From a virus: a stretch of DNA of 64,000 nt. Positions within the stretch are counted from its first letter, which is position 1. Each line of letters begins with the position of its first letter. Below are positions 1-64,000 of the stretch, piece after piece. Position numbers and translations under genes: made by a program. Below the pieces are notes generated by a model. The model had not been told where the DNA came from and did no database searches. It saw only the letters and a program-made list of their open reading frames with translations. The stretch is from IMG/VR virus record IMGVR_UViG_3300010885_037795, positions 1 to 64,000 of that record; one strand, written 5' to 3'.

Positions 1-304
1 AGCGTTACAACAATTACAGAGGCGGTTGTCCGGTACCTCGAGTTGCGTCTTTATAACAACGGCGATTTAGTATACATACGCTAACACATACACTAAACGT
101 GTGCAATCGCTTGCACGTCTTTTCAGCCTTAACATTTTGTTCAAACAATCAAACTGGGGCATTTAACCAGTCAACATCCTTTCGGGTAGTGATTGAGTAC
201 TCTGTACAGCGCAGAGAATTCCGTCCCTGTGATCCGAGATCCAGGTTTAGGACACCCGAGTTAGGCCGGTGCGAGCCAATACTGTTAACTTGCTAGACTG
301 AGTG
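1..304. other. Non-coding left edge, no convincing gene
   Basis: No reading frame here has phage-like composition. The longest plus-strand frame (99-296) is rich in Cys, Arg and Ser, has no ribosome-binding site and matches nothing I recognise. I looked for tRNA T-arm (GGTTCRA-type) signals on both strands and found none that folds. Small dyads are visible: GTGCAA/TTGCAC at 101-106 and 111-116 with a four-base loop, then a short T-containing run; ACTGG/CCAGT at 153-157 and 167-171; CTCTG/CAGAG at 200-204 and 212-216. The first could be a weak terminator. Otherwise I see nothing definite. Confidence 0.4.
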
Positions 305-733
305 TCAGAGTTTGTTGATTATGTGTGAGCCATGTACACGAACTTGAATGTGTCCGTTATAGTAGTCTGTTGATTCTAGCACTTTGCGTGTGAATTGTTC
401 TCGGGCTTCGATGTATGAGCATTCTGCTTTGGATTTACAAATAAAGAGGATTTCTCTGGTGAAGTTTTCTGTGCCCAGAGCAACAACATCTTTTGTTAGT
501 TCCGGGCTTGAGCCATAATAGGTGCGCCAATCACTGTCGATCTTGGAGCGGATTTTCTTTTTCTTTTTGGTGCCGTTTTTTAGCTTTACTGTTTTAAGTG
601 TGGTCTTAGAAAATTTTGCTAGTTTTTTACCTATGTACTTGCGGCCAGAGATAGTATTAGTGATCATGTAGACAAACCCAATGCAGTCATCGGGCAGTTC
701 CTCTACTGTTTTGCCTTGAAAAGTCCATGTCAT
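305..733 (-). CDS. GIY-YIG-like small nuclease-type protein
   Basis: This 142-residue protein resembles the small GIY-YIG-like proteins common in T4-type phages. The N-terminal part carries a degenerate GIY-YIG signature: FVYMITN at residues 20-26, then RKYIGKK about ten residues later. A lysine-rich stretch (KNGTKKKKKIRSK) follows, then DWRTYYGSS, which resembles the segment seen in Seg-like proteins. A Glu and an Arg downstream (TREILF, EAREQF) could serve as catalytic residues, but I cannot assign them. It is the last gene of the leftward block, 44 bases after the B12 radical SAM gene, and no clear Shine-Dalgarno sequence precedes its ATG. It may be a homing-type or repair nuclease, or an inactive DNA-binding relative. 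Family placement is moderately sure; activity is unknown. Confidence 0.6.
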   Translation of the reverse strand: MTWTFQGKTVEELPDDCIGFVYMITNTISGRKYIGKKLAKFSKTTLKTVKLKNGTKKKKKIRSKIDSDWRTYYGSSPELTKDVVALGTENFTREILFICKSKAECSYIEAREQFTRKVLESTDYYNGHIQVRVHGSHIINKL

Positions 734-777
734 AATACGTAAACATAATTATCTCGTGCGTCAGTGGGGTTAAAATA

Positions 778-2307
778 TCAGTGTTCTGTGTCAATTTGTG
801 CCAGTTTTACTAGAGGTTTAGTGCGGTCTTGGCCTATAATCTGCTCCGCAATGATCTTCAATATCTTGAGTTCTTCTGTGCCTTTGGTGATGGGATAGTT
901 TAGTCTAGCACTAAGCTCATGCACCTCTAAACGGCGCCGCAAGCGTTCTTTTAGTGTTAATGTTGGGTTATTTAGGTTGATCCAGTTGCGTCCATACACC
1001 CAGTCTTGATCTTGGTCTTCCAAATGGCTCAAGTTCAAATCAGGCCATTCAGGCACCAGCTCAAGTCCTAGATTGCTGAGTTCCAGTCTACTGCCGCGAT
1101 CTATACTGCCTGTGTATCCCCAGCGTATGAGTGCTATGGTACCTGCTTGCATGTACTTTTGATAGCGTTTCAAGAATTGTAGCTGTTCTTTATGATCAGA
1201 CATTGTTTCTGTTGGGTAGCCTATGAACATTAAAAATACGTTTTGTATGCCGTAGCGAGCACACATGCGAATGTGATGATCTAAATCATCGTTGTCAAAC
1301 TCTTTGCCCATGTGCTGTCTTACAGCCCAGCTGGCATGTTCAACTCCAGTGATCAACATACGACTGCCACCTGCTGCCATGGCAGCGTACATTGTTTCTG
1401 GCATGTCTTTGGCCTTGCGTATGTTAAATTGGCTCAGCCATGTGGGCTTGAACTCTGGATTTTCTTGTGACAGTCTAGCAATGTTTATATTAAGAGAATA
1501 AAACTCTTTGAGGTTACCGTTGATAACGCTGTCGGTAAACTGAAACAGTTGTACTTTTGTTTCTTTCCAGTGCTGTAACATTTCATTGGCCATGCTCTCA
1601 CCTGTACGATATTTGTACTTGGGCCAGCGATGTGGCACATCACAAAATGTACAACGGCGCACACAGCCTCGAGAAGCAGTCAAGTAAATGCCTGCTGTTT
1701 GATTGTAAAAGTATTTCCACGGATCTAGCTTGCTGAAGTCTGCAGGAGGCAAAGATTCAATGTCATCAATTTGCACAGTAGGCCGATCATCTGTTCCGTC
1801 TACATCAAAGTTGCCTTGCATCCATTGCTGCCACATGATCTCGCCATCACCCCAGCCCACATGATCCACTAGACTCTGTTCACGCAACCAGTCGCCAAAG
1901 CGTTTGGTGCCGTACGGAGTAGTGAGTCCTTGCCCACCCGCTACCAACATCACTTGACTCATTGGTCGGAAACGTTCACAGAACAATCTAGCCGCACGAG
2001 TACTAAACTTTGAAAACACACTCACTGCCACACAGTCATAGCCGCTGGCAATGATGTTGTCTATAGTGATGTCAAACTCTTCAAACACTCGCTGTGGCAA
2101 CAGCCTGTCATGTGCTGTGCGCCAGTAGTCACTGGCTTCTGCAAATTCTTCTGCTGTCAGCTTCTTTGCCAGTTGTAGATTGATATCAAACACCGTGTAA
2201 TCAATACCCATGTGACGACATAGTCCGCCTAGCACAGCAGGTGCGGCAGGTGGTCGTTCAAGCTCTTGGCTTGGGAAAGTTACAATGGCCACACGTTTAT
2301 ACATCAA
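778..2307 (-). CDS. B12-binding-domain radical SAM protein
   Basis: The 509-residue protein has the two-domain layout of class B radical SAM enzymes. An N-terminal Rossmann-like cobalamin-binding region (about residues 1-140, with a hydrophobic strand at DCVAVSVFS) is followed by a radical SAM TIM-barrel core. The iron-sulfur motif CVRRCTFC gives Cys215, Cys219 and Cys222, the CX3CX2C that binds the 4Fe-4S cluster which cleaves S-adenosylmethionine. The early DxHxxG cobalamin motif is not obvious, so B12 may be absent or held base-off in a non-standard way. Family members methylate or rearrange unactivated carbons; the substrate here is unknown. The ORF starts MMYKRV and overlaps the end of the upstream gene by 11 bases, so the two are probably translationally coupled. 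It belongs to the leftward operon that begins with gene 55. Confidence 0.75.
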   Translation of the reverse strand: MMYKRVAIVTFPSQELERPPAAPAVLGGLCRHMGIDYTVFDINLQLAKKLTAEEFAEASDYWRTAHDRLLPQRVFEEFDITIDNIIASGYDCVAVSVFSKFSTRAARLFCERFRPMSQVMLVAGGQGLTTPYGTKRFGDWLREQSLVDHVGWGDGEIMWQQWMQGNFDVDGTDDRPTVQIDDIESLPPADFSKLDPWKYFYNQTAGIYLTASRGCVRRCTFCDVPHRWPKYKYRTGESMANEMLQHWKETKVQLFQFTDSVINGNLKEFYSLNINIARLSQENPEFKPTWLSQFNIRKAKDMPETMYAAMAAGGSRMLITGVEHASWAVRQHMGKEFDNDDLDHHIRMCARYGIQNVFLMFIGYPTETMSDHKEQLQFLKRYQKYMQAGTIALIRWGYTGSIDRGSRLELSNLGLELVPEWPDLNLSHLEDQDQDWVYGRNWINLNNPTLTLKERLRRRLEVHELSARLNYPITKGTEELKILKIIAEQIIGQDRTKPLVKLAQIDTEH

Positions 2308-2893
2308 GAGTTTGTTTTATTTCTTTAATTAATTGTAAATCTTCGTCGCTGATACTGCGATGGTTATCTCGTATCTGTCCTGTGGGGTCAACCAAGGTAC
2401 TGAGCACACGCTGAGTGCGTTGTTCTTGATACCACGACCAAAAGTCTTGACTGTTGGGCAAGTTCATGATCATGTACCTGCCAGGAAAGTGCCATACCAG
2501 CTGACTACGTTGTTCTTTAGGCGCATCAGGATTGCTCCTAAGGTATCCTTGAAAGTAACTGGGATAGTAGTAGTGATCAGTCCAGAACCAAGACTCCAGT
2601 AGAATATCATCAGCGTGTACGCTGAGTAATTCCAAACTTTGATCACGCACAATCTTTCCGTCTTCTAGCACAGTTTCTGATTCGTATTTGTTAAAGTAAC
2701 CAATACTGATGTTGTTGGGGACTTGGGCAAAGTCCACAGTAACACTAGCACTGGTGTCTTTGCTATTAATTTCAAATGTATTAATTTGATAGTTGTTCAC
2801 GAGAATAAAAATCCTGGGCCATGTTACTCCTGGCTGTGGATTAAACTTGAATTCAAAAGTTATTTTGTCACCACGAGGTCGCATAGTTTTCAT
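2297..2893 (-). CDS. Unknown protein between two radical SAM genes
   Basis: I do not recognise this protein of about 200 residues. It opens with a beta-rich segment (ITFEFKFNP, PRIFILVNN, SASVTVDFA) resembling a small Ig-like or carbohydrate-binding beta-sandwich. An aromatic-rich part follows (ESWFWTDHYYYPSYFQGYL, then DFWSWYQEQ) and then a charged helical tail. There is no signal peptide or membrane segment. It overlaps both radical SAM neighbours (26 bases upstream, 11 downstream), so it is probably made with them and may be a partner or substrate carrier. The start is uncertain: TTG at 2899, ATG at 2893 and ATG at 2884 are all in frame and none has a good ribosome-binding site. I chose 2893. 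Confidence 0.6.
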   Translation of the reverse strand: MKTMRPRGDKITFEFKFNPQPGVTWPRIFILVNNYQINTFEINSKDTSASVTVDFAQVPNNISIGYFNKYESETVLEDGKIVRDQSLELLSVHADDILLESWFWTDHYYYPSYFQGYLRSNPDAPKEQRSQLVWHFPGRYMIMNLPNSQDFWSWYQEQRTQRVLSTLVDPTGQIRDNHRSISDEDLQLIKEIKQTLDV

Positions 2894-3878
2894 CCACAAA
2901 TTTTTGATTGCATTTGGTTGTACACTCCAGCCACTTGAACTGTTGGAATTCGTTTTTCCAAAAGTTATCAGCTAGCACACTCTCTAGTGTACTATGTTTA
3001 AGGTTGTATGCACGACCTCTATCTAGCCACTCTGTGTTGTGTCCATAGCGGTTGGCTACCCAACAACACGGAAAGAAGTCGCCTTGACTGTTGATAAACA
3101 ATCCTTTGTTGCCCACTGCACACAGTGGTAGGATGTCTCCGGTGTAGTTTTGTTGCGCTTGTGCATAGTGCTGTTTTGCAAATGGGGTGTCTCTAAGCAC
3201 TCGTCCGCTTAGATTATCTATATCTCTTTCAAATCGCATGCTAGAGCTGATGAGTTGATCTCTAGGCTGTAGCGCATCGCTAGGACCGTATATTGGATAT
3301 ACTTTGGCAAATTTGGTACTGCGAGTAAGCTGGAATTGATCCATTTCTAATTCACGTGCTTGCTCACGCATGACATCAACATGATCTTGATTGAATTCAA
3401 ATGCAATAGCGGCCCAGGTAATGTTTACGGGACTTGTGCTTCTCAATGCACGTATACCGCGCATGATGCTCTCCCAATCACTATTGACCCTGTAGATGTT
3501 ATTACTGGCATTATCATAGCCGTCAATGCTGAAATGCACTTGATCTTGTGCCCCTAGGAACCGTCCTAGACCCTGCCACCACAGTGCATTGCGATAGCTG
3601 CCGTTGGTCACAATAACAATTTGCACAGGGTAAATACTCTTGACGTATTCAATTACTGACACCAGCTCATGTGCATATATTGGATCACCATCGTCTCCGC
3701 AAAATGTAATCTTACGCACGTTTTCTCTTATAAAATCAGGAGTAAAGTTTCGTTGAAAGAATGCCAGGTCCAGTTCTGTGTTGACCAGCCCATCTGGTAC
3801 TTCTTGTCTACTGCATCTAGGACAGCGTAGAGTACACTTGCTTGATATCTCAATGTGCCAGTGCCATGTTGCTAACAC
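2868..3878 (-). CDS. Radical SAM protein with SPASM-like C-terminus
   Basis: This 336-residue radical SAM enzyme carries its cluster motif at the extreme N-terminus: CTLRCPRC, Cys15, Cys19 and Cys22. The GDDGDP segment about 45 residues later occupies the place of the usual GGEP S-adenosylmethionine contact. The C-terminal part has a SPASM/twitch-like Cys arrangement (LCAVGNKG, then FPCCW, then CTTKC near residue 322), likely binding an auxiliary cluster. Relatives modify peptides or small metabolites. The start is GTG at 3878, decided by a full AGGAGG at 3883-3888 with a four-base spacer inside the end of the upstream gene; translation overlaps that gene by 7 bases. The substrate is unknown. 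Family assignment is firm. Confidence 0.8.
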   Translation of the reverse strand: MLATWHWHIEISSKCTLRCPRCSRQEVPDGLVNTELDLAFFQRNFTPDFIRENVRKITFCGDDGDPIYAHELVSVIEYVKSIYPVQIVIVTNGSYRNALWWQGLGRFLGAQDQVHFSIDGYDNASNNIYRVNSDWESIMRGIRALRSTSPVNITWAAIAFEFNQDHVDVMREQARELEMDQFQLTRSTKFAKVYPIYGPSDALQPRDQLISSSMRFERDIDNLSGRVLRDTPFAKQHYAQAQQNYTGDILPLCAVGNKGLFINSQGDFFPCCWVANRYGHNTEWLDRGRAYNLKHSTLESVLADNFWKNEFQQFKWLECTTKCNQKFVDENYATSW

Positions 3879-4807
3879 AAAGCCTCCTCAGACTTCCATT
3901 GTTCTTGAAATGCAGTTTTGTCTTGACCAACAGAGCAGTGTCGTTTACACACAGCATCTGGTTCGGTGATAATACTGTTGAATGATTCCACTTGTTCTCG
4001 TAGTACAGGATTGTCCCACGGCAGTTGTTTACTAAAAATGTCACTGCCAAAAAAGCAACATGGTAGCACTGCTCCTGTTGCTGTGATATAAATGCTTTGT
4101 TCTTTTAATGCATGGCAACTGACAGTGGTGCCTGCGGCCGGTGCAGTATGCCCAGTTGGAGGACGCAACCATTCCACAGGACGTTCCTGGAATCGCGAGC
4201 TTACCTTGGTGCGAAAACGTGTGAAGCCCATGTCACGTGCCAGTTCACGGCAAGCATCAACTTGATGTTGATTGTGTTCGTACACCAGCATGTCCCAGTG
4301 TGCAGTACCACCTGAGGCAATGTATGCTTCTGCATTGGCCATCAGTATGTCCCATTGTACGCCAGCACGGTAGATGTGATTGGTGTCTTCTAGTCCGTCA
4401 ATGCTGAACACCACATAGTCCAGTTCGTTCTTCATGTTGTTGGCCAGCTCTTGCCACCAGTACTTGGTACGCAGGCCGCCATTGGTATTCATGCCTAGCA
4501 CAATCTTGGAGTTGACTGCACGAAAGTATTGATATATCTGTAGTGTGTCTTTTGCTGCCGCTGGGTCGCCAAAGTTACCGCACATGAACATCTTGTCCAG
4601 CTGACGTATCAGCTGATCTGGCACTAGTTGTTGTACTTGATTGAGTCGTAGTTCACTAGCATGCTGTTCATGAACATACTGCTCAGGATTCATTCGGGCA
4701 CACTGAGGGCAAGCCGCATTGCAAGTGGTAGTGGGCTCGATGTGTAGTACTCGGATGTTGTCATAGTTAAACTGCGTCAACATCGGTGTTGTAGGAAGTG
4801 AATCCAT
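3872..4807 (-). CDS. Radical SAM protein with SPASM-like C-terminus
   Basis: This 311-residue radical SAM enzyme is a paralogue of the gene just downstream. Its motif CNAACPQC places the cluster ligands at Cys29, Cys33 and Cys36. CGNFGDP follows about 50 residues later where the GGEP motif normally lies, as in its neighbour (CGDDGDP), so these two form a subfamily. Towards the end VSCHALKEQ, LPCCFFG and CKRHCSVGQ supply Cys residues for a probable auxiliary cluster. The first 41 bases lie inside the 3' end of gene 46 in another frame. ATG 4807 and ATG 4783 are both possible starts and neither has a strong ribosome-binding site. It is transcribed with 55-47-46, which places it in the early or middle programme rather than with virion genes. 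Confidence 0.78.
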   Translation of the reverse strand: MDSLPTTPMLTQFNYDNIRVLHIEPTTTCNAACPQCARMNPEQYVHEQHASELRLNQVQQLVPDQLIRQLDKMFMCGNFGDPAAAKDTLQIYQYFRAVNSKIVLGMNTNGGLRTKYWWQELANNMKNELDYVVFSIDGLEDTNHIYRAGVQWDILMANAEAYIASGGTAHWDMLVYEHNQHQVDACRELARDMGFTRFRTKVSSRFQERPVEWLRPPTGHTAPAAGTTVSCHALKEQSIYITATGAVLPCCFFGSDIFSKQLPWDNPVLREQVESFNSIITEPDAVCKRHCSVGQDKTAFQEQWKSEEALC

Positions 4808-6539
4808 TTTCTTTTACCACGGTCAGTATGTTGTTTACACGACTGCTCAGTTCGTCCTTGTGACTCACAAGCCAAATACTCTTGTTACGTTCTCGACTCA
4901 TCTTTTTAAGAATACCCAGTGCTGATTCAACACCACTGGAGTCCATACCCGAATCAATCACTTCGTCAATAAACAACAGGTTGATGGGCTGGTATAAACT
5001 TTCCCACACATCGCGGAATGACCAACTTAGACTTAGAATAAGTCTGTTACGTTCGCCACGACTTAGATTGTCAAAATCTAGTTCTCGACCCAGCTCACTG
5101 ATATTTACCGTAAGATCGTTTTGAAAAATCACAGTGTGCGGCAGGCCAATCTTGTCAAGATAGTAGCTTAGTCGTTGGTTTAAGTAGGCCAAGTTCTGAT
5201 CAATGATGCGTTTGCGCACAAACGAATCTTTGGATGTCAGCAATTTAAGCAAGAAGTCTTGATGGTCACGCAGACTAACCAGTCTGTTCATTTCATCATA
5301 GTCAATATCTTCTTCTGCTTGTGTTTTCATTTCTGCAATTTGTTCCACATATGGATCAGCTTCTGCATCCTTGGCCACCAACTGACTCAGGATATTGCCC
5401 AAACTTGCACGATGCTCAAATGCATCGGACTCTTTGTCGTAGTAGGTACGTGGTGCAGGGCCAGGCTCGCCTAGTTCTTTTAGTGCGCCTGTGAGCTCAA
5501 TCCATTGACCGTTTGTTGCCAAGGCTTGCAGTGCAGCCTCTTGCAGACTCTTGCGTTTGTCTGCCAGCACCTGCTCGTGCTTTTCGTCATGCATTTCTTG
5601 TCCACAAGCATAGCACTTGTGATCTTCTAACTGTGCAATTTCTGCCTTGAGCTTGTCTACTACCTTGGTTTCTTTTGCTTCGTCTAGCTCACAACGAGCA
5701 ACAAGTTTTTGTATGTCAGCACGATCTTTAAGCAGTTGTGAATGCCGTGTTAGATCCTGATGCATCAGTAGTTCTGCTTCAATATCAATCTTGGCCAGTT
5801 CGTCGTAGGCTGATTGTAGCTTGCCCAGATCTTCGTCTTTTTTCTTTTGCCACATGCCTTGTCTGCGTATGAGATTAGACACTTGTTCTTTCAGTCGCTC
5901 ATTGGCATCCTGTACTGCTTTGATACGGAATTCTTCTTTGACAATTCCGTCCTTGCTGGCTTTGAGCTGTTCTTTGAGATTTTCTGCTTTTTCACTCAGT
6001 TGTGTCACACCCAGCAACTGCTCAATCATTGTGCGTTGTTCTGCGGCTTTCAAACTAAGGAATGGTTCTGTGTGGGTATTGAGGGCAACAATGTTTCGAA
6101 ACATGTCATGACTCATACCCAGCATGCGTTCAATGGCGGCTTGGGTTTCACGACTGTCGCCTTGACTTTCGTCTGTTACTTCTTGTTCTTCTCCGCCAAT
6201 GTAAAACTTCACAATGTTGGGTTTGCGGCCACGTTCAATCTTGTAGCTCACACCATTGGTTTCAAACTCAATAGTGACCAACATGGCCTTGCCGTTGGTT
6301 TTGTTGATCAAGTTTTCTTTACGGATGTTGGTCAGTGCTTGCCCGTACAGTGCAAAACTCAGGGCATTGATGATTGTGGTCTTGCCAGTGCCATTACGTG
6401 CGCCTGTGTCATCCCCGCCCAAGTCCAAGTTTTGTCCCAGTACCAGTGTAAGGTCATTGCGATTGAACTTGATTGCCTGCGTGGAATTGCCCACGCTCAT
6501 GAAGTTTTTGACCGTAAGGTCTTTGATTACAAAACTCAT
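4767..6539 (-). CDS. 46: Recombination nuclease subunit gp46 (Rad50/SMC-like ATPase)
   Basis: This 590-residue ATPase is the T4 gp46 equivalent. With gp47 it forms the Rad50-Mre11-type complex that resects DNA ends for recombination-dependent replication and helps degrade host DNA. Walker A is GARNGTGKT (residues 46-54). The preceding GGDD insertion is typical, to my knowledge, of cyanophage-type homologues. Two coiled-coil arms flank a zinc hook, CYACGQ, with Cys309 and Cys312. Near the C-terminus are the ABC signature LSRGERNR (about 488) and Walker B LLFIDEVID (about 524). Length is close to T4 gp46 (560). The start codon overlaps the stop of gene 47 by one base, indicating coupled synthesis of the two subunits. 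Confidence 0.95.
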   Translation of the reverse strand: MSFVIKDLTVKNFMSVGNSTQAIKFNRNDLTLVLGQNLDLGGDDTGARNGTGKTTIINALSFALYGQALTNIRKENLINKTNGKAMLVTIEFETNGVSYKIERGRKPNIVKFYIGGEEQEVTDESQGDSRETQAAIERMLGMSHDMFRNIVALNTHTEPFLSLKAAEQRTMIEQLLGVTQLSEKAENLKEQLKASKDGIVKEEFRIKAVQDANERLKEQVSNLIRRQGMWQKKKDEDLGKLQSAYDELAKIDIEAELLMHQDLTRHSQLLKDRADIQKLVARCELDEAKETKVVDKLKAEIAQLEDHKCYACGQEMHDEKHEQVLADKRKSLQEAALQALATNGQWIELTGALKELGEPGPAPRTYYDKESDAFEHRASLGNILSQLVAKDAEADPYVEQIAEMKTQAEEDIDYDEMNRLVSLRDHQDFLLKLLTSKDSFVRKRIIDQNLAYLNQRLSYYLDKIGLPHTVIFQNDLTVNISELGRELDFDNLSRGERNRLILSLSWSFRDVWESLYQPINLLFIDEVIDSGMDSSGVESALGILKKMSRERNKSIWLVSHKDELSSRVNNILTVVKENGFTSYNTDVDAV

Positions 6540-7552
6540 TAACAGTTCCTATAGATGTCTAGCAAGAGATTACGGTCGTAGTGTTCGCTAGATATTGCAT
6601 TGATTTGATTTTGCACAATAGTGTCAATGCTTTCAAATTTGATTTCGCCAGTTTGCACATCACCCACAATAACTTCTTTCTTGGGCAACAGGCTCAGTTC
6701 ACGCAGTTTGTAGGTGTCCAGGAATGTTTCACGAATAAAGTTGGCTTCTTCATAGCTGAGATCAATGTCAATGTTGATGCGAGCATGCATTTTGGGTTTG
6801 AGTATCTTGTCTGCATGATCCACAATGCTTGATAAACTCAGCACACGATATGTGGGTTGATCTGGCCAAGCATGATATTCGGGCTCTTTGCCCCATTCCA
6901 AGATCATCATGCCACGCTCTTCATCTCCGTCATCTGCGTAGTTGTGCGGAAATGCATTGCCAATATAGGTAATGTTGTTGGCTGATTGGCGCTTGTGGAA
7001 ATGCCCAGAAAACACATGCTCAAAGCCCACAAAGTCTTCACGTCTAGCTTCGCCTGTGTCCGGCATCTGCACCATGGCATTCATGTAGTAACCGGGCAAT
7101 TCAAAATGCCCAAAGCAGTACTTGCCTTTTTTCTTTAACAGTTTTTTGTGATCATCGCCTACCAGCCAAGGTGCAATAGTTACATCGCCTTGACTGAACC
7201 AGTCGTTTACTATCTGTACATTGGGAATATGCTTTGCCCAAGAAGCGGATTGAATATCACGCTTGTCACGGTAATACAAATCATGATTGCCAGGAATAAA
7301 ATATACAATATCAAAATTCTCACTCATGTGCTCCAGTGCTCGAACAGAATAGTTCAAGGTCAAAATATTAATGGCAGCTCGATTGTTGTGCCAGTCGCCC
7401 ATCATAATACAAGTTTCACAACCGGCTTCTTTGGCCTTGTCTGTGGCCCACTTTACAAAAGCCAAACAGTCCTCGTTGTGAGTTGTGCTGTTTGACTTCA
7501 AGCCAAAATGAATGTCAGTGAAGACCGCAGCCTTCTTAAAAAGATTTGTCAT
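6539..7552 (-). CDS. 47: Recombination nuclease subunit gp47 (Mre11-like)
   Basis: This 337-residue metallophosphoesterase is the T4 gp47 equivalent and nuclease partner of gp46. All the metal-binding motifs of the Mre11/SbcD fold are visible: TDIHFG (Asp13, His15), GDWHN (Asp53, His55), PGNHD (Asn89, His90), GHFELPG (His149) and SGHFHK (183-186). The protein is nearly the T4 length (339). A GGAG ribosome-binding site lies four bases before the ATG. The gene sits 50 bases downstream of gene 55 and overlaps gene 46 by one base. The block 55-47-46 is a conserved T4-type arrangement. Confidence 0.95.
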   Translation of the reverse strand: MTNLFKKAAVFTDIHFGLKSNSTTHNEDCLAFVKWATDKAKEAGCETCIMMGDWHNNRAAINILTLNYSVRALEHMSENFDIVYFIPGNHDLYYRDKRDIQSASWAKHIPNVQIVNDWFSQGDVTIAPWLVGDDHKKLLKKKGKYCFGHFELPGYYMNAMVQMPDTGEARREDFVGFEHVFSGHFHKRQSANNITYIGNAFPHNYADDGDEERGMMILEWGKEPEYHAWPDQPTYRVLSLSSIVDHADKILKPKMHARINIDIDLSYEEANFIRETFLDTYKLRELSLLPKKEVIVGDVQTGEIKFESIDTIVQNQINAISSEHYDRNLLLDIYRNC

Positions 7553-7560
7553 AGTACTCC

Positions 7561-7589
7561 ATTATAGACGAACAGTCCGGCAAACGCAA
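7561..7589 (-). promoter_or_regulatory. Possible sigma70-like promoter before gene 47
   Basis: On the minus strand TTGCGT (7584-7589) is followed by a 17-base spacer and a perfect TATAAT (7561-7566). The start point would fall at about 7554, only two bases before the gene 47 ATG, so the message would be nearly leaderless and would lose the GGAG ribosome-binding site. The match is good but the geometry is awkward, so this is a weak call; read-through from the gene 55 promoter may suffice. Confidence 0.3.
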
Positions 7590-7602
7590 GAGTCTTGATA
7601 GC

Positions 7603-8481
7603 CTATTCTTCGTAACTGCCACCACCGCCACCACTACCTTGTGCCTGGCGTGTGTAACTTGGGTTTAGGTTGTTCATTTGCAAAATGTCATCACGTAAGT
7701 TTTGATTGCGCTTTTCGATGTTTAGCACACGAGTAAAGCTGTTAGTGATAGCGGCAGTATAATACGCAAAAGGATTCTGCGATTTTGACTCGTCAAATTG
7801 CAATCCAATTTGGCTGAGTTGTAACAAGGCTTGGCTTCGCATTTCGTCATTGTAGGTGTATCCTCTCCAGTTTGATCTTGTGGCATAACGTTCACACAGT
7901 TTCATAAACATCAGTGCCAACTTTTTGGTCATTGCACCGTGGTCACGACAATATGCACCTGTGTCTGGATCGCCTTTCCAGTGACTGATGCCTGCACACA
8001 CAAGTTCGCCTTCTTCGTTTAGCTTGTAGTGCTTGAATGGAGGAAAGTTTACTTTCACATACTTTGCGGCAAGCGGCACACGTACAACAGGTTCATCGTA
8101 CTCAGTGTCAGCATCTTCTGCTTCATCTAGCAAGTCCTGCGCATCCTGCTGTTTTTTAGTTTTAACTTCGTCGATAGGAACATGTTCCCATGTCATCACA
8201 CGAAACACAACATCTGTATCAGCCACGTCCTTGAGCTTTACTTCAAATTCGTCCAGCTTGTGTTTGGTACCATCTGCTGTTGCAACATCTAGTGCGGCTT
8301 TGGCAAGACGTACTGCACGGTCTTTGCGGGCCTGTAACGTGTTCTTTTTGTTAATCTGCTTGATGTCAGGCAAGATCATGTCAAAATCTGCATCTGCGGG
8401 AGTAGTAAACCAACAGTAGGTTGATTTGCTTTTGTGTATCTCCTTCAGGATGTCTTTGTTATTAAGGTAGTTGTGTTTCAT
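7603..8481 (-). CDS. 55: Late-promoter sigma factor gp55
   Basis: This 292-residue protein is the T4 gp55-type sigma factor that directs host RNA polymerase to late promoters. The diagnostic region is residues 200-262: RSNWRGYTYNDEMRSQAL, then SKSQNPFAYYT, then VLNIEKRNQNLRDDIL, the conserved sigma region 2-like core. It is much longer than T4 gp55 (185 residues). The extra length includes an acidic segment (DLLDEAEDADTEYDEP, near 113-128) and a Gly-rich tail ending GGGGGSYEE. The hydrophobic C-terminal sliding-clamp-binding end known from T4 gp55 is not apparent. It is the first gene of the leftward operon, with an AGGA-type ribosome-binding site and a sigma70-like promoter upstream. Confidence 0.9.
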   Translation of the reverse strand: MKHNYLNNKDILKEIHKSKSTYCWFTTPADADFDMILPDIKQINKKNTLQARKDRAVRLAKAALDVATADGTKHKLDEFEVKLKDVADTDVVFRVMTWEHVPIDEVKTKKQQDAQDLLDEAEDADTEYDEPVVRVPLAAKYVKVNFPPFKHYKLNEEGELVCAGISHWKGDPDTGAYCRDHGAMTKKLALMFMKLCERYATRSNWRGYTYNDEMRSQALLQLSQIGLQFDESKSQNPFAYYTAAITNSFTRVLNIEKRNQNLRDDILQMNNLNPSYTRQAQGSGGGGGSYEE

Positions 8482-8505
8482 TGGGTATCCTATAAATTAC
8501 CACTT

Positions 8506-8534
8506 ATTGTAGCGAATAAATACTAAAAGAGCAA
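8506..8534 (-). promoter_or_regulatory. Sigma70-like early promoter for the 55-47-46 operon
   Basis: On the minus strand a -35 element TTGCTC (8529-8534) and a -10 element TACAAT (8506-8511) are separated by exactly 17 bases. The predicted start near 8499 leaves a leader of about 18 bases containing the TAGGAT ribosome-binding region of gene 55. A rightward late-promoter octamer lies inside the spacer. Confidence 0.55.
8515..8525 (+). promoter_or_regulatory. Late promoter (AATAAATACTA) for the baseplate genes
   Basis: AATAAATACTA matches the T4 late promoter (TATAAATACTATT) at all positions but the first. The predicted start is near 8528, about 20 bases before the 48-like gene, and leaves its AGAGG ribosome-binding site in the leader. 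It sits within the spacer of the opposing early promoter. Confidence 0.65.
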
Positions 8535-8548
8535 GAGGAATCTTAAAC

Positions 8549-9523
8549 ATGGCGCTATTAGATGGACAGGGTAATCCTGTTCGATCCGGTGATGGATCAA
8601 TTGTACAAACAGGGTCGGACATACCAAATGACGGGCCTGCAGGACCACGTCCGCCACCTCCGAGCTGGGCTGACTTCAAAGAAAAAGCAGGTAGTCTACT
8701 TAAAAAAGGTGCTGACCTATTAGATCCTAGCAAAGCGCGAATGGCCATTGCTGGGTTGCTATCTGGTGGAGCAAACAGCGACGCCACCCGAGATCCGGCA
8801 GCAACAAAAGCAGGATTTGCGTCAGGTGGCGGCGGAACAAACCTAGGATTAGGTATATCAAACGGACAAGTTAGCTTGTCTGAAGACTGGAGAGTGGCCA
8901 TTAGTTTACCTTCTGGTGCAAGAACATTGTTTTGGCGTAACGGTGAAAACTCAATCATGAGTCCGTTGGTCACAACAGACGGCGTTATATTTCCATACAC
9001 GCCAAACATCACAGTAACACATAATGCTCGTTACGGCGAAACTAAACTCACACATAGTAATTATTCCGCATTCTTCTACGAGGGATCAGAAGTTCAAGCA
9101 ATTAGTATTTCTGGCGAATTCACTGTGCAAACAGAGTGGGAAGGACGTTACCTGTTGGCGGCCATTTACTTTTTTAGATCTGCTACAAAAATGTTCTTTG
9201 GTCGAGATATGAATCCAGTAGCAGGTACACCTCCACCAATGGTCACACTAGACGGGTACGGAGCACACTACTTTCCAGGAGTTAACTGTGTGATCACAAG
9301 TTTTGCACACACCATGCCGGCAGACGTAGACTATGTGGAAATTCCAACAGGACTAGAAGGACAAGAGCCAGGCAAAGCCAGCTATGTTACCAGCACAAGA
9401 TTGCCCACAGTGAGTACTATTGCTATTACCCTACAGCCAATCTATAGTAGGAATCAAGTTGCTGACTTTAGTCTTAATGATTTTTCTAGTGGTACCATGC
9501 TCAAGCGCGGAGGCTTTATCTAA
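8549..9523 (+). CDS. 48: Baseplate tail-tube cap protein, gp48-like
   Basis: This 324-residue protein opens the rightward baseplate operon. Residues 1-110 are Gly/Pro/Ala-rich and look disordered. The remainder is a beta-rich domain with IFPYTPNITVTHNARYG, THSNYSAFFYEG, ISISGEFTVQTEWEGRYLLA and FFRSATKMFFG. I associate this pattern with the gp48/gp54 tube-initiation proteins of cyanophage-type myoviruses. Such proteins sit on the central hub and start polymerisation of the tail tube. The gene is followed with a 3-base overlap by the gp53 gene. AGAGG lies upstream of the ATG. The choice between gp48 and gp54 is a judgement from memory, so the number is less sure than the role. Confidence 0.6.
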   Translation: MALLDGQGNPVRSGDGSIVQTGSDIPNDGPAGPRPPPPSWADFKEKAGSLLKKGADLLDPSKARMAIAGLLSGGANSDATRDPAATKAGFASGGGGTNLGLGISNGQVSLSEDWRVAISLPSGARTLFWRNGENSIMSPLVTTDGVIFPYTPNITVTHNARYGETKLTHSNYSAFFYEGSEVQAISISGEFTVQTEWEGRYLLAAIYFFRSATKMFFGRDMNPVAGTPPPMVTLDGYGAHYFPGVNCVITSFAHTMPADVDYVEIPTGLEGQEPGKASYVTSTRLPTVSTIAITLQPIYSRNQVADFSLNDFSSGTMLKRGGFI

Positions 9524-9825
9524 TGTCAGCAAACTATAACAAAACCAGTCCATACTATGGAACAGATAAATTTGGACCTTTCTTGGACATAATGAAATTC
9601 CGAGCAATACCAAAACGTCCAGATGATGTGACTTACATAATTGACCGGGTGTACAAGTATCGGCCTGATTTATTGGCATATGACTTGTACAACGATACAT
9701 CACTGTGGTGGGTGTTTGCTGTGCGCAATCCCAATGTTCTTAAAGATCCAGTTTTTGATTTTGTGCCAGGCGCAACTATTAGAATTCCTAAAAAAGAAAC
9801 ACTAGCCGAAGCACTGGGGGTCTAA
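9523..9825 (+). CDS. 53: Baseplate wedge protein gp53
   Basis: This 100-residue protein carries the conserved gp53 core: YRPDLLAYDLYNDTSLWWVF, then RNPNVLKDPVFDF and a C-terminal LysM-like end (FVPGATIRIPKKETL). In T4, gp53 is the last wedge component and drives joining of six wedges around the hub. The protein is shorter than T4 gp53 (196 residues) but of the size usual in marine relatives. GGAGG at 9509-9513 gives a nine-base spacer to the ATG, which overlaps the preceding stop by one base. Confidence 0.85.
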   Translation: MSANYNKTSPYYGTDKFGPFLDIMKFRAIPKRPDDVTYIIDRVYKYRPDLLAYDLYNDTSLWWVFAVRNPNVLKDPVFDFVPGATIRIPKKETLAEALGV

Positions 9826-9828
9826 CAC

Positions 9829-12800
9829 ATGGCAGCGGTCAACAAAACAGACTCGGCAAATGGCGCCAGCATAATTTACGCCTACAACAGCGATACTGTC
9901 AAAACAGTTGAAGTTACCGGCCCTGATGGCACACTATTGGCCACGGCCAATACCAGCCTGTTGACCGCAGCCGACATTGTCAAAAAACTAAACGTTGAAC
10001 AAACAAATCAGTTGGGCTTGGCAAAAGAATTCCAGACAAGCGTAAATCAAATACAACAGCAACTACAAGCCACAGACCTTACTCCTCGACAAAAAACAAC
10101 ATTAGACTATCAGTTGAAACTTGCGCAGGGTGGAGCCGCCCGTGCTGACGCCAATGCCACTGCCGTTGCAGCCGCCATACAAAGTATACAAGCAAATTTT
10201 GATTCTAACTTTGCTGGACTAGAAAAACAACTCAAAGACAATCCGTCGGCTGAAGACACAGCCGCCAAAGAAGAAGCACAGTCCGACACAGCAGATGCTG
10301 ATGAAGACGTTGCTGAGGACGACGATAATACAGACCCTGAAGATTTGGATGATGACGAAACATCAAACATTGACGATGAAGAAGATGGTGGCCAAGACGG
10401 CAACGAATCAGACACAGACTGGGATAGCCCGGGCCAAGAAGATCCAGACAACGAAGCCAGTGATCTAAACTCAGACGAATCGTCTGCTGAAACTGCTCAA
10501 CTGCAAGCACAAAACGACGGTACCACTACTGGTGATACCACTGCTAAAAAATATCGATTGGTTGACAATCCCTTACACGATTTTGCAAGTTACACATATC
10601 AATTGGCTTTGCATGCATTGTCTGACTCAGACTACAATAGATTAGTGGACAATGATTCAGGGTGGGTACCAACATCAACCCTGATTGTTAGTGCTGGTCG
10701 CAGAGGCGGCGCAGGATCTGGTTTTGAGCGACAACCTTTATTTTACGAAGACTTTTATTTCAACGACTTTAAGATGACAACTATTGTGGGATTAAACAAT
10801 GGTAAAAAATCAACCAATGCAGTTGATATTGCTTTTTCACTATTTGAACCCACTGGACTCACGCTGATCAATCGATTGGTAGATGTTAGTGCAAGCGCAG
10901 GCATTGGCGCTAAAAACTATCTTGAAATGCCATACCTGTTGCAAATAGATTTTCATGGCTACACTGACATCGAAGGACAGACTGGAGAAGCAATACAGTT
11001 ACTCAACGAACGCAAGTACATTCCTATCAGGATAACTGAGATGAAAATCAAAGTTGGTGTGAATGGCGCAGAGTATGCATGCAAGGCTATTCCCTTTAAC
11101 CATCAAGCATTCAACGATACAGTGAGTGCTACTCCTGCAAACTTTGAGGTAAGTGCAAAAAACCTACAGCAATTTTTTGAAAACACAGTGGCAGACAATG
11201 TGGTAAAGCAAAAAGAACGTGAAGAGCAAGACAAAAAAGAACTAGAACGATTGCAAAGAGCGTCTGCTACTCCAGAACTCACTGCACGTGAATCAGAAGA
11301 CATTGACAAGAGCATTGCGGCAAAAAAAGAACAGTTGGCCAAAGACGGCACATACACTGTGACCAGTTATACTGCGGCATACAATGCATGGCAGAAGGCC
11401 GCAGCCGAACATCAGAAAGGTAAAAATCAACAGCAGGTTACCTACAACGAAGTGCGGGTGGTATTTGCAGATGAGATTTTAGCCAACGATGGCGGCACAA
11501 TGGTTATTTCAGAGGAGCAGTCACCAAAGAAAGTACCAATGGCCAATGCGTCAGACCCCAAGCAAGTGCAAGCCGCTAGACGTGCCAATGCTGGCGCAGG
11601 TAACTCTGGCCCGGACTTCCAACGAGGTACATTCAACATGTACATGGGCACCAGCGTGATGGAAGTGATCAACGTTGCCATGCGAAACAGCAAGTTCATT
11701 AGAGACCAAGTCAAAGATCCAACCCAGGAAGGCAATGACGCACAAAAAATAGCTGACAAGATGGACGAAAACAAACCACTTGTTTGGTGGAAGATTGTGC
11801 CACATATCAAGCTCAAAGATTTTGACCCTGACAAAAACAAGTACAGCAAAATTATCACCTACTATGTGAACACACACGAATACTATAATAGAAAACACCC
11901 ATATGGTCCACAGGGTTTGCCCAAAGGCTGGGTCAAGAAGTATAGTTACATGTACACCGGACAAAACAGAGATGTATTAGATTTCAACATTGACTTTGAC
12001 ACCCTGTACTACACTGCAATCAACATTGACCGTGGCAAGAGCACAGCCACACAAAGCACCAAGCAAGGTGGCAGTCAAGAAGATGAATTGAACAAGCAAG
12101 GAGATACCGTTACTCCAAAACCAAACAGTGCATCTCCGATCATGCGAGAAAACGTTGCAGAACTCCCTGCGGTAACTGGGTCTGGTGATGCCAAGCGCGA
12201 CAGCAAAACACAAGCAGTGGCCGGCCTTGCCAACGACATCTACAGCGGCAGTCGTGGCGACATGATCAACCTCAAGATCAAAATCATCGGCGATCCTACA
12301 TTTATCAAACAAGATGATATTTTTATTAATCCAGGGCAAGCACAGTACAATGCCAACATGAAAGACGATCCGGTTGTTACCAAGAACAACAGCATTCGCA
12401 CAGACACCGGAGAAATACATTGTCTAGTAGAATTTTACAGCCCCACAGACCTCGACGAAAAAACAGGGCTGTTGACCTACGAAGGGCGTTGGCGCAGAAG
12501 TTTGTTCAGCGGAATCTATCGTATACTTACTGTGGAAAGTACATTCAGCAAAGGTAAATTTGAACAGTCATTGGACATGATACGATTGTTTAATCAACCC
12601 GAGTACGATTACGAAATCAAGCGTGACGCAGACATGAGCAAAGAGCGACAGCCAGATCAGACCATAGATCAAGGTAACGAACAGAGTGACACTGAACCAT
12701 TGGCACTGCCTGAAACAGCAGACTATACCGAGTCCGATGGCGGCGGTAGCGATGCTGAAGAAGATTTTGACGATCCAAATCAAATTGAAGACGAAGAGCC

Positions 12801-13404
12801 CAATGACGAACCAGAGTTGTTAAATCCTGAGGATGAGGATGAGTACAATGAACTCAATACTGATCTTGAAGATGCAGACGAACAAGATATCGACGACTGG
12901 GACGAGGACAATGCAGATGATCCTGAAGATGAAGAAGCGGTGCTTGACGATGCTGATCAAGAAGAAGCCGGTGGTAGTGACGCAGTTGATGAAACCCTGG
13001 CACAGGCCGAGAACTCACTGGCAGAAGTCCAAGCAAACTTAGATGACACCGCTGAACTACAAGCGCAAGCAAACGCAATGGCAGCAGACCTAACCAGTAC
13101 AGACCCTGTTGTTCGTCAACGTGCAGCGCAGGCATTCTTAGACGGCCCTGCAAGTGCTCTTGCTACTGGAGCTGAAGGAATTGTTACGCTGACGGAAGAC
13201 TTAATCAGCACAATGAGAACCGCACAGTCTAGTGCAGAATTCCAAGAAAAAGCAACAGATGACGAAAAAGCCGAAGTTGAAGCGGCAATCACTCAAATGG
13301 AAGGTGATCTACCTAAACTTAGACAAGGCGCAACTGATGCAAGAGCCGCACTTGTTAAAGCCAAAGCTGAATTGATCGCCAACCCAATTAGCAATCAAGG
13401 ATAA
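9829..13404 (+). CDS. Large baseplate hub-type structural protein with acidic linkers
   Basis: The 1,191-residue protein lies between gp53 and gp5, where cyanophage-type genomes carry a large baseplate structural protein. The central part (about 240-960) contains beta-rich segments reminiscent of gp27/gpD-like hub proteins, such as YLLQIDFHGYTDIEG, IPIRITEMKIKVG and GDMINLKIKIIGDP. Two strongly acidic, repetitive stretches flank it: residues about 140-230 (runs such as DADEDVAEDDDNTDPEDLDD) and about 950-1070. N- and C-terminal parts are Ala/Gln/Glu-rich and probably coiled coil. It may serve as the hub ring that gp5 plugs. I cannot show homology to T4 gp27 directly. The acidic tracts could act as flexible, calcium-binding or DNA-mimicking linkers, but that is speculation. 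Confidence 0.55.
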   Translation: MAAVNKTDSANGASIIYAYNSDTVKTVEVTGPDGTLLATANTSLLTAADIVKKLNVEQTNQLGLAKEFQTSVNQIQQQLQATDLTPRQKTTLDYQLKLAQGGAARADANATAVAAAIQSIQANFDSNFAGLEKQLKDNPSAEDTAAKEEAQSDTADADEDVAEDDDNTDPEDLDDDETSNIDDEEDGGQDGNESDTDWDSPGQEDPDNEASDLNSDESSAETAQLQAQNDGTTTGDTTAKKYRLVDNPLHDFASYTYQLALHALSDSDYNRLVDNDSGWVPTSTLIVSAGRRGGAGSGFERQPLFYEDFYFNDFKMTTIVGLNNGKKSTNAVDIAFSLFEPTGLTLINRLVDVSASAGIGAKNYLEMPYLLQIDFHGYTDIEGQTGEAIQLLNERKYIPIRITEMKIKVGVNGAEYACKAIPFNHQAFNDTVSATPANFEVSAKNLQQFFENTVADNVVKQKEREEQDKKELERLQRASATPELTARESEDIDKSIAAKKEQLAKDGTYTVTSYTAAYNAWQKAAAEHQKGKNQQQVTYNEVRVVFADEILANDGGTMVISEEQSPKKVPMANASDPKQVQAARRANAGAGNSGPDFQRGTFNMYMGTSVMEVINVAMRNSKFIRDQVKDPTQEGNDAQKIADKMDENKPLVWWKIVPHIKLKDFDPDKNKYSKIITYYVNTHEYYNRKHPYGPQGLPKGWVKKYSYMYTGQNRDVLDFNIDFDTLYYTAINIDRGKSTATQSTKQGGSQEDELNKQGDTVTPKPNSASPIMRENVAELPAVTGSGDAKRDSKTQAVAGLANDIYSGSRGDMINLKIKIIGDPTFIKQDDIFINPGQAQYNANMKDDPVVTKNNSIRTDTGEIHCLVEFYSPTDLDEKTGLLTYEGRWRRSLFSGIYRILTVESTFSKGKFEQSLDMIRLFNQPEYDYEIKRDADMSKERQPDQTIDQGNEQSDTEPLALPETADYTESDGGGSDAEEDFDDPNQIEDEEPNDEPELLNPEDEDEYNELNTDLEDADEQDIDDWDEDNADDPEDEEAVLDDADQEEAGGSDAVDETLAQAENSLAEVQANLDDTAELQAQANAMAADLTSTDPVVRQRAAQAFLDGPASALATGAEGIVTLTEDLISTMRTAQSSAEFQEKATDDEKAEVEAAITQMEGDLPKLRQGATDARAALVKAKAELIANPISNQG

Positions 13405-13407
13405 TGT

Positions 13408-15678
13408 ATGGCAATTGATAAAAGAACAGGCTCACGACCACCCAAGTGGACAGATCGCAACAACAGTCCCGGCATACGATTAGATTCGGGTCCTTACGAA
13501 GCTGTGGTCAAAAACAATCTTGATCCCACACGATCTGGTAGACTGCAGATATGGATACCTGACATGGGTGGTGATCAGAACAATCCCTTAAACTGGCGCA
13601 CAGTAAACTATGCCAGTCCTTACATGGGTGTGACCAATCAGCCTACTGGGGAGAAAAATGTAAACAATGCCTACGAGAACACTCGCAACACCTACGGGTT
13701 CTGGGCAGTGCCACCTGACATTGGTAACACAGTATTGTGTACATTCATTGCAGGCGATCCTGATCGTGGCTACTGGTTTGCTTGTGTGCTAAACAACCTT
13801 AGTCATGGCATGATTCCAGCCAATGGTGGCAGTCAGATATTTGACAAGAGCTTGATCAAAGACGAAGAGCTTAAAAAAGCAGTGACTGATCAATCAGTCA
13901 TGCCACTGAGTGAGTTCAATGAAAACGACAAGAAAAACATCAACAGCGATTTTTATTATACCAAGCGTCCAATACACGAGTTCCAGGCCAAAATTTTAGT
14001 TAATCAAGGACTAGATAGAGATCCTATTCGTGGCGCAATTGGTAGCTCTAGCATGCGAGATATTCCTAGTCAAGTTGTGGGTATCAGCACACCGGGCCGC
14101 CCTTTTGACAAAGATCCGGTCGACGATCCCAACTACGCAACCAAGATAAATGAAGGCAAGATCAAAGAAGAAGACTATGCAGTGCGTGTGCGCAAAGGTG
14201 GACACAGTATAGTCATGGACGATGGCGAGCCAAACGAAACTGGTGCAAATCAGCTCATGCGTTTCCGTACAGCCGCTGGTCACCAGATATTGATGAACGA
14301 CACCGACCGTGTGATTTACATTGCCAACAGTGATGGGTCTGCATACGTAGAACTAGCTGGATCGGGGCATGTTCACTTGTTTGCCGGCCGTGGACTCAAC
14401 ATTAGATCAGTGGGAGACATAAATCTGCACACTGACACGTCAATGAATATAAATGTGGGCAAAGATTTTAATCTTTCTGTTGCTGGTAAAATCAACATAG
14501 AAAGCAATGAGCTCAATCAAACCAGCGTAGGTGCTAGTACATTGTTTGGTGCAACTTATAATATTGGTAGCACAGGCGGCATCAATGTACAAAGCAGTGC
14601 TGGAACAAATATCACTGCCGGTGGCGACATACGTCAACAAGGTAGTAAAGTTTATCTCAACTCTGGCGCAGGGCAAGGTGTCACTGCGCCCAAAGCTATT
14701 CCCAAACTCACACATGATAACGTGGAGCCAGATTCAAGACTTGGTGGCCGCTATGAGATCAAAGCTGGCAAAATAACAAGTATTGTGGGCATTGCACCCA
14801 CACATGAACCTTGGGCACGTGGCGCAGGCACTCCACAGTCTGGTGGTGCTACTGCCACTCCTGCTGCCACCGCTGCTGCCACACAAGCCGCTGCCGCTGG
14901 TACTACCACTGGTAAACAAAGTGTTAACGATTTACCACCTCCGGTGGGCAATGTTACCGCAGCCGCAGAGTGCGTGACTAAAAACGTGGTAACAACCGGC
15001 TCAGGTGGCAAATTAACAGACGGTCAAGGCAAGCCAGTCACAACTGGCAGTGGTGGACTGGATCCTGGTCCAGCTGCCGCACAAGGCAAAGCTGTACAGA
15101 AGGCAGCACCGCGTAGTTATCTCACACGTACAGACAATCCAAGTCCCCCAGGCGGCGTTGGTCCATTGAGCCAGTATCAGGTAAAATGCATAATGACAGC
15201 CATGGGCTATACAGAAAGTAACTTTAACTATGCTATTAGCAACACCATTGGCTATGTGGGCAAGTATCAATTTGGCGCTGCCGCACTGGTAGAAACCAAG
15301 TTCCTTAAACGTGATTACTATACTAACCAAGCTGGTAATAAAAATGGCTGTTGTAAGGTACAGCAAGCATGGACAGGACGATCTGGTTGCAACTCGCTAG
15401 ACGACTGGTTCAAGAACCCAGGCGCTCAAGAACAAGCAATGTTTGAATTGATCACAATGAACTACAAGCAAATGGTCGGTGCCAAAGCAATCAAACCCGA
15501 TGATGACTTGTGTACCATTGCTGGAATGATCTGTGTGGCACAATTATTGGGTGGTGCAGGTGCTAGAAAATGGCGGTCAACTGCCGCAGGCGCAGATGCA
15601 TACGGCAGCACAGGTGAAAAGTATTTCAATATTGGACGCTATGCCATTGACGTTTTAGCTAATCCTAATGCCAAATAA
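13408..15678 (+). CDS. 5: Baseplate central spike gp5 with C-terminal transglycosylase-like domain
   Basis: This 756-residue protein is the central puncturing device. Residues about 27-130 form the gp5 OB-fold (LDPTRSGRLQIWIPDMGG, FWAVPPDIGNTVLCTF, GDPDRGYWFACV). Residues about 300-420 are beta-helix-like repeats (DINLHTDTSMNINVG, FNLSVAGKINIES) expected to trimerise as a needle. An Ala/Thr/Pro/Gly-rich linker (about 470-580) joins a C-terminal muralytic domain. That domain has GYTESNFNYA with a probable catalytic Glu603, then GYVGKYQFGAAAL, which fits the lytic transglycosylase fold. T4 gp5 instead has a T4-lysozyme domain between the OB-fold and the helix, so both the position and the fold of the enzyme differ. 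It would open peptidoglycan during DNA entry. Confidence 0.85.
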   Translation: MAIDKRTGSRPPKWTDRNNSPGIRLDSGPYEAVVKNNLDPTRSGRLQIWIPDMGGDQNNPLNWRTVNYASPYMGVTNQPTGEKNVNNAYENTRNTYGFWAVPPDIGNTVLCTFIAGDPDRGYWFACVLNNLSHGMIPANGGSQIFDKSLIKDEELKKAVTDQSVMPLSEFNENDKKNINSDFYYTKRPIHEFQAKILVNQGLDRDPIRGAIGSSSMRDIPSQVVGISTPGRPFDKDPVDDPNYATKINEGKIKEEDYAVRVRKGGHSIVMDDGEPNETGANQLMRFRTAAGHQILMNDTDRVIYIANSDGSAYVELAGSGHVHLFAGRGLNIRSVGDINLHTDTSMNINVGKDFNLSVAGKINIESNELNQTSVGASTLFGATYNIGSTGGINVQSSAGTNITAGGDIRQQGSKVYLNSGAGQGVTAPKAIPKLTHDNVEPDSRLGGRYEIKAGKITSIVGIAPTHEPWARGAGTPQSGGATATPAATAAATQAAAAGTTTGKQSVNDLPPPVGNVTAAAECVTKNVVTTGSGGKLTDGQGKPVTTGSGGLDPGPAAAQGKAVQKAAPRSYLTRTDNPSPPGGVGPLSQYQVKCIMTAMGYTESNFNYAISNTIGYVGKYQFGAAALVETKFLKRDYYTNQAGNKNGCCKVQQAWTGRSGCNSLDDWFKNPGAQEQAMFELITMNYKQMVGAKAIKPDDDLCTIAGMICVAQLLGGAGARKWRSTAAGADAYGSTGEKYFNIGRYAIDVLANPNAK

Positions 15679-15681
15679 ATA
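15674..15681 (+). promoter_or_regulatory. Late-promoter-like octamer overlapping the end of gene 5
   Basis: AATAAATA followed by CTATTA matches the T4 late consensus closely. It spans the gene 5 stop codon and ends only five bases before the gp25 ATG at 15687. The predicted transcription start therefore coincides with the start codon, and a transcript from here would be leaderless. Confidence 0.5.
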
Positions 15682-15686
15682 CTATT

Positions 15687-16073
15687 ATGGCTAAAAATAT
15701 ATATCGCGGATTCAGCACACACAATCGTCGAAACAACTTTCAAGTGAGCGACTATGACCTGGTACGCCAGGATCTATTCAATCACTTTAATATCCGTAAA
15801 GGTGAAAAACTCATGAACCCAAATTTTGGAACTATTATTTGGAACATGCTGTTTGACCCTCTTACCACAGAAACAAAGAAGATTATGATTGACGATGTAC
15901 GGCGTATTGTAAACTACGATCCTAGGATCGCAGTACAAAACGTGATATTGAACGAATTTGATCGCGGACTACAAATTGAAATAGAACTAACCTATCTTAC
16001 CACCAATCAGACTGACAGACTAAGTATGAATTTTGATAGAGATAGCATGAAACTGACCCGATCATCACAATAA
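15687..16073 (+). CDS. 25: Baseplate wedge protein gp25
   Basis: This 128-residue protein is the gp25/GPW-type wedge subunit, one of the most conserved baseplate proteins. The visible core includes YDLVRQDLFNHFNIRKGEKL, then NPNFGTIIWNMLFDPL, then DVRRIVNYDPRI, the usual gp25 order. With gp6 and gp53 it forms the wedge core next to the sheath. Length is nearly identical to T4 gp25 (132). A late-promoter motif abuts its start codon. No strong ribosome-binding site is seen within ten bases, so translation may depend on coupling to gene 5 or on a leaderless start. Confidence 0.92.
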   Translation: MAKNIYRGFSTHNRRNNFQVSDYDLVRQDLFNHFNIRKGEKLMNPNFGTIIWNMLFDPLTTETKKIMIDDVRRIVNYDPRIAVQNVILNEFDRGLQIEIELTYLTTNQTDRLSMNFDRDSMKLTRSSQ

Positions 16074-16093
16074 AATACCGTTATTATTGTGCC

Positions 16094-16101
16094 AATAAAT
16101 A
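16094..16101 (+). promoter_or_regulatory. Late promoter (AATAAATAC) before gene 6
   Basis: AATAAATAC lies in the 49-base gap between gene 25 and gene 6. The predicted start near 16107 leaves a leader of about 16 bases before the gene 6 ATG. Confidence 0.6.
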
Positions 16102-16122
16102 CGATAACAGGGCAAAAAATAC

Positions 16123-19100
16123 ATGGCTATCACTACTCGGCAAACAGATTTACTAGTACAGCAGGACTGGAAAAAGATATATCAGACGTTTCAAAACGCT
16201 GACTTCACTGCTTACGACTTTGAAACCTTGCGCAAGTCAATGATTGACTACTTGCGTACATACTACCCTGAAGACTTTAACGACTTTATTGAAAGCAGTG
16301 AATACGTTGCCCTGATTGATTTGATTGCTTTCCTAGGACAAAGCCTGGCCTTTCGCGCAGACTTGAATGCACGTGAAAACTTCCTGGACACCGCAGAACG
16401 CCGAGACAGCATTCTCAAGCTAGCCCGCTTGATCAGCTACAACCCAAAGCGCAATATATCATCAGCTGGTGTGTTGAAGTTTGATGCAATCCAAACAACT
16501 GAAACTTTATTTGACAGTCAAGGACTAAACCTAAGTAACATTCCTGTTACCTGGAACGATCCGGGCAATGATAACTGGCAGGAACAGTTTTACACTGTGC
16601 TAAATGCAGCCTTTGTTGACAGCCAGGTGATTGGCAAACCAGGTGGCACTGGAACCATTGCTGGCGTAAAAACTGACGAGTATGCAATCAACATGCTGCC
16701 AAACATTGTGCCAACATTCAAATTTGAATCCACTGTGAACGGTAGTTTAACAAAGTTTGAATTGCTCAGTGCAACTACTGCGGGCAAAGAATACATCTAC
16801 GAAAAAGACCCCAAGCCTACTAGGATTTTCAACATTCTTTATCGTAACGACAATCTAGGCAACGATAGCATCAACACAGGTTTCTTCTTGTACTTCAAAC
16901 AAGGTGAACTTAAAACGCTGGACTTTACACTGACAGAACGCTTACCAAACCGCGTGGTGTCAGTCAATGTGGACAATATCAACAATACCGATGTTTGGTT
17001 GTATGGTTTGGACAGCAATGGTAACATCAATGAGCTGTGGGAGAAAGTTCCTGCTGTTAGTGGTACCAACGTGATTTATAATTCTAGTACCAACAAGAAC
17101 TTGTACCAAATCAATACTCGTGCAAACGATCAAATTGATCTAGTGTTTGGTGACGGCGCACTGGCCAATGTACCACAAGGCTCATATCGTGCATTTTATC
17201 GTGTGAGCAACGGAATTGGCTATCGCATTACTCCAGACGAAATGCAGAACATTGTTCTACCTATTGCCTATGTAAACCGTAATGGCCGCACAGAGCAATT
17301 GACTATTCGTTGCAGTTTGCAGTCCACGGTAACCAATGCACAAGCACGTGAAACACTAGATGAGATACGTACCAAAGCACCACAACAGTACTACACACAG
17401 AATCGTATGATCACCGGGGAGGACTATAACATCCTTCCTTACACACAATTTTCAAGTATACTCAAAGCCAAAGCCACCAACCGATCAAGTTCTGGTGTGA
17501 GTCGGTATCTTGACACGCTAGATATCACAGGCAAGTATTCTAGCACAAACATCTTTGCACAAGATGGATTGTTGTACCGCCAGGAAAGTGTAGATGCAGT
17601 GGCGTTTACTAATTCAGCGTCTGGTAATTTGCTGGCAGTGCTTAAAGATCAGATCAACAATAAACTGTTGAACGAAAATAACATTCCGTTCTCACACTTT
17701 TACTACGAAAAATTTGGACGCTTTACTACCACCGATCCAGTTATCAATGGATCTTTGTTCTATGCTGTATGGATACAAATGAGCCTGGCAACAGGACAAA
17801 GCAAAGGCTACCTCACACTAAAACAAACATACGAAGACACACTGGATGCGCAAGGCAATGTAATTAATTCATCAGTGTTACCATTGCCACCATTGAAACT
17901 AAGTTCAGCCGCATCTACTGCGCTACGATTTGTGACACCGGGCTCTATTATTGTATTTGCCGCAAGTAACGATGTAACCAATTTACCAAAATGTTTTGAT
18001 GTCGACAACAAGATCAAACTTGGTTTACCATCAGTTGCAGGAGACAAATTGTATTTGTATGCAACAGTCTTGAGTTTCCAAGGTGACGGCACAGCCGGTG
18101 GTATTCTACAACCTGGTGACGAAGGCCCTGTTGCTATTTCGGTATATGTGCCAAACGGTGCTGTGATTAAAGAAATTATTCCTAAGATTTATAACGAAGT
18201 CGATGACGATACCCTGCGTGATGCAGTGGCATTGATTAACAGTAAAAAGAATCTAGGCATAAGATATGACTCTGTTGCTAAGTTATGGAAAGTTGTTCAG
18301 CCGCAGAATTTGAAACTAACACAGACTGACAGTACTCTTATTGCAAACCCAGCTGCCAATTCTGAATACGATATAACCTACGCCGGCGACACTGCTGGTC
18401 TTGCTCAAGACAGCAGTTGGATTATTGCTTTTGTAAACAGCATCAATGGATACACCATTTACTATCGCCAATTGAACTATGTGTTTGAAAGCACAAGAGA
18501 AACTAAATTTTATTTTGATCCACGTATACGTGTGTATGACACTCGCACTGGAACAGTATTAGATGATCAAATCAAGATTCTCAAGATCAACAGCCAACCC
18601 AACAGCACTAGTGCATTCTTTGATGACCGCACATACTTCATTTACAAAATGATTGTTGACGCCGACGGATACGAAAACACTAGTAAGATTCTTCTAAAAT
18701 TTCCAGATGTGAATCGCGATGGCGTCCCAGATAATCCTGACATTTTCAGAGAAATTGTTGATCCGGCCACAAATACTGCCAACAAGTATGTGTACTTTGA
18801 AAAGACCACAGGACTGTACAATTTTGTAAAATTTGTACCAATTGATGGCACAACAATCAACACACAGTACCAGATCCAAGGCGATATTGAGCGTAATGCT
18901 AGCTTGTATCTAGATGGACAAATTTTTTATGCAACCACTGATGATGCATTTTATGTGTTGAGTGTCACTGTGTCCAATGGTGCAGTAAGTCGCCGAGCCG
19001 TACTAAGTCAAAACTATTTTAGATATCAAGGACGTCAACAGTTGTATTTCCAGTATCGACACAATGCCCCGAGCACTCGTCGTATTGATCCTGCACCCAA

Positions 19101-19656
19101 CAACATTATTGATCTGTACTTGCTGACAAAAGTATATGCAACAGATTACCAAGCATGGATTCAAGACACGTCGGGCAAAGTAATCAAACCAACTGCGGCT
19201 AACAATGCCGAACTTAGCATTGAGTTTGGTGCATTGGAAAATATCAAAGCACTTAGCGACACAATCATTTATAATCCAGCACGATTCAAACCACTGTTTG
19301 GAGCCAAGGCAGATCCTGCACTTCGTGCCACATTTAAGGTTGTTAAAAATCCCAATGTGATTATCAGTGACAACGATGTCAAGACCACAGTGGTTGCCGC
19401 AATCAATCGATACTTTGACATTAACAACTGGGATTTTGGCGAGAGCTTTTATTTCAGTGAGTTAAGTGCATATTTGCATAATATATTGTTGCCTAACATC
19501 TCCAGTATTATTATTGTACCAACCAGCGCCCAACTTGGCTTTGGTAATTTGTATCAAATCAATGCCGAAGCTGATGAAATTTTAATCAGTGCGGCAACTG
19601 TGGACAACATAGAAGTAATACCAGCTATCACATCAAGTCAGCTGGGACAAGTTTAA
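16123..19656 (+). CDS. 6: Baseplate wedge protein gp6 (baseplate J-like)
   Basis: This 1,177-residue protein is the gp6 wedge subunit that builds the inner baseplate ring. The N-terminus is highly characteristic: SSEYVALIDLIAFLGQSLAF, then RADLNARENFLDTAERRDSI, then LARLISYNPKR. A baseplate-J-like part follows (NDQIDLVFGDGALANVPQGS, QQYYTQNRMITGEDYNILPY). The C-terminus (DVKTTVVAAINRYFDINNWD, then GESFYFSELSAYL) matches the region that contacts gp25 and neighbouring gp6. T4 gp6 is 660 residues. The additional length is mainly beta-rich central insertion (about 520-1000), as in marine homologues. Confidence 0.92.
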   Translation: MAITTRQTDLLVQQDWKKIYQTFQNADFTAYDFETLRKSMIDYLRTYYPEDFNDFIESSEYVALIDLIAFLGQSLAFRADLNARENFLDTAERRDSILKLARLISYNPKRNISSAGVLKFDAIQTTETLFDSQGLNLSNIPVTWNDPGNDNWQEQFYTVLNAAFVDSQVIGKPGGTGTIAGVKTDEYAINMLPNIVPTFKFESTVNGSLTKFELLSATTAGKEYIYEKDPKPTRIFNILYRNDNLGNDSINTGFFLYFKQGELKTLDFTLTERLPNRVVSVNVDNINNTDVWLYGLDSNGNINELWEKVPAVSGTNVIYNSSTNKNLYQINTRANDQIDLVFGDGALANVPQGSYRAFYRVSNGIGYRITPDEMQNIVLPIAYVNRNGRTEQLTIRCSLQSTVTNAQARETLDEIRTKAPQQYYTQNRMITGEDYNILPYTQFSSILKAKATNRSSSGVSRYLDTLDITGKYSSTNIFAQDGLLYRQESVDAVAFTNSASGNLLAVLKDQINNKLLNENNIPFSHFYYEKFGRFTTTDPVINGSLFYAVWIQMSLATGQSKGYLTLKQTYEDTLDAQGNVINSSVLPLPPLKLSSAASTALRFVTPGSIIVFAASNDVTNLPKCFDVDNKIKLGLPSVAGDKLYLYATVLSFQGDGTAGGILQPGDEGPVAISVYVPNGAVIKEIIPKIYNEVDDDTLRDAVALINSKKNLGIRYDSVAKLWKVVQPQNLKLTQTDSTLIANPAANSEYDITYAGDTAGLAQDSSWIIAFVNSINGYTIYYRQLNYVFESTRETKFYFDPRIRVYDTRTGTVLDDQIKILKINSQPNSTSAFFDDRTYFIYKMIVDADGYENTSKILLKFPDVNRDGVPDNPDIFREIVDPATNTANKYVYFEKTTGLYNFVKFVPIDGTTINTQYQIQGDIERNASLYLDGQIFYATTDDAFYVLSVTVSNGAVSRRAVLSQNYFRYQGRQQLYFQYRHNAPSTRRIDPAPNNIIDLYLLTKVYATDYQAWIQDTSGKVIKPTAANNAELSIEFGALENIKALSDTIIYNPARFKPLFGAKADPALRATFKVVKNPNVIISDNDVKTTVVAAINRYFDINNWDFGESFYFSELSAYLHNILLPNISSIIIVPTSAQLGFGNLYQINAEADEILISAATVDNIEVIPAITSSQLGQV

Positions 19657-19675
19657 CTAGGTAAAAGCAAACAAC

Positions 19676-22600
19676 ATGGCAATCATTAAAACAATAGATT
19701 TACTGCCGATAGTATTTCGATCAGACTCGAACAAAAAGTTCTTGTCGGCCACACTTGATCAATTGGTTTCCGAACCAAACTTCCAGCGAGTCAATGGTTA
19801 TATTGGTCGACAGTTTGCTCCAACATACAAAGCCGGCGACAGCTACATAACCGAACCTGATAAACTACGTCAACATTATCAACTTGAACCCAGTGTGGTT
19901 ATTCGTGACGACAGTAACAATATTCTGCATTACAGCAACTACCGCGACCTACTGAATCAATTAAAATATCACGGGGCCAATGTTACCAATCACGATCGTT
20001 TGTTTGCCAACGAGCAATATAACTTTGATGGCTCAATTGACTTTGACAAATTCATTAACTTCAGTCAGTATTACTGGTTGCCAAGCGGCCCACCGGAGGT
20101 AACAGTTACCGGAAGTAATTTCCGTAACATCTTGAACTACGATGTCAAGCGTGACACCGCAACTAATAGTTTTAAGTTCACTGGATTTAGCACCGACAGA
20201 AATCCACTAATCACTCTAGTGAGAGGAAATACATATACTTTCGATCTTAATTCATCAGGTAACAAGTTTTGGATTCAAACTCGTCCTGGTGTGGGCGGAA
20301 CACGTAGTGTTGAAGCTGAAGTTAACCAAAGAGACATACTAGGAGTTCAACGAAACGGTACTGATATCGGCCAAGTACAATTCTCTGTACCAGCGAGTGA
20401 TGCACAAGATTTTTATGCACGAGCACCATTGGCGACCAATGTTGACTTTGCAATTGGTGGCACATATCGATCTTTTCAAAATAACCTGTTAAACGTGATC
20501 AATTCACGCGGCGGGTTTGACGGTGTTATTGATAATATTGCCAACAAAACACTTATCTTCTTAACACGAGATGAAACAGCAGAAGATTGGACAGATCCAG
20601 GTAACTTTGACCTTGACAAGTTTGACCAAGGCCCACCTGAGTCAAGTGCAATCCCGTATGAAGCAGGTAATCTTGTGCCCGAAGCAGACCGTTACCAAGT
20701 ATGGCTGATCACACTAGTTGACGTTGGTGCCGGCCGCAAGGTTGTTAAATTAATTCCTCGCTATACTGTTAACACCAATGAAAAAGTTTATGTGCGCGAA
20801 GGTAAAACCAATGCCGGACTAGAGTACGTAAAAAATCGTAGCGGAAATTGGGACGAAGCACCAAACATCACAGCACCACTTGATACACTGTATTATCAAG
20901 ACAGCAAAAATCCATTAATGTATGGTACAATCAAGCTAATTGAACCTAATGCAAACTTTGTAAATGTTACTACAGAAATACTTGGTAAGAAAAACTACAC
21001 AAGTCCCAATGGAATTGTGTTCACAAATGGCCTTAGAATTACATTTGATTCTACTGCAACCCCTGTGGCATACATAGGAAATAGTTATATTGTTGAAGGA
21101 GTTGGTCGCGCAATTAAATTAATTAGTGCAACCAACTTGATTGTTCCTGAAGGATATGCAATCAGTGGGCTAACACAGCCTGATTATATCACTGTGAATA
21201 GAGCAAGCATTGATCAAAATCCGTGGAGTCGTAGCAATCGTTGGTTCCACAGTGCGTTAATCAACTTGAGTGCTACTTATAACAATGCACCTGATCAATT
21301 GATAGTTGAAGGACTAGTCAGAGCTACTCGTCCAATTATAGAGTTTGACTCAGATATCAAACTCTATAACTTTGGCACACAAGCCAAAGCCCCAATTGAT
21401 GTAATTGATTTCACAGTCACTGATGCATTTAATCAAGTTGAAGGCAAAACATCATACACTGTAAAATTACCTGGCGGTCAGGCGCCTAAAAAGTTAACAG
21501 AAGGCACACGAATTATATTTGCAAACGATATCGATCCTGATGTTCGTAATCGCATTTATAATGTCACTTTCATTACCACTGACACTGGCACACAAATTCA
21601 TTTGGTATCACTGAATACCACACTGTTGCCTACGTTCAAAGTTGATTCAATTGAAGTAGTGGACAGCAAGCCTTATACTTTTATTCCAACCGTGACACTT
21701 ACTTCGCCATTGCCAGGTCTTGGTGAAGAAACTGCTAATGCCCAAGCACTAATGAGCAACACCACTATTGCTTCCTTTAGTGTAAGCGGCGGCGGAACTA
21801 ATTATATCGCAACACCAGATATTCAAGTTGCAACAGCATACGATGTCCGTGCAAATACTACTGTGGTATTTGATACTACCAAAAAAATAGATTATGTACG
21901 TATCACTGAAGCAGGCACTGGATACTCGACTATTCCTACAATTACTATTGCGCATCCTGAGGCAGTGGTACGCACAAATGCAAACACCACAGTAGAAGGT
22001 AATTTTCTTAGAATGTCTGCGGTTTCGTCGGCGCTGGTCGGTAATTATATCATTGGCGAAGGCATGCCCGGAGGCAGCATTGTATCAAACGTAAACCTAA
22101 GTGATAACAATGTTGGATTTAGCATTCGTACCACTGTGACTTCTAGTGGTAATGAATATGTGTTCAAGACTCTGGGCACATTAGGAACCGATTATCATGT
22201 TCAAACAACTACAGAAGTTTTTACTGCGACACTGACACTAGACGACACAGCTCTAGCACACGAAGGCATGTATGTGTCTGGTCCACGTATTCCTTATGGA
22301 ACAGAAGTTCTAAAAGTAATTAGCCCCACTCAAATTGAAATCAGTCGCGAAGTGAGTACTACTATTGGAGACAAAGTTGTATTTGTTGGTCGTAGAGCCA
22401 CAGCAACTCCAAAAGTTGATGGCGGTAGAATTTTGGCAGTGACTGTTGATTATCCTGGCGCCGGGTATTTTGCACAACCATCCTACAGTATAACTGCTCC
22501 AGCGAGTGGACCAACAGCAACATTTTACCTAGTGATGTCGGACCAGTTTATTCGCTACATTACATTAGATACTGCTGGCAGTGGGTATCAGTTGACCGCT

Positions 22601-25600
22601 AACAACAGTGTGAATATAATAAACACTGTGTCCTCAGTTACCTCAACTGCAACAGTCAACGGAGCAACTCAAATTGAGTTTGCGACTGCAGATGAAATCA
22701 GCTCAGTTGGCGCCGGCTGGCTGTGTTTTTATGTAATTAAATCAGCAGCCGGCATAAAATACGGAGACTTTGCACTAAACACTTATACAGACCGTGCAAT
22801 AACTGGACCAGAACTTAAAGGAACAATATCAACTTATCGCGATTATATGGATATTGCATTAACCAGCTCGACTGTCTATACAGTAACAGGAGTTGATAGC
22901 AATGTAGTTAATCTTGACAAGGCAGTTGAAATACTTGACGAAGATGGAAATCTAATAGATCTCCCAGCCGGTAGTGAGTTGGTGTTTACTTGTCAAAGTA
23001 GATATTTCACTGATGACTTGACTGGTAGTGGCGCACCTGTTGGCGACTTTCAAACTTACCAAACTGCTGTTGACATTGACAGTAGTACAACTGTGCCGGT
23101 TTTAACAGCCCAGGGATTGCAACCCGGCATGCTGATCAGTGACGAATATGGATCAATACCGGATGGCATAAAAATTATTTCAGTTGATTACATTACCAAT
23201 ACCATTGTAGTGTCCGGTGAGCTACGAGTGAGTGCGAATACACCATTTAGAGTAAGTCAGTCTGCACTGGTAAAAGTTACATATCAACCATCCACAATTG
23301 AAAGTATTATTGTTACTGTGCCTGGTCGTGGTTACACCTCTGCTCCTTTAGTGACCATCCAGCCGACTGTGCCCGCAGTCACAGTAGTTGGTGAACAGTC
23401 TGAAACTACTGATTCATATTATGTTGTGGTTGAAAGCTTGGTGGGTATCCTAGTAGGCTCTAGGGTCACCAGCGACTACGACGGTTTTGGTATCGGTATA
23501 ACTGTAGGGGACACAATTCCTGAAGTGCAAGAACTGATTACCACAATTGATGCAGTTGGCGTCGAAACGTACAAGGTTCGACTGGATGTGCTCCAGCCAC
23601 CATTTATTTCTAGAAACATTACATTTACCTACGCTTCTGAAGCCATTGCCAGAGTTGCTCCAATTAACAACATTGATATAACATCAATTGACACCACACC
23701 TGATACATATGATGCAGGCAACAACGTACTGCTAACGACCCCTACGAATATTCAACAGTTGATAACTGATGTTCCGGTCTACCACGAATACTGGTACAAC
23801 GGCACCAGCTGGCAACCAGGTCAACAAAAAACTGGATATACACAATCTCCGTTGTTTGATATTTTCGATGATACCGGCGTTAGTGTAGCTGATGCCGACA
23901 GCTATCCTGGCAGTAAGTTCGTTGGCACTAAAATCTTTGGGTACAAAATTGGAACAGGATCAATTGATTCTGTACTTGGCGTTCCATTGAGCTACCGCAA
24001 TTTCCAGGCAGTTGGTGATATACAATTTCAGAATTACTGGGACACTGATCAGTTTAACTACCTAGTGGGATCTACGGAACAAACTGTTACTGTGAACACT
24101 TTTTATCTTAAAGAAACAAGCGCAGATGGGTCAGCATCATATCGAAATATCTGGAGAAAGACCAGCGAAAAAACACATCAATACCAGGTAATAAATCATG
24201 TGTTTGATGACCGTACAAATTATTTTGAAATTGATGTTTTACCAATTGATAGTTTAACTGTACCTTACATTAAAGTTTACCTTAACAACAATTTGTTAAG
24301 TGAAAGTAGTTTTTCAATTGAATCAGTTGGTGTACGTACCGCTGTGGTGATTGAACCTGCGCTGTTATCAACAGGTGCTAAAGTTGATATTAGAATTTAC
24401 AGCAATAGCATAAGCAAACTTGGCTATTATGAGATTCCGTCAAACCTTGATAACAATAGCTCAAACTCAAACTTTGAAGTACTAACACTAGGACAAATGA
24501 GAAATCATTATACCACCATGGCCGAAAACAATTACGGTCTCGAGGGTGTTGTGCTAGGGTCTAATAATGTACGTGACATTGATATAAAAAGCTGGGCTGG
24601 TAGTATCCTACAACACGCCAGTCCAATTCCATTGGCAAACGTGTTCTTATTGCAACGAGAGTTTAATCTAGTAGAAGCAGTTGAGCTGGCACAAAAAGAA
24701 TATACCAAGTTCAAGAATAGATTTTCAGAACTTGCGATTACACAACAAAACACAATTCTAGATATTCCAAAGGCAGTTGATGCAATACTTGAGCAGATGA
24801 ATTCTGCCAAGAGCACATACTCACCGTGGTACGATAGCGATATGTTACCGTGGGGCACCAAATACCGCACTGAATTATTGTATCCTGTTATCAACGTGCA
24901 ACAACGCATTTATCAGATTCCAACTTTTTATGATGACAAACTAGTTTCAAATCGTGCGGTACTGGTATATCTAGTCAACAAAGTAACTGGCGAAGATCGA
25001 CTGCTGGTTAAAGATACTGATTACTCATTTAGCACAACCACTGCGGGCATACTGTTGTCAGACAGTTTGTTATTAACCGTTAACAATGTTGTAAAGGTAT
25101 TGTACTTTAATTCCACTGAAGGCAATTATGTACCTGAGACACCAACCAAACTAGGATTATATCCAAAGTTCAAGCCTCAGATATTTGAAGATACCACATA
25201 TCAAAATCCTGTGCGAGTTATACAAGGACACGATGGCAGCTTGACTCCGGTGTTCAATGATTTTAGAGATCAGATGTTGCTAGAAATTGAAACTAGGATC
25301 TACAACAACATCAAAGTCAACTATGCTGAAAACATTTTTGATCTATACGAATTTATTCCGGGCAAGTTTAGAAAAACAGCATATGATCGAAAAGAGTTCA
25401 CTCGTGTGCTTACCAAGAACTTCTTAAAATGGTTGGGAACCAATCAAGTTGATTATGCTGACAGCAGTTTTTTCCAGAGTAACAATGCATGGACATGGAA
25501 CTATAAGAAATTAAAAGATCGTATTGATGGCGAAAATCTACCAGGATTCTGGAGAGGAATTTATCAATACTTCTACGACACAGACCGCCCAAATCTAATG

Positions 25601-28600
25601 CCGTGGGAAATGTTGGGCTTTAGTGAGCGCCCAGACTGGTGGGTGGCACGTTATGGCAATGCTCCGTACACTGGTGGTAACAATGTATTGTGGGCGGACC
25701 TAGAACAAGGTTATATCTACAGCGGCTCACGTACAGGAATAGATCTGCGTTTTGCAAGACCTGGCTTGAGTAAACTAATCCCTGTTGATGAGTACGGTTT
25801 ATTGATTAGTCCTGAAAAACTATTTCCTAAACAGTTCAATGGTAGAAACCTTGGCGGAGCATTTGCCATTGGCGATCAAGCACCTGCTGAAACTGCATGG
25901 CGTCGTAGCAGTGATTTTCCTTATGCAATGCAAATTGCATTGATGCTAACAAACCCTGCTTACTATTTTGGTAGCCTGGTCAACACACATGCTTACTATC
26001 GTAATATCAACTTGGATCAATTGGTAGTCAGAAATAACAAACAGCGACTTACTAAAGACACTGTTGAAATCCCTAACGTTGGATCCAATGGAGATCCAGT
26101 TGTTCACACCTCAGGTTATATCAATTGGGTGAGAGATTTCTTAGTGAATCGCGGTATTGACCCAGCGCCTAAGATTAAATCATATTTGAAAAATGTCAAT
26201 GTAAATCTCAGCTATGCAACAGCTGGATTTGCGGATAAAAATTATCTAAATGTATTGGCAGAACAAGGTTCTCCTACCTACAACAATGAAAGTGTAATCA
26301 TACCCGACGAAAATTACGAAGTATATCTGCATAAGAGTGCTCCGGTTAATCGTGCGGTTTATAGCGCAGTCATAATTGAAAAAGGCGACAACGGATGGAA
26401 AGTAACCGGATATGATTTGGCTAATCCTTACTTTACTATTGTACCAAGTGAAGCTCAAGGCCGCAGTTATCAAATTAGCGTGGCTGGTACTGGTGCAACA
26501 ATCTACAGAGATTATCGTTCTGTAAAAATTACTGTGCCTTATGGTCACGAGTTCAACAGTCGTCAACAAGTTGTTGACTTTTTGGTTGCCCACGGTCGTT
26601 ATATGGTAAGTCAAGGATTTGTGTTTGACACCATGAACAACGATATGGCATCCAAGCAAGATTGGATATTGAGTGCAAAAGAATTCCTGACCTGGAGTCA
26701 GCAAGGGTGGCAGTCAGGAAACATTCTTGTACTAAGTCCTGCATTTAACAACCTCAAAGTTCAAGGTGCAATGAGTGTGGTTGACTTTGTTGAGAACCGC
26801 ACCAGTGGCAGCAAAGTACTAGATCAAAATTTCCAAATTATTCGAAACAACCAGTTCTCAATCACTAGATCAGACAATGTGTTTACATTCACAGCAAACT
26901 TTGGGCAGACCATTGGCTATGCTGAATTTAATCTAGTGCAGTACGAGCACATCTTGGTGTTTGATAACGAAACAGTGTTCAATGACGTGATCTACAAACC
27001 AGCTGAAGGTATCAGACAATTCCGGTTCAAGCTGGTTGGAAACAAAACTGGTAACTGGACAGGTGCATTGAATCCTCCGGGATTCATGTACAATTCCACT
27101 ACCATCCAGACCTGGAAAGCTGATATAACATATAAAAAGGGCGACTTTGTTGATGTCAATGGCATTGTGTACCTTGCATTGATTGACATTGACGCCACGC
27201 AAAAATTTGAGTTCAGCAGCAGCTGGCAAGAAGTAAATCGCAAAGATATCAAAACAGGCTTGCTACCTAACTTTGCATCTCTGGCGCAAAAGTTTGAAAA
27301 TATCTATGACGTGGACAATTTGCCAGCCGCTGAAGATCTGCGCAAGTTTAGTAACGGGTTGATTGGATTCCGCCAACGTCAATTCTTTAGTGACTTTAGT
27401 CTAAGCGATGAATCTCAAGTGAAGTTTTACCAAGGCTATATTACACAAAAAGGAACACTAGATTCTATCACTGCACTTACCCGAGCAACTTTTAACAATA
27501 TCACCAGTGAGATTGAGGTGTTTGAAGAGTGGGCAGTTCGTGTCGGTGAATATGGTGCGTTAGACAGTGACCAGTCTGTTGAAGTATTATTAAAAGAATC
27601 ACAACTGACAGATGATCCAACCACACTAATACTATTGGATAATGCTGACGCCGACGTGCCAGGCGCAGTGCCTATTCGTACCAACGATATGTATCAAATT
27701 CCAGTAGACTACAGTAAAAACATTATTCCTACTAGAGCCAGTTACCAGCCGCAGATCACTGATTTTGTTACTGCTGGTTATGTTAACCTTGATGATATCA
27801 ATGGTACTATCTTTGATATACAAAATTTCAGTGAGTTAGTGAATGTGTTGCCAGACATTGGCAGTGGATATAAACTATGGGTAGCTAAAGATTTCAGCAG
27901 TAGCTGGAACGTGTATCGTGTTACAGAAACTAACAACCTAGTAACCAGCTTGACATATAACCTAGACAATTTTATGATTGTGGGGTTTGATAACCCGCAC
28001 GATTTTGTTGTTGGTGAAGTAATGGGTATCAAAGGATTTGATACAGATTTTGATGGATTCTATCAAGTGATTGGTATCGATGGACTTAAGAGTGTTCTGA
28101 CTATTGCCACTAGAAATATTGATGTTCTAAAAAGTGCGCAAACAATAACAGACACAGGTGTGTTGTTTAGATTAAAATCAGTACGATTTAATCTAGCCAG
28201 CGACATCAACAACTTCACTCCACCAAACGGGTGGAAAGATGCTGATCGCGTTTGGATTGATAACAATGATGCGATCAACAGTTGGGCAGTGTACCAAAAA
28301 GCCAATGCATGGAAAACTGCTGGAAATCTAGTACTACGCCCAGGCGAGTACACATCTGACGAAGGATATGGTCGTGCAGTTTCTACCAACTATGACAACA
28401 CACTGTTAATGGTTGGATCACCGTTGAACAACTCTGGACAAGTTGCCAAGATTAATATTTCTGATCCTGGGCAAAACTATGGATCTACTGTAGTTTCTTT
28501 CTCTTACCCAGATCGTGAAACTGGTGGAATACGTGCTCAAGGAACTGCACTTCGCGAGTCCGGCACAATCCTACAAGCCAATTTGGTAACCGGTGGGTCG

Positions 28601-31600
28601 GGATTTACAAAAATTCCAACAGTGATTATTTCAGATTTTAGCAATCTAACTTCAACCTCTACTAGAGTTGGTTCACCGTATGTTAACGTTGCTAGTACAT
28701 CAACGCTAAAGGTTCTTGACCGCGTGACATCTGCAAACCTTGCCAATGTATCTAACACTGTGGTTACAGAGATTGTAAGCACAACAAATGTAAGATTGAA
28801 TGCCGCTACAACAATTTCTACAGGCGACTGGGTCAGATTTGATCGTGGCACGAACGGAAACGTACAAGCAAGATTAACTCCGACCAGTATTGCTAGTATT
28901 AGCATTATCAATGGTGGGTCGGGTTATGTAACTGCACCAGCGATTGAAATAATCGGCGGCGGTGGCACAGGCGTGGTTGCCAACACTGTGATCACAGCTG
29001 GAGTAATCACTGCTTGCTATGTTATTAGCAACGGGGCAGGATTCACTGAGCCGCCGGCTGTTCGGGTGATATCACCCACTATTAGTCTTGCCACTAATCT
29101 AGTTGCGGTACTGACTTCCACTAGCGTAGCATCACTAGAAGTTATTAACAAAGGACTATCTATAGAAAGTTCTTATTCCGGATACAGCTCTAATGCCACA
29201 ATAGCAATCACTGCGGTAGCAGGAGACACAGGCGTTGGCGCAACTGGTAATATTCGTGTAAGCTACCTAAGCATTGGTGGAATTGAAATTTCAGTGCAAG
29301 GACAGGGTTACCTTGAACCACCGTCTATTACAATAACTGACTTGACTGCGGTAGGAACTGGGTTTGCTGCCAACACTGTGTTAACAACCGGTGTAGTTAA
29401 AACATTCTTGAGAAATAAAGAAACACTAGCATATAGCCAAATTGATACGATTCGTGCATTTGGCCCAGACGCCGGAGAATTTGGCGCAGATATTAAAATG
29501 GGAGTTTACTCAAGTGCAATTGGTGCACCGGGTAGTTTTTCTGATCGGGGTACAGTCACACTATTTCAATTTGCCGGAGGAGTAAGTTGGAATACTCAAC
29601 AAATTTTACAACCAGTATCAACAAATGCCGGCGCAAGATTTGGTGAAAGTGTTGCAATGAGCAAAGATGAAAATTGGTTGTATGTTGGCGCACCGGGTAT
29701 CAACCGAGTGTATGCATACGCACAAAAACAAACATCATTGTCTAGAACAACTATTACACTGGCCGGTGGCGCATCTACTTACTTTATAAATCTTCCTGGG
29801 GCAACTCAAACAGCTGAAGTTTCTATTGTTGGTGACAGTGGTAAAGTGTACCAACCAGGCCTGGAGTTTTCGTTGATTGGTAGCACACTGTCGTTTGTTA
29901 GTTTAGCTGTACTAGCAAGAGATACCAAGTTGTTTGTGGCACAACAGAGCAACACAACAACAATTAGATGCAATACTTCGATCACCACCTATGCACTGTC
30001 GAGTCTTCCAGAATCTGTGGACGCAATAACAGTAATTGATTCATCGGGCCGCATATTTGTTCCACAAGCCGAATATTATCTAAATGGGCAAAATCTTGTG
30101 TTCCGTAACTCTGCCGAGCTTGTTGCAGTAACCATCACAGTGCGACCATTATTGACCTACTATACATTGATGGGCACTATTGCACCACCTGAAACAATTG
30201 AAAGTTCTGCAAAGTTTGGCGCATCATTGGCAACTACAGAATACGGATATCAACTGTTGATTGGTGCACCGGATGCCAGCGTCAATGGCGTTATCCGTGC
30301 AGGTCGTGCATATGCGTACGATAGAAATTATGAATTGTTCCAGGCATTTGGTAACAATCGAAGCTTTAATGCTCGCGAGGCCCTTAAACAAGTAACACGA
30401 GTAACAGTCGACGGCATTGCTAAAGTTGAGTCTGTTGACTACACTAAATCTGGGTCAACAATCGTGTTTGATGCTATTCCTGACAGCGGAAGTTTGGTTA
30501 GAATTGATCTTAACGATTTCAACTTGATCCAAAAACTAACTCCACCAGATCCAGTTACACAAGGAAGATTTGGTGCTAGTGTTACCATCTCTGACGATAA
30601 CACAGGTTTATTTGTTGGATCCCCGGGATACAACCTTCCAGGCTACTACTTTGGGTCAGTGTATCGTTATGTCAACCGAGGCAAAGTATACGGTGATGCA
30701 GCCAGCACAATCTCAACTGCTAGCATTTTGTTGGCTGTTGGCGACACTATACGTATCAACGAACAACACGTATCTGTTGGTCTCACATCTGGGGAAGATT
30801 TTATCAATCAGATTAATGCTATTGGTATTCCGGGTGTGGTTGCTGCCAACATCAATGGTAATGTGGTTATCACTGGGGATAATGTTTTAACAAATAACAA
30901 ACTGGATATTTTACCTAGTGACGGTGCAGTACTGGCCGACTTAGGATTGTCAGTTTACAGTTACATCCAAGAAATTCGCCACCCAGGTGTGGGTAACCCA
31001 GAACGATTTGGCTCTAAGATTAAAATTAGTGACAATCTTGAGACATTGGTAATCAGCAGTGAGCAAGGCGCTACTCTTAAGATTACCACGTTTGATGAAC
31101 TAACAACTACATTTGACAAAACAACCACATCATTACTTGACGCACTTAAACAAGCCGGTGCAGTATATGTGTATGATTTCTTGAGCGTACCAAATGACAG
31201 TTTAGCGCAACCTTCACAATTTGTTTTTAGTCAGGTGTTGCAAAATGCGTACATCAATGCAAGAGACAATTTTGGATCAAGTCTTGACATCAACAAAGAT
31301 GTGATTATCATTGGTGCAGAATTCAACGATAACTTTGGTAACAACACTGGACTAGTACACATATTCACCAACCCTGACTTGAAGAAAAGCTGGACAGTCA
31401 CACGCAATCGCACAGACAAAGTTGACACCAATCATGTTAACAAGATCTTTGCCTACGACACCCGCACACAAACGATTGTGGCTCAATTTGATTATCTTGA
31501 TCCTGTTAAAGGAAAAATACTTGGCGTGGCAGATCAAGACATTGATTATAAAACAGTAGATGATCCTGCAACATACAATCTTGGCGCCGAAGCTCGCGTG

Positions 31601-34600
31601 AATATCGACGCTACTGGACCATGGGGTGATTTCCAACTTGGACAAGTTTGGTGGGACCTAAGCACAGTCAAGTACATTGACTACGAACAAGATACAGTGA
31701 GCTATCGCGCTATCAATTGGGGAGCAACATTCCCGGGTTCTAGCATTGATGTTTATGAATGGGTGTCTAGCGACTTTTTACCTAGCCAGTATATAACAAT
31801 CGGCGGCGACGGCGTACCTAAGCACCCAGCTGACACTGCTTACGTTCGTCGTGCATACATTGATGATGCCACTGGATTGGCCAGAGTAAAATATTATTTC
31901 TGGGTAAAAAACAAACGCAGTATTACTTTCAATGCAACCCGCAGAACAAATAGTGTAACTGGTATTGCTGATTTAATCGCCAATCCAGCGTCACAAGACA
32001 TTCCGTATGTTTCGTTTATTCAAAGCAATGCGTTCAATGTTTATAACTCTAAATCACTGCTTCAAGGTGATTATATTGCGCTTCACATTGAATACAGCAA
32101 AGTACAAAACAGCAACATTGTTCACAGTGAGTTCCAACTGGTACAACAGAACAATCCCAAGAGCAAGATTCCAACTCGCGTGATTAATAAAATTGTTGAC
32201 AGTATCTCTGGAGAAGACTCTGTTGGTAACATTGTTCCAGATTTACGTTTGCCGGCAGCAGGACGAGTTGGCTTGAGTTTGCGCCCTCGACAGACGTTGA
32301 TACTTGACAACGAAGCAGCCACCAAAGTGTTTGTGAGTTTTGTAAATTCAGTATTTGCTTCATATCAGGTAGTTGGTAAATTTGATCTGGCAAACATGCT
32401 AGATAACGAAGCTATTCCTGCATCGGACTCTGGATGGTACCACATCGAAATCGACATCATTGACCAATTGATGTACATTCCAACAGAACAACTATTAGTA
32501 GGTACAAGAAGTACTTCTGGGTTCCGGGTGCTAGTGGATCGCGATTCCACCTACCAAAACTTCTGGACCATTTACGAATGGCAAGGTGTTGTTAAAGGCT
32601 GGGTGCTGATTCGTATCCAAAGCTATGATAACAGTCGTTACTGGAGTTATGTAAACTGGTATGCCACAGGTTACAATGACACTGTGCTGATTGACACAGT
32701 GGTTAACACGGTGAATGATATTTCAACTTTGAACTTAACGTCTGGACAAATTGTCAAGGTACTAGACAACGGGCTGGGTAATTATGAAATTTATGAAATT
32801 GATTCTACTCTACGTGCAATACCGGTCATAAGTGAAAAAGGAACGATTGAAGTAACTGCTGATGCATTTGATGTTCTTAAAGCCAAAATTGGATTTGATA
32901 ACTCTGCATTCGACAGTCAAGGGTTTAGCAAAAATGCCGCACAAGAGTTGCGTAACATTTTTGTTGCAATCTACAACGAAATTTTTGTAAATGACCTACA
33001 AGGTAAAACCAATGAACTGTTCTTTAGTTTAGTTAACTATATCTTTACTGAGCAACGTAGTCTAGATTGGATCTTAAAGACCAGCTTCTTAACAGTGGCA
33101 CACAAACTAAGAAAGCTGTTGCAGTTTCCTGCATTTATCAAAGACAATCAAGATTACTATCAACAGTACATTGATGAAGTCAAGCCATATCGTTCACAGG
33201 TGCGTGAATACGTGCTTAACTACGAAGGAGTTGATGAATCATATAGCAAAACCACTGACTTTGATTTTTACAGTTACTACGATAAAGCACAATCAGCTAG
33301 AAGAAATCTTGACACAAACAATGCAGATGATCGTGCAGTTATACGTGCAACCAATCGCAGTGACTGGTACAGTAGTTACAGCTACCAGATACAAGAGATT
33401 GTGATCACACGCTCAGGATCAGGATACACAGTTGCCCCTGCGGTAACTGTGACCGGCGGCGGCGGATCCGGTGCAAAAGCACAAGCAATACTTGGCGCAG
33501 TTGGAACAGCAACCGAAGGACAGATTATTGGTGTAGAGTTGTTGAATGCAGGAACTGGATTCACTAGCACTCCAACAGTTGAATTTGCAATCAGTAGCGG
33601 AACTGGCGTGTCAGCCTATGCAAGACTGTCTGTACCAGCTGGTACAGTGATAGCACCAAACGACATACGGAATCGCATGGTACGAAATATTTCTACCAAG
33701 TTAAAATTTGACCGTGTTTCGTATTATGCAACTGGGGTGCGTCCTTGGATTTCATACACAACCTACTCCGCTGGTCAAGTTATAACAGTGAACGATCAAA
33801 AGACAATTGAGTTTGCAAACTACCCTGGCGATCGATTCCCAGGAACTCGTCGCGCATACTTGCTTAACCAAAATTTCTTGGGCGCAAGTATCCTGAACGA
33901 AAAAACACTGCAAGACTCCACTCAAGCAACGCTACTTGATGGCAGCTATTTTGACAATGCAAACGACCGGTTGATGGCATACTGGCAACCGGGTAGTACA
34001 GACCTTGGCACAGTGTTCTGGAGTGAAGATGCGATGCGTGTTAGAGAGTCGGACGTCAAGACCAGTCTCCAATCACTTTACACACGTATTGAACGTGTGG
34101 CACACAGCACATTGTCTCCTGTGAGTAGCAACTTTGCCTACATGGCAGTTGGCTTTGATGGTGCGATTCTTGCCAGCGTGGACGGCAAGCACTGGGTAGA
34201 TGCTAATACTGTAGAAATATCTACAAACCTACGTGGTGTTGAAAACTACGGTGGTGTGTACTGGGTAGCAGTAGGTGCGCAAGCAACAGTACTACTGTCA
34301 GAGAATGGGCTAGACTGGGGATCGTTTGCAGTGCAATCATTCTACTACAGTCCTGTTGGATCTGGCGCATCAGCACAAACTCCGGCCCTGGGTCTTCCAT
34401 ATGGATTAGTAAGCGAGAACACACAGTCATCGGTTGACTTTACTGACCTTACTACATTCACCAGCACCGCGGCCACGTATGCAGTTGCGGTAGGAAACAA
34501 CGGAACTATTTTAATTAACCCGTTTACTACATTCACCGGGTTAATTCCTTCTTGGTACAGTGTGACTCCACAAGGAGTAACCTCTGCGCAAAATACACAA

Positions 34601-36823
34601 TACCTGCGTGTGATAAACAAAGCCACCGGATACTTGGCCGATCCAAATGGGTTACCATACCTGGTAAAATTATCCGCTGATGGTTATTATTATCTTGATA
34701 TCAATGGCAAGCCATTGTTAACCGGATATATGATGGTTGCTGGTATACAAGGAAAGAGTTCACTGATTCCGTTCAGCGGAGTTGACGCGGCAATGCAAGG
34801 TTATGTGTACGGATACAACTATGATAGTCAAGAGACTTATCCTTACACAGTATTCAACGAACCTACACAAGTTACTGGGCTAGGATTAGGGTATATTGGT
34901 GAACAAGTGAACGGTATAGCATTCACTGACACCACTGACTTTGTTGTCATGGTTGGATCGGGTGGAACACTGTTGTGGAACAGTGTTGATACGGCTTACA
35001 AGATTCAAAATGGTACTGGTGTTGCTGCCGATACAGTTGGACGCATTATTGTAAACTACCAGCCGGTGAGTTACAAAAACTTCAAGTATTTCTCTGACAG
35101 TGAATTTGAATACCCATTGAAGAGAGAAGATGTCAAACACAACTTCCAGGATATTGTGTACGATGGTGAGAAATACATTGTCACCGGCGATAGAGATATT
35201 GTGCTATGGGGATACCCAGACACTAAACCAACAGGAGACTTTGGATTAACCAGCACCACGTTCATCAACATCAATGCTAATATTGCAGCCGGTGCTACCA
35301 TGACACTACGATCACAGACCAGTAATGTTACTATACAAACCGCTGGTGTGTTATCACGTGGAGCAAGCATAATTACCACAGCCAACTTAAATCTAGTAAA
35401 CAGCAATTACATGATCACTGCAATTAATGGTAATGCCAGTGCAGTGGTTGGAAATGTCGGCTTCACTGGAAAGTTAATTGGATCAGCTGTGTACGGCGCG
35501 GCACGTCATGACTTGGTGACATTTACTAATCCAGTTACCTCAGCATCGTTTAGTCTCAAAACTTCATTGAATAGTGCAAACGGATCAAGCACACTAAGCT
35601 TCACGGCAGCAAACTTGTTCTACCCAAATAATACCTGTAAGATCACGACTGGCATGATTATTAGTCATGCCAATGTATCTGCAAGTATCGGAGCCTATGC
35701 ATTTGTTACCAACTACGGCCCAATGGTTGAGTTTACAAACAAAGAGCCTGCATTTACTTGGAAGTATGCACCAGGGTTTAATAGAAATCCTGATTTGGAT
35801 TTTGTGTCAACTGCAATTAACAGAAATACCATTCAAATTGACCTACCACTTCAAGCTAATCTAGTGGCTGGCACAACTATCACATTCAACGACACTGCTG
35901 GTGCCGCATACAACTTTAACCTGTTGAGCAATGTTTATATTGGTAGCAACATACTGGCTTTTTCAAATCTTGCAGTGACATCAATTGTTCAATCAGGGTG
36001 GACCGTGGCCAACACTGTGTATCCTGCTATACAACCAAACAGCAATGTAATCTCATCTGGCACTTACTTGTTCAGTGGTGTGCGCAATCGTCAATTCAAA
36101 GACATTCCTGACAATATTCCAGGTACAGAGTATGCCGGAGTCAAAGTACAAGGCAGTGAGTTTGACGATGCTATTCAACTTGATACGGTTATGTCCAGCG
36201 AGTTTGGAGATGATGCACTAGGTGTTCGCGCTGAAGATATTGTTGTTGATGGTGGTCAATTTATTGACACATATTCAAGTTTTGCACCACAGGAATTAAT
36301 TCCTGGACGATTAACAGACAACTTACAGATCTCAGTGTTTACCAATAACCCTGCTAATGTGGCAGCAGTTGCTGGTTACAGAATTAGTTACAATGGCCGC
36401 GATCCTGCTACATACTATAGAATCAGCGCAGCCAACACAACTACACTGGCTGAAGATTTGCCCTACTCGGCATTGAGTATCAAGCTAACTGATGTAAGTG
36501 GATTACCAACGCCAAGTCCGGACCAAAACAAGGCTGGTGTGTTGTTTGTAAATGGCGAGATGATCAATTACTTTACTATCAACCGAGGCAATAACACAGT
36601 TGGACAACTTCGCAGAGGTGTAAACCGTACAGGTACACCGTTGATACATAAAGTAGGTAGCTTGGTAACGGATTCGTCTAGACTGTCTTATGTGACACAG
36701 GACGTGGCAGTTGCAATCACACAAGACTTTACAGCCAACAACATGATCAACAATGAGAGCTTGTTCCGTGCTGCGATTGACAAAGAAATTGTACAGGGTC
36801 AAACCTGGTACATTGTACCATAA
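19676..36823 (+). CDS. Giant virion/baseplate protein with two beta-propeller-like regions
   Basis: The 5,715-residue protein occupies the place of T4 genes 7-8 and begins like the giant structural proteins of cyanophage-type myoviruses (IDLLPIVFRSDSNKKFLSAT, then FDKFINFSQYYWLPSGPP). It is probably a wedge or peripheral baseplate component. Seven FG-GAP-like units occur near residues 2898, 3268, 3321, 3512, 3632, 3778 and 3865 (pattern FGxSVxxSxDxxxLxVGxPG, as in RFGASVTISDDNTGLFVGSP), suggesting an integrin-type seven-bladed propeller with insertions. Five BNR/Ycf48-like units lie near 4821, 4861, 4935, 5088 and 5162 (such as YMAVGFDGAILASVDGKHW). Scattered G-S/A-GY-xx-xP-xVTV repeats occur near 706, 928, 1219, 2972, 3080, 3120, 3209 and 4582. 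The frame is continuous over 17 kb with no break. Exact function is unknown. Confidence 0.8.
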   Translation: MAIIKTIDLLPIVFRSDSNKKFLSATLDQLVSEPNFQRVNGYIGRQFAPTYKAGDSYITEPDKLRQHYQLEPSVVIRDDSNNILHYSNYRDLLNQLKYHGANVTNHDRLFANEQYNFDGSIDFDKFINFSQYYWLPSGPPEVTVTGSNFRNILNYDVKRDTATNSFKFTGFSTDRNPLITLVRGNTYTFDLNSSGNKFWIQTRPGVGGTRSVEAEVNQRDILGVQRNGTDIGQVQFSVPASDAQDFYARAPLATNVDFAIGGTYRSFQNNLLNVINSRGGFDGVIDNIANKTLIFLTRDETAEDWTDPGNFDLDKFDQGPPESSAIPYEAGNLVPEADRYQVWLITLVDVGAGRKVVKLIPRYTVNTNEKVYVREGKTNAGLEYVKNRSGNWDEAPNITAPLDTLYYQDSKNPLMYGTIKLIEPNANFVNVTTEILGKKNYTSPNGIVFTNGLRITFDSTATPVAYIGNSYIVEGVGRAIKLISATNLIVPEGYAISGLTQPDYITVNRASIDQNPWSRSNRWFHSALINLSATYNNAPDQLIVEGLVRATRPIIEFDSDIKLYNFGTQAKAPIDVIDFTVTDAFNQVEGKTSYTVKLPGGQAPKKLTEGTRIIFANDIDPDVRNRIYNVTFITTDTGTQIHLVSLNTTLLPTFKVDSIEVVDSKPYTFIPTVTLTSPLPGLGEETANAQALMSNTTIASFSVSGGGTNYIATPDIQVATAYDVRANTTVVFDTTKKIDYVRITEAGTGYSTIPTITIAHPEAVVRTNANTTVEGNFLRMSAVSSALVGNYIIGEGMPGGSIVSNVNLSDNNVGFSIRTTVTSSGNEYVFKTLGTLGTDYHVQTTTEVFTATLTLDDTALAHEGMYVSGPRIPYGTEVLKVISPTQIEISREVSTTIGDKVVFVGRRATATPKVDGGRILAVTVDYPGAGYFAQPSYSITAPASGPTATFYLVMSDQFIRYITLDTAGSGYQLTANNSVNIINTVSSVTSTATVNGATQIEFATADEISSVGAGWLCFYVIKSAAGIKYGDFALNTYTDRAITGPELKGTISTYRDYMDIALTSSTVYTVTGVDSNVVNLDKAVEILDEDGNLIDLPAGSELVFTCQSRYFTDDLTGSGAPVGDFQTYQTAVDIDSSTTVPVLTAQGLQPGMLISDEYGSIPDGIKIISVDYITNTIVVSGELRVSANTPFRVSQSALVKVTYQPSTIESIIVTVPGRGYTSAPLVTIQPTVPAVTVVGEQSETTDSYYVVVESLVGILVGSRVTSDYDGFGIGITVGDTIPEVQELITTIDAVGVETYKVRLDVLQPPFISRNITFTYASEAIARVAPINNIDITSIDTTPDTYDAGNNVLLTTPTNIQQLITDVPVYHEYWYNGTSWQPGQQKTGYTQSPLFDIFDDTGVSVADADSYPGSKFVGTKIFGYKIGTGSIDSVLGVPLSYRNFQAVGDIQFQNYWDTDQFNYLVGSTEQTVTVNTFYLKETSADGSASYRNIWRKTSEKTHQYQVINHVFDDRTNYFEIDVLPIDSLTVPYIKVYLNNNLLSESSFSIESVGVRTAVVIEPALLSTGAKVDIRIYSNSISKLGYYEIPSNLDNNSSNSNFEVLTLGQMRNHYTTMAENNYGLEGVVLGSNNVRDIDIKSWAGSILQHASPIPLANVFLLQREFNLVEAVELAQKEYTKFKNRFSELAITQQNTILDIPKAVDAILEQMNSAKSTYSPWYDSDMLPWGTKYRTELLYPVINVQQRIYQIPTFYDDKLVSNRAVLVYLVNKVTGEDRLLVKDTDYSFSTTTAGILLSDSLLLTVNNVVKVLYFNSTEGNYVPETPTKLGLYPKFKPQIFEDTTYQNPVRVIQGHDGSLTPVFNDFRDQMLLEIETRIYNNIKVNYAENIFDLYEFIPGKFRKTAYDRKEFTRVLTKNFLKWLGTNQVDYADSSFFQSNNAWTWNYKKLKDRIDGENLPGFWRGIYQYFYDTDRPNLMPWEMLGFSERPDWWVARYGNAPYTGGNNVLWADLEQGYIYSGSRTGIDLRFARPGLSKLIPVDEYGLLISPEKLFPKQFNGRNLGGAFAIGDQAPAETAWRRSSDFPYAMQIALMLTNPAYYFGSLVNTHAYYRNINLDQLVVRNNKQRLTKDTVEIPNVGSNGDPVVHTSGYINWVRDFLVNRGIDPAPKIKSYLKNVNVNLSYATAGFADKNYLNVLAEQGSPTYNNESVIIPDENYEVYLHKSAPVNRAVYSAVIIEKGDNGWKVTGYDLANPYFTIVPSEAQGRSYQISVAGTGATIYRDYRSVKITVPYGHEFNSRQQVVDFLVAHGRYMVSQGFVFDTMNNDMASKQDWILSAKEFLTWSQQGWQSGNILVLSPAFNNLKVQGAMSVVDFVENRTSGSKVLDQNFQIIRNNQFSITRSDNVFTFTANFGQTIGYAEFNLVQYEHILVFDNETVFNDVIYKPAEGIRQFRFKLVGNKTGNWTGALNPPGFMYNSTTIQTWKADITYKKGDFVDVNGIVYLALIDIDATQKFEFSSSWQEVNRKDIKTGLLPNFASLAQKFENIYDVDNLPAAEDLRKFSNGLIGFRQRQFFSDFSLSDESQVKFYQGYITQKGTLDSITALTRATFNNITSEIEVFEEWAVRVGEYGALDSDQSVEVLLKESQLTDDPTTLILLDNADADVPGAVPIRTNDMYQIPVDYSKNIIPTRASYQPQITDFVTAGYVNLDDINGTIFDIQNFSELVNVLPDIGSGYKLWVAKDFSSSWNVYRVTETNNLVTSLTYNLDNFMIVGFDNPHDFVVGEVMGIKGFDTDFDGFYQVIGIDGLKSVLTIATRNIDVLKSAQTITDTGVLFRLKSVRFNLASDINNFTPPNGWKDADRVWIDNNDAINSWAVYQKANAWKTAGNLVLRPGEYTSDEGYGRAVSTNYDNTLLMVGSPLNNSGQVAKINISDPGQNYGSTVVSFSYPDRETGGIRAQGTALRESGTILQANLVTGGSGFTKIPTVIISDFSNLTSTSTRVGSPYVNVASTSTLKVLDRVTSANLANVSNTVVTEIVSTTNVRLNAATTISTGDWVRFDRGTNGNVQARLTPTSIASISIINGGSGYVTAPAIEIIGGGGTGVVANTVITAGVITACYVISNGAGFTEPPAVRVISPTISLATNLVAVLTSTSVASLEVINKGLSIESSYSGYSSNATIAITAVAGDTGVGATGNIRVSYLSIGGIEISVQGQGYLEPPSITITDLTAVGTGFAANTVLTTGVVKTFLRNKETLAYSQIDTIRAFGPDAGEFGADIKMGVYSSAIGAPGSFSDRGTVTLFQFAGGVSWNTQQILQPVSTNAGARFGESVAMSKDENWLYVGAPGINRVYAYAQKQTSLSRTTITLAGGASTYFINLPGATQTAEVSIVGDSGKVYQPGLEFSLIGSTLSFVSLAVLARDTKLFVAQQSNTTTIRCNTSITTYALSSLPESVDAITVIDSSGRIFVPQAEYYLNGQNLVFRNSAELVAVTITVRPLLTYYTLMGTIAPPETIESSAKFGASLATTEYGYQLLIGAPDASVNGVIRAGRAYAYDRNYELFQAFGNNRSFNAREALKQVTRVTVDGIAKVESVDYTKSGSTIVFDAIPDSGSLVRIDLNDFNLIQKLTPPDPVTQGRFGASVTISDDNTGLFVGSPGYNLPGYYFGSVYRYVNRGKVYGDAASTISTASILLAVGDTIRINEQHVSVGLTSGEDFINQINAIGIPGVVAANINGNVVITGDNVLTNNKLDILPSDGAVLADLGLSVYSYIQEIRHPGVGNPERFGSKIKISDNLETLVISSEQGATLKITTFDELTTTFDKTTTSLLDALKQAGAVYVYDFLSVPNDSLAQPSQFVFSQVLQNAYINARDNFGSSLDINKDVIIIGAEFNDNFGNNTGLVHIFTNPDLKKSWTVTRNRTDKVDTNHVNKIFAYDTRTQTIVAQFDYLDPVKGKILGVADQDIDYKTVDDPATYNLGAEARVNIDATGPWGDFQLGQVWWDLSTVKYIDYEQDTVSYRAINWGATFPGSSIDVYEWVSSDFLPSQYITIGGDGVPKHPADTAYVRRAYIDDATGLARVKYYFWVKNKRSITFNATRRTNSVTGIADLIANPASQDIPYVSFIQSNAFNVYNSKSLLQGDYIALHIEYSKVQNSNIVHSEFQLVQQNNPKSKIPTRVINKIVDSISGEDSVGNIVPDLRLPAAGRVGLSLRPRQTLILDNEAATKVFVSFVNSVFASYQVVGKFDLANMLDNEAIPASDSGWYHIEIDIIDQLMYIPTEQLLVGTRSTSGFRVLVDRDSTYQNFWTIYEWQGVVKGWVLIRIQSYDNSRYWSYVNWYATGYNDTVLIDTVVNTVNDISTLNLTSGQIVKVLDNGLGNYEIYEIDSTLRAIPVISEKGTIEVTADAFDVLKAKIGFDNSAFDSQGFSKNAAQELRNIFVAIYNEIFVNDLQGKTNELFFSLVNYIFTEQRSLDWILKTSFLTVAHKLRKLLQFPAFIKDNQDYYQQYIDEVKPYRSQVREYVLNYEGVDESYSKTTDFDFYSYYDKAQSARRNLDTNNADDRAVIRATNRSDWYSSYSYQIQEIVITRSGSGYTVAPAVTVTGGGGSGAKAQAILGAVGTATEGQIIGVELLNAGTGFTSTPTVEFAISSGTGVSAYARLSVPAGTVIAPNDIRNRMVRNISTKLKFDRVSYYATGVRPWISYTTYSAGQVITVNDQKTIEFANYPGDRFPGTRRAYLLNQNFLGASILNEKTLQDSTQATLLDGSYFDNANDRLMAYWQPGSTDLGTVFWSEDAMRVRESDVKTSLQSLYTRIERVAHSTLSPVSSNFAYMAVGFDGAILASVDGKHWVDANTVEISTNLRGVENYGGVYWVAVGAQATVLLSENGLDWGSFAVQSFYYSPVGSGASAQTPALGLPYGLVSENTQSSVDFTDLTTFTSTAATYAVAVGNNGTILINPFTTFTGLIPSWYSVTPQGVTSAQNTQYLRVINKATGYLADPNGLPYLVKLSADGYYYLDINGKPLLTGYMMVAGIQGKSSLIPFSGVDAAMQGYVYGYNYDSQETYPYTVFNEPTQVTGLGLGYIGEQVNGIAFTDTTDFVVMVGSGGTLLWNSVDTAYKIQNGTGVAADTVGRIIVNYQPVSYKNFKYFSDSEFEYPLKREDVKHNFQDIVYDGEKYIVTGDRDIVLWGYPDTKPTGDFGLTSTTFININANIAAGATMTLRSQTSNVTIQTAGVLSRGASIITTANLNLVNSNYMITAINGNASAVVGNVGFTGKLIGSAVYGAARHDLVTFTNPVTSASFSLKTSLNSANGSSTLSFTAANLFYPNNTCKITTGMIISHANVSASIGAYAFVTNYGPMVEFTNKEPAFTWKYAPGFNRNPDLDFVSTAINRNTIQIDLPLQANLVAGTTITFNDTAGAAYNFNLLSNVYIGSNILAFSNLAVTSIVQSGWTVANTVYPAIQPNSNVISSGTYLFSGVRNRQFKDIPDNIPGTEYAGVKVQGSEFDDAIQLDTVMSSEFGDDALGVRAEDIVVDGGQFIDTYSSFAPQELIPGRLTDNLQISVFTNNPANVAAVAGYRISYNGRDPATYYRISAANTTTLAEDLPYSALSIKLTDVSGLPTPSPDQNKAGVLFVNGEMINYFTINRGNNTVGQLRRGVNRTGTPLIHKVGSLVTDSSRLSYVTQDVAVAITQDFTANNMINNESLFRAAIDKEIVQGQTWYIVP

Positions 36824-36832
36824 GGCAAAAAA

Positions 36833-37198
36833 ATGAGTGTAACCGTATTAGCAACTGGACTTTTTCAAAGCAACACGCTGGCCGCACAAAATGTGCGATC
36901 ATCATTGAGTTACAGCCCAGACATTGATCCAAGACTGCCCAAGCATACTGTGACCAGTTCGTTGCTGGTAGTGACTCCAAACACTGCAATTAGTACAACC
37001 CTGGTACTTGGTGATATTAGTTTAGTATCACAGCCAGCTGTTGGAAACCTAGGCTACCTGCGTGTGGGCGGAACTGTATGGAGTTACGCCAATGTACACA
37101 CAGCAAATGCCACAGTAAGTGGGCTAGCCAACGTACAAGTTCGTCCAGCGTCAAATGTGGCAATCGCCACAGTGGTCAGCGTACTTGGAACCAGGTAA
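36833..37198 (+). CDS. Small virion-associated protein of unknown function
   Basis: I do not recognise this 121-residue protein. It is Val/Thr/Ala/Asn-rich and beta-strand-like throughout (VTVLATGLFQSN, ISTTLVLGDISLVS, YLRVGGTVWSYANV), with no Cys and no membrane segment. Composition matches the C-terminal part of the giant protein before it. The ATG lies 9 bases after that gene's stop, and gp37205 follows after 6 bases, so it belongs to the structural operon. It may be a baseplate accessory or a fibre-attachment piece. Confidence 0.6.
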   Translation: MSVTVLATGLFQSNTLAAQNVRSSLSYSPDIDPRLPKHTVTSSLLVVTPNTAISTTLVLGDISLVSQPAVGNLGYLRVGGTVWSYANVHTANATVSGLANVQVRPASNVAIATVVSVLGTR

Positions 37199-37204
37199 AC
37201 TTTT

Positions 37205-37918
37205 ATGCTAAATAACGATATGAACCCAAAAGTGGAAAAACTGGACACATCTGAAATGCAAGAACTTGATCAAAACGCGGAACAAAAAAAGCCCGATGAC
37301 GTAGGTGGTGTACATCTACAGGGCCATATCAAAATCTGGAATCCAGAAACTGGCGAAATTTTTGTAAACAAGCGCAATGCTATTCATTATGAAAACATGA
37401 GCGAAGCCATTGCCTATGCTCTTAGCCATAGAGATGCACGTTTTATGTACGAAATGCACTTTGGTAACGGTGGCACCGCAGTAGACGCAACAGGTGTGAT
37501 CACCTATTTGCAACCAAACACAACCAGCCAAAATGCCGCACTGTACAACCCAACATTTGCAAAAATTGTTGATGACACAGACACAGTAAACAACCCAGAC
37601 CCAGACAATAACAAAATGGAAATCAGGCATGTGCCCGGTAACCCATATTCGGATATCTTAATCACGTGTTTGCTGGACTATGGTGAGCCTGCTACTCAAG
37701 CAGTGTTTGACAACAGCACTACATTAAACGACACATTCACTTTTGACGAGTTAGGAATCAAGGCAAAATCCACTGACGGTACAACTGGTGTAACATCAAC
37801 AGGTAAACTACTTACCCATGTTATTTTTCACCCAGTACAGAAATCACTCAACCGCTTGGTACAAATCGACTATACTGTGAGGATCCAGACTCTAACCAAT
37901 CTGAGCACAATAGGATAA
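37205..37918 (+). CDS. Conserved virion structural protein
   Basis: This 237-residue protein resembles the roughly 240-residue structural protein that precedes tail fibre genes in cyanophage-type genomes. After a charged N-terminus (MNPKVEKLDTSEMQELDQ) it has IKIWNPETGEIFVNKRNAIHY, followed by AYALSHRDARFMYEMHFGNG. The C-terminal half is beta-rich. It could link fibres to the baseplate. ATG 37205 is preferred over ATG 37220 because only the first has a purine-rich AGGT upstream. No enzymatic motif is visible. Confidence 0.65.
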   Translation: MLNNDMNPKVEKLDTSEMQELDQNAEQKKPDDVGGVHLQGHIKIWNPETGEIFVNKRNAIHYENMSEAIAYALSHRDARFMYEMHFGNGGTAVDATGVITYLQPNTTSQNAALYNPTFAKIVDDTDTVNNPDPDNNKMEIRHVPGNPYSDILITCLLDYGEPATQAVFDNSTTLNDTFTFDELGIKAKSTDGTTGVTSTGKLLTHVIFHPVQKSLNRLVQIDYTVRIQTLTNLSTIG

Positions 37919-37924
37919 TAACAA

Positions 37925-40519
37925 ATGGCAAATTACAGTATACGCAACACTAGAGGACAGATTATTGCTAACGTGGCAGATACCACGTTGGATTCAACTA
38001 CCGCAGTTTATTTGGTAGGTCGTAACTATTCAGGTTACGGTATCTACTTGAATGACAACAGCGTGAGGTTGATGGAAAACTTTGCATCTAACACTGCTCC
38101 AAGCAATCCACTAGAAGGTCAAATCTGGTACAACACCGGCGTTGATCGAATGAAGTGGTGGGATGGAGTAACTTGGAAACAGGTACAAAGTACAGAAGTA
38201 GCAGACACAAATCCAACGTCAATTGGCCGTCAAGATGGCGACATGTGGTATGATATCACAGCTGAACAGTTGAAAGTTTGGAATGCAAGCCCAAGTGGTA
38301 ATCTGACCCTGGCACGTTGGGACACAATTGGCCCGCAGTACACAGCAGGTACACCAAAGTCGGGTGTGTTTGTTGAAACTATTTACGATACTGGCATGAT
38401 CCCACACTATGTTCTGGCCAGCTATGCCAACGGTAGCATTGTTACTATCTTGAATCCTGATGCAGAATTTACACCCACGCCAGGCAATGTAGTTGCTGGG
38501 TTTGACACAATCAAACGTGGTCTACAAATGACTGCTAACATTGGTCCATATACTTTTGCTGGCACAGCCAACAACTCAATTGAGCTAGGCAGCATCCACA
38601 ACAGTTTTTATCTACGCAGTAACGCAACTGCTAATTTTTCTAACATTGCACCAGTGTACATTACCAGCAACACTGGATTGACATTTGGCGAAGCAACAAC
38701 AGCCAATGTGCGAGTAGACTACAGCACAGGCGATTTGATTGTGCAAAATATTGGCAGTGGTGGCAAAATAAGTTTGTTGTCGCGTTCAGCAGCCAATGCA
38801 GATGTACGTGCTTTGTATATTGACAGCGGTAATGTTATCCTTAACGATGACCCAACTGGCGACCTACATGCAGTGACCAAGCGTTATGTTGACGTTCGTG
38901 TTGCTGCCACAAATCAAAATATTGACAACAACGTCACGGTGTTAACCTCGTATATTACTGCGGCCAACGCTCAGATTTCACAACAGTGGTCAAATGCCGC
39001 AACTCAGCAATCACAAATTAACCTACGTGCAACAATTGATAGTCCTGCACTAACAGGTAATCCAACTGCACCAACTCCGTCTATAGGTGACAACGACACC
39101 AGCATTGCAACCACTGCATTTGTATTTGAAGCCAACGCAGGTGTACGTGCCGCATTGTTAAGCAACACAGCAGCCATTGCCAATGATGTAAAAACAAATT
39201 ATGCACCATTAGCAAGTCCTGCGTTGATTGGTACACCTACTGCTCCAACTGCCGCAATCAGTGCCAACACCACACAGATTGCAACCACAGCATTTGTGTC
39301 AACTTCAGTTGACCAACTAAACAGCACAGTTACAGCGGCGCTGTCTCTAAAAGCACCACTGGCAAGTCCAGCGTTGACTGGAACTCCTGTTGCGCCGACC
39401 GCAACAGCAGGTACAAACACAACACAATTGGCAACAACTGCATTTGTGTTCCAAGCCAATGCTGGATTGTTAGCACGTACACTGGCCAACACAGGTGCTA
39501 TTGCAAACGATTTAAGAACAAACTATGCTCCACTAGCAAGTCCCGCATTAACAGGCGCACCAACTGCACCTACCGCAAGCTCTGCTACCAACACCACACA
39601 AATTGCATCAACTGCATTTGTTGGCACAGCAATTGATAATTTGAATACTGCGGTACAGAATGCATTGAATTTGAAGGCACCATTGGCAAGTCCTGCATTA
39701 ACAGGCAACGCAACAGCGCCAACTGCTGCCGCTGGTACCAACACAACACAATTGGCAACAACTGCATTTGTGTTTCAAGCCAATGCAGGTGTACTAGCTC
39801 GTGTGCTAGCAAACACAGGTGCTATTGCCGACGACCTAGTAACCAACTATGCTCCACTAGCAAGTCCTGCACTGACAGGAACACCAACTGTACCAACTGC
39901 AAGCTCAAGTACCAATACCACACAAGTTGCGAGTACTGCGTTTGTAGGCACAGCAATTGACGCATTGAATACCGCAGTGACAAACGCATTGAGTTTGAAA
40001 GCACCGCTGGCAAGTCCTGCATTGACAGGTACACCAACTGCACCAAATGCCGCAGTTGGTACCAACACCACACAGATTGCAACCACTGCATTTGTACAAA
40101 CTGCCAACGTTGGACTACGTGCCAACTTGCTGGCCAACACAGCTCTTATTGCAAGTGATCTAGCAACCAATTATGCATTAAAAGCAAGTCCTGCACTAAC
40201 AGGTACACCAACTGCTCCAACTGCTACTGCTGGTACAAACACCACACAAGTTGCTACCACAGCCTATGCTGACACTGCTGTAAGCACATTGAGTAGTACG
40301 GTGACCACGGCATTGAATCTAAAAGCGGCACTAGCAAGTCCTGCACTGACAGGTACACCAACTGCTCCTACTGCTGATGCATCAGACAAGTCAACAAAAA
40401 TTGCTACCACTGCATTTGTACAAGCAAACGCAATGTGGCAGGGTTCTCGCAAGCTGGTCAGTACTGTAGCACCAGGTGCTGGCGACGGGAACAACGGTGA
40501 TATTTGGTTCCAGGTGTAA
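37925..40519 (+). CDS. Tail fibre protein built from SPALTG/ATTAFV repeats
   Basis: This 864-residue fibre starts with a cyanophage-type fibre head (TTAVYLVGRNYSGYGIYLND, then PLEGQIWYNTGVDRMKWWDG). The C-terminal half is a repeat shaft with nine copies of a motif around SPALTGTPTAPTA and TTQIATTAFV, the trimeric fibre repeat found in many phage fibres. Two linker types alternate between motifs: an ANAG..LA.TGAI..DL.TNYAPLA type and an AID.LNTAV..AL.LKAPLA type. The protein ends GNNGDIWFQV without a chaperone or a large tip domain. It starts 6 bases after the previous gene and is followed after 3 bases by a Gly-rich protein that may be its tip. Confidence 0.85.
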   Translation: MANYSIRNTRGQIIANVADTTLDSTTAVYLVGRNYSGYGIYLNDNSVRLMENFASNTAPSNPLEGQIWYNTGVDRMKWWDGVTWKQVQSTEVADTNPTSIGRQDGDMWYDITAEQLKVWNASPSGNLTLARWDTIGPQYTAGTPKSGVFVETIYDTGMIPHYVLASYANGSIVTILNPDAEFTPTPGNVVAGFDTIKRGLQMTANIGPYTFAGTANNSIELGSIHNSFYLRSNATANFSNIAPVYITSNTGLTFGEATTANVRVDYSTGDLIVQNIGSGGKISLLSRSAANADVRALYIDSGNVILNDDPTGDLHAVTKRYVDVRVAATNQNIDNNVTVLTSYITAANAQISQQWSNAATQQSQINLRATIDSPALTGNPTAPTPSIGDNDTSIATTAFVFEANAGVRAALLSNTAAIANDVKTNYAPLASPALIGTPTAPTAAISANTTQIATTAFVSTSVDQLNSTVTAALSLKAPLASPALTGTPVAPTATAGTNTTQLATTAFVFQANAGLLARTLANTGAIANDLRTNYAPLASPALTGAPTAPTASSATNTTQIASTAFVGTAIDNLNTAVQNALNLKAPLASPALTGNATAPTAAAGTNTTQLATTAFVFQANAGVLARVLANTGAIADDLVTNYAPLASPALTGTPTVPTASSSTNTTQVASTAFVGTAIDALNTAVTNALSLKAPLASPALTGTPTAPNAAVGTNTTQIATTAFVQTANVGLRANLLANTALIASDLATNYALKASPALTGTPTAPTATAGTNTTQVATTAYADTAVSTLSSTVTTALNLKAALASPALTGTPTAPTADASDKSTKIATTAFVQANAMWQGSRKLVSTVAPGAGDGNNGDIWFQV
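39040..40430 (+). repeat. 324-bp higher-order tandem repeat in a fibre gene
   Basis: The nine SPALTG motifs alternate between two linker types. The junction coding LKAPLASPALTG (LKAALASPALTG in the last copy) recurs at 39353, 39677, 40001 and 40325, each exactly 324 bp (108 residues) apart. This indicates duplication of a two-motif unit followed by divergence. Confidence 0.85.
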
Positions 40520-40522
40520 CAC

Positions 40523-41854
40523 ATGCCTAGATCAGGACTTACCCGGATTAAGGATAGCGGCACTTGGAAGTCGCTAAAAGGACTTTGGATCAAGGACAAA
40601 GGCGCATGGTCGCCTGTTCAAAACGCCTGGACCAAAGTCAACGGAGTATGGACCAAAGTATATCCTACTCCAATTGCCATTGGGTCAAGTACTCCTACCA
40701 GCGCAACGTTTAGTGTTTATACCAGTGAAACATCTGGGTCACAATCATTTACTATTAACAATACTGGTGACGAAGATCTTATTGTAAAAGCAGTAGCAAA
40801 TACAGCCACTGGGTTTACCATAAATTTTGACTGGACAACATTTGGCGGTGCACCGACTGCACTAAATCAAATTACCATACCTCCAGGCACAACCAAGTCT
40901 TTTTCTGTCACTGTCACTGCTGGAGTAAGCACCGGTGCAAAGTCTGGATCGTTTACATTAACAGCCAATGCAGGTACGCTGGGCGACACTACCATTACTG
41001 CAAGTTTGTCAGTAACAGTACTGCAACGATATAGCCGTGCAAGCTCAGTGGCTTCTTTGAACTTTGCATACGACAGTAACTCAGCATTGCCGGCTCAATT
41101 GATACGTATTACAAACATAGGCAATCAAACATTAAACGTGACCGGAGTAGTTGGAGCAAAGTTTACATACACTGGTGTACCAACAACTATAGCCGCTGGT
41201 AGTTTTGCAACATTTACAGCAACGTATATTGCAACCAATATAGCTGGTGCCAAATCGGGCACAATAACAATCAACAGTGACAGCGACCAAGGCGCAGTGG
41301 TAATTAATTGCACCATGACAGAGGTGCGGCATGCCACGGTTAGAGATAGTATTGCCGGCACAAGATCGTTTACAGTTCCTTACGGAATCACGTCGTTAAC
41401 TTACACTCTCAAAGGTGGAGGCGGAGGCGGAGGCGGCGCAGCCGACAACGAAGAGCCAGTACAACTTGGCGGCGGTGGTGGCGAAGGTGGTACCAGCACA
41501 GGTACAATGACAGTTACCGCAGGGCAATCTGTTTCCTACACAGTGGGTGCTGGTGGTGCTGGTGGCGGAGTTCCTGGAACAGGTGCAACTGGCGTAACAT
41601 CAACAATGAATTCCACCAATGCACCAGGTGGTGCTGGTGGTGCCTCCTCGGGTGTGGGCGGCGCAGGCGGTGTGGGTAGTACAAACACCGGCGGTAAAGG
41701 CAGTAACGGACAATATTGGACAGATTCATCATCTGTATCACAAGGTGGCGCAGGAGCTGGAAACGGTGGCGCAGGTGGCGGATATAATGAAAATGCTGAA
41801 CAGGGATTACCGGGCACAGCAGGCACAGCAGGCTATGTGGAAATACGCTATTAA
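40523..41854 (+). CDS. Ig-like and glycine-rich fibre tip protein
   Basis: This 443-residue protein begins with a short basic, Trp-rich motif repeated four times (TWKSLKGLWIKDKGAWSP, AWTKVNGVWTKV), typical of phage fibre-associated proteins. Two Ig-like domains of the ASPM/SPD-2/Hydin type follow (about 55-165 and 170-270; ITIPPGTTKSFSVTVTAG, then SGTITINSDSDQGAVVINC). The C-terminal 150 residues are extremely Gly-rich (GGGGGGGAADNEEP, GGAGGASSGVGGAGG) and probably fold as a polyglycine-II sandwich, as in T2-type gp38 adhesins. A receptor-binding role at the end of the preceding fibre is likely. Its Gly-rich tail resembles that of the 44419-46494 protein. Confidence 0.7.
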   Translation: MPRSGLTRIKDSGTWKSLKGLWIKDKGAWSPVQNAWTKVNGVWTKVYPTPIAIGSSTPTSATFSVYTSETSGSQSFTINNTGDEDLIVKAVANTATGFTINFDWTTFGGAPTALNQITIPPGTTKSFSVTVTAGVSTGAKSGSFTLTANAGTLGDTTITASLSVTVLQRYSRASSVASLNFAYDSNSALPAQLIRITNIGNQTLNVTGVVGAKFTYTGVPTTIAAGSFATFTATYIATNIAGAKSGTITINSDSDQGAVVINCTMTEVRHATVRDSIAGTRSFTVPYGITSLTYTLKGGGGGGGGAADNEEPVQLGGGGGEGGTSTGTMTVTAGQSVSYTVGAGGAGGGVPGTGATGVTSTMNSTNAPGGAGGASSGVGGAGGVGSTNTGGKGSNGQYWTDSSSVSQGGAGAGNGGAGGGYNENAEQGLPGTAGTAGYVEIRY

Positions 41855-41882
41855 ATCATAATAATATGCTTTTTAATATGCC

Positions 41883-41924
41883 CATAAATAACTGTAACCC
41901 ATGTGCTGAACAAGCAAATAAATA
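41883..41924 (+). promoter_or_regulatory. Two late-promoter octamers before the second fibre gene
   Basis: CATAAATA (41883-41890) and AATAAATACTA (octamer 41917-41924) lie 34 bases apart in the 94-base gap between fibre genes. The second has the better match; its start near 41930 leaves CGGAG as ribosome-binding site eight bases before ATG 41949. Confidence 0.6.
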
Positions 41925-41948
41925 CTAGATAAAATCGGAGTCTAAGGA

Positions 41949-44417
41949 ATGAGCTATAATTTAACAAGAACTGACGGGACGCCACTGTTGACCCTGGCCG
42001 ATGGTCAGACCAACACAACAACGACCAGTCTTACGCTGATCGGCAAGAACTATGCCGGATATGGCACATTCTTAAACGAAAACTTCGTGAAACTGCTGGA
42101 GCATTTTAGCAGTGTCACTGCACCAGACAATCCTAGTGTGGGACAACTATGGTGGCAGAGTTCAACCAAGATACTTAAGGTATATATTGGTAACAACTCA
42201 TGGAAAAGTATCACTGGTGCCCAAGCTGAAGCAAGTTCTCCGACTTATAAAGTAACAGGCGATCTATGGTGGGACACCACAAATCAACAGTTGAAAGTTT
42301 GGTCAGGCGCCAGCTGGATCACAATTGGTCCTAGCTTTACACAAACAACAGGTACATCAGGTGCTGTGGCAGATACCATCGTTGACGATGCCTTGGTCAC
42401 ACACGTGGTAGTTAAATTCTTTGTTAACAATGGCTTGGTAGCCATGATGAGCAAGGACAGTACATTTACTCCGGGTAACGCTATTCCTGGATTCAGCACA
42501 GTCAAACCAGGTATGAACTTGGCCACAGGAACTGTGCCAGGGTTGAAATATTGGACCACAGCAGAAAATGCTGACTACTTGGGTAACGTGGCAGCAGCCA
42601 ATTACTTGCGTAGTGATGTGTCGGTTCCACTCACAACCCAATTAGAAATTCGTAACCTAAACGGTATCGCAATTGAAGAACCAAACGGTACAATTGACTT
42701 TACACTGGGTGTGGCTAGTAACTATGTTAACATGATCAGCTTGGTTCGTGGCAATGGTATGAAACTTACTACCAAGCCAGACAACGCTGCCGGCGCCACA
42801 ATTGACGCACTCACTGTTGATCGCAACAGCGGATTGATTCGTGTGTACAACGATCCACAAGATGCACTGGGCATTGCCACAAAGAACTATGTGGATTCTG
42901 GTTTGACCACAGTATTATCGGGCACCAATGCCAACCTTGTTATTTTAGGAAGTCAGCTGGCATCTAACGTGGCAGCAATCAACAGCAACGTTGGTGATAT
43001 TCGACTGTTAAAATCCACTGGTACTGTGAGCACACCAAACGGTAACGTAGTTGCTAACATTGTGTCATTGAGTGCAAACGTAGGTCCATTCAGTGGAGTT
43101 ATTGCCAACCAAGGCAGCATCACAGCCAACATCAAGGCACTAGCAGGCAACATTGGTTGGACTGGCTTGCTGTCAAGTGATGACCTAACAGTGACTGGCA
43201 ACATTGCCAAGTTTGCAGCCAACGTAGGTGCAATGACATTTATTGCGCACCAAGCAGACATTACTTCCAACATCAAATCTATTGCCGGCAATATTGGGTG
43301 GACTGGATTATTATCTAGTGACGATCTAACAGTGACCGGTAACATTGCCAAGTTTGCAGCCAATGTGGGTGCAATGAGCCGTATTGCCAACCAAGGCAGC
43401 ATCACAGCCAACATTCAGGCACTAGCAGGTAATATTGGTTGGACTGGTAAATTATCCAGTGATGATCTAACAGTTACCGGTAACATTGCCAAGTTTGCTG
43501 CCAATGTGGGTCCACTCAACTTGGTTGGCCTACAAAGCGTCACCGCCAACGTCAATGCACTGTGGGGCAACGTTATCCCTGCAGGTGGTACACCAGGCGG
43601 ACAAACATTGTCGGCCAACATCACTGCAATCTGGGGCAACATTGGATCAGTTCCAACAGCCGGTGTAGCTAATTCAGTGTTTGGTGGACAAACCATCACT
43701 GCCAACGTCAATGCCATCTGGGGCAACATCGTATCCTTGGTCACCACAGCTGGATCTATTTCTGGCAACACAGATTCTGTGTTACGTTCGGGCACACGAT
43801 CAATGACAGGTAACTTGGTACCAGACGCCGACGGTACTCGAGCATTGGGCGCACTGGCCACACGTTTTGACTTGCTTGGTGATACTTTTGACTTCACAGG
43901 AACAGGACAATTCCATTCCAGTATCACTACCAAAGCAGGTATCAACATGGGCAACACCAGTGTTAATGGACGCATGGGAACAATCTATGCAACAACGTTT
44001 AACGGAACTGCTACCACAGCACAATACGCTGACTTGGCAGAACGTTTTGAATCAGACTCAGCTTATCCACCGGGCACAGTTGTGATGCTGGGCGGTGTGG
44101 CTGAAATCACAGCAGCCATGGATGACGCCAGTGATGAAGTGTTTGGGGTTATCAGCACTAGACCTGCGCACTTGATGAACAACCAAGACGGTTACACAGA
44201 CCAAACACATCCGCCAGTGGCCATGACAGGTCGTGTGCCAGTTCGTGTGACAGGCACAGTGAAAAAAGGTGATCGATTGATCAGTGCAGGCAACGGTGTT
44301 GCACGTGCTGCCAAATCAGGCGAGTACACTGCATTTAACACAATTGGTCGTTCACTAGAAAATAAAACTACAACAGACGAAGGCGTTGTAGAAGCAACAG
44401 TAAAGTTGAATAGTTAA
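41949..44417 (+). CDS. Tail fibre protein with 47-residue repeats and G2-like C-terminal domain
   Basis: This 822-residue fibre is paralogous at its N-terminus to the 37925-40519 fibre (SLTLIGKNYAGYGTFLNENF, then GQLWWQSSTKILKV). The middle holds three copies of a 47-residue repeat containing GNIGWTGLLSSDDLTVTGNI. A trailing region has TANVNAIWGNI motifs. The last 130 residues start YADLAERFESDSAYPPGTVV and include VFGVISTRPAHLMN, GRVPVRVTGTVKKGDRL and SAGNGVARAAKSGEY. They resemble the peptidase-G2-like fibre C-terminal domain that can self-cleave after trimer folding. I cannot identify a catalytic pair, so cleavage is inference. Late promoters precede the gene. Confidence 0.8.
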   Translation: MSYNLTRTDGTPLLTLADGQTNTTTTSLTLIGKNYAGYGTFLNENFVKLLEHFSSVTAPDNPSVGQLWWQSSTKILKVYIGNNSWKSITGAQAEASSPTYKVTGDLWWDTTNQQLKVWSGASWITIGPSFTQTTGTSGAVADTIVDDALVTHVVVKFFVNNGLVAMMSKDSTFTPGNAIPGFSTVKPGMNLATGTVPGLKYWTTAENADYLGNVAAANYLRSDVSVPLTTQLEIRNLNGIAIEEPNGTIDFTLGVASNYVNMISLVRGNGMKLTTKPDNAAGATIDALTVDRNSGLIRVYNDPQDALGIATKNYVDSGLTTVLSGTNANLVILGSQLASNVAAINSNVGDIRLLKSTGTVSTPNGNVVANIVSLSANVGPFSGVIANQGSITANIKALAGNIGWTGLLSSDDLTVTGNIAKFAANVGAMTFIAHQADITSNIKSIAGNIGWTGLLSSDDLTVTGNIAKFAANVGAMSRIANQGSITANIQALAGNIGWTGKLSSDDLTVTGNIAKFAANVGPLNLVGLQSVTANVNALWGNVIPAGGTPGGQTLSANITAIWGNIGSVPTAGVANSVFGGQTITANVNAIWGNIVSLVTTAGSISGNTDSVLRSGTRSMTGNLVPDADGTRALGALATRFDLLGDTFDFTGTGQFHSSITTKAGINMGNTSVNGRMGTIYATTFNGTATTAQYADLAERFESDSAYPPGTVVMLGGVAEITAAMDDASDEVFGVISTRPAHLMNNQDGYTDQTHPPVAMTGRVPVRVTGTVKKGDRLISAGNGVARAAKSGEYTAFNTIGRSLENKTTTDEGVVEATVKLNS
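43090..43512 (+). repeat. 141-bp tandem repeat, three copies
   Basis: The segment coding GNIGWTGLLSSDDLTVTGNI recurs at about 43148, 43289 and 43430, exactly 141 bp apart. Copies 1 and 2 differ at many synonymous sites but few residues, so the repeat is old and maintained at protein level. Confidence 0.85.
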
Positions 44418-44418
44418 T

Positions 44419-46494
44419 ATGGCATACGCATCAGGCAGCTCAATCGAAGCAATTGATTACAATAACCTAGCATGGGGATCTGATGCTGGTGGCACCTATG
44501 TGACCACCAGCACTAATAAAAACATTGCAGTTGTTTGGGGTGTAGGTACTGGACGATTTGGTTGGGGACAAAACACAAGCTCTATACCCAAAGCAATAAT
44601 TAATGCAATCACTACTGCAACCGCGTGTACCGGTTCCACAATCACTGTTGGGGACTCTACCACAATTGGTGTGAATGAAGCAATTAAATTTGGCAGTGCT
44701 ATTGGGGGGCTAACTGCCGGCGCAACATACTATGTGTATGACAAGCCAACCACCAATACCTTACGAGTTGCTGCCACAGTTAATGCAACTGCGCCAATTG
44801 ATCTAACCACACAAAGCAGTTTATCAGTCACAGTTCTGCCAGTTGATTTTGCCACAGGCAGTCTCACACAAGTTGCAGCCACTAATAATGTAACAGCCGC
44901 TCAATGGAACGGTCTCATACTGGCAACAAACAAAGCATTATATCACACAGGTGGTGCAAACGTTGCAGTGACTGGTGTGTCGGTTGGCACACCAATTGCC
45001 TATTACAGTGCTGTATCTACTGCGGTAACCACAGTGTGGAACAATGCCAACACTGGTTCGGTAGGATTCACCACAGACGATGCGGCCTTGACATCAACCA
45101 ACACCGTTACCTGGGCCAACAGCATTGGGTTCGTATACACTGTGGATTTTGGCAGTGCCGACGAAATGCGGTATTTTTTCAATGCTGGCGGGAAAATAAA
45201 ATTCAGCCTCACTGGGCCTGCAGGCACAGGACGCAATCTAGATTGGCGAACACTTTGTACTGCAATGGGTACCATAGTATTTGGATACAACACCACTACC
45301 AAATCTGGTGGGTCAGGTACTCCAGATACTCTACTAAGCACAGTAGGCAACGGTGGCTTCTGGGGACCTCATACATCAGGAGTGGACCGAGAAGATTTCC
45401 AACAGACTTCCACAGGCACTGCATACACAACCAATTACATTGAAATTCTTACTAAAGTGTCTGGTGTCACTGCTGGCAGCAGTGGCGGTAAAGGTACTAG
45501 ATTGACTTTTACTATTAATCTGGTAGATGCTAATAGCAACATCTATCAACCTGCGGTGGCAACAGGCACAGTGGCCAGCATGGTGGTTGTTAGACCAACA
45601 TCAAGTGCAGTGAGTGTGACAGGCCCCAGTGGCACTGGCGTGACCAAGACCACAGACGCCGGTACTACCACAGCGTATGCGATTCCAACCGGAAGCCAAA
45701 CGTTTACCACAGTCGGGGATACCACTTTTACTGTACCTGCCGATGTAACATCAGTTAGTGCTTTTGTTGTTGCGCCTGGAGGATTTGCAGGTGCCACCGC
45801 AGGTGGTGGCGGTGGCGGCTCAGCTTACATAGGAACGGTCACAGTGACTCCGGGCCAAACTCTCTATGTCAGAGTAGGAGATAAAAATGCATCAGGTGCC
45901 AGCACTGCGTCGTTGTCTATAGTGTCAACTACTACACCAATTGACAGTTCACTTAATTATCTAGTTGCAACTGCTGGTGCAAGCACCGGCACCGGTAATG
46001 GTGGCTCTGGCGCAGGTGTTGGTGCGTTTGCCGCAGGTGTTGGTGCAAATGCTGGGCAAGGTGGGCAGAATCCTCTTGGTGGAGGAGGTGGCGCAGCGGG
46101 CTATGGTGGCACTGCTGGTAATGGTGGCTATCCATATGTAAGCGGAAACCAACAACTGCAAGGCGCTTATATCTATGGTGCTCAAGGTGGCGGCACCGGT
46201 GCTGGTGGTGGTGGCGGTGGTGTACTCTCTGCGTCAGCGGCTGGAGGTGGTGGTGGTGTGGGACTTAATGGAATTGGTACACCTGGTAGCAGTGGTGGCG
46301 GCACAAGTACACCGACCACTCAAACTGCTGGAACGCCCGGCGGCGGCGGATCTGGTGGTGCCAGTGGTAGTGTTAAAAATGGTGGAGACTTTGGTGGTGG
46401 TGGCGGCGGAACGGCTATCAGCGGCACACCTGGTGGCGGCGCCGTTAGAATAATCTGGGGGCCAAGCCGAAGTTACCCGAGCCAGGCAGCATAA
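44419..46494 (+). CDS. Glycine-rich tail adhesin
   Basis: This 691-residue protein starts MAYASGSSIEAIDYNNLAWG, a head I associate with phage tail tip proteins. The first 430 residues are beta-rich with Thr/Asn-rich strands. The last 250 are very Gly-rich, with TFTVPADVTSVSAFVVAPGG, then a Gly-rich run, then TPGQTLYVRVGDKN. This polyglycine-sandwich pattern is typical of adhesins that fold as a tip on the fibre. Together with 40523-41854 it gives the phage two candidate receptor-binding tips. The ATG follows the previous stop by one base, so it is coupled to the fibre. Receptor is unknown. Confidence 0.7.
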   Translation: MAYASGSSIEAIDYNNLAWGSDAGGTYVTTSTNKNIAVVWGVGTGRFGWGQNTSSIPKAIINAITTATACTGSTITVGDSTTIGVNEAIKFGSAIGGLTAGATYYVYDKPTTNTLRVAATVNATAPIDLTTQSSLSVTVLPVDFATGSLTQVAATNNVTAAQWNGLILATNKALYHTGGANVAVTGVSVGTPIAYYSAVSTAVTTVWNNANTGSVGFTTDDAALTSTNTVTWANSIGFVYTVDFGSADEMRYFFNAGGKIKFSLTGPAGTGRNLDWRTLCTAMGTIVFGYNTTTKSGGSGTPDTLLSTVGNGGFWGPHTSGVDREDFQQTSTGTAYTTNYIEILTKVSGVTAGSSGGKGTRLTFTINLVDANSNIYQPAVATGTVASMVVVRPTSSAVSVTGPSGTGVTKTTDAGTTTAYAIPTGSQTFTTVGDTTFTVPADVTSVSAFVVAPGGFAGATAGGGGGGSAYIGTVTVTPGQTLYVRVGDKNASGASTASLSIVSTTTPIDSSLNYLVATAGASTGTGNGGSGAGVGAFAAGVGANAGQGGQNPLGGGGGAAGYGGTAGNGGYPYVSGNQQLQGAYIYGAQGGGTGAGGGGGGVLSASAAGGGGGVGLNGIGTPGSSGGGTSTPTTQTAGTPGGGGSGGASGSVKNGGDFGGGGGGTAISGTPGGGAVRIIWGPSRSYPSQAA

Positions 46495-46503
46495 GGAACA
46501 TGT

Positions 46504-46833
46504 ATGAAATTTGATATTACATTTATTAATCCGGTAGGTAATCCAGAAACATACGTTGCTATTGAGGCTGAAAACGAACAAGCGGCTCGAGAAATGAAAG
46601 ACAGCTTGTTGACAGCAGCCGGATCATTTTGGCCAGTTGATCAATGGACCATTGCATCAGTGGGACCCACACCAACTGAAACTCCGCCTGCTGATCCAAC
46701 TCTGATGCCAATGTATTACCCAACAACTGAGCCAGTTCTAACTCTTGAGCAAATGATGGCCAAGCTGACTGCAGATTCACAAAAGGCCGCGGCAGCCCAA
46801 CTTGCCGCACAACAAGCAAACCCACCAACTTGA
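46504..46833 (+). CDS. Small unknown protein with Pro- and Ala-rich tail
   Basis: I do not recognise this 109-residue protein. Residues 1-55 look like a small alpha/beta domain (MKFDITFINPVGNPETYVAI, then EQAAREMKDSLLTAAG). A Pro/Thr-rich linker (PTPTETPPADPTLMP) leads to a helical Ala/Gln-rich end (MMAKLTADSQKAAAAQLAAQ). There is no signal peptide or membrane segment. AAGGA lies upstream and the gene follows the adhesin by 9 bases, so it is probably expressed late with the fibres. It may be a fibre-assembly factor, but this rests only on position. Confidence 0.55.
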   Translation: MKFDITFINPVGNPETYVAIEAENEQAAREMKDSLLTAAGSFWPVDQWTIASVGPTPTETPPADPTLMPMYYPTTEPVLTLEQMMAKLTADSQKAAAAQLAAQQANPPT

Positions 46834-46839
46834 CATAGT

Positions 46840-46870
46840 TTTAAGATAGGGCACACTACTCTATCTTAAA
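46840..46870 (+). terminator. Hairpin between the fibre block and the decoration genes
   Basis: TTTAAGATAG (46840-46849) and CTATCTTAAA (46861-46870) form a perfect 10-bp stem with an 11-base loop in the 43-base gap. No U-run follows, so it is not a textbook intrinsic terminator; it may be an RNA-processing or stability element. The right arm overlaps a late-promoter-like sequence. Confidence 0.5.
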
Positions 46871-46872
46871 TA
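46865..46872 (+). promoter_or_regulatory. Weak late-promoter-like octamer before 46877
   Basis: CTTAAATA followed by CT matches six of eight positions of TATAAATA. Its predicted start would fall on the ATG at 46877, again a leaderless geometry, and its 5' half is the right arm of the hairpin. Confidence 0.3.
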
Positions 46873-46876
46873 CTGT

Positions 46877-47197
46877 ATGGATGTCAATAAACTAAAAATT
46901 CAAGCTGATCAGGCATTTGATCGAGACACTGCACGACTAGCACTAAAAGAAAAGATTGATGCACGACTGTGTGTGGCCATCAATGGCGGACTGTTTCGAG
47001 CCACGCCCGAACTCATTGCATTCCTCAGCACCTGGCCAATAGAAACTGTTTATCTCCAAGACATACACGATCAGCCCATTGAACTAGATCGTGTGCTTGC
47101 GCTGGCCCAGCTGAGCCAAGCATATCAATATGCCATGAACTCCTGGCACGAAGAACACACTCAACAGCAAAAAATCAGGAAAGGTCGTCATGCGTGA
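46877..47197 (+). CDS. Small unknown protein opening the decoration gene train
   Basis: I do not recognise this 106-residue protein. It looks mostly helical: KLKIQADQAFDRDTARLALK at the start, a middle part LCVAINGGLFRATPELIAFL, and a long amphipathic helix LALAQLSQAYQYAMNSWHEE at the end with a basic tail. Proteins of this shape and size occur beside fibre genes in marine myoviruses in my recollection, without assigned function. Its last 8 bases overlap the next gene, which has AGGAAAGG upstream of its ATG, so the two are co-translated. Confidence 0.55.
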   Translation: MDVNKLKIQADQAFDRDTARLALKEKIDARLCVAINGGLFRATPELIAFLSTWPIETVYLQDIHDQPIELDRVLALAQLSQAYQYAMNSWHEEHTQQQKIRKGRHA

Positions 47198-47990
47198 TGG
47201 TGCTCTTGTATTTGCTCATGCCACCGCAGTAGACTATCTGCAAATGGCTCAGGTTGCGGCTCGACTAGTACGCAGGCATTTGAACATGCCTGTGTGCCTG
47301 GTAACAGATGGTGATGTTGAGTCCACAGCATTTGATCAAGTTGTGCATGTACCAAAACCCTTAGCAATGAATCAACGCAACTACTGGGTCAACGGTGTCA
47401 AAAAAACAGCACCCTGGTACAACAGTACCAGATCAATGGCGCTGGATCTGTCACCATGGGATCGCACACTGTTGATTGATGCAGATTACTTTGTGATGTC
47501 TGACCAATTGAAACTGCTACAAAAAACAAATCTAGGTTTTGTGTGTTATACAAATGCACATGACATTCGCGACAACAAACCAATTGATGTCAGTTGTGGC
47601 TATCGGCACATGGCCTGGGCCACAGTGTGTTGGTTTGATAGATCAGAGCATTCGCAAGGTGTGTTTGCCATGTGGAAGCACGTGGTAAAAAATTGGGCCT
47701 ACTATAATCTTGCCAATGACTTTGGCAAACCGGGCTTGCGTAACGACCATGCGTTAACTATTGCATTAGAAACAATGAGCGGACATTCTGCCACGTATCC
47801 AACCATACCAGGATCAATGGCCACAGTTGTACCCGGTACACAACTGTATGATATTAGAGCAGATGGCACAGTGTTATTCAAAACACATGATAAATTTTCA
47901 TTAATCAAAAATCAAGACTTGCACATGGTAGACAAACAGATTGCATGCGACTCGCAATGGTTAGAATTGTTAGAGGCAGTTCATGCGTGA
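47190..47990 (+). CDS. GT-A-type glycosyltransferase-like protein
   Basis: This 266-residue protein has the outline of a GT8/GT-A glycosyltransferase. The N-terminal nucleotide-binding half starts ALVFAHATAVDYLQMAQVAA with VCLVTDG as the first Rossmann strand. DRTLLIDADYFVMSD supplies the DxD motif (DAD) that binds the metal-nucleotide sugar. SCGYRHMAWATVCWFDRS and NDHALTIALETMSG follow where acceptor-site residues usually lie. There is no signal or membrane segment. The next gene is a divergent paralogue starting inside its last codons. Position after the adhesins suggests a role in glycosylating fibres or a cell-surface polymer. The donor sugar cannot be read from the sequence. Confidence 0.65.
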   Translation: MRDGALVFAHATAVDYLQMAQVAARLVRRHLNMPVCLVTDGDVESTAFDQVVHVPKPLAMNQRNYWVNGVKKTAPWYNSTRSMALDLSPWDRTLLIDADYFVMSDQLKLLQKTNLGFVCYTNAHDIRDNKPIDVSCGYRHMAWATVCWFDRSEHSQGVFAMWKHVVKNWAYYNLANDFGKPGLRNDHALTIALETMSGHSATYPTIPGSMATVVPGTQLYDIRADGTVLFKTHDKFSLIKNQDLHMVDKQIACDSQWLELLEAVHA

Positions 47991-48855
47991 GTTTGCAGGA
48001 GAGCAAGGCTACTTGACATTTGCACAAAACACTGACACAGTTGACTATCTACGACTGGCATACGCACAAGCATTGAGTATCAAATGCACACAGAAGATCA
48101 ACAGTTATGCAGTGATAGTTGATGCATACACAGCTGAACAAATACAACACTGCCATAGGAAAGTGTTTGACTACATCATAGTACTAGAGCAAGATGATGC
48201 CAAAGAACATGACTGGAAGCTGGCAAACGAATGGCAAGCATTTGATCTTACACCATTTAGAGAAACGGTCAAACTAGAATCCGACATATTGTTTACCAGG
48301 AACATTGACCATTGGTGGACAGGCATGCGATCACAAGAAGTCACATTCACTACCTGCATACGCAACTATCGCGGCCAAGTAAGCAACAGTAGAGAATATA
48401 GAAGATTGTTTGATGAAAGCAATTTACCTGATATCTATACCGGCATGTTTTATTTTAGACACAGTCAAACAGCACGTGATCTATTTAATGCAGCCGCCAC
48501 AGTGTACCAGCAATGGCCCATGTTTAGGGACAGTGTGTTAACTAGATGCAATAGCAAACACGCCTCAACAGACGAAGCCTTTGCAGTAGCCGCCAAATTA
48601 ATCGGTGTAGAACGTGTGACTAATCCTGCACTTGATTATCCAAGTTTTGTGCATATGAAAGGTGCAGTCAATGGGTTGGGCGCAAATGACAAGTGGAATG
48701 AATTGTTGTTTCATCAATGGACAGATGAAATGGATCTAAGCATTGAGTTTCTTCGCCAACAGTATCCAGTACACTATTATCAAAAAGATTTTGTCACAGA
48801 TAAAACAATAGGTGCATATGAACAAAGATTATCCAAACTTAATAACAGCGTTTGA
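47983..48855 (+). CDS. GT-A-type glycosyltransferase-like protein, paralogue
   Basis: The 290-residue protein shares its layout with the preceding gene: GYLTFAQNTDTVDYLRLAYA parallels ALVFAHATAVDYLQMAQVAA. KLESDILFTRNIDHWW takes the place of the DAD segment, with ESD as an altered DxD. HASTDEAFAVAAKLIG follows like NDHALTIALET. The altered metal motif may change or abolish transfer activity, so it could be a regulatory or acceptor-binding partner. The start codon lies 8 bases before the upstream stop. No membrane segment is visible. Confidence 0.6.
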   Translation: MREFAGEQGYLTFAQNTDTVDYLRLAYAQALSIKCTQKINSYAVIVDAYTAEQIQHCHRKVFDYIIVLEQDDAKEHDWKLANEWQAFDLTPFRETVKLESDILFTRNIDHWWTGMRSQEVTFTTCIRNYRGQVSNSREYRRLFDESNLPDIYTGMFYFRHSQTARDLFNAAATVYQQWPMFRDSVLTRCNSKHASTDEAFAVAAKLIGVERVTNPALDYPSFVHMKGAVNGLGANDKWNELLFHQWTDEMDLSIEFLRQQYPVHYYQKDFVTDKTIGAYEQRLSKLNNSV

Positions 48856-49165
48856 ATCCTCAACATGGCAACCACCGGTACCTGAATATCGGGTGTACTA
48901 TGACAAGTCTGGAACCATAACAACCAAAACAACAGCACCATTGATAGGTGACTATATTGTGGTGTCTAGAGAAATGTATGACAGCATTGTGATGCACACA
49001 CAGTGGCATGTGATAAATGGACAAGTTGAAATAAGACCGGTTGTGGAAATCCCACGTCATATGTTACAATACACAGCTGAAGGCCCGTACCGATCACTGC
49101 CAGGAAATGCTATATTTTTGGTAGATGACGATTATGCTGGCTCCACTGATAATTGGACAATATGA
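48818..49165 (+). CDS. Small unknown protein
   Basis: I do not recognise this 115-residue protein. It is beta-rich: VYYDKSGTITTKTTAPLIGD, then YIVVSREMYDSIVMHTQWHV, then NGQVEIRPVVEIPRHMLQY, ending acidic (FLVDDDYAGSTDNW). The pattern of short strands suggests a small barrel. An upstream GTG (48812) is in frame, but ATG 48818 has the better spacing to ATAGG and is preferred. It overlaps its neighbours on both sides, the downstream overlap being ATGA. It is probably co-translated with the glycosyltransferase-like genes. Confidence 0.55.
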   Translation: MNKDYPNLITAFESSTWQPPVPEYRVYYDKSGTITTKTTAPLIGDYIVVSREMYDSIVMHTQWHVINGQVEIRPVVEIPRHMLQYTAEGPYRSLPGNAIFLVDDDYAGSTDNWTI

Positions 49166-50052
49166 AAACTGTAGACATTGCAGACCTAGATGTAATTTTT
49201 CTAACCTACGACGAACCTCGCAGAGAAGAGTCATGGGCCAAAATCAAAAACATGGTACCTTGGGCCAAGCGTGTGGATGGCATAAAAGGCAGTGATGCCG
49301 CACACAAAGCCGCAGGTGCGGCCAGCGATACAGATCGCTTTATACTAATTGACGGCGACAATATTCCTGACCCAGAGTTCTTTAACAAACAAATCACACT
49401 GGATCCACATCATGAAAGATGTGTGTTGCGTTGGAGAGCAAGAAACGCCATCAACGGACTCATGTACGGCAATGGTGGACTCAGCTCGTGGACCAAAAGT
49501 TTTGTAGAAAGCATGCGCACACACGAAGCCACTGATGGTCGTAATGAAACACTGGTGGAGTTTTGCTTTGAACCTGACTACTGGGCCATGCATGACTGCT
49601 ACTCAACCACGTATCCTAATGCCAGTCCATTTCAGGCCTGGCGAGCAGGCTTCCGTGAAGGTGTTAAAATGTGTCTGGATCGCGGAGCAAGACCCAACTT
49701 GGACGAGTTTGAAAAACGTGCCCACAATCGTAATCTTGATCATTTGACCATTTGGCAAAGTGTGGGTGCTGATGCAGAGAATGGCTTCTGGGCCATATAC
49801 GGTGCTAGACGTGGCACACAAATGACCATGCTTACAGACTGGGATTACACCCAGGTACAAGACTTTGATGAACTGGCAAAACTTTGGACTGTGTACCAAA
49901 ATGACGGCCCTGACGAATGCACTGAAGTAGGCAACATGCTACGCAAACGCCTGGGACTTAACATTGTGGATCTAGACCCCGAACCCAGTGCATTTTTCAA
50001 ACATCACTACAAGTCAAATTTTGTCAATAGAGGAATAATGAGTCGTGAGTAA
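49162..50052 (+). CDS. Glycosyltransferase-like protein, related to the end of 61666-63672
   Basis: This protein of about 296 residues has a GT-A-like N-terminal half: LDVIFLTYDEPRREESW, then AKRVDGIKGSDAAHKAAGAA, then DRFILIDGDNIPDPEFF with DGD as candidate metal-binding motif. Downstream NAINGLMYGNGGLSSWTKSF and SPFQAWRAGFREGVKMCL are shared in order with the C-terminal third of the 61666-63672 protein (NAVNDLVYGEMGIILYN, DPYQTWRTAFRETAKLCL). A TTG at 49153 would extend it, but ATG 49162 overlaps the previous stop as ATGA and is the likely start. It probably transfers a sugar in the same pathway as its neighbours; substrate unknown. Confidence 0.6.
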   Translation: MKTVDIADLDVIFLTYDEPRREESWAKIKNMVPWAKRVDGIKGSDAAHKAAGAASDTDRFILIDGDNIPDPEFFNKQITLDPHHERCVLRWRARNAINGLMYGNGGLSSWTKSFVESMRTHEATDGRNETLVEFCFEPDYWAMHDCYSTTYPNASPFQAWRAGFREGVKMCLDRGARPNLDEFEKRAHNRNLDHLTIWQSVGADAENGFWAIYGARRGTQMTMLTDWDYTQVQDFDELAKLWTVYQNDGPDECTEVGNMLRKRLGLNIVDLDPEPSAFFKHHYKSNFVNRGIMSRE

Positions 50053-51427
50053 AAGTGATTTCATGACAGCCGCAGAACAAATGCGCCACACACTAGGCGA
50101 AGGTCTTTGCTTGGCCAAATGGAAACAGGTTAGCTTGCACTTGCCCACAGGATTGAACAATTCATGCTATCATCCTCCACTACACAAGATTCCTGTGGAA
50201 CTGCTAGCAGGCAATCCTGGCGCACTGCACAATACTCCACATAAAAAAGCTCAGCGCAAGATCATGTTGAAACATGAACGTCCAGACGAGTGTAGTTACT
50301 GCTGGTCAGCAGAAGACAATGGACAACTCAGTGACAGGCACTACAGGTCAGGCGAGGAGTGGGCCGCAGAGGATCTTGACAAGATATTGGCCTCAACCGG
50401 AGACGAAGATGCATTACCTAGCTATGTGGAAGTTAATTTTAATCATGCTTGTAATCTTAAATGTAGCTATTGCAGTCCGCAATTTAGTTCAAGCTGGGCC
50501 GCTGAAGTTGCACAACATGGCGGATTCCCTACGTCCAGCCCTCACAATAGTCCTGAGTATTTTACTGGTAGTCGTCGCCCTATTCCTGCCCGAGAACACA
50601 ACCCCTACGTTGATACCTTCTGGGAATGGTGGCCAGAGCTGTACCCCAAGCTAAGACATTTTAGAATGACAGGTGGTGAGCCACTGATGGATCACAATAC
50701 CTATCGTGTGTTTGAATACGTGCTGACCTTGCCGCATCCATTGTTGCATTTGGATGTGACCAGCAACTTCAGTGTGGAGCCTGTGTTGTTTGAAAAGTAT
50801 CTTGGCTATGTCAAACAGTTATGCAACACACAGATTGAACACTTCATGCAGTATGTGAGCCTGGACACCTGGGGCAGTCAAGCAGAGTACATACGCAATG
50901 GCATGGACTTTGTGAGAGTGTGTGACTATGTGGAACGCTATTTAGAGGAAGTACCCAATCGCAACAGCCTTACGTTTATCATGACCATGAACAATCTCAG
51001 TGTCACGGGCATGCATGACATGCTGGATTGGATACTGGAACTACGTGCCAAGTACAGTAAAACATATCAGCGTGTGTGGTTTGACACACCGTTGCTGAGA
51101 CAACCACGTTGGCAAAGCCTGCAGATACTGCCGCCTGCGTATGCCAACAGAATGAAAATAAACCTAGAGTTCATGCGAGCACACCTAATCACAGATGATA
51201 GTTTTGTGGGATTCAAAGATTATGAAATACAGCGCATGGAACGAGACATTGCCTGGATGACTGAGCCACAAGACGCACAAGAAGTCAATCATGCACGTGC
51301 TGACTTCTATAGATTCTTCAACGAACACGACCGTAGACGCGGTACTAACTTTTTACAAACATTTCCAGAGATGAGCCATTTCTGGTGGGAATGCAAACAT
51401 CATGCCGAAACTGAACAACGAAACTGA
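50045..51427 (+). CDS. Radical SAM protein with N-terminal twitch-like cysteines
   Basis: This 460-residue radical SAM enzyme is the first of six in a row. The core motif CNLKCSYC gives Cys136, Cys140 and Cys143. RMTGGEPLMD follows as the S-adenosylmethionine contact. Before the core is an auxiliary-cluster-type region: LCLAKWKQ, NSCYHPP, then RPDECSYCW. SPASM/twitch cysteines thus precede the core rather than follow it. The start is GTG 50045, overlapping the upstream stop by 8 bases, with AGAGGA about a dozen bases ahead; ATG 50063 is an alternative. The 50409-50654 part also carries a +1 frame membrane ORF. Substrate unknown; peptide or sugar modification are both possible. Confidence 0.82.
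   Translation: MSKSDFMTAAEQMRHTLGEGLCLAKWKQVSLHLPTGLNNSCYHPPLHKIPVELLAGNPGALHNTPHKKAQRKIMLKHERPDECSYCWSAEDNGQLSDRHYRSGEEWAAEDLDKILASTGDEDALPSYVEVNFNHACNLKCSYCSPQFSSSWAAEVAQHGGFPTSSPHNSPEYFTGSRRPIPAREHNPYVDTFWEWWPELYPKLRHFRMTGGEPLMDHNTYRVFEYVLTLPHPLLHLDVTSNFSVEPVLFEKYLGYVKQLCNTQIEHFMQYVSLDTWGSQAEYIRNGMDFVRVCDYVERYLEEVPNRNSLTFIMTMNNLSVTGMHDMLDWILELRAKYSKTYQRVWFDTPLLRQPRWQSLQILPPAYANRMKINLEFMRAHLITDDSFVGFKDYEIQRMERDIAWMTEPQDAQEVNHARADFYRFFNEHDRRRGTNFLQTFPEMSHFWWECKHHAETEQRN
50409..50654 (+). CDS. Candidate nested two-segment membrane protein (+1 frame)
   Basis: An 81-residue reading frame lies wholly inside the radical SAM gene in its +1 frame. GGAG (50399-50402) stands six bases before its ATG. 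The protein has a hydrophobic segment at about 7-24 (WKLILIMLVILNVAIAV), a polar loop with RNLV, a second at about 46-61 (LTIVLSILLVVVALFL), and a polar tail ending SCTPS. This is the size and layout of class II holins or other small phage membrane effectors. It covers the part coding the CX3CX2C motif, where many host codons end in T, and T at that position gives hydrophobic residues in the +1 frame. A chance shadow is therefore possible. Its position matches the nested frame at 51748-51966 in the paralogous gene. Confidence 0.35.
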   Translation: MHYLAMWKLILIMLVILNVAIAVRNLVQAGPLKLHNMADSLRPALTIVLSILLVVVALFLPENTTPTLIPSGNGGQSCTPS

Positions 51428-52755
51428 TATAGAATTCAAACGCAGAGTGATTGACATCAAGTCAACCAGCTTCTGCGGAGCCAAATGGTACAATGCTACC
51501 ATATGGTTGGGTAGTGGACAAACAACCAGCTGCCACCACCCACCTGCACACTCAATTGACTTGCAAGAAATAAAAACCAATCCTGCCGCACTGCACAATA
51601 CCACTCGTAAAAAAGCTGATCGTGAAATGATGCAAAAAGGTGAACGCCCAGCAGGCTGTGAATACTGCTGGAAGATAGAAGACATGGGCCCTGAGTCTGT
51701 CAGTGACCGTGTGTACAAAACTGTAATACATTCCGAGGAGGACCTAAATGTTGCATTTGCCAGACCCAGCTACACAGACTTCAACCTTCGCACGTTGGAA
51801 ATTGCGTTTGACAGAACTTGTCAGTTCGCTTGTTCTTATTGCAACCCTGCTTTTAGTAGCACATGGGTTAAGGACATTGGTAATAACGGGCCATACACAG
51901 GATTGGTATCTGACGGCAGGAACCATTTTACTCACGCTCATGATAGTAGTCAACTGTATAAATTAATGAAGTTAATCCGTACGTGGAAGCATTCTTCCAG
52001 TGGTGGGAAACAGATCTCCACCAGACACTAACAGAGCTTCGCATCACCGGAGGCGAGCCACTCATGTCAGGCTACACCTGGCAGCTGATTACTGGTTCAA
52101 AGCCAATCAAGGCAAGAGCCATACCAAACTGGCCATCAACAGCAATCTTGGCATGGAGCCGGTCAAGATGCTGGATTTTATTCGGCGTGTGGAAGGTATT
52201 CCGCATCTGGAAATCTACACCAGCAACGAAGCACTGGGCGCACAAGCAGAGTATATTCGTGACGGATTGAATTACCGGCAATGGCTCAGCAACATGGAGA
52301 TGTTGATCAATTCAGGCGCAGTAAATCAAATGCATGTGATGTGTACAGTCAATGCATTGTGTCTGGAAAGCCTGCCTGAATTTTTAGATGAATTGGTTGT
52401 GTTGAAGAAAAAGTACAGCAGAGACTTTCCTAACTTCACGTTGAACATCTTGCGTTTTCCTAGTTTTCAAAGTCCACTGGTATTACCATATGAGATTAGA
52501 CAAAAGCATGCAGACCGCCTGGCACAGTTTTTGGTACGCCACAAAGGACAAAACTACTTGCATGAGCATGAGATAAACCACGTGGAACGTCTAGTAAAGT
52601 ATTTGCTTGAAGTAGATACACCTCATGCAGAAGCATTTGAAATGCCTAAATTGTTGAATGACTTCCGACAGTTTTATATCCAATATGATCAGCGCCGCGG
52701 AAAAAACTTTGTAAATACATTCCCGGCTCTCAAGGATTGGTATGAAACACTCTAA
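51402..52755 (+). pseudogene. Radical SAM gene broken by two small deletions
   Basis: The three pieces together code a close paralogue of the preceding gene. Frame one (51402 to about 51962) holds the N-terminal twitch-like cysteines (SCHHPP, CEYCW) and the core motif CQFACSYC (Cys140, Cys144, Cys147). Frame two (about 51962-52087) holds NEVNPYVEAFFQWW and RITGGEPLMSGYTWQL. Frame three (about 52087-52755) runs DYWFKANQGKSHTKLAINSN to the C-terminus DWYETL. Each step is a shift of -1. The first is explained by loss of one A at 51960-51962, the second by loss of one copy of a GATT repeat near 52087. No slippery heptamer fits, so programmed frameshifting is unlikely. It is either a recent pseudogene or an assembly error. 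Neighbour overlaps at both ends are intact. Confidence 0.75.
51748..51966 (+). CDS. Candidate nested two-segment membrane protein (+1 frame)
   Basis: A 72-residue frame lies inside the broken radical SAM gene in its +1 frame. It is preceded by a full-consensus AGGAGG (51736-51741) six bases before the ATG, the best ribosome-binding site near any gene here. The N-terminus is polar (MLHLPDPATQTSTFARWKLR). Hydrophobic segments follow at about 23-40 (ELVSSLVLIATLLLVAHG) and about 53-70 (YLTAGTILLTLMIVVNCI). Its stop TAA at 51964-51966 exists only because of the apparent one-base deletion that breaks the host frame. With the missing A restored, the frame would run to 52031 and gain a basic tail (KLMKLIRTWKHSSSGG). 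Layout and size fit a class II holin-like protein; function is inferred. Confidence 0.48.
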   Translation: MLHLPDPATQTSTFARWKLRLTELVSSLVLIATLLLVAHGLRTLVITGHTQDWYLTAGTILLTLMIVVNCIN

Positions 52756-53956
52756 GACATTTTGCATATTGCCATGGATACATCTTCATGCATTCCCTGA
52801 TGGCCGTGCGTATCCTTGTTGTATGGGAGAATATCACTCACCCATTGGCGATCTTAAAACACACACAATGGAGCAGGTGTGGAATCAAGCGCCACTAGCT
52901 ACCATGCGAAAGAACATGCTACAGAATGTCAAGTCCAAAGAGTGTGTCAAATGCTATGAGCTAGAAGAAAATGGTTTTGTCGGCATGCGACAAAGCATGA
53001 ACCGTGCGTTTGCACATCACATGCCATTGGCAGATCAAACACTTCCTGATGGCACACTGCCTGACTTTCGACTACGCTACTATGACATTAGATTTAGTAA
53101 TCTGTGTAATTTCCGTTGCCGCAGTTGTGGCAGTGTGTTTTCCAGCAACTGGTATGATGACGAAGTTGCCGCACATGGTCAAGTACAGCATCCCAAGATC
53201 ATGTTTGCTGGCCAACACAAACAAGACATGTGGGAGCAAATGCAACCGCATATACCACATCTAGAACAAGTGTACTTTGCAGGCGGCGAACCCTTGATCA
53301 TGGAAGAACATTATCGTGTGCTAAAAGAACTAGTACAGAGAGAAATGTTTGATGTCAGACTGGTATACAACACCAACTTTAGTGAATTAGATTTCAAAGA
53401 TGAAAGTGTACTGGAGTTATGGAAACTGTTTAAGAATGTCAGCGTTGGTGCTAGTCTAGACGCCAGCGGCACACGAGCAGAGTACATTCGCAAAGGCACA
53501 GTATGGCACAAGATTGTACACAATAGAGAACGCATGTTGTCTGTGTGCCCTCAAGTTGACTTCTATATAAGTAGTACCGTGGGCATACTAAATGTATGGC
53601 ACTTGCCAGACTTTCATCGTGAATGGGTTGACTTGGGATTGATACGCCCGCAAGATTTCAACATCAACATGTTACAATCACCTGAATGGCAACGTGCAAA
53701 TCATCTGTCACCGGAGTTGAAACAACAAGTGAAAGAACGCATACACAATCACCTTGAGTGGCTTGGTCCATTGGATCACATGAATCGTGCAACCAATGGT
53801 TATCGGAGTATTATAAAGTTTATTGATCAACCTGCTGATGCAGATCAACTAAAAGAGTTTTTTAGAGAAACTGATCAATTTGATCAAATACGCAATGAGA
53901 GTTTTGATGCTACCTTTCCTGAACTGACTGGATTGAGAGACCATGCTACCAAATAA
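52742..53956 (+). CDS. Radical SAM protein with N-terminal SPASM-like domain
   Basis: The 404-residue protein shows a clear SPASM-like module first: FCILPWIHLHAFPDGRAYPC, then EQVWNQ, then VKSKECVKCYELEENG (residues 7-80). The radical SAM core follows with CNFRCRSC (Cys122, Cys126, Cys129) and VYFAGGEPLI. In typical SPASM enzymes this module lies after the core, so the order is permuted. The C-terminal half (GASLDASGTRAEYIRKGT, TVGILNVWHLPDF) is shared with the next gene. The ATG lies inside the last codons of the broken gene upstream. Auxiliary iron-sulfur clusters in such modules help bind peptide or carrier substrates. Substrate unknown. Confidence 0.82.
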   Translation: MKHSKTFCILPWIHLHAFPDGRAYPCCMGEYHSPIGDLKTHTMEQVWNQAPLATMRKNMLQNVKSKECVKCYELEENGFVGMRQSMNRAFAHHMPLADQTLPDGTLPDFRLRYYDIRFSNLCNFRCRSCGSVFSSNWYDDEVAAHGQVQHPKIMFAGQHKQDMWEQMQPHIPHLEQVYFAGGEPLIMEEHYRVLKELVQREMFDVRLVYNTNFSELDFKDESVLELWKLFKNVSVGASLDASGTRAEYIRKGTVWHKIVHNRERMLSVCPQVDFYISSTVGILNVWHLPDFHREWVDLGLIRPQDFNINMLQSPEWQRANHLSPELKQQVKERIHNHLEWLGPLDHMNRATNGYRSIIKFIDQPADADQLKEFFRETDQFDQIRNESFDATFPELTGLRDHATK

Positions 53957-55157
53957 CAATATATGTGTGCTACCGTGGATGAGCATAGAAGTAACCCCAA
54001 TGGGTAACAGTCGCCCGTGTTGTTTGGCCATTGATGAAATACCAGACAACACTGGTAAATCCTACGACCTTACCGCAGTGCCTATTCGTGAAGTATATCA
54101 CAGCAAATACATGCAGGATCTAAGGCAACAGTTTCGTGCAGGAGAAAAACCCAGCACATGCACACGATGCTGGACAGAAGAATCTGCAGGACGTACCAGC
54201 AAACGTATGAACATGTTGGCCAAATTCAACAATGATATCCAATCAATTGAATGGGACACAGACACCCCTGAACAATTATGGTTCTTGGATCTTAAACTAG
54301 GCAACATCTGTAATCTCAAATGTCGTATCTGTGGATCCTGGAGCAGTAGTAAATGGGCACAAGAAGAACTAGACTACTACCCAACAGCCACTAGAGAAGA
54401 ACGCAAAAAACATTCAGCGTATGTATGGCTACGTCAGGGTCAGTGGCCACGTGAAAGCATTGACTTTTGGAACAACATTGATCAAGTGCTGCCTGGTGTG
54501 CGCTACTATGAATTTACCGGTGGCGAACCATTCTTGATTCAAGAACATTTTGATTTGTTACAACGCACAGTAGATCAAGGCTATGCATATCTTGTGGATG
54601 TACACTACAACACCAATGGCACACAGTATCCAGAAGCCGCAGTGGAGATGTGGAAAAAGTTCAAGCATGTGAACATTGCATTCAGCATTGACGATCTTGG
54701 CGCACGATTTGAATATCAGCGTTATGGCGCCAACTGGGCAGAAGTGGAACAAAATCTAGACCGTTACTTAGAGTTAAGCAAAACACACACCAACATCACG
54801 CTACAAATGTGTATAACTGCAAATATACAAAACGTATTGTACTTGCCTGAAGTCATGGACCATGTGTGGGCAAAAGGTTTTCGTGACGTATACATCAACA
54901 TGTTACATGATCCAATTCAACTCAACATCAAGCAAATGACTCCAGTGGCGATTGAACTGGTATGTAACAGACTAAATCAAGTTCCGACCAGCAACAGATT
55001 CTATCGTGATTTCCAACAGTTAATAACGGTGATACAAACAGGTACTGGTAGTGATGGTCAAGAGTTTTGCAAAACTATCAAACAAGGTGACGTGTATCGC
55101 AAACAAAATTTTGCTGACCATCACCCAGACATAGCAAAGGCCATGGGATATGAATAA
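53943..55157 (+). CDS. Radical SAM protein with N-terminal SPASM-like domain
   Basis: This 404-residue protein is a paralogue of the preceding one with the same permuted order. The SPASM-like start reads NICVLPWMSIEVTPMGNSRP followed by CC, then STCTRCWTEE. The core motif CNLKCRIC gives Cys123, Cys127 and Cys130, followed by YYEFTGGEPFLI. FSIDDLGARFEYQRYGANW is the counterpart of the substrate-side segment in its neighbours. It overlaps the upstream gene by 14 bases and the downstream one by 8. Such regular overlaps suggest stoichiometric co-translation, perhaps of successive enzymes on one substrate. No membrane segment is seen. Confidence 0.82.
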   Translation: MLPNNNICVLPWMSIEVTPMGNSRPCCLAIDEIPDNTGKSYDLTAVPIREVYHSKYMQDLRQQFRAGEKPSTCTRCWTEESAGRTSKRMNMLAKFNNDIQSIEWDTDTPEQLWFLDLKLGNICNLKCRICGSWSSSKWAQEELDYYPTATREERKKHSAYVWLRQGQWPRESIDFWNNIDQVLPGVRYYEFTGGEPFLIQEHFDLLQRTVDQGYAYLVDVHYNTNGTQYPEAAVEMWKKFKHVNIAFSIDDLGARFEYQRYGANWAEVEQNLDRYLELSKTHTNITLQMCITANIQNVLYLPEVMDHVWAKGFRDVYINMLHDPIQLNIKQMTPVAIELVCNRLNQVPTSNRFYRDFQQLITVIQTGTGSDGQEFCKTIKQGDVYRKQNFADHHPDIAKAMGYE

Positions 55158-56307
55158 AGTTATCCCGTTGGTTAATGTTAGTGCATTGCAAGCCCTGACG
55201 CCCGCACCTCTTGGTCGCGCAGAGGTTGACTCTGACTACATGACACGGTATATACAAACTGGAATGGATTTTAACAAGGATCTTGGACTAGCAGGCAAAT
55301 ATTGTTATCACCCATTTAACACAGTCACGATAGACCATCGAGGTCGTTGCTATGTATGCACCTGTCAGGCATGGTTACCAATCAGCGTAGGTAACATTTT
55401 AGATTTTAATTCGCTGAGTGAAATTGTTCACAGCTCACGTGCTAGAGAGATACAACGAAGTATCGTAGATGGCAGTTATCGTTACTGTGACAATAAAACT
55501 TGCGGGTTATTAATCAGCGACGCAATGGAAACTAGAATTGAGCACAAACCAGACACTGTGAATTGGATCAATTTCTGTATCGATGACAGTTGCAACTTAC
55601 AGTGTCCTAGCTGTCGCACAGATTTAATATTTCATAAACAAGGTCCAGAATTTGATCTACGTATGAAAATATCACAGCATGTGAGCAAGCTGATCAGCGA
55701 ACACAATCATTTTTTACGATTTACACTAAGCAACGATGGGGATCCATTTGCTAGTCATGTGTACAGAAACCTAATGACAACTATTGCGCCACAACTGGTC
55801 AATCAGCTGGAGATTGAAATAGTAACTAACGGCATATTAATGAAGTCACATTGGCACGAAATTGAAAACATATACCCTAACCTCACACTAATCAAAGTCA
55901 GTTTTGATGCTGCCACCGAACAAACATACAACAAAACACGATGCGGCGGCAGTTGGAACAAAGTAACTGAAAGCACTAGATTTGTAGCTGATTGGCTGGC
56001 TCAACGCAAAGCACAGCATCTCAATGCATATACTAGATTGGTAGCTAATTTTGTAGTGCAACAAACAAACTATCATGAGATGATTGACTTTGTAACACTG
56101 TGCAATTCGTTGGGTGTTGATCAGATCTTGTTTCAAAAAGTAACTAACTGGAATACGTGGATTGATGCCAACGGCACAGATCAGTACAGCGCACATGCAG
56201 TATGGCAACAGTCGCATCCTGAATATCACAAGCTGAAAGAAATACTAAAAGATCCTGTGTTTCAACAGCACAATGTTAAACTAACTAACCTAGCGGATCT
56301 ACTATGA
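55150..56307 (+). CDS. Radical SAM protein with N-terminal SPASM-like domain, divergent
   Basis: This 385-residue protein is the most divergent of the six. The N-terminal module has YCYHPFNTVTIDHRGRCYVC, then VGNILDFNSLSEIVHSSRA and a cysteine pair in YRYCDNKTCG, the SPASM order in a looser form. The core motif is CNLQCPSC (Cys148, Cys152, Cys155). TLSNDGDPFAS stands where others have GGEP. This matches the GDP-type motif of the two leftward radical SAM proteins (2868-3878 and 3872-4807), so the left and right sets share a subfamily. It overlaps both neighbours. Substrate is unknown. Confidence 0.78.
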   Translation: MNKVIPLVNVSALQALTPAPLGRAEVDSDYMTRYIQTGMDFNKDLGLAGKYCYHPFNTVTIDHRGRCYVCTCQAWLPISVGNILDFNSLSEIVHSSRAREIQRSIVDGSYRYCDNKTCGLLISDAMETRIEHKPDTVNWINFCIDDSCNLQCPSCRTDLIFHKQGPEFDLRMKISQHVSKLISEHNHFLRFTLSNDGDPFASHVYRNLMTTIAPQLVNQLEIEIVTNGILMKSHWHEIENIYPNLTLIKVSFDAATEQTYNKTRCGGSWNKVTESTRFVADWLAQRKAQHLNAYTRLVANFVVQQTNYHEMIDFVTLCNSLGVDQILFQKVTNWNTWIDANGTDQYSAHAVWQQSHPEYHKLKEILKDPVFQQHNVKLTNLADLL

Positions 56308-57593
56308 ACAAACCTGATTCGTTATGCTTGGCTCCTTGGACACACACATATCTTAGTCCGCAGACTGAGCGCCGCATGTGTTGTGCAAGTCGCGAGCCTG
56401 CACAAAACTTTCAACAGTATATTGACACCAGCGCCGGTTCTGGCAAGTATATACCTATCACTCTGGACGAACATTGGAACGGTGACCACATGCGCTCCGT
56501 ACGAAAACGCATGCTGTCCGGCGAAACATTACCCGAGTGCGAAGTATGTAATGATAAACTGTTGAATACCTCTGTGTATAGAGATTACTTCACGCACTTG
56601 TTTGCACACAAACTTGACCAAGTACATGCCAGTACAGATGACACCGGGCACACTACAATGCAACCGATCAGCTGGGACTATAGATTTAGTAATCTTTGTA
56701 ATTTCAAATGTCGCATGTGTGGAGACATGTTGAGCAGTGCATGGGAAAGCGAGCAACGTGTACATGGCATGATAGATTGGAACAATCCAAAGAACAACTG
56801 GATGAAGCCAGTCATACGCGATGAAATACATCAGTTTCAAACCACGCAGGTTGAACATGAGTTCAGTCAGGCAGTTGAAGAACATCGTGTTGAGGAGATA
56901 TATTGGGTGGGTGGCGAACCCTTGATGTACGAACAACATTGGAAGTACATGAAAAGAATAATTGAATTAGGGGACGGACCAAATGTCTATGCAAGATATA
57001 ATACAAATCTCAGCCGTGTTGATTATCGCGGTGTCAATCTTTATCGGGATATTTTATCTGGGTTACGGGATTGGCAAATCTGCGCATCGCTCGACGGAAC
57101 AGGTAAAATTGGTGAGTACATTAGATCAGGTCTCGACTTCGATGCTTGGCTTGAGAACTTCGCTCAAGGAGTTGCGATTGCGACTAATCCTAGACAGATG
57201 CGAATCGACTACACCCTTACCCTGCCAGGAATGTTTGAGGTTGAACGGATTGAACGACTGTCCGCAACCTACGGAGTACAAGTTCTGGCGAAGGTAGTTT
57301 TTAGTTTCAGTCCGGACATAGTTATGTCACCTTTAGCCCTACCTCGGGACATGTTACACTCTTGGGTAGATGAAATACTTTCTGTGGTGAAGACCGACTC
57401 GTTAAAGGATATCTTGGTTCAGCTGAAAACTAGACCTACGTTTGCGGAACAGTGGCCCGACCAATATCAAACAGCACTGCGCCGTGGTAAAGACCGTGTG
57501 TTGAAATTAGAAAGCATACGAGACAATCCTATCACAATGGCAGAGATATTGAGTGAACGATCGGATGTATTGCACTGGTGGAATAACATATGA
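56304..57593 (+). CDS. Radical SAM protein with N-terminal SPASM-like domain
   Basis: This 429-residue protein closes the radical SAM run. The N-terminal module reads LCLAPWTHTYLSPQTERRMC with a second Cys, then RKRMLSGETLPECEVC. The core has CNFKCRMC (Cys132, Cys136, Cys139) and IYWVGGEPLMYE. ASLDGTGKIGEYIRSGLDFD matches the substrate-side segment of its paralogues. Codon use changes from about 56990 to 57430, with codons rare elsewhere in the gene (CTC, TCG, CGG, GAG runs); this stretch also carries a +1 frame membrane ORF (56983-57297). The protein sequence itself stays family-like there. It overlaps the SGNH hydrolase gene by 4 bases (ATGA). Confidence 0.82.
   Translation: MNKPDSLCLAPWTHTYLSPQTERRMCCASREPAQNFQQYIDTSAGSGKYIPITLDEHWNGDHMRSVRKRMLSGETLPECEVCNDKLLNTSVYRDYFTHLFAHKLDQVHASTDDTGHTTMQPISWDYRFSNLCNFKCRMCGDMLSSAWESEQRVHGMIDWNNPKNNWMKPVIRDEIHQFQTTQVEHEFSQAVEEHRVEEIYWVGGEPLMYEQHWKYMKRIIELGDGPNVYARYNTNLSRVDYRGVNLYRDILSGLRDWQICASLDGTGKIGEYIRSGLDFDAWLENFAQGVAIATNPRQMRIDYTLTLPGMFEVERIERLSATYGVQVLAKVVFSFSPDIVMSPLALPRDMLHSWVDEILSVVKTDSLKDILVQLKTRPTFAEQWPDQYQTALRRGKDRVLKLESIRDNPITMAEILSERSDVLHWWNNI
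56983..57297 (+). CDS. Candidate nested single-segment membrane protein (+1 frame)
   Basis: A 104-residue frame lies inside the last radical SAM gene in its +1 frame. AGGGGA (56969-56974) stands eight bases before ATG 56983; a second ATG is two codons on. The protein starts MSMQDI, has one hydrophobic segment at about 8-28 (ISAVLIIAVSIFIGIFYLGY) and continues with GIGKSAHRSTEQVK into a helical Leu-heptad-like stretch (SMLGLRTSLKELRLRLIL). It ends with four cysteines (CESTTPLPCQEC, LNDC) and a basic tail. One N-terminal anchor plus a coiled-coil-like soluble part is the layout of inner-membrane spanins or T-holins. Host codon use is atypical beneath it. No homologue is known to me, so both its reality and its function are inference. 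Confidence 0.45.
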   Translation: MSMQDIIQISAVLIIAVSIFIGIFYLGYGIGKSAHRSTEQVKLVSTLDQVSTSMLGLRTSLKELRLRLILDRCESTTPLPCQECLRLNGLNDCPQPTEYKFWRR

Positions 57594-58351
57594 TATTATT
57601 AAGTTCTGGCGATAGCTTTACATATGGCAACGAGCTCAGTGATGACAACCCTGCACGTGCTAGTAACAACACATGGTCGGCGAACCTAGCAAAACATTTT
57701 GGGTTTGAGCACCAGTGTGTGGCCAAAGGCGGCGCCGGCAACGACTATATTTCTAGATCACTCATAACACAGGCCAATGAACTTCGTAAAAAAAGCAAAC
57801 AGTTTGCAGTAGCGGTAATGTGGACCTATCCTGGACGCATTGAATTAAAAGTTCAGTCCGAGTGGCACCAACTAAACGATTATGTATTTTGGGATTCGAC
57901 TGAAAAACTACAAGCACAGTGGCCCGATAAAGGTGAAAAATTTTATGCATCAATACTAGACAGAATTCAAAAAGACCGAGAAGCAAATCGATTGGATTTG
58001 TTCAGAGACTATATGAAATTTACGGTGTTAACTGGTGACTATGCAATAGTAAAATCTTATCAAAGTATATTTGTTACCGCACAATATCTAATGCATCATG
58101 AAATTCCTTTCTTTTTTGTAAATGCAGTTGACGAGGCAAACATCACTGGAAATTACATACCTCAGGACAGTTTGCCTTACCTGGACAGCATTGACCAGCA
58201 AGACTGGATGCCTGTTCCTAGTTTCTATTCCTGGGCAAAAGAAAATAATTATAAATTTGGGTCAGCACACCCATTGGATCGAGCACACACAGATTACGCT
58301 AAACTGATACTAGCTACAGGATTGGTAGAAACAAAATGGCAATTAAAGTAG
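57590..58351 (+). CDS. SGNH-family hydrolase
   Basis: This 253-residue protein has the SGNH/GDSL signature blocks. Block I is LLSSGDSFTYGNE with candidate nucleophile Ser9. Block III is KGGAGNDYIS with Asn51. Block V is SAHPLDRAH near the C-terminus, supplying the catalytic His. These enzymes are esterases or O-acetyl transferases/deacetylases acting on lipids, peptidoglycan or polysaccharides. There is no signal peptide, so it acts in the cytoplasm or on virion components. Being inside a sugar-decoration gene train, removal or transfer of O-acetyl groups on a glycan is a reasonable inference. ATGA overlap upstream, 16-base overlap downstream. Confidence 0.75.
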   Translation: MILLSSGDSFTYGNELSDDNPARASNNTWSANLAKHFGFEHQCVAKGGAGNDYISRSLITQANELRKKSKQFAVAVMWTYPGRIELKVQSEWHQLNDYVFWDSTEKLQAQWPDKGEKFYASILDRIQKDREANRLDLFRDYMKFTVLTGDYAIVKSYQSIFVTAQYLMHHEIPFFFVNAVDEANITGNYIPQDSLPYLDSIDQQDWMPVPSFYSWAKENNYKFGSAHPLDRAHTDYAKLILATGLVETKWQLK

Positions 58352-59430
58352 TATTACGAAACCCATTGGATCAGCAAGATCTAATAGACTATGACATTGT
58401 GCCCGATGACACATTGTTGGCACATGACTGGCAACAGGCACTAAAAGAACTGTTAGTGCAAGGTCGCATGCTGGAAAAGAACTTTTGTTTTCTCGGCTTT
58501 CCTGGCACTGCACGTACACTTGATTACATCTGCAAAGAATTAAACGAATGCGTGTACGATGTCAATGCTATGGATTGGCAGTCAGTTGGACTTGCACCGT
58601 ATATAATTGAAGAGTGGTTCACACCTGACTCAGTTAGATTTGGTTTAGAATATCCCTGTGAGCTAACCGATACCAGCCTAGGATTATCAGTCAAACACGA
58701 AGTAATGAACAAACTGCACAATCATTTTGAGAGACTTCAAGGCACTGTATGGTCACCTAGTGAGTATTATACTCAGGCCACTCCAACTGTTAAGTATGCA
58801 ATTAGACAACTCAACACACTGTGCCATGAAATTGAATCTCTGGTGCTGAGCCAACGCAAGGCATATCGTTTGCCAGAATGGGTACGCCCAAGCCAAATTA
58901 CTACGTTTATCAGCGCACCAAGATACGATCTTAAAGATCGGCATCGTGAAGGATTTGTTACCAATGGATATGACAGAAAATTTGGACATGTGTACATGCA
59001 CTGGGCACAAATTGGCAAAACACTGTTTGAAGTATTTCGTGATGAGCATGCACCAGAACTAACTGATACTGTATGTGAAGCAATCACTCAATTGAAATAC
59101 TATTCCGGTGAATTTGACATTGAATGGGGACGAGATGTAGTACGTACAGGCGACTTTCCGTGGCACGTGGAAGAACAGGATCGTTTTGAAAAATGGTTGA
59201 TACAAAACAACATAGATCCAAAAAATCCTGCAATGAGCTCAGGATATTTGCCATTGGGACAGGTAGAATTACAACAGAGTTTTGGCACAACCGATATTGG
59301 CACCATTTGGCAAATACTCAGCACACACCTGGATATATACAGTATCGAGGTAGACGGAGTTGTTCAAACATATGATTACTGTTGGAGCGATACTGACTAC
59401 AAGCAGTCGCAGATCAGGAGACTACTATGA
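58336..59430 (+). CDS. Conserved-looking unknown protein of the decoration cluster
   Basis: I cannot assign a function to this 364-residue protein, though I recall similar proteins near carbamoyltransferase genes in marine T4-like phages. It begins IKVVLRNPLDQQDLIDYDIV, has FCFLGFPGTARTLDYICKEL, a central part with LSQRKAYRLPEWVRPSQITT, and a His/Asp-containing segment APRYDLKDRHREGFVTNGYD followed by FGHVYMHWAQIGKTLFEVF. The spacing of His, Asp and Tyr could form a metal site but I cannot name a family. It starts within the end of the SGNH gene and ends in an ATGA overlap with a microgene. Confidence 0.6.
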   Translation: MAIKVVLRNPLDQQDLIDYDIVPDDTLLAHDWQQALKELLVQGRMLEKNFCFLGFPGTARTLDYICKELNECVYDVNAMDWQSVGLAPYIIEEWFTPDSVRFGLEYPCELTDTSLGLSVKHEVMNKLHNHFERLQGTVWSPSEYYTQATPTVKYAIRQLNTLCHEIESLVLSQRKAYRLPEWVRPSQITTFISAPRYDLKDRHREGFVTNGYDRKFGHVYMHWAQIGKTLFEVFRDEHAPELTDTVCEAITQLKYYSGEFDIEWGRDVVRTGDFPWHVEEQDRFEKWLIQNNIDPKNPAMSSGYLPLGQVELQQSFGTTDIGTIWQILSTHLDIYSIEVDGVVQTYDYCWSDTDYKQSQIRRLL

Positions 59431-59525
59431 GTTGGCTTAAAAAAATATACAACAGAATTAAAATGGAAATTGCTTATCGCAAGCGATTAAAAGAGTTGCG
59501 TAAACGAGATCCATTTATCTACTGA
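59427..59525 (+). CDS. 32-residue microprotein of the MSWLKK type
   Basis: A 33-codon frame starts at the ATGA overlap with the previous gene and ends one base before the next ATG. The product begins MSWLKKIYNRIKMEIAYRKR and ends KELRKRDPFIY. It is a highly basic amphipathic helix. I recall very similar tiny proteins in T4-like cyanophage genomes, always close to this length and ending RDPFIY. Function unknown; it may bind membranes, RNA or a protein partner. Exact tiling between two genes supports it being real. Confidence 0.7.
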   Translation: MSWLKKIYNRIKMEIAYRKRLKELRKRDPFIY

Positions 59526-59526
59526 C

Positions 59527-60219
59527 ATGAAAAAAATACTTGTTCTAGCCTGTAGTAGCGGATTGGGCGTCGAATGCGAAGATGTAATCAATCATTGCTG
59601 GCCCAACATACTAGGAGACCTTACTAACACCGCAGTAACCAATGCCTCTGAAGCTGGCGGTAGCAATGACATGATGTATCGCAAAGCACTGTCAATGACT
59701 GCAACTGAATCGTATGACCTGGTATTGATTGCATGGACAAACATTGATCGCATGGAAGTGTATTTTAACGAAGAGATTGTGTCTAATAGATTACCTGACG
59801 TACTAATCAGTGAAAAATTTCCTCGTGTGCAAGGACCTGGGCCAGTCAGTGTGTCTCATCATTGGAGTGACTTGCCTTGGATTGAAAAATACTATGGCAT
59901 GCACTATAATGAACGTTACTTACTAGAGCGATGGTTGCACCAAGCAATCACACTTCAAGAATATTTCAAAGCCAAAAAACAGCCATTTGCTTACATATCA
60001 AACTTTGGAAACACTCAGTATCTAAAAAATCATACAGACATTCCTATGTTAAAGATGCTGGATGTAAAATCTTGGATTGGTAACTGGCCTGGGTCAACTT
60101 TACGCGACTGGGGTGCACCAATTGGCGTACACAAATATGGTCATTTTACGTTAGACGCACATAAATTTATTGCAGAAAAAATACATGAGCATATTAGGAA
60201 TCGCGGCTGGCTTTCATGA
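59527..60219 (+). CDS. Divergent SGNH-like hydrolase
   Basis: This 230-residue protein looks like a second, divergent SGNH protein. KKILVLACSSGLGVECED stands in place of the GDS block, so the nucleophile is not canonical (Ser10 or Ser11 are candidates). SEAGGSNDMMYRKAL is a good block III with Asn47. YGHFTLDAHKFIAEKIHEHI gives the C-terminal D-x-H pair of block V. A Trp/His-rich middle (SHHWSDLPWIEKYYGMHYNE) is unusual. With no signal peptide it should act on a cytoplasmic or virion glycan. Its last 35 bases overlap the carbamoyltransferase gene. Confidence 0.6.
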   Translation: MKKILVLACSSGLGVECEDVINHCWPNILGDLTNTAVTNASEAGGSNDMMYRKALSMTATESYDLVLIAWTNIDRMEVYFNEEIVSNRLPDVLISEKFPRVQGPGPVSVSHHWSDLPWIEKYYGMHYNERYLLERWLHQAITLQEYFKAKKQPFAYISNFGNTQYLKNHTDIPMLKMLDVKSWIGNWPGSTLRDWGAPIGVHKYGHFTLDAHKFIAEKIHEHIRNRGWLS

Positions 60220-61666
60220 TGCCGCACTAGCGGTAATTGACAAGCATGGGGACATTGTATTTGCTGGACACAGTGAGCGTTACAGCAAAATCAAACACGA
60301 CAAAAATTTATCGCCAGGCTTGATTGCCGAAGTATGCAAATTTGATATACATGAAATAGCATATTATGAACGTCCTTGGGCACAACAGTTGCGTAGATTG
60401 TACACCGGCGAAGGAGTAGAGTGGAACAAGCTCACAGTCCGGCAGATATTAAAAAAACAAATTAACGAGTTCAGTGCATTCTCTGGACCAGTAGTAGCAT
60501 ATCCGCATCATCTGAGTCATGCGGCAGCAGGATTTCAAACAAGCCCATTTACCCGTGCCACAGTGGTTGTGATAGACGCTGTAGGTGAATGGGACACAAT
60601 AACCATCTGGGGCGCAGAATACGATCGCAATGGACACGCACAGTACAAGAAGTTATGGCAACAAGGTTACCCGCATAGTATAGGATTGTTCTACAGTGCA
60701 ATGACCCAGCGAGTAGGGTTGAAGCCCCTGGACGAAGAATACATTTTGATGGGCATGGCAGCGTATGGTGAGCGTGGCTTTGGTGACCTATTAAAAATGG
60801 ACATGATAGAATCAGAATTTGACATTCGATTCAAACACAATCTACACACTGGTATAGATAAAAAATATCTAGCCTACATCAGTGACTTTGATATAGCTGC
60901 CGGCGCACAAGATCTTGTGGAAACACTCATACTCAATGTTATGCTACGTGCTAAGAAGTTTGGGTGGAGTAGCAATCTGGTGTACGGTGGAGGTGTTGCG
61001 CTCAACTGTGCCGCCAATAGATTTTTAGGAGAATATTTTGATAACATTTGGATTATGCCTTGTCCTGGTGATGCTGGTTCTAGTCTGGGGGCCGCCGCTG
61101 TTAGTTTCCGTGGTTGTATTAATTGGACTGATGCTTGTCTTGGGCATGATATACCTGGCGACTATCCTGTTAATGATGCCGTGGCTGCTCTTTTGCGTGG
61201 TGATATTATTGGTGTGGCGAGCGGTCGAGCCGAGTTCGGCCCGAGAGCGTTGGGAAACAGAAGTCTCCTCGCAGACCCAAGAGGAACAGAAATCAAAGAC
61301 AAAGTAAATGAAATCAAACGTAGACAAAAGTTTAGACCCTTTGCACCCGTTGTATTGGAAGAGATGGCTGATCAGTATTTTACTATGCCTCGCGGGTGGG
61401 ATCGCAGTCGGTACATGCAGTCAGTCGCTGACTGTAGGCATCCTGAGTTATTTCCTGCTATTGTTCACGCTGACGGAACTAGTCGTGTTCAGACCGTACC
61501 GAAAGATGGAAGCGGAATTAGAGAGCTCCTTGAAAAATGGTTCGTGTTAACTGATTGTCCTATGTTGCTAAACACCAGCCTAAACATACGTGGCGAACCT
61601 ATGGTCAATGATCGTGCTGACGCAGACCGCTTTGAAAAGTTATATGGCATAAAGGTCTACAGTTAA
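60185..61666 (+). CDS. NodU/CmcH-type carbamoyltransferase
   Basis: This protein of about 493 residues is a complete carbamoyltransferase, which transfers a carbamoyl group from carbamoyl phosphate via carbamoyl-adenylate to a hydroxyl of a sugar or metabolite. Family motifs in order: GIAAGFHDAALAVI, PHHLSHAAAGFQTSPF (metal His), VIDAVGEWDT, DEEYILMGMAAYGE, GGVALNCAANR, PGDAGSSLGAAA, GRAEFGPRALGNRSLLADPR, RPFAPVVLEE and LLNTSLNIRGEPMVN. TTG 60170 is in frame, but ATG 60185 gives the normal start MSILGIAAGF. From 61046 to 61219 I count 41 of 58 codons ending in T and one in A, against 16 and 19 of the first 58. Two nested +1 frames lie beneath (61038-61550). The stop overlaps the next ATG by one base. 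Confidence 0.92.
   Translation: MSILGIAAGFHDAALAVIDKHGDIVFAGHSERYSKIKHDKNLSPGLIAEVCKFDIHEIAYYERPWAQQLRRLYTGEGVEWNKLTVRQILKKQINEFSAFSGPVVAYPHHLSHAAAGFQTSPFTRATVVVIDAVGEWDTITIWGAEYDRNGHAQYKKLWQQGYPHSIGLFYSAMTQRVGLKPLDEEYILMGMAAYGERGFGDLLKMDMIESEFDIRFKHNLHTGIDKKYLAYISDFDIAAGAQDLVETLILNVMLRAKKFGWSSNLVYGGGVALNCAANRFLGEYFDNIWIMPCPGDAGSSLGAAAVSFRGCINWTDACLGHDIPGDYPVNDAVAALLRGDIIGVASGRAEFGPRALGNRSLLADPRGTEIKDKVNEIKRRQKFRPFAPVVLEEMADQYFTMPRGWDRSRYMQSVADCRHPELFPAIVHADGTSRVQTVPKDGSGIRELLEKWFVLTDCPMLLNTSLNIRGEPMVNDRADADRFEKLYGIKVYS
61038..61307 (+). CDS. Candidate nested three-segment membrane protein (+1 frame)
   Basis: An 89-residue frame lies inside the carbamoyltransferase gene in its +1 frame. AGGAG (61027-61031) stands six bases before a TTG start; GTG 61068 and ATG 61071 are later alternatives. 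Three hydrophobic stretches (about 3-17, 20-42 and 43-59; for example LLVSVVVLIGLMLVLGM) are followed by a strongly charged tail of about 30 residues (RAVEPSSARERWETE, then QEEQKSKTK). Three segments plus a charged C-terminal tail is the class I holin layout (lambda S type). The host gene's T-ending codon run stops where the nested tail turns hydrophilic: of the 29 host codons after 61219, two end in T. The frame ends TAA directly before the ATG of the next nested frame. Function is inferred. Confidence 0.5.
   Translation: MITFGLCLVLVMLVLVWGPPLLVSVVVLIGLMLVLGMIYLATILLMMPWLLFCVVILLVWRAVEPSSARERWETEVSSQTQEEQKSKTK
61308..61550 (+). CDS. Candidate nested two-segment membrane protein (+1 frame)
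   Basis: An 80-residue frame starts at the TAAATG junction with the previous nested frame and shares its phase. The protein reads as an ordinary small phage membrane protein: polar start (MKSNVDKSLDPLHPLYWKRW), hydrophobic segments at about 20-38 (WLISILLCLAGGIAVGTC) and about 43-64 (TVGILSYFLLLFTLTELVVF), and a charged tail (RPYRKMEAELESSLKNG). Both ends would face the cytoplasm, as in class II holins or antiholins. GAGGA lies 22 bases upstream, too far for a normal site, so coupling to the previous frame is expected. Host codons beneath include AGG, CGG and CTC. After 61550 host codon use looks normal again. This is the most protein-like of the nested frames. Confidence 0.52.
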   Translation: MKSNVDKSLDPLHPLYWKRWLISILLCLAGGIAVGTCSQSLTVGILSYFLLLFTLTELVVFRPYRKMEAELESSLKNGSC

Positions 61667-63672
61667 TGTATGATGTATTTTATACCGGCACAGCACCTGG
61701 CGTGTTTGCACACGAACGCAGTGCCAACAACATTGAACACGCACAGCAACTGAGTCGTACACGTTACTTCTGGTGGGTAACTGCACATTGTGACTACACC
61801 GACTTTGATTTTTACTTCACACCTGTACCTTGGCAAGGAGACTTCACGCATGTATGGCCCACACAATGGAAAGAGTTCTTTGGTGCATACCTTGTGCCCA
61901 CCAACAGTAAACAACTAAACTATCACCACCACAGTGAAGTGTTACCTCCGCGGCAGCATCCAGAGCACTATACAAAACTAATCAACTGCGAGTTTGATAC
62001 TGAGTGGGTTCCGCATCCTTGGGACCCACCTTACATCTATGTGTTTGGTAACCAGTGGTACCCAGCAGAGAAAATGCCCACTGTTGAATATCATGCGCCG
62101 GGTGCAACTGAGCGCAAGTTCATGCCGTGGCCACGTGCGCAACTGGTTCCTGACACTACATTATGGACAGTGCCAGAAGGCATTGATCCCGGCGACGTGG
62201 ATTTTTCATGGGTGCCCGATCCGGGCTCACCTCCATATATCTATCAGTTTGCCACACAGCATCAGAAAACAGGTGGCCCACAATATCGTATGCCCGGTGC
62301 AACTGAAGTAAAGTATGTGGAACAAGTAAAGGTACGCACCAGTCGTGTGGCTACAGCCGTTTATGAAATTGATCACAGTGACGGCAACACCGGGTATGTT
62401 CCAAACATTACTCGACGTATTCGATTCTTTGACAACTACAAGGACACACTGATACGTCTGGCAACCAGTATAGGCGATGAACATGACTTTGTGTGGATAT
62501 GTAGCAGTGCGTGTGACTACACAAACTTTGACTTCACATGGCACCCAGAACAATGGCAAGCTACTATGTTGCATGTGTTCCCAAGCAACGACCAAAAGTT
62601 TGGAGACACATTCTTCATGCATGTGCCCACCTTTAGAGCACGTGCTGAACAGTACGAATTGTTAGATTGGTATGACCTAAACTTCTGCACCGACCAGTTA
62701 GTGCCACGCAGACCATTTCCATGTGTTGAATATTCTGGATCCAGTGTTGTACCAGTTATTCGCGAGCATGAGTTTTTGGCCCCGTATACGTTATTTCAGC
62801 ATACCTTGTACAGTTCAACACAAGTACATGCTAGTCCGAGCCTGTGGAGTAAAAAACACCGTGAACTGATTACATTTAGCGCAGGAAACAGCGCCGCACT
62901 AGTGCCTAAAGATGTAAAACAACACCTTGAGACACAGGTTTATGACTACCCTTGGATCAAGAAAAGTAACGATCGCTTGCCCGAACTGCCACAAGACATT
63001 GTGTTTATCAGTTACGATGAATTGAATGCAGATCAAAACTATCACAATCTTGTGAGCCGTTTTTCAAATGCCAAACGAGTACACGGTGTTGAAGGAATGG
63101 TTGCGGCACTAGAAGCAGCCGCACGTGCTAGCACAACTGATTGGTTCTATGCAGTGTTTGCCAAGACACAGGTACATGAGTCATTTGTGTTTGACTTTGC
63201 ACCAGATCGTTTCCAACAACCCAAGCATTACATATTCTATGCTATCAATGCAGTGAATGATCTAGTGTATGGAGAAATGGGCATCATCTTATACAACCGT
63301 CAAATGGTACTGGACGGTCCTGCTGAACTGGGCATTGACTATACCATGAGCTTTCCAAATGAAACCATACCGCAAATCAGTGCTTACGGTAACTTCAACA
63401 CAGATCCATATCAGACCTGGCGTACTGCATTCCGTGAAACTGCAAAACTATGTTTGTTCCAGTATCAGACACCCAGCGTGGAAACAGAACACAGACTTGG
63501 TACATGGTTGTCACACGCACGTGGTGCGCATGCTGAGTGGGCATTGCGTGGTGCGCAGGACGGAAAACAATTCTTTGAAGAAGTAGGTGCAGACGAAGCG
63601 CAACTAAAAGCAATGTTTAGTTGGAAATGGTTACGTGAACGCTACTGTAGTCTTTACGAAAAAACTTCTTGA
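61666..63672 (+). CDS. Large glycosyltransferase-like protein with repeated N-terminal modules
   Basis: This 668-residue protein has an N-terminal part made of repeats and a C-terminal GT-A-like part. Repeat type one is FWWVTAHCDYTDFDFYFTPV then PWQ (about 36-60) and FVWICSSACDYTNFDFTWHP then EQWQ (about 273-300). Repeat type two is HPWDPPYIYVFGNQWYP (about 117-135) and PDPGSPPYIYQFATQHQ (about 186-202). Residues about 440-640 (DIVFISYDELNADQNYHNL, then AKRVHGVEGM, then DPYQTWRTAFRETAKLCL) correspond to the whole 49162-50052 protein. The DGD position of that paralogue is FAKTQ here, so the metal motif is missing and catalysis is doubtful. It may recognise a glycan. Its 3' end overlaps the convergent aminotransferase gene by 56 bases. 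Confidence 0.6.
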   Translation: MYDVFYTGTAPGVFAHERSANNIEHAQQLSRTRYFWWVTAHCDYTDFDFYFTPVPWQGDFTHVWPTQWKEFFGAYLVPTNSKQLNYHHHSEVLPPRQHPEHYTKLINCEFDTEWVPHPWDPPYIYVFGNQWYPAEKMPTVEYHAPGATERKFMPWPRAQLVPDTTLWTVPEGIDPGDVDFSWVPDPGSPPYIYQFATQHQKTGGPQYRMPGATEVKYVEQVKVRTSRVATAVYEIDHSDGNTGYVPNITRRIRFFDNYKDTLIRLATSIGDEHDFVWICSSACDYTNFDFTWHPEQWQATMLHVFPSNDQKFGDTFFMHVPTFRARAEQYELLDWYDLNFCTDQLVPRRPFPCVEYSGSSVVPVIREHEFLAPYTLFQHTLYSSTQVHASPSLWSKKHRELITFSAGNSAALVPKDVKQHLETQVYDYPWIKKSNDRLPELPQDIVFISYDELNADQNYHNLVSRFSNAKRVHGVEGMVAALEAAARASTTDWFYAVFAKTQVHESFVFDFAPDRFQQPKHYIFYAINAVNDLVYGEMGIILYNRQMVLDGPAELGIDYTMSFPNETIPQISAYGNFNTDPYQTWRTAFRETAKLCLFQYQTPSVETEHRLGTWLSHARGAHAEWALRGAQDGKQFFEEVGADEAQLKAMFSWKWLRERYCSLYEKTS

Positions 63673-64000
63673 TATAGTCGCACACAGAAATCACATCACG
63701 GTGGCTCATTTGTGCATGTACAGGCAAACTCAAGCAACTGGCAGCTAGGTTTTCACTCACTGGTAAACTGAGATTGGTTAGGTATACCGGCTGTTGATGC
63801 ATGGCACGTGGAAACTGTATGCCTGTTTCTACGCCATGGTATGCCAGATACTGTTTCAATTCATCACGTTCATTGGTAGTGATCACAAACTGATTGTACA
63901 CATGACTGCTCACAGGGTTAGTTGCTGGCAAATCAATTTCTGTCACAAATGCCAGCTCTCCGCGATATACACTGGCATGCTCTTGCCTACGTAGATTCCA
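63617..64000 (-). CDS. DegT/DnrJ/EryC1/StrS aminotransferase, C-terminal part
   Basis: This is the C-terminal 127 residues of a PLP-dependent sugar aminotransferase whose N-terminal part lies beyond the right edge. The visible end reads NLRRQEHASVYRGELAFV, SSHVYNQFVITTNERDEL, VETGIQFPRAMHQQPVYL and ASCLSLPVHAQMSHRDVISV, the standard ending of this family (ArnB, PseC, WecE type). The catalytic Lys is in the missing part. Such enzymes make amino sugars on nucleotide carriers, which fits the glycosyltransferases and carbamoyltransferase nearby. Transcribed towards the decoration train, it overlaps the end of the 61666-63672 gene by 56 bases. Tail-to-tail overlap leaves no room for a conventional terminator between the two operons. 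Confidence 0.85.
   Translation of the reverse strand, partial: WNLRRQEHASVYRGELAFVTEIDLPATNPVSSHVYNQFVITTNERDELKQYLAYHGVETGIQFPRAMHQQPVYLTNLSLPVSENLAASCLSLPVHAQMSHRDVISVCDYIKKFFRKDYSSVHVTISN

Follow-up and report, generated by a model that had tools for sequence, protein, structure and literature searches.

Proteins of 3,000-6,000 residues are usual at the position following gp6 in RaK2-like phages and in cyanophages. Among the RaK2-like isolates, this protein comprises 3,857 residues in PA5oct (gp355), 4,449 in Atu_ph07 (gp180), 3,807 in SCTP-2 (gp140), 3,326 in RaK2 (ORF070), and 3,340 in CBB (CBB_236). The gene immediately before it is annotated as a gp6-type baseplate wedge subunit in PA5oct, Atu_ph07, RaK2, and CBB, and its neighbours are annotated 'hypothetical' in SCTP-2. 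CBB_236 is listed in a virion protein table (PMC5259590), and the PA5oct protein was found in virions by ESI-MS/MS according to its record note; both are homologues of the protein described below rather than that protein itself.

In cyanophages, the giants encoded after gp6 comprise 3,007 residues in S-SSM7, 4,156 in S-SM2, 4,225 in ACG-2014f, and 6,064 in ACG-2014a, where the product is a structural protein. The S-SSM7 product matches the profile of T4 gp7 with a probability of 94%, and the aligned N-termini of cyanophage gp7 candidates and related ones, including that of ACG-2014a, match T4 gp7 with 97.4%. The ACG-2014a protein resembles S-SSM7 gp7 in a tblastn comparison (30% identical residues across 72% of the query). 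Judged from these sequence comparisons, the cyanophage giant located directly after gp6 is a member of the gp7 family. S-SSM7 carries two genes named gp7, and only the first resembles T4 gp7. Regarding FG-GAP or Ycf48 domains in phage tails, we found no description in the literature searched, which excludes most subscription journals.

The window analysed here is a stretch of 64,000 nucleotides, corresponding to positions 1 to 64,000 of the IMG/VR virus record IMGVR_UViG_3300010885_037795, which has 74,019 bases. One of its genes, hereafter the giant (Table 1), is a single open frame of 5,715 codons plus a stop, encoding a protein of 627 kDa with a pI of 4.9. An open frame of this length has a probability of about 1e-148 from base composition, and the start and the frame are kept in more than 20 related contigs. 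The same-strand genes upstream of it encode, in order, a gp53-like protein, a virion protein of 1,191 residues, a gp5-like hub, gp25, and a gp6-like wedge protein, and it is followed by two small genes and by tail fibre genes.

Table 1 Positions in the window of the giant gene, its modules, and neighbouring baseplate and tail fibre genes
Feature	Positions	Strand	Remarks
gp53-like baseplate wedge subunit	9523..9825	+	
gp5-like baseplate hub / tail lysozyme family, OB domain	13408..15678	+	
gp25-like baseplate wedge protein	15687..16073	+	
gp6-like baseplate wedge subunit, T4 gp6 homologue	16123..19656	+	phrog_10646
Giant virion/baseplate gene	19676..36823	+	5,715 aa, phrog_10938 family
Scaffold segment A, residues 1-640	19676..21595	+	kept in all relatives
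Predicted beta-sandwich, cupredoxin-like in model, residues ~149-430	20120..20965	+	rusticyanin 2cal match
Accessory insert B, residues 641-1370	21596..23785	+	G-x-GY repeats; missing from most relatives
Scaffold segment C, residues 1371-2880	23786..28315	+	most conserved part; mean column identity of 55%
FG-GAP propeller region, seven units, residues 2890-3900	28343..31375	+	Pfam, profile
Insert of G-x-GY repeats separating FG-GAP units 1 and 2, residues ~2925-3245	28448..29410	+	
Scaffold segment E, residues ~3905-4570	31388..33385	+	also kept in PA5oct, Atu_ph07, partly RaK2
Predicted YCF48/WD40-like propeller, residues ~4762-5185	33959..35230	+	five visible BNR-like motifs
Conserved C-terminal segment G, residues 5480-5715	36113..36820	+	
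Tail fibre family protein	37925..40519	+	downstream of giant

The window also contains several other genes of note. Five adjoining radical SAM / SPASM genes are located at 50045-57590 (+); Radical_SAM is seen in four of them, in one case above the Pfam cut-off, and SPASM exceeds the cut-off in three. Three further radical SAM-like genes are located at 778-4807 (-), and the total number is unusual for a phage region. A carbamoyltransferase gene is found near the cluster, at 60170-61663 (+), with E-values of 2e-37 and 4e-47 for the N- and C-terminal Pfam domains, respectively, and a SegE-type GIY-YIG endonuclease is encoded at 305-733 (-).

The two halves of the giant match the virion structural protein family phrog_10938 (E=1.6e-262 and 7.5e-72; 2.2e-59 for the N-terminus). 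By these matches, the giant is a member of a known family, encoded beside a gp6-like wedge gene in RaK2-like jumbo phages, and not a new kind of gene. A tblastn search with the giant returned 59 phage records, nearly all of them from jumbo phages of the RaK2/PA5oct/Atu_ph07 type, and a scan of viral contigs returned 33 related loci, most of which are 43-55% identical over a query of 1,000 residues. Larger members than the protein of the window exist, as the open frame of one relative, in a contig of 354,959 bases, extends over 6,292 codons. In another relative (L030), the giant reads as two overlapping frames, at 7676-10897 (1,073 aa) and 10848-20195 (3,115 aa); the frames of L014 and L016 are open across this overlap, and in L030 the gene may be genuinely split or the contig may contain a frameshift from sequencing.

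From the comparison of all homologues, the giant could be divided into widely common scaffold segments (A, C, E, and G) and inserts, namely B, the FG-GAP region, and residues 4762-5480, the last of which comprise the YCF48-like wheel and a beta-rich stretch. The shared scaffold amounts to about 3,400 residues and is collinear with the homologues of PA5oct, Atu_ph07, SCTP-2, RaK2, and CBB; the inserts account for the remainder, and the giant of the window has 5,715 residues compared with 3,326-4,449 in these isolates. The slot between segments C and E, which holds the FG-GAP region in the window, is only about 86 residues long in RaK2. Four complete relatives (L012, L023, L024, and L031) have neither insert B nor the YCF48-like wheel and comprise about 3,900 residues. 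A giant is ordinary for this virus group, and the two added wheels are a lineage-specific elaboration. The scattered G-S-GY-type repeats reported by the initial annotation are well above chance, with seven matches to the strict pattern G-x-G[YF] compared with 0.03 expected in shuffles.

Among solved structures, sequence searches with segments A, C, and E gave nothing credible. The first 130 residues or so of segment A, in which the wedge helices would be expected, are helical in the structural model, at low confidence: when the N-terminal 650 residues were modelled, most of residues 1-128 had a pLDDT below 50, and only the cupredoxin-like sandwich found a structural match, a weak one. Its comparison with rusticyanin (2cal) gives a Z of 9.3, which barely exceeds the usual background, with an rmsd of 2.8 over 100 aligned residues. 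Residues 150-242 match phrog_677, a family of gp9-like connectors (E=3.4e-6; best E of 5.6e-14 in a relative). In segment C, a stretch at residues 2479-2502 (27110-27181, +) resembles CBM_5_12 with 19.6 bits, under the Pfam cut-off of 26.2, and one Pseudomonas phage homologue of the giant carries the annotation chitin-binding.

The giant had initially been placed at the position of T4 genes 7-8, neither of which was otherwise visible. It does occupy the place of gene 7, directly after the gp6 homologue, but homology to gp7 or gp8 is undetectable. Pfam models find neither gene in the rest of the record or in the complete relatives, with a positive T4 control. The Phage-Gp8 model matched nothing in the record or in PA5oct, Atu_ph07, SCTP-2, RaK2, and the 355-kb relative (2e-199 for the T4 control), and the helical and fifth Gp7 domains matched nothing in the record and gave chance-level scores, none above cut-off, in the other genomes (4.4e-32 and 7e-50 for T4). 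Profiles of T4 gp6-gp11 and gp13 were compared with the neighbouring ORFs, the two propeller regions, and segments A, C, and E, and the only match was that of ORF 16123-19656 to gp6 (hhalign probability of 92%). When 25 N-termini were scanned with Pfam and PHROG, no gpI/gp7-type family was found. The N-terminus of the window family matches gp7 with an hhalign probability below 1%, compared with 97% for the cyanophage proteins against T4 gp7. However, this test also misses the pair gp6 and gp7, although their XM1 counterparts share a helix-turn-helix of the core bundle (PMC10457771), and it is therefore too insensitive to exclude a relation to gp7.

Nevertheless, the position of the giant and the cyanophage precedent suggest an equivalence to gp7. 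The family membership, the gene order, the presence of homologues in virions, and the modular build are established. We infer in addition that the giant is probably a gp7-equivalent wedge scaffold, whose inserted propellers would serve as partner-binding platforms. In the baseplate wedge of RaK2-like jumbo myoviruses, the protein would stand in for T4 gp7. Made right after the gp6 homologue, it would most likely co-assemble with it into six wedges. The arrangement in T4 and XM1 suggests six copies, each of which would join two copies of gp6 and carry the periphery of the baseplate. Some of the phages with homologues (CBB, Atu_ph07, and RaK2) have sheath whiskers or branched fibres, which would be consistent with the giant forming such an appendage outside the wedge. 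We consider this very improbable, as the order gp53-gp5-gp25-gp6-giant groups it with the wedge genes.

With regard to the FG-GAP region, the FG-GAP_2 model of Pfam matches the second half of the protein with E=2.7e-20 and the region alone with E=1.7e-22, at 79.7 bits against a curated cut-off of 23, and was found in all of the 19 homologues scanned. Seven cores are observed, at residues 2913, 3282, 3337, 3529, 3647, 3793, and 3879, in agreement with the seven units first noted at about 2898-3890. Units 1 and 2 are separated by an insert of 320 residues with G-x-GY repeats, whereas L024 and L031 have an insert-free region of only about 400 residues, which is the size of one wheel. The seven units are thus predicted to fill a single wheel. 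The description of this propeller as integrin-like holds with regard to the number of units and to the profile of ten relatives, which matches integrin alpha-4 with E=2e-7, along with further integrins; it does not extend to the metal loop, since the DxDxDG-type calcium pattern D-x-[DN]-x-[DNSG]-G is absent from residues 2890-3900.

All adequately covered metagenomic relatives contain the FG-GAP region. In contrast, FG-GAP_2 is found nowhere in PA5oct, SCTP-2, and RaK2, nor in the giant of Atu_ph07, and the family's own FG-GAP profile matches only the edge adjoining segment E in Atu_ph07 and SCTP-2. Atu_ph07 has FG-GAP_2 units in a separate frame of 409 residues outside the giant (NC_042013.1, 243045-243311, -). 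In the segment C tree, FG-GAP-bearing relatives cluster together and a relative with a partial match (L037) forms the next branch, although the isolates are on long branches. The seven-unit propeller, located between segments C and E, would have been inserted in this lineage.

Between the window and the relative L006, identity reaches 46.7% in the FG-GAP blades, 51.3% in the scaffold, and 35.9% in the YCF48-like wheel. With a conservation close to that of the scaffold, the FG-GAP blades are more readily seen as a structural part or a partner-binding platform than as a fast-changing receptor tip, although conservation is weak evidence in this respect. FG-GAP and BNR-type wheels are binding folds, and this general property, together with the tail fibre genes directly downstream and the chitin-binding-like stretch at residues 2479-2502, which is under the Pfam cut-off, could also point to a tail-fibre-like adhesin, with the propellers acting as receptor-binding domains for surface proteins or glycans on long arms, much as suggested in the initial annotation. 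However, the conserved scaffold of about 3,400 residues is common to phages of very different hosts, separate tail fibre genes exist, and blades that evolve nearly as slowly as the scaffold (47% versus 51%) are unlike typical receptor-binding tips, so that an adhesin appears unlikely.

The C-terminal wheel is less clear from motifs. The initial annotation listed five BNR-like units at about 4821-5180, and five motifs can be recognised, four by pattern (4825, 4939, 5093, and 5170) and one by eye (4866). Nonetheless, no Pfam BNR family matches the protein of the window, a strict BNR regular expression gives zero matches, and PSII_BNR matches two of seven homologues, with a best E of 0.017. The AlphaFold model of the region, built from seven sequences, has a mean pLDDT of 47.9, with 191 residues at 70-90 and a weak last third. 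With this low-confidence model, Foldseek ranks YCF48 (2xbg) first (E=1.8e-6), in line with the 'Ycf48-like' guess, followed mainly by seven-bladed WD40 proteins, and hundreds of propellers rank behind YCF48. A second fold comparison with the same model aligns the WD40 protein TBLR1 over 277 residues (Z 21.1, rmsd 3.3). The matches span model residues 3-424, equivalent to about 4762-5185 of the protein, which is the size of a seven-bladed wheel and not of a five-bladed one; the modelled wheel is thus probably seven-bladed, and the earlier count of five holds for the visible motifs only. The suggestion of a sialidase-like propeller was not borne out: no Pfam family of any kind matches the BNR-like region of the window up to E=1, and two Asp-box-like motifs are seen instead of a full set.

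The low pLDDT, the small number of sequences, and the lack of a Pfam BNR match could also indicate a loose run of beta hairpins, for which the fold match would be an artefact of a weak model. We regard this as quite improbable, as YCF48 ranks first with hundreds of propellers next, as Z is about 21 over about 277 residues, and as an independent search of a viral library matched the wheel to several phage proteins, including a 'baseplate wedge initiator' of S-SSM7 and a protein named 'photosystem II stability/assembly factor'. Both propeller regions, identified by Pfam in the case of FG-GAP and by fold match in the case of the BNR-like wheel, are thus located within one uninterrupted frame of 17 kb, as first proposed.

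The YCF48-like profile was found in eight relatives (L006, L007, L009, L026, L027, L029, L033, and L035), and not in the complete relatives without the insert, and no YCF48-like propeller was detected in the giants of the RaK2-like isolates; L008 and L011, whose sequences end early, were left out of this comparison. As far as profile matches can tell, the wheel is confined to a subset of relatives near the window, and its distribution on the segment C tree requires two changes and does not demonstrate a single gain. In this subset, the YCF48-like propeller would have been inserted between segments E and G, and modules of G-x-GY repeats would be further insertions of the lineage. The inserts enlarge the giant at fixed points. 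On the wedge scaffold that we favour, the propellers would most likely project outwards as rigid platforms for partners such as the tail fibres and small baseplate proteins of the neighbouring genes, and might in addition contact the cell surface. It is conceivable, if rather doubtful, that the scaffold offers exchangeable slots for different seven-bladed wheels, one slot taking FG-GAP and another the YCF48 type, and forms a megadalton ring of twelve propellers around the baseplate, which would decide the docking of fibres or receptors.

The RaK2-like giant virion protein may thus be described as a conserved scaffold with insertable propeller modules, and it is a candidate for the missing gp7 equivalent. 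For one of the largest phage proteins that lack a functional assignment, this offers a concrete reading open to testing, with domain boundaries defined for structural work.

In comparison with known systems, the FG-GAP region resembles the propeller of integrin alpha in its seven units and its profile match, and differs from it by the lack of DxDxDG-type calcium loops and by large inserts between blades. YCF48, a photosystem II assembly factor with a BNR-like seven-bladed wheel, is the first-ranked fold match of the C-terminal region, whereas the wheel of the window has no curated Pfam match and is part of a virion protein. T4 gp7 is also encoded after gp6, but it comprises 1,032 residues, and neither its Pfam domains nor a profile similarity to it were found in the giant of the window. 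Between the cyanomyovirus gp7, the baseplate wedge initiator, and the scaffold of the window's protein, no sequence homology could be detected, and cyanomyoviruses have a recognisable gp8 downstream and no FG-GAP that we could find. They share with the window a giant gene located directly after gp25-gp6, and the second gp7-named gene of S-SSM7, SSSM7_103 (L050:7651-16656), exhibits G-x-GY-type repeats and a short similarity to the YCF48-like region (E=3.3e-9).

Follow-up and report, generated by a model that had tools for sequence, protein, structure and literature searches.

Two probable membrane-protein genes nested in a carbamoyltransferase gene

The NodU/Nol-like O-carbamoyltransferase gene of a large, uncultured T4-like phage very probably codes twice, its +1 frame carrying two tandem membrane proteins, ORF1 and ORF2. 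Dual coding, proposed in a preliminary description of this DNA, was supported in related genes by avoidance of +1 stops, codon context, synonymous constraint and kept starts and Shine-Dalgarno sequences, and it was further backed by relaxed constraint in lineages without an ORF. Comparison of the sequences shows that selection acts to keep both +1 frames open, and we infer that ORF1 and ORF2 are translated.

The window analysed was 64 kb of an IMG/VR virus record of 74,019 bases in total. Its gene content was T4-like, with SbcC/SbcD-like subunits (gp46/47-like) and baseplate wedge and hub proteins. Large structural ORFs, taken as tail fibres, extended to a position of about 46.8 kb, and glycan, radical-SAM and SGNH-type genes lay downstream. 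The carbamoyltransferase matched Pfam PF16861 (E=3.9e-47) and PF02543 (E=2.1e-37), and the true start of its gene may be the in-frame ATG at 60185. Downstream of it, 61666-63672 encoded a 668-aa protein without Pfam match, which had relatives at 34 of the 99 related loci described below. At 305-733 on the minus strand, homing-endonuclease-like matches were found (PHROG 447, 7363, 314 and 7168).

Both nested ORFs were located in the 3' third of the carbamoyltransferase gene (Table 1). The coordinates and frames of two consecutive +1 ORFs of 89 and 80 residues joined at TAAATG were confirmed, and AGGAG was found six bases before the TTG start, as originally described. The ORF2 Shine-Dalgarno sequence of the window itself was AAAGA, weaker than the AAGGA of most relatives. 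Third positions of the carbamoyltransferase codons over 61046-61219 were 71% T and 2% A. A recount agreed with the earlier hand count of 41 T-ending codons and 1 A-ending codon among these 58, against 16 and 19 in the first 58 codons of the gene; it also agreed on the near-loss of T-endings past 61219 (2 of 29 codons over 61220-61306). The third base of the carbamoyltransferase codon falls in the middle of the nested codon, where T gives F, L, I, M or V; the nested proteins are therefore rich in hydrophobic residues because the codons are T-ending there. An antisense ORF at 61025-61327 was also considered and rejected; it was open in the window, but closed in most relatives.

Both products would be made from the same mRNA as the enzyme. 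ORF1 would be reached by internal initiation at AGGAG and TTG in the +1 frame, and ORF2 by internal initiation at its Shine-Dalgarno sequence and the ATG directly past a +1 stop. In the window, the ORF1 stop abutting the ORF2 ATG would permit coupling.

Table 1. Positions in the window of the carbamoyltransferase gene, the nested ORFs and their signals, and further nested frames.
Feature	Position	Strand	Remarks
NodU/Nol-like O-carbamoyltransferase gene	60170..61666	+	Pfam PF02543 and PF16861
Nested ORF1, 89 aa, hydrophobic, TTG start	61038..61307	+	Putative gene, +1 frame of the carbamoyltransferase
Nested ORF2, 80 aa, ATG start	61308..61550	+	Putative gene, +1 frame; two predicted TM helices, charged ends
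ORF1 Shine-Dalgarno sequence, AGGAG	61027..61031	+	6 nt before TTG; read in the sequence, kept in relatives
ORF2 Shine-Dalgarno position	61295..61299	+	8 nt before ATG; mostly AAGGA in relatives
TAAATG junction	61305..61310	+	ORF1 stop (in the window) abutting ORF2 start; sequence and relatives
Nested +1 ORF, 104 aa	56983..57297	+	Inside radical-SAM gene 56304-57593; one N-terminal TM and a helix-like charged tail
Weaker +1 open-frame signal, hydrophobic stretch	~50372-50580	+	Inside radical-SAM gene 50045-51427

Relatives of the carbamoyltransferase gene

Three scans of viral contigs yielded 187 usable genes including that of the window, and 99 remained after those more than 93% identical were dropped. 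Carbamoyltransferase protein identity in these 99 was mostly 62-72%. The phages were large dsDNA phages with contigs of up to 374 kb, and a scan of genome contigs with the carbamoyltransferase protein confirmed 0 cellular relatives. The T-run was common to the whole family and not peculiar to the window. Among the 59 dereplicated relatives of an earlier set, an amino-acid-corrected excess of T-endings with depletion of A-endings was found in the blocks 61040-61220 and 61340-61490, which correspond to the hydrophobic parts of ORF1 and ORF2. The length of 89 aa was not the commonest for ORF1: in many relatives it ran for 71 or 85 codons, and the usual length of ORF2 was 70-80 codons. Since the relatives share history, Fisher p-values and shuffle z-scores make the signals look more significant than they are; the test on 35 pairs reported below is alone in being largely free of this effect.

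Avoidance of stop codons in the +1 frame

Stops in the +1 frame of the 99 relatives were counted against a global null in which the protein and codon usage of each gene were held fixed. Over three parts of ORF1 the observed and expected counts were 23/125, 22/140 and 38/139, and over three parts of ORF2 they were 32/144, 14/47 and 11/41. In the gap between the ORFs +1 stops were enriched (226 observed, 172 expected), and they were enriched also after ORF2. When codons were shuffled only within each stretch, so that local codon usage was kept, ORF1 was open in 70 of the 99 relatives vs 12.0 expected (sd 2.9) and ORF2 in 71 vs 14.7 expected (sd 2.9). The same shuffle gave no such excess in the gap or the control stretches, and the +2 frame was never open across the nested stretches. 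In the first 20 codons of ORF2, an A-rich stretch, +1 stops were depleted though T-endings were below expectation, so the T-run alone is no explanation.

Codon context was analysed with I, V and L codons ending in A, for which a following codon beginning with A or G would create a +1 TAA or TAG. In ORF1, NTA made up 7% before A/G vs 38% before C/T (odds ratio 0.13), and in ORF2 8% vs 45% (odds ratio 0.11). NTG before A, which would give a +1 TGA, behaved alike (4% vs 33% in ORF1, 6% vs 33% in ORF2). The effect on NTA was mild in upstream controls (odds ratio 0.63-0.74), and neither the gap nor the stretch after ORF2 showed any (1.0 in both).

Synonymous constraint and start signals

A pairwise form of the synonymous-constraint check on homologues proposed at the outset showed reduced divergence in both nested blocks. 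Across 35 disjoint pairs the ratio of observed to expected synonymous divergence was 0.75 (95% CI 0.63-0.87) in ORF1 and 0.73 (95% CI 0.63-0.81) in ORF2; the gap gave 0.94 and the controls 0.96-0.98. When both members of a pair were intact, the ratios were 0.68 for ORF1 and 0.60 for ORF2, and otherwise they were 0.85 and 0.91; the constraint thus tracks the intactness of the ORFs.

The start and Shine-Dalgarno sequence of both ORFs are maintained by synonymous choice. At the ORF1 Shine-Dalgarno sequence the Gly codon at 61028 was GGA in 63 of the 99 relatives vs 27 expected, and the Leu at 61025 beside it favoured TTA/CTA. The Lys codon at the ORF2 Shine-Dalgarno sequence was AAG in 73 vs 30 expected, and at the TAA/ATG junction Val was GTA in 77 vs 33 expected and Asn was AAT in 93 vs 56 expected. 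ORF2 began with ATG in 90 of 99 relatives, and an in-frame TAA or TGA stood just before it in 91 of 99. ORF1 began with TTG in 92 of 99, which is weak evidence because the Phe codon TTT is common anyway (95 vs 80 expected). The start and ribosome-binding site were better conserved at ORF2 than at the TTG of ORF1.

Other explanations of the open frames

T at the third base of the carbamoyltransferase codons automatically yields a hydrophobic, stop-poor +1 frame, and the open frames could thus be an untranslated by-product of a patch of codon usage or composition. The preliminary description had named relatives with the T-run and +1 stops as evidence against dual coding; this was not the general pattern, but a few lineages, L100 and L173 among them, did combine a T-rich block with +1 stops. 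Such a patch is nevertheless an improbable source of the signal. The avoidance hinged on the next base, which is predicted by avoidance of +1 stops and not by codon preference, and shuffles that kept the codon usage of the patch still expected far fewer open frames. Stops were depleted even where the sequence was A-rich and T-poor, and the start and Shine-Dalgarno positions were maintained. The patch was rejected on the codon-context test and the local shuffle.

Synonymous constraint alone cannot separate a protein from an RNA structure or another nucleic-acid signal, but the constraint here followed the logic of a reading frame in its stops, starts and codon context, and the +1 residues of ORF2 were conserved above their null. 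The RNA of the region was also less stable than its shuffles (z +2.46), and a signal of this kind is scarcely credible as the cause. Somewhat less remote, though still very unlikely, is that ribosomes shift by +1 from the carbamoyltransferase frame into ORF1 and make a fusion of the two with no TTG start. A +1 stop lies just upstream; after it come AGGAG and a T-rich Phe codon, which 95 of 99 relatives have as TTT, and a Shine-Dalgarno-like sequence beside a Phe codon recalls the prfB frameshift. Against this, the pairing of a Phe tRNA after a +1 slip from TTT to TTG would be poor, the 6-nt spacing between AGGAG and TTG fits initiation, and ORF2 is equipped with an ATG and a Shine-Dalgarno sequence of its own.

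Predicted properties of the nested proteins

Among 70 intact members, ORF2 had two predicted TM segments in 55, compared with 8% in the codon-usage null, and K/R stood at both ends and were almost absent inside the helices. The AlphaFold2 model of ORF2 was a helical hairpin of moderate confidence (pLDDT 68). Conservation of the +1 residues was 1.58 vs 0.76 in the null for ORF2 and, more modestly, 1.01 vs 0.67 for ORF1, and controls lay about 0.2 above their null. When searched with the ORF2 profile, 14 records measuring up to 374 kb gave exactly one match each, and this was the nested locus wherever its coordinates were known. These data lend moderate weight to a two-helix membrane hairpin for ORF2, and its charges suggest that both termini are cytoplasmic.

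By simple hydropathy, 66 intact ORF1 members had three hydrophobic segments in 15 cases, two in 42 and one in 9, and the AlphaFold2 model was one long helix and uninformative. ORF1 is accordingly regarded, also with moderate weight, as a membrane protein of two to three segments. The three-segment layout and class I holin assignment given to ORF1 in the preliminary description were not supported, the fixed layout of three TM segments being seen in those 15 of 66 alone.

Class II holins have two TM helices, a short loop and charged N- and C-termini. ORF2 resembled them in size (about 70-80 aa), in its pair of TM helices with a short loop and in its charged termini, and differed in being nested, in lacking a family match and in having no endolysin of the three families sought (listed below) recognised nearby. 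The searches found no known family for the nested proteins in Pfam and PHROG (weak, scattered E-values; in PHROG solely weak, scattered membrane-protein matches), no match for the ORF2 model in a viral fold search at E <= 0.001, and no match for the ORF2 consensus by tblastn in 50,697 phage records. The holin-like character proposed earlier thus stood for ORF2 as a class II-like layout and fell short in sequence and fold, and the proposed TM prediction and phage-protein search returned the two TM segments without a family. Because holins are very diverse, the lack of a holin-family match counts little against a holin-like mechanism.

The leading single guess at function, a tentative one, is a late-expressed membrane-permeabilising pair of the holin/antiholin type, which is based on the layout and the position past the tail-fibre genes. 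Superinfection exclusion and other membrane effectors together are at least as likely. A real gene pair whose role is not lysis, such as small membrane effectors of superinfection exclusion or host takeover, has about an even chance, and it competes with the functional guess only. The carbamoyltransferase gene lies amid glycan, radical-SAM and SGNH genes with no recognised lysis gene adjoining, the weak PHROG matches are to membrane proteins, and frequent loss fits an accessory function; the two-helix hairpin, the charged ends and the position past the tail-fibre genes fit a holin too. Searches of 13 records, contigs of relatives of 175-374 kb (G001-G011 and G013) among them, detected none of the endolysin families PF00959 (Phage_lysozyme), PF08291 (Peptidase_M15_3) and PF01510 (Amidase_2), so no position could be assigned to the lysis module.

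Probable gain and loss of the nested genes

Both nested ORFs were present in 53 of the 99 relatives. ORF1 was disrupted in about a third of them and ORF2 likewise, and 21 state changes for ORF1 and 19 for ORF2 were counted on the tree; the nested genes are therefore dispensable in some lineages. L073, L123, L141 and L173 had lost ORF1 and most of the A-avoidance in the ORF1 block, and had kept ORF2 with its own A-avoidance. Neither nested gene was recognisable in the sister clade, which comprised 49 relatives, mostly marine, of 45-50% identity. The +1 frame of the ORF2 region was open in 19 of these 49 vs 5.3 expected, most of the open frames being without start codon or hydrophobicity, and the ORF1 region showed some codon-context bias (odds ratio 0.18). 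Gain in the ancestor of the clade of the window, followed by repeated loss, would be the simplest reading, and loss this frequent points to a function that is useful yet dispensable or replaceable.

Comparison with known nested genes

In tiny, size-limited phage genomes, genes embedded out of frame are a familiar feature. Lysis genes nested out of frame include phiX174 gene E in D and lambda Rz1 in Rz; the enclosing genes and protein layouts differ from those described here, and no sequence relation was found. The sgl genes of ssRNA leviviruses are small, and most functional ones lie entirely within a larger gene, rep, in its +1 frame; they arise de novo, turn over and sometimes number more than one per genome (PMC7693330). 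The present genes are like them in being small and in overprinting a larger gene in its +1 frame. The leviviruses are ssRNA phages of 3-4 genes, whereas the present phages are large dsDNA phages; the enclosing gene here encodes a sugar-modifying enzyme and would hold two genes in tandem, for which lysis is only conjectural. An HNH endonuclease is reported to be hidden in the ShiLan insertion of a phage methylase, and a second protein is thus likewise concealed within a phage enzyme gene (PMC11855218). That case is an inserted mobile element, whereas here the conserved enzyme domain itself is overprinted.

A search of published papers, few of them from subscription journals, turned up no description of genes nested in a phage carbamoyltransferase. 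If the dual-coding reading is right, a tandem pair of nested genes in an enzyme gene of a large dsDNA phage, long conserved and repeatedly lost, would suggest overprinting as an ordinary source of small membrane proteins even where genome space is ample, with such embedded genes overlooked in phage annotation.

Nested frames in neighbouring genes

The same scan was applied to 11 neighbouring genes with enough homologues. Few outliers were obtained, and the carbamoyltransferase signal was the strongest. The nested 104-aa ORF in the downstream one of the two radical-SAM genes in Table 1 was open over 55 codons in 46 of 62 relatives vs 12.3 expected, with an odds ratio of 0.09 for NTA before A/G and a synonymous ratio of 0.85-0.87. 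The weaker signal in the other radical-SAM gene was open in 37 of 63 vs 14.1 expected, with a synonymous ratio of 0.88 and a T3 of 0.47 vs 0.33 in the whole gene. Either membrane-protein overprinting is not confined to a single gene in these phages, or the scan yields false positives at a rate that so small a set of genes leaves unsettled. It is conceivable, though doubtful, that small membrane genes hidden in the +1 frame of nearby virion/glycan-modification genes (two in the carbamoyltransferase gene, one in a radical-SAM gene and perhaps a further one) act together as a module for lysis or membrane takeover that gene callers overlook. In an amidinotransferase-like gene of the relatives (L051, 5235-6320, minus strand), the antisense frame was open over 65 codons in 20 of 29 vs 9.2 expected, an excess that may be due to chance.
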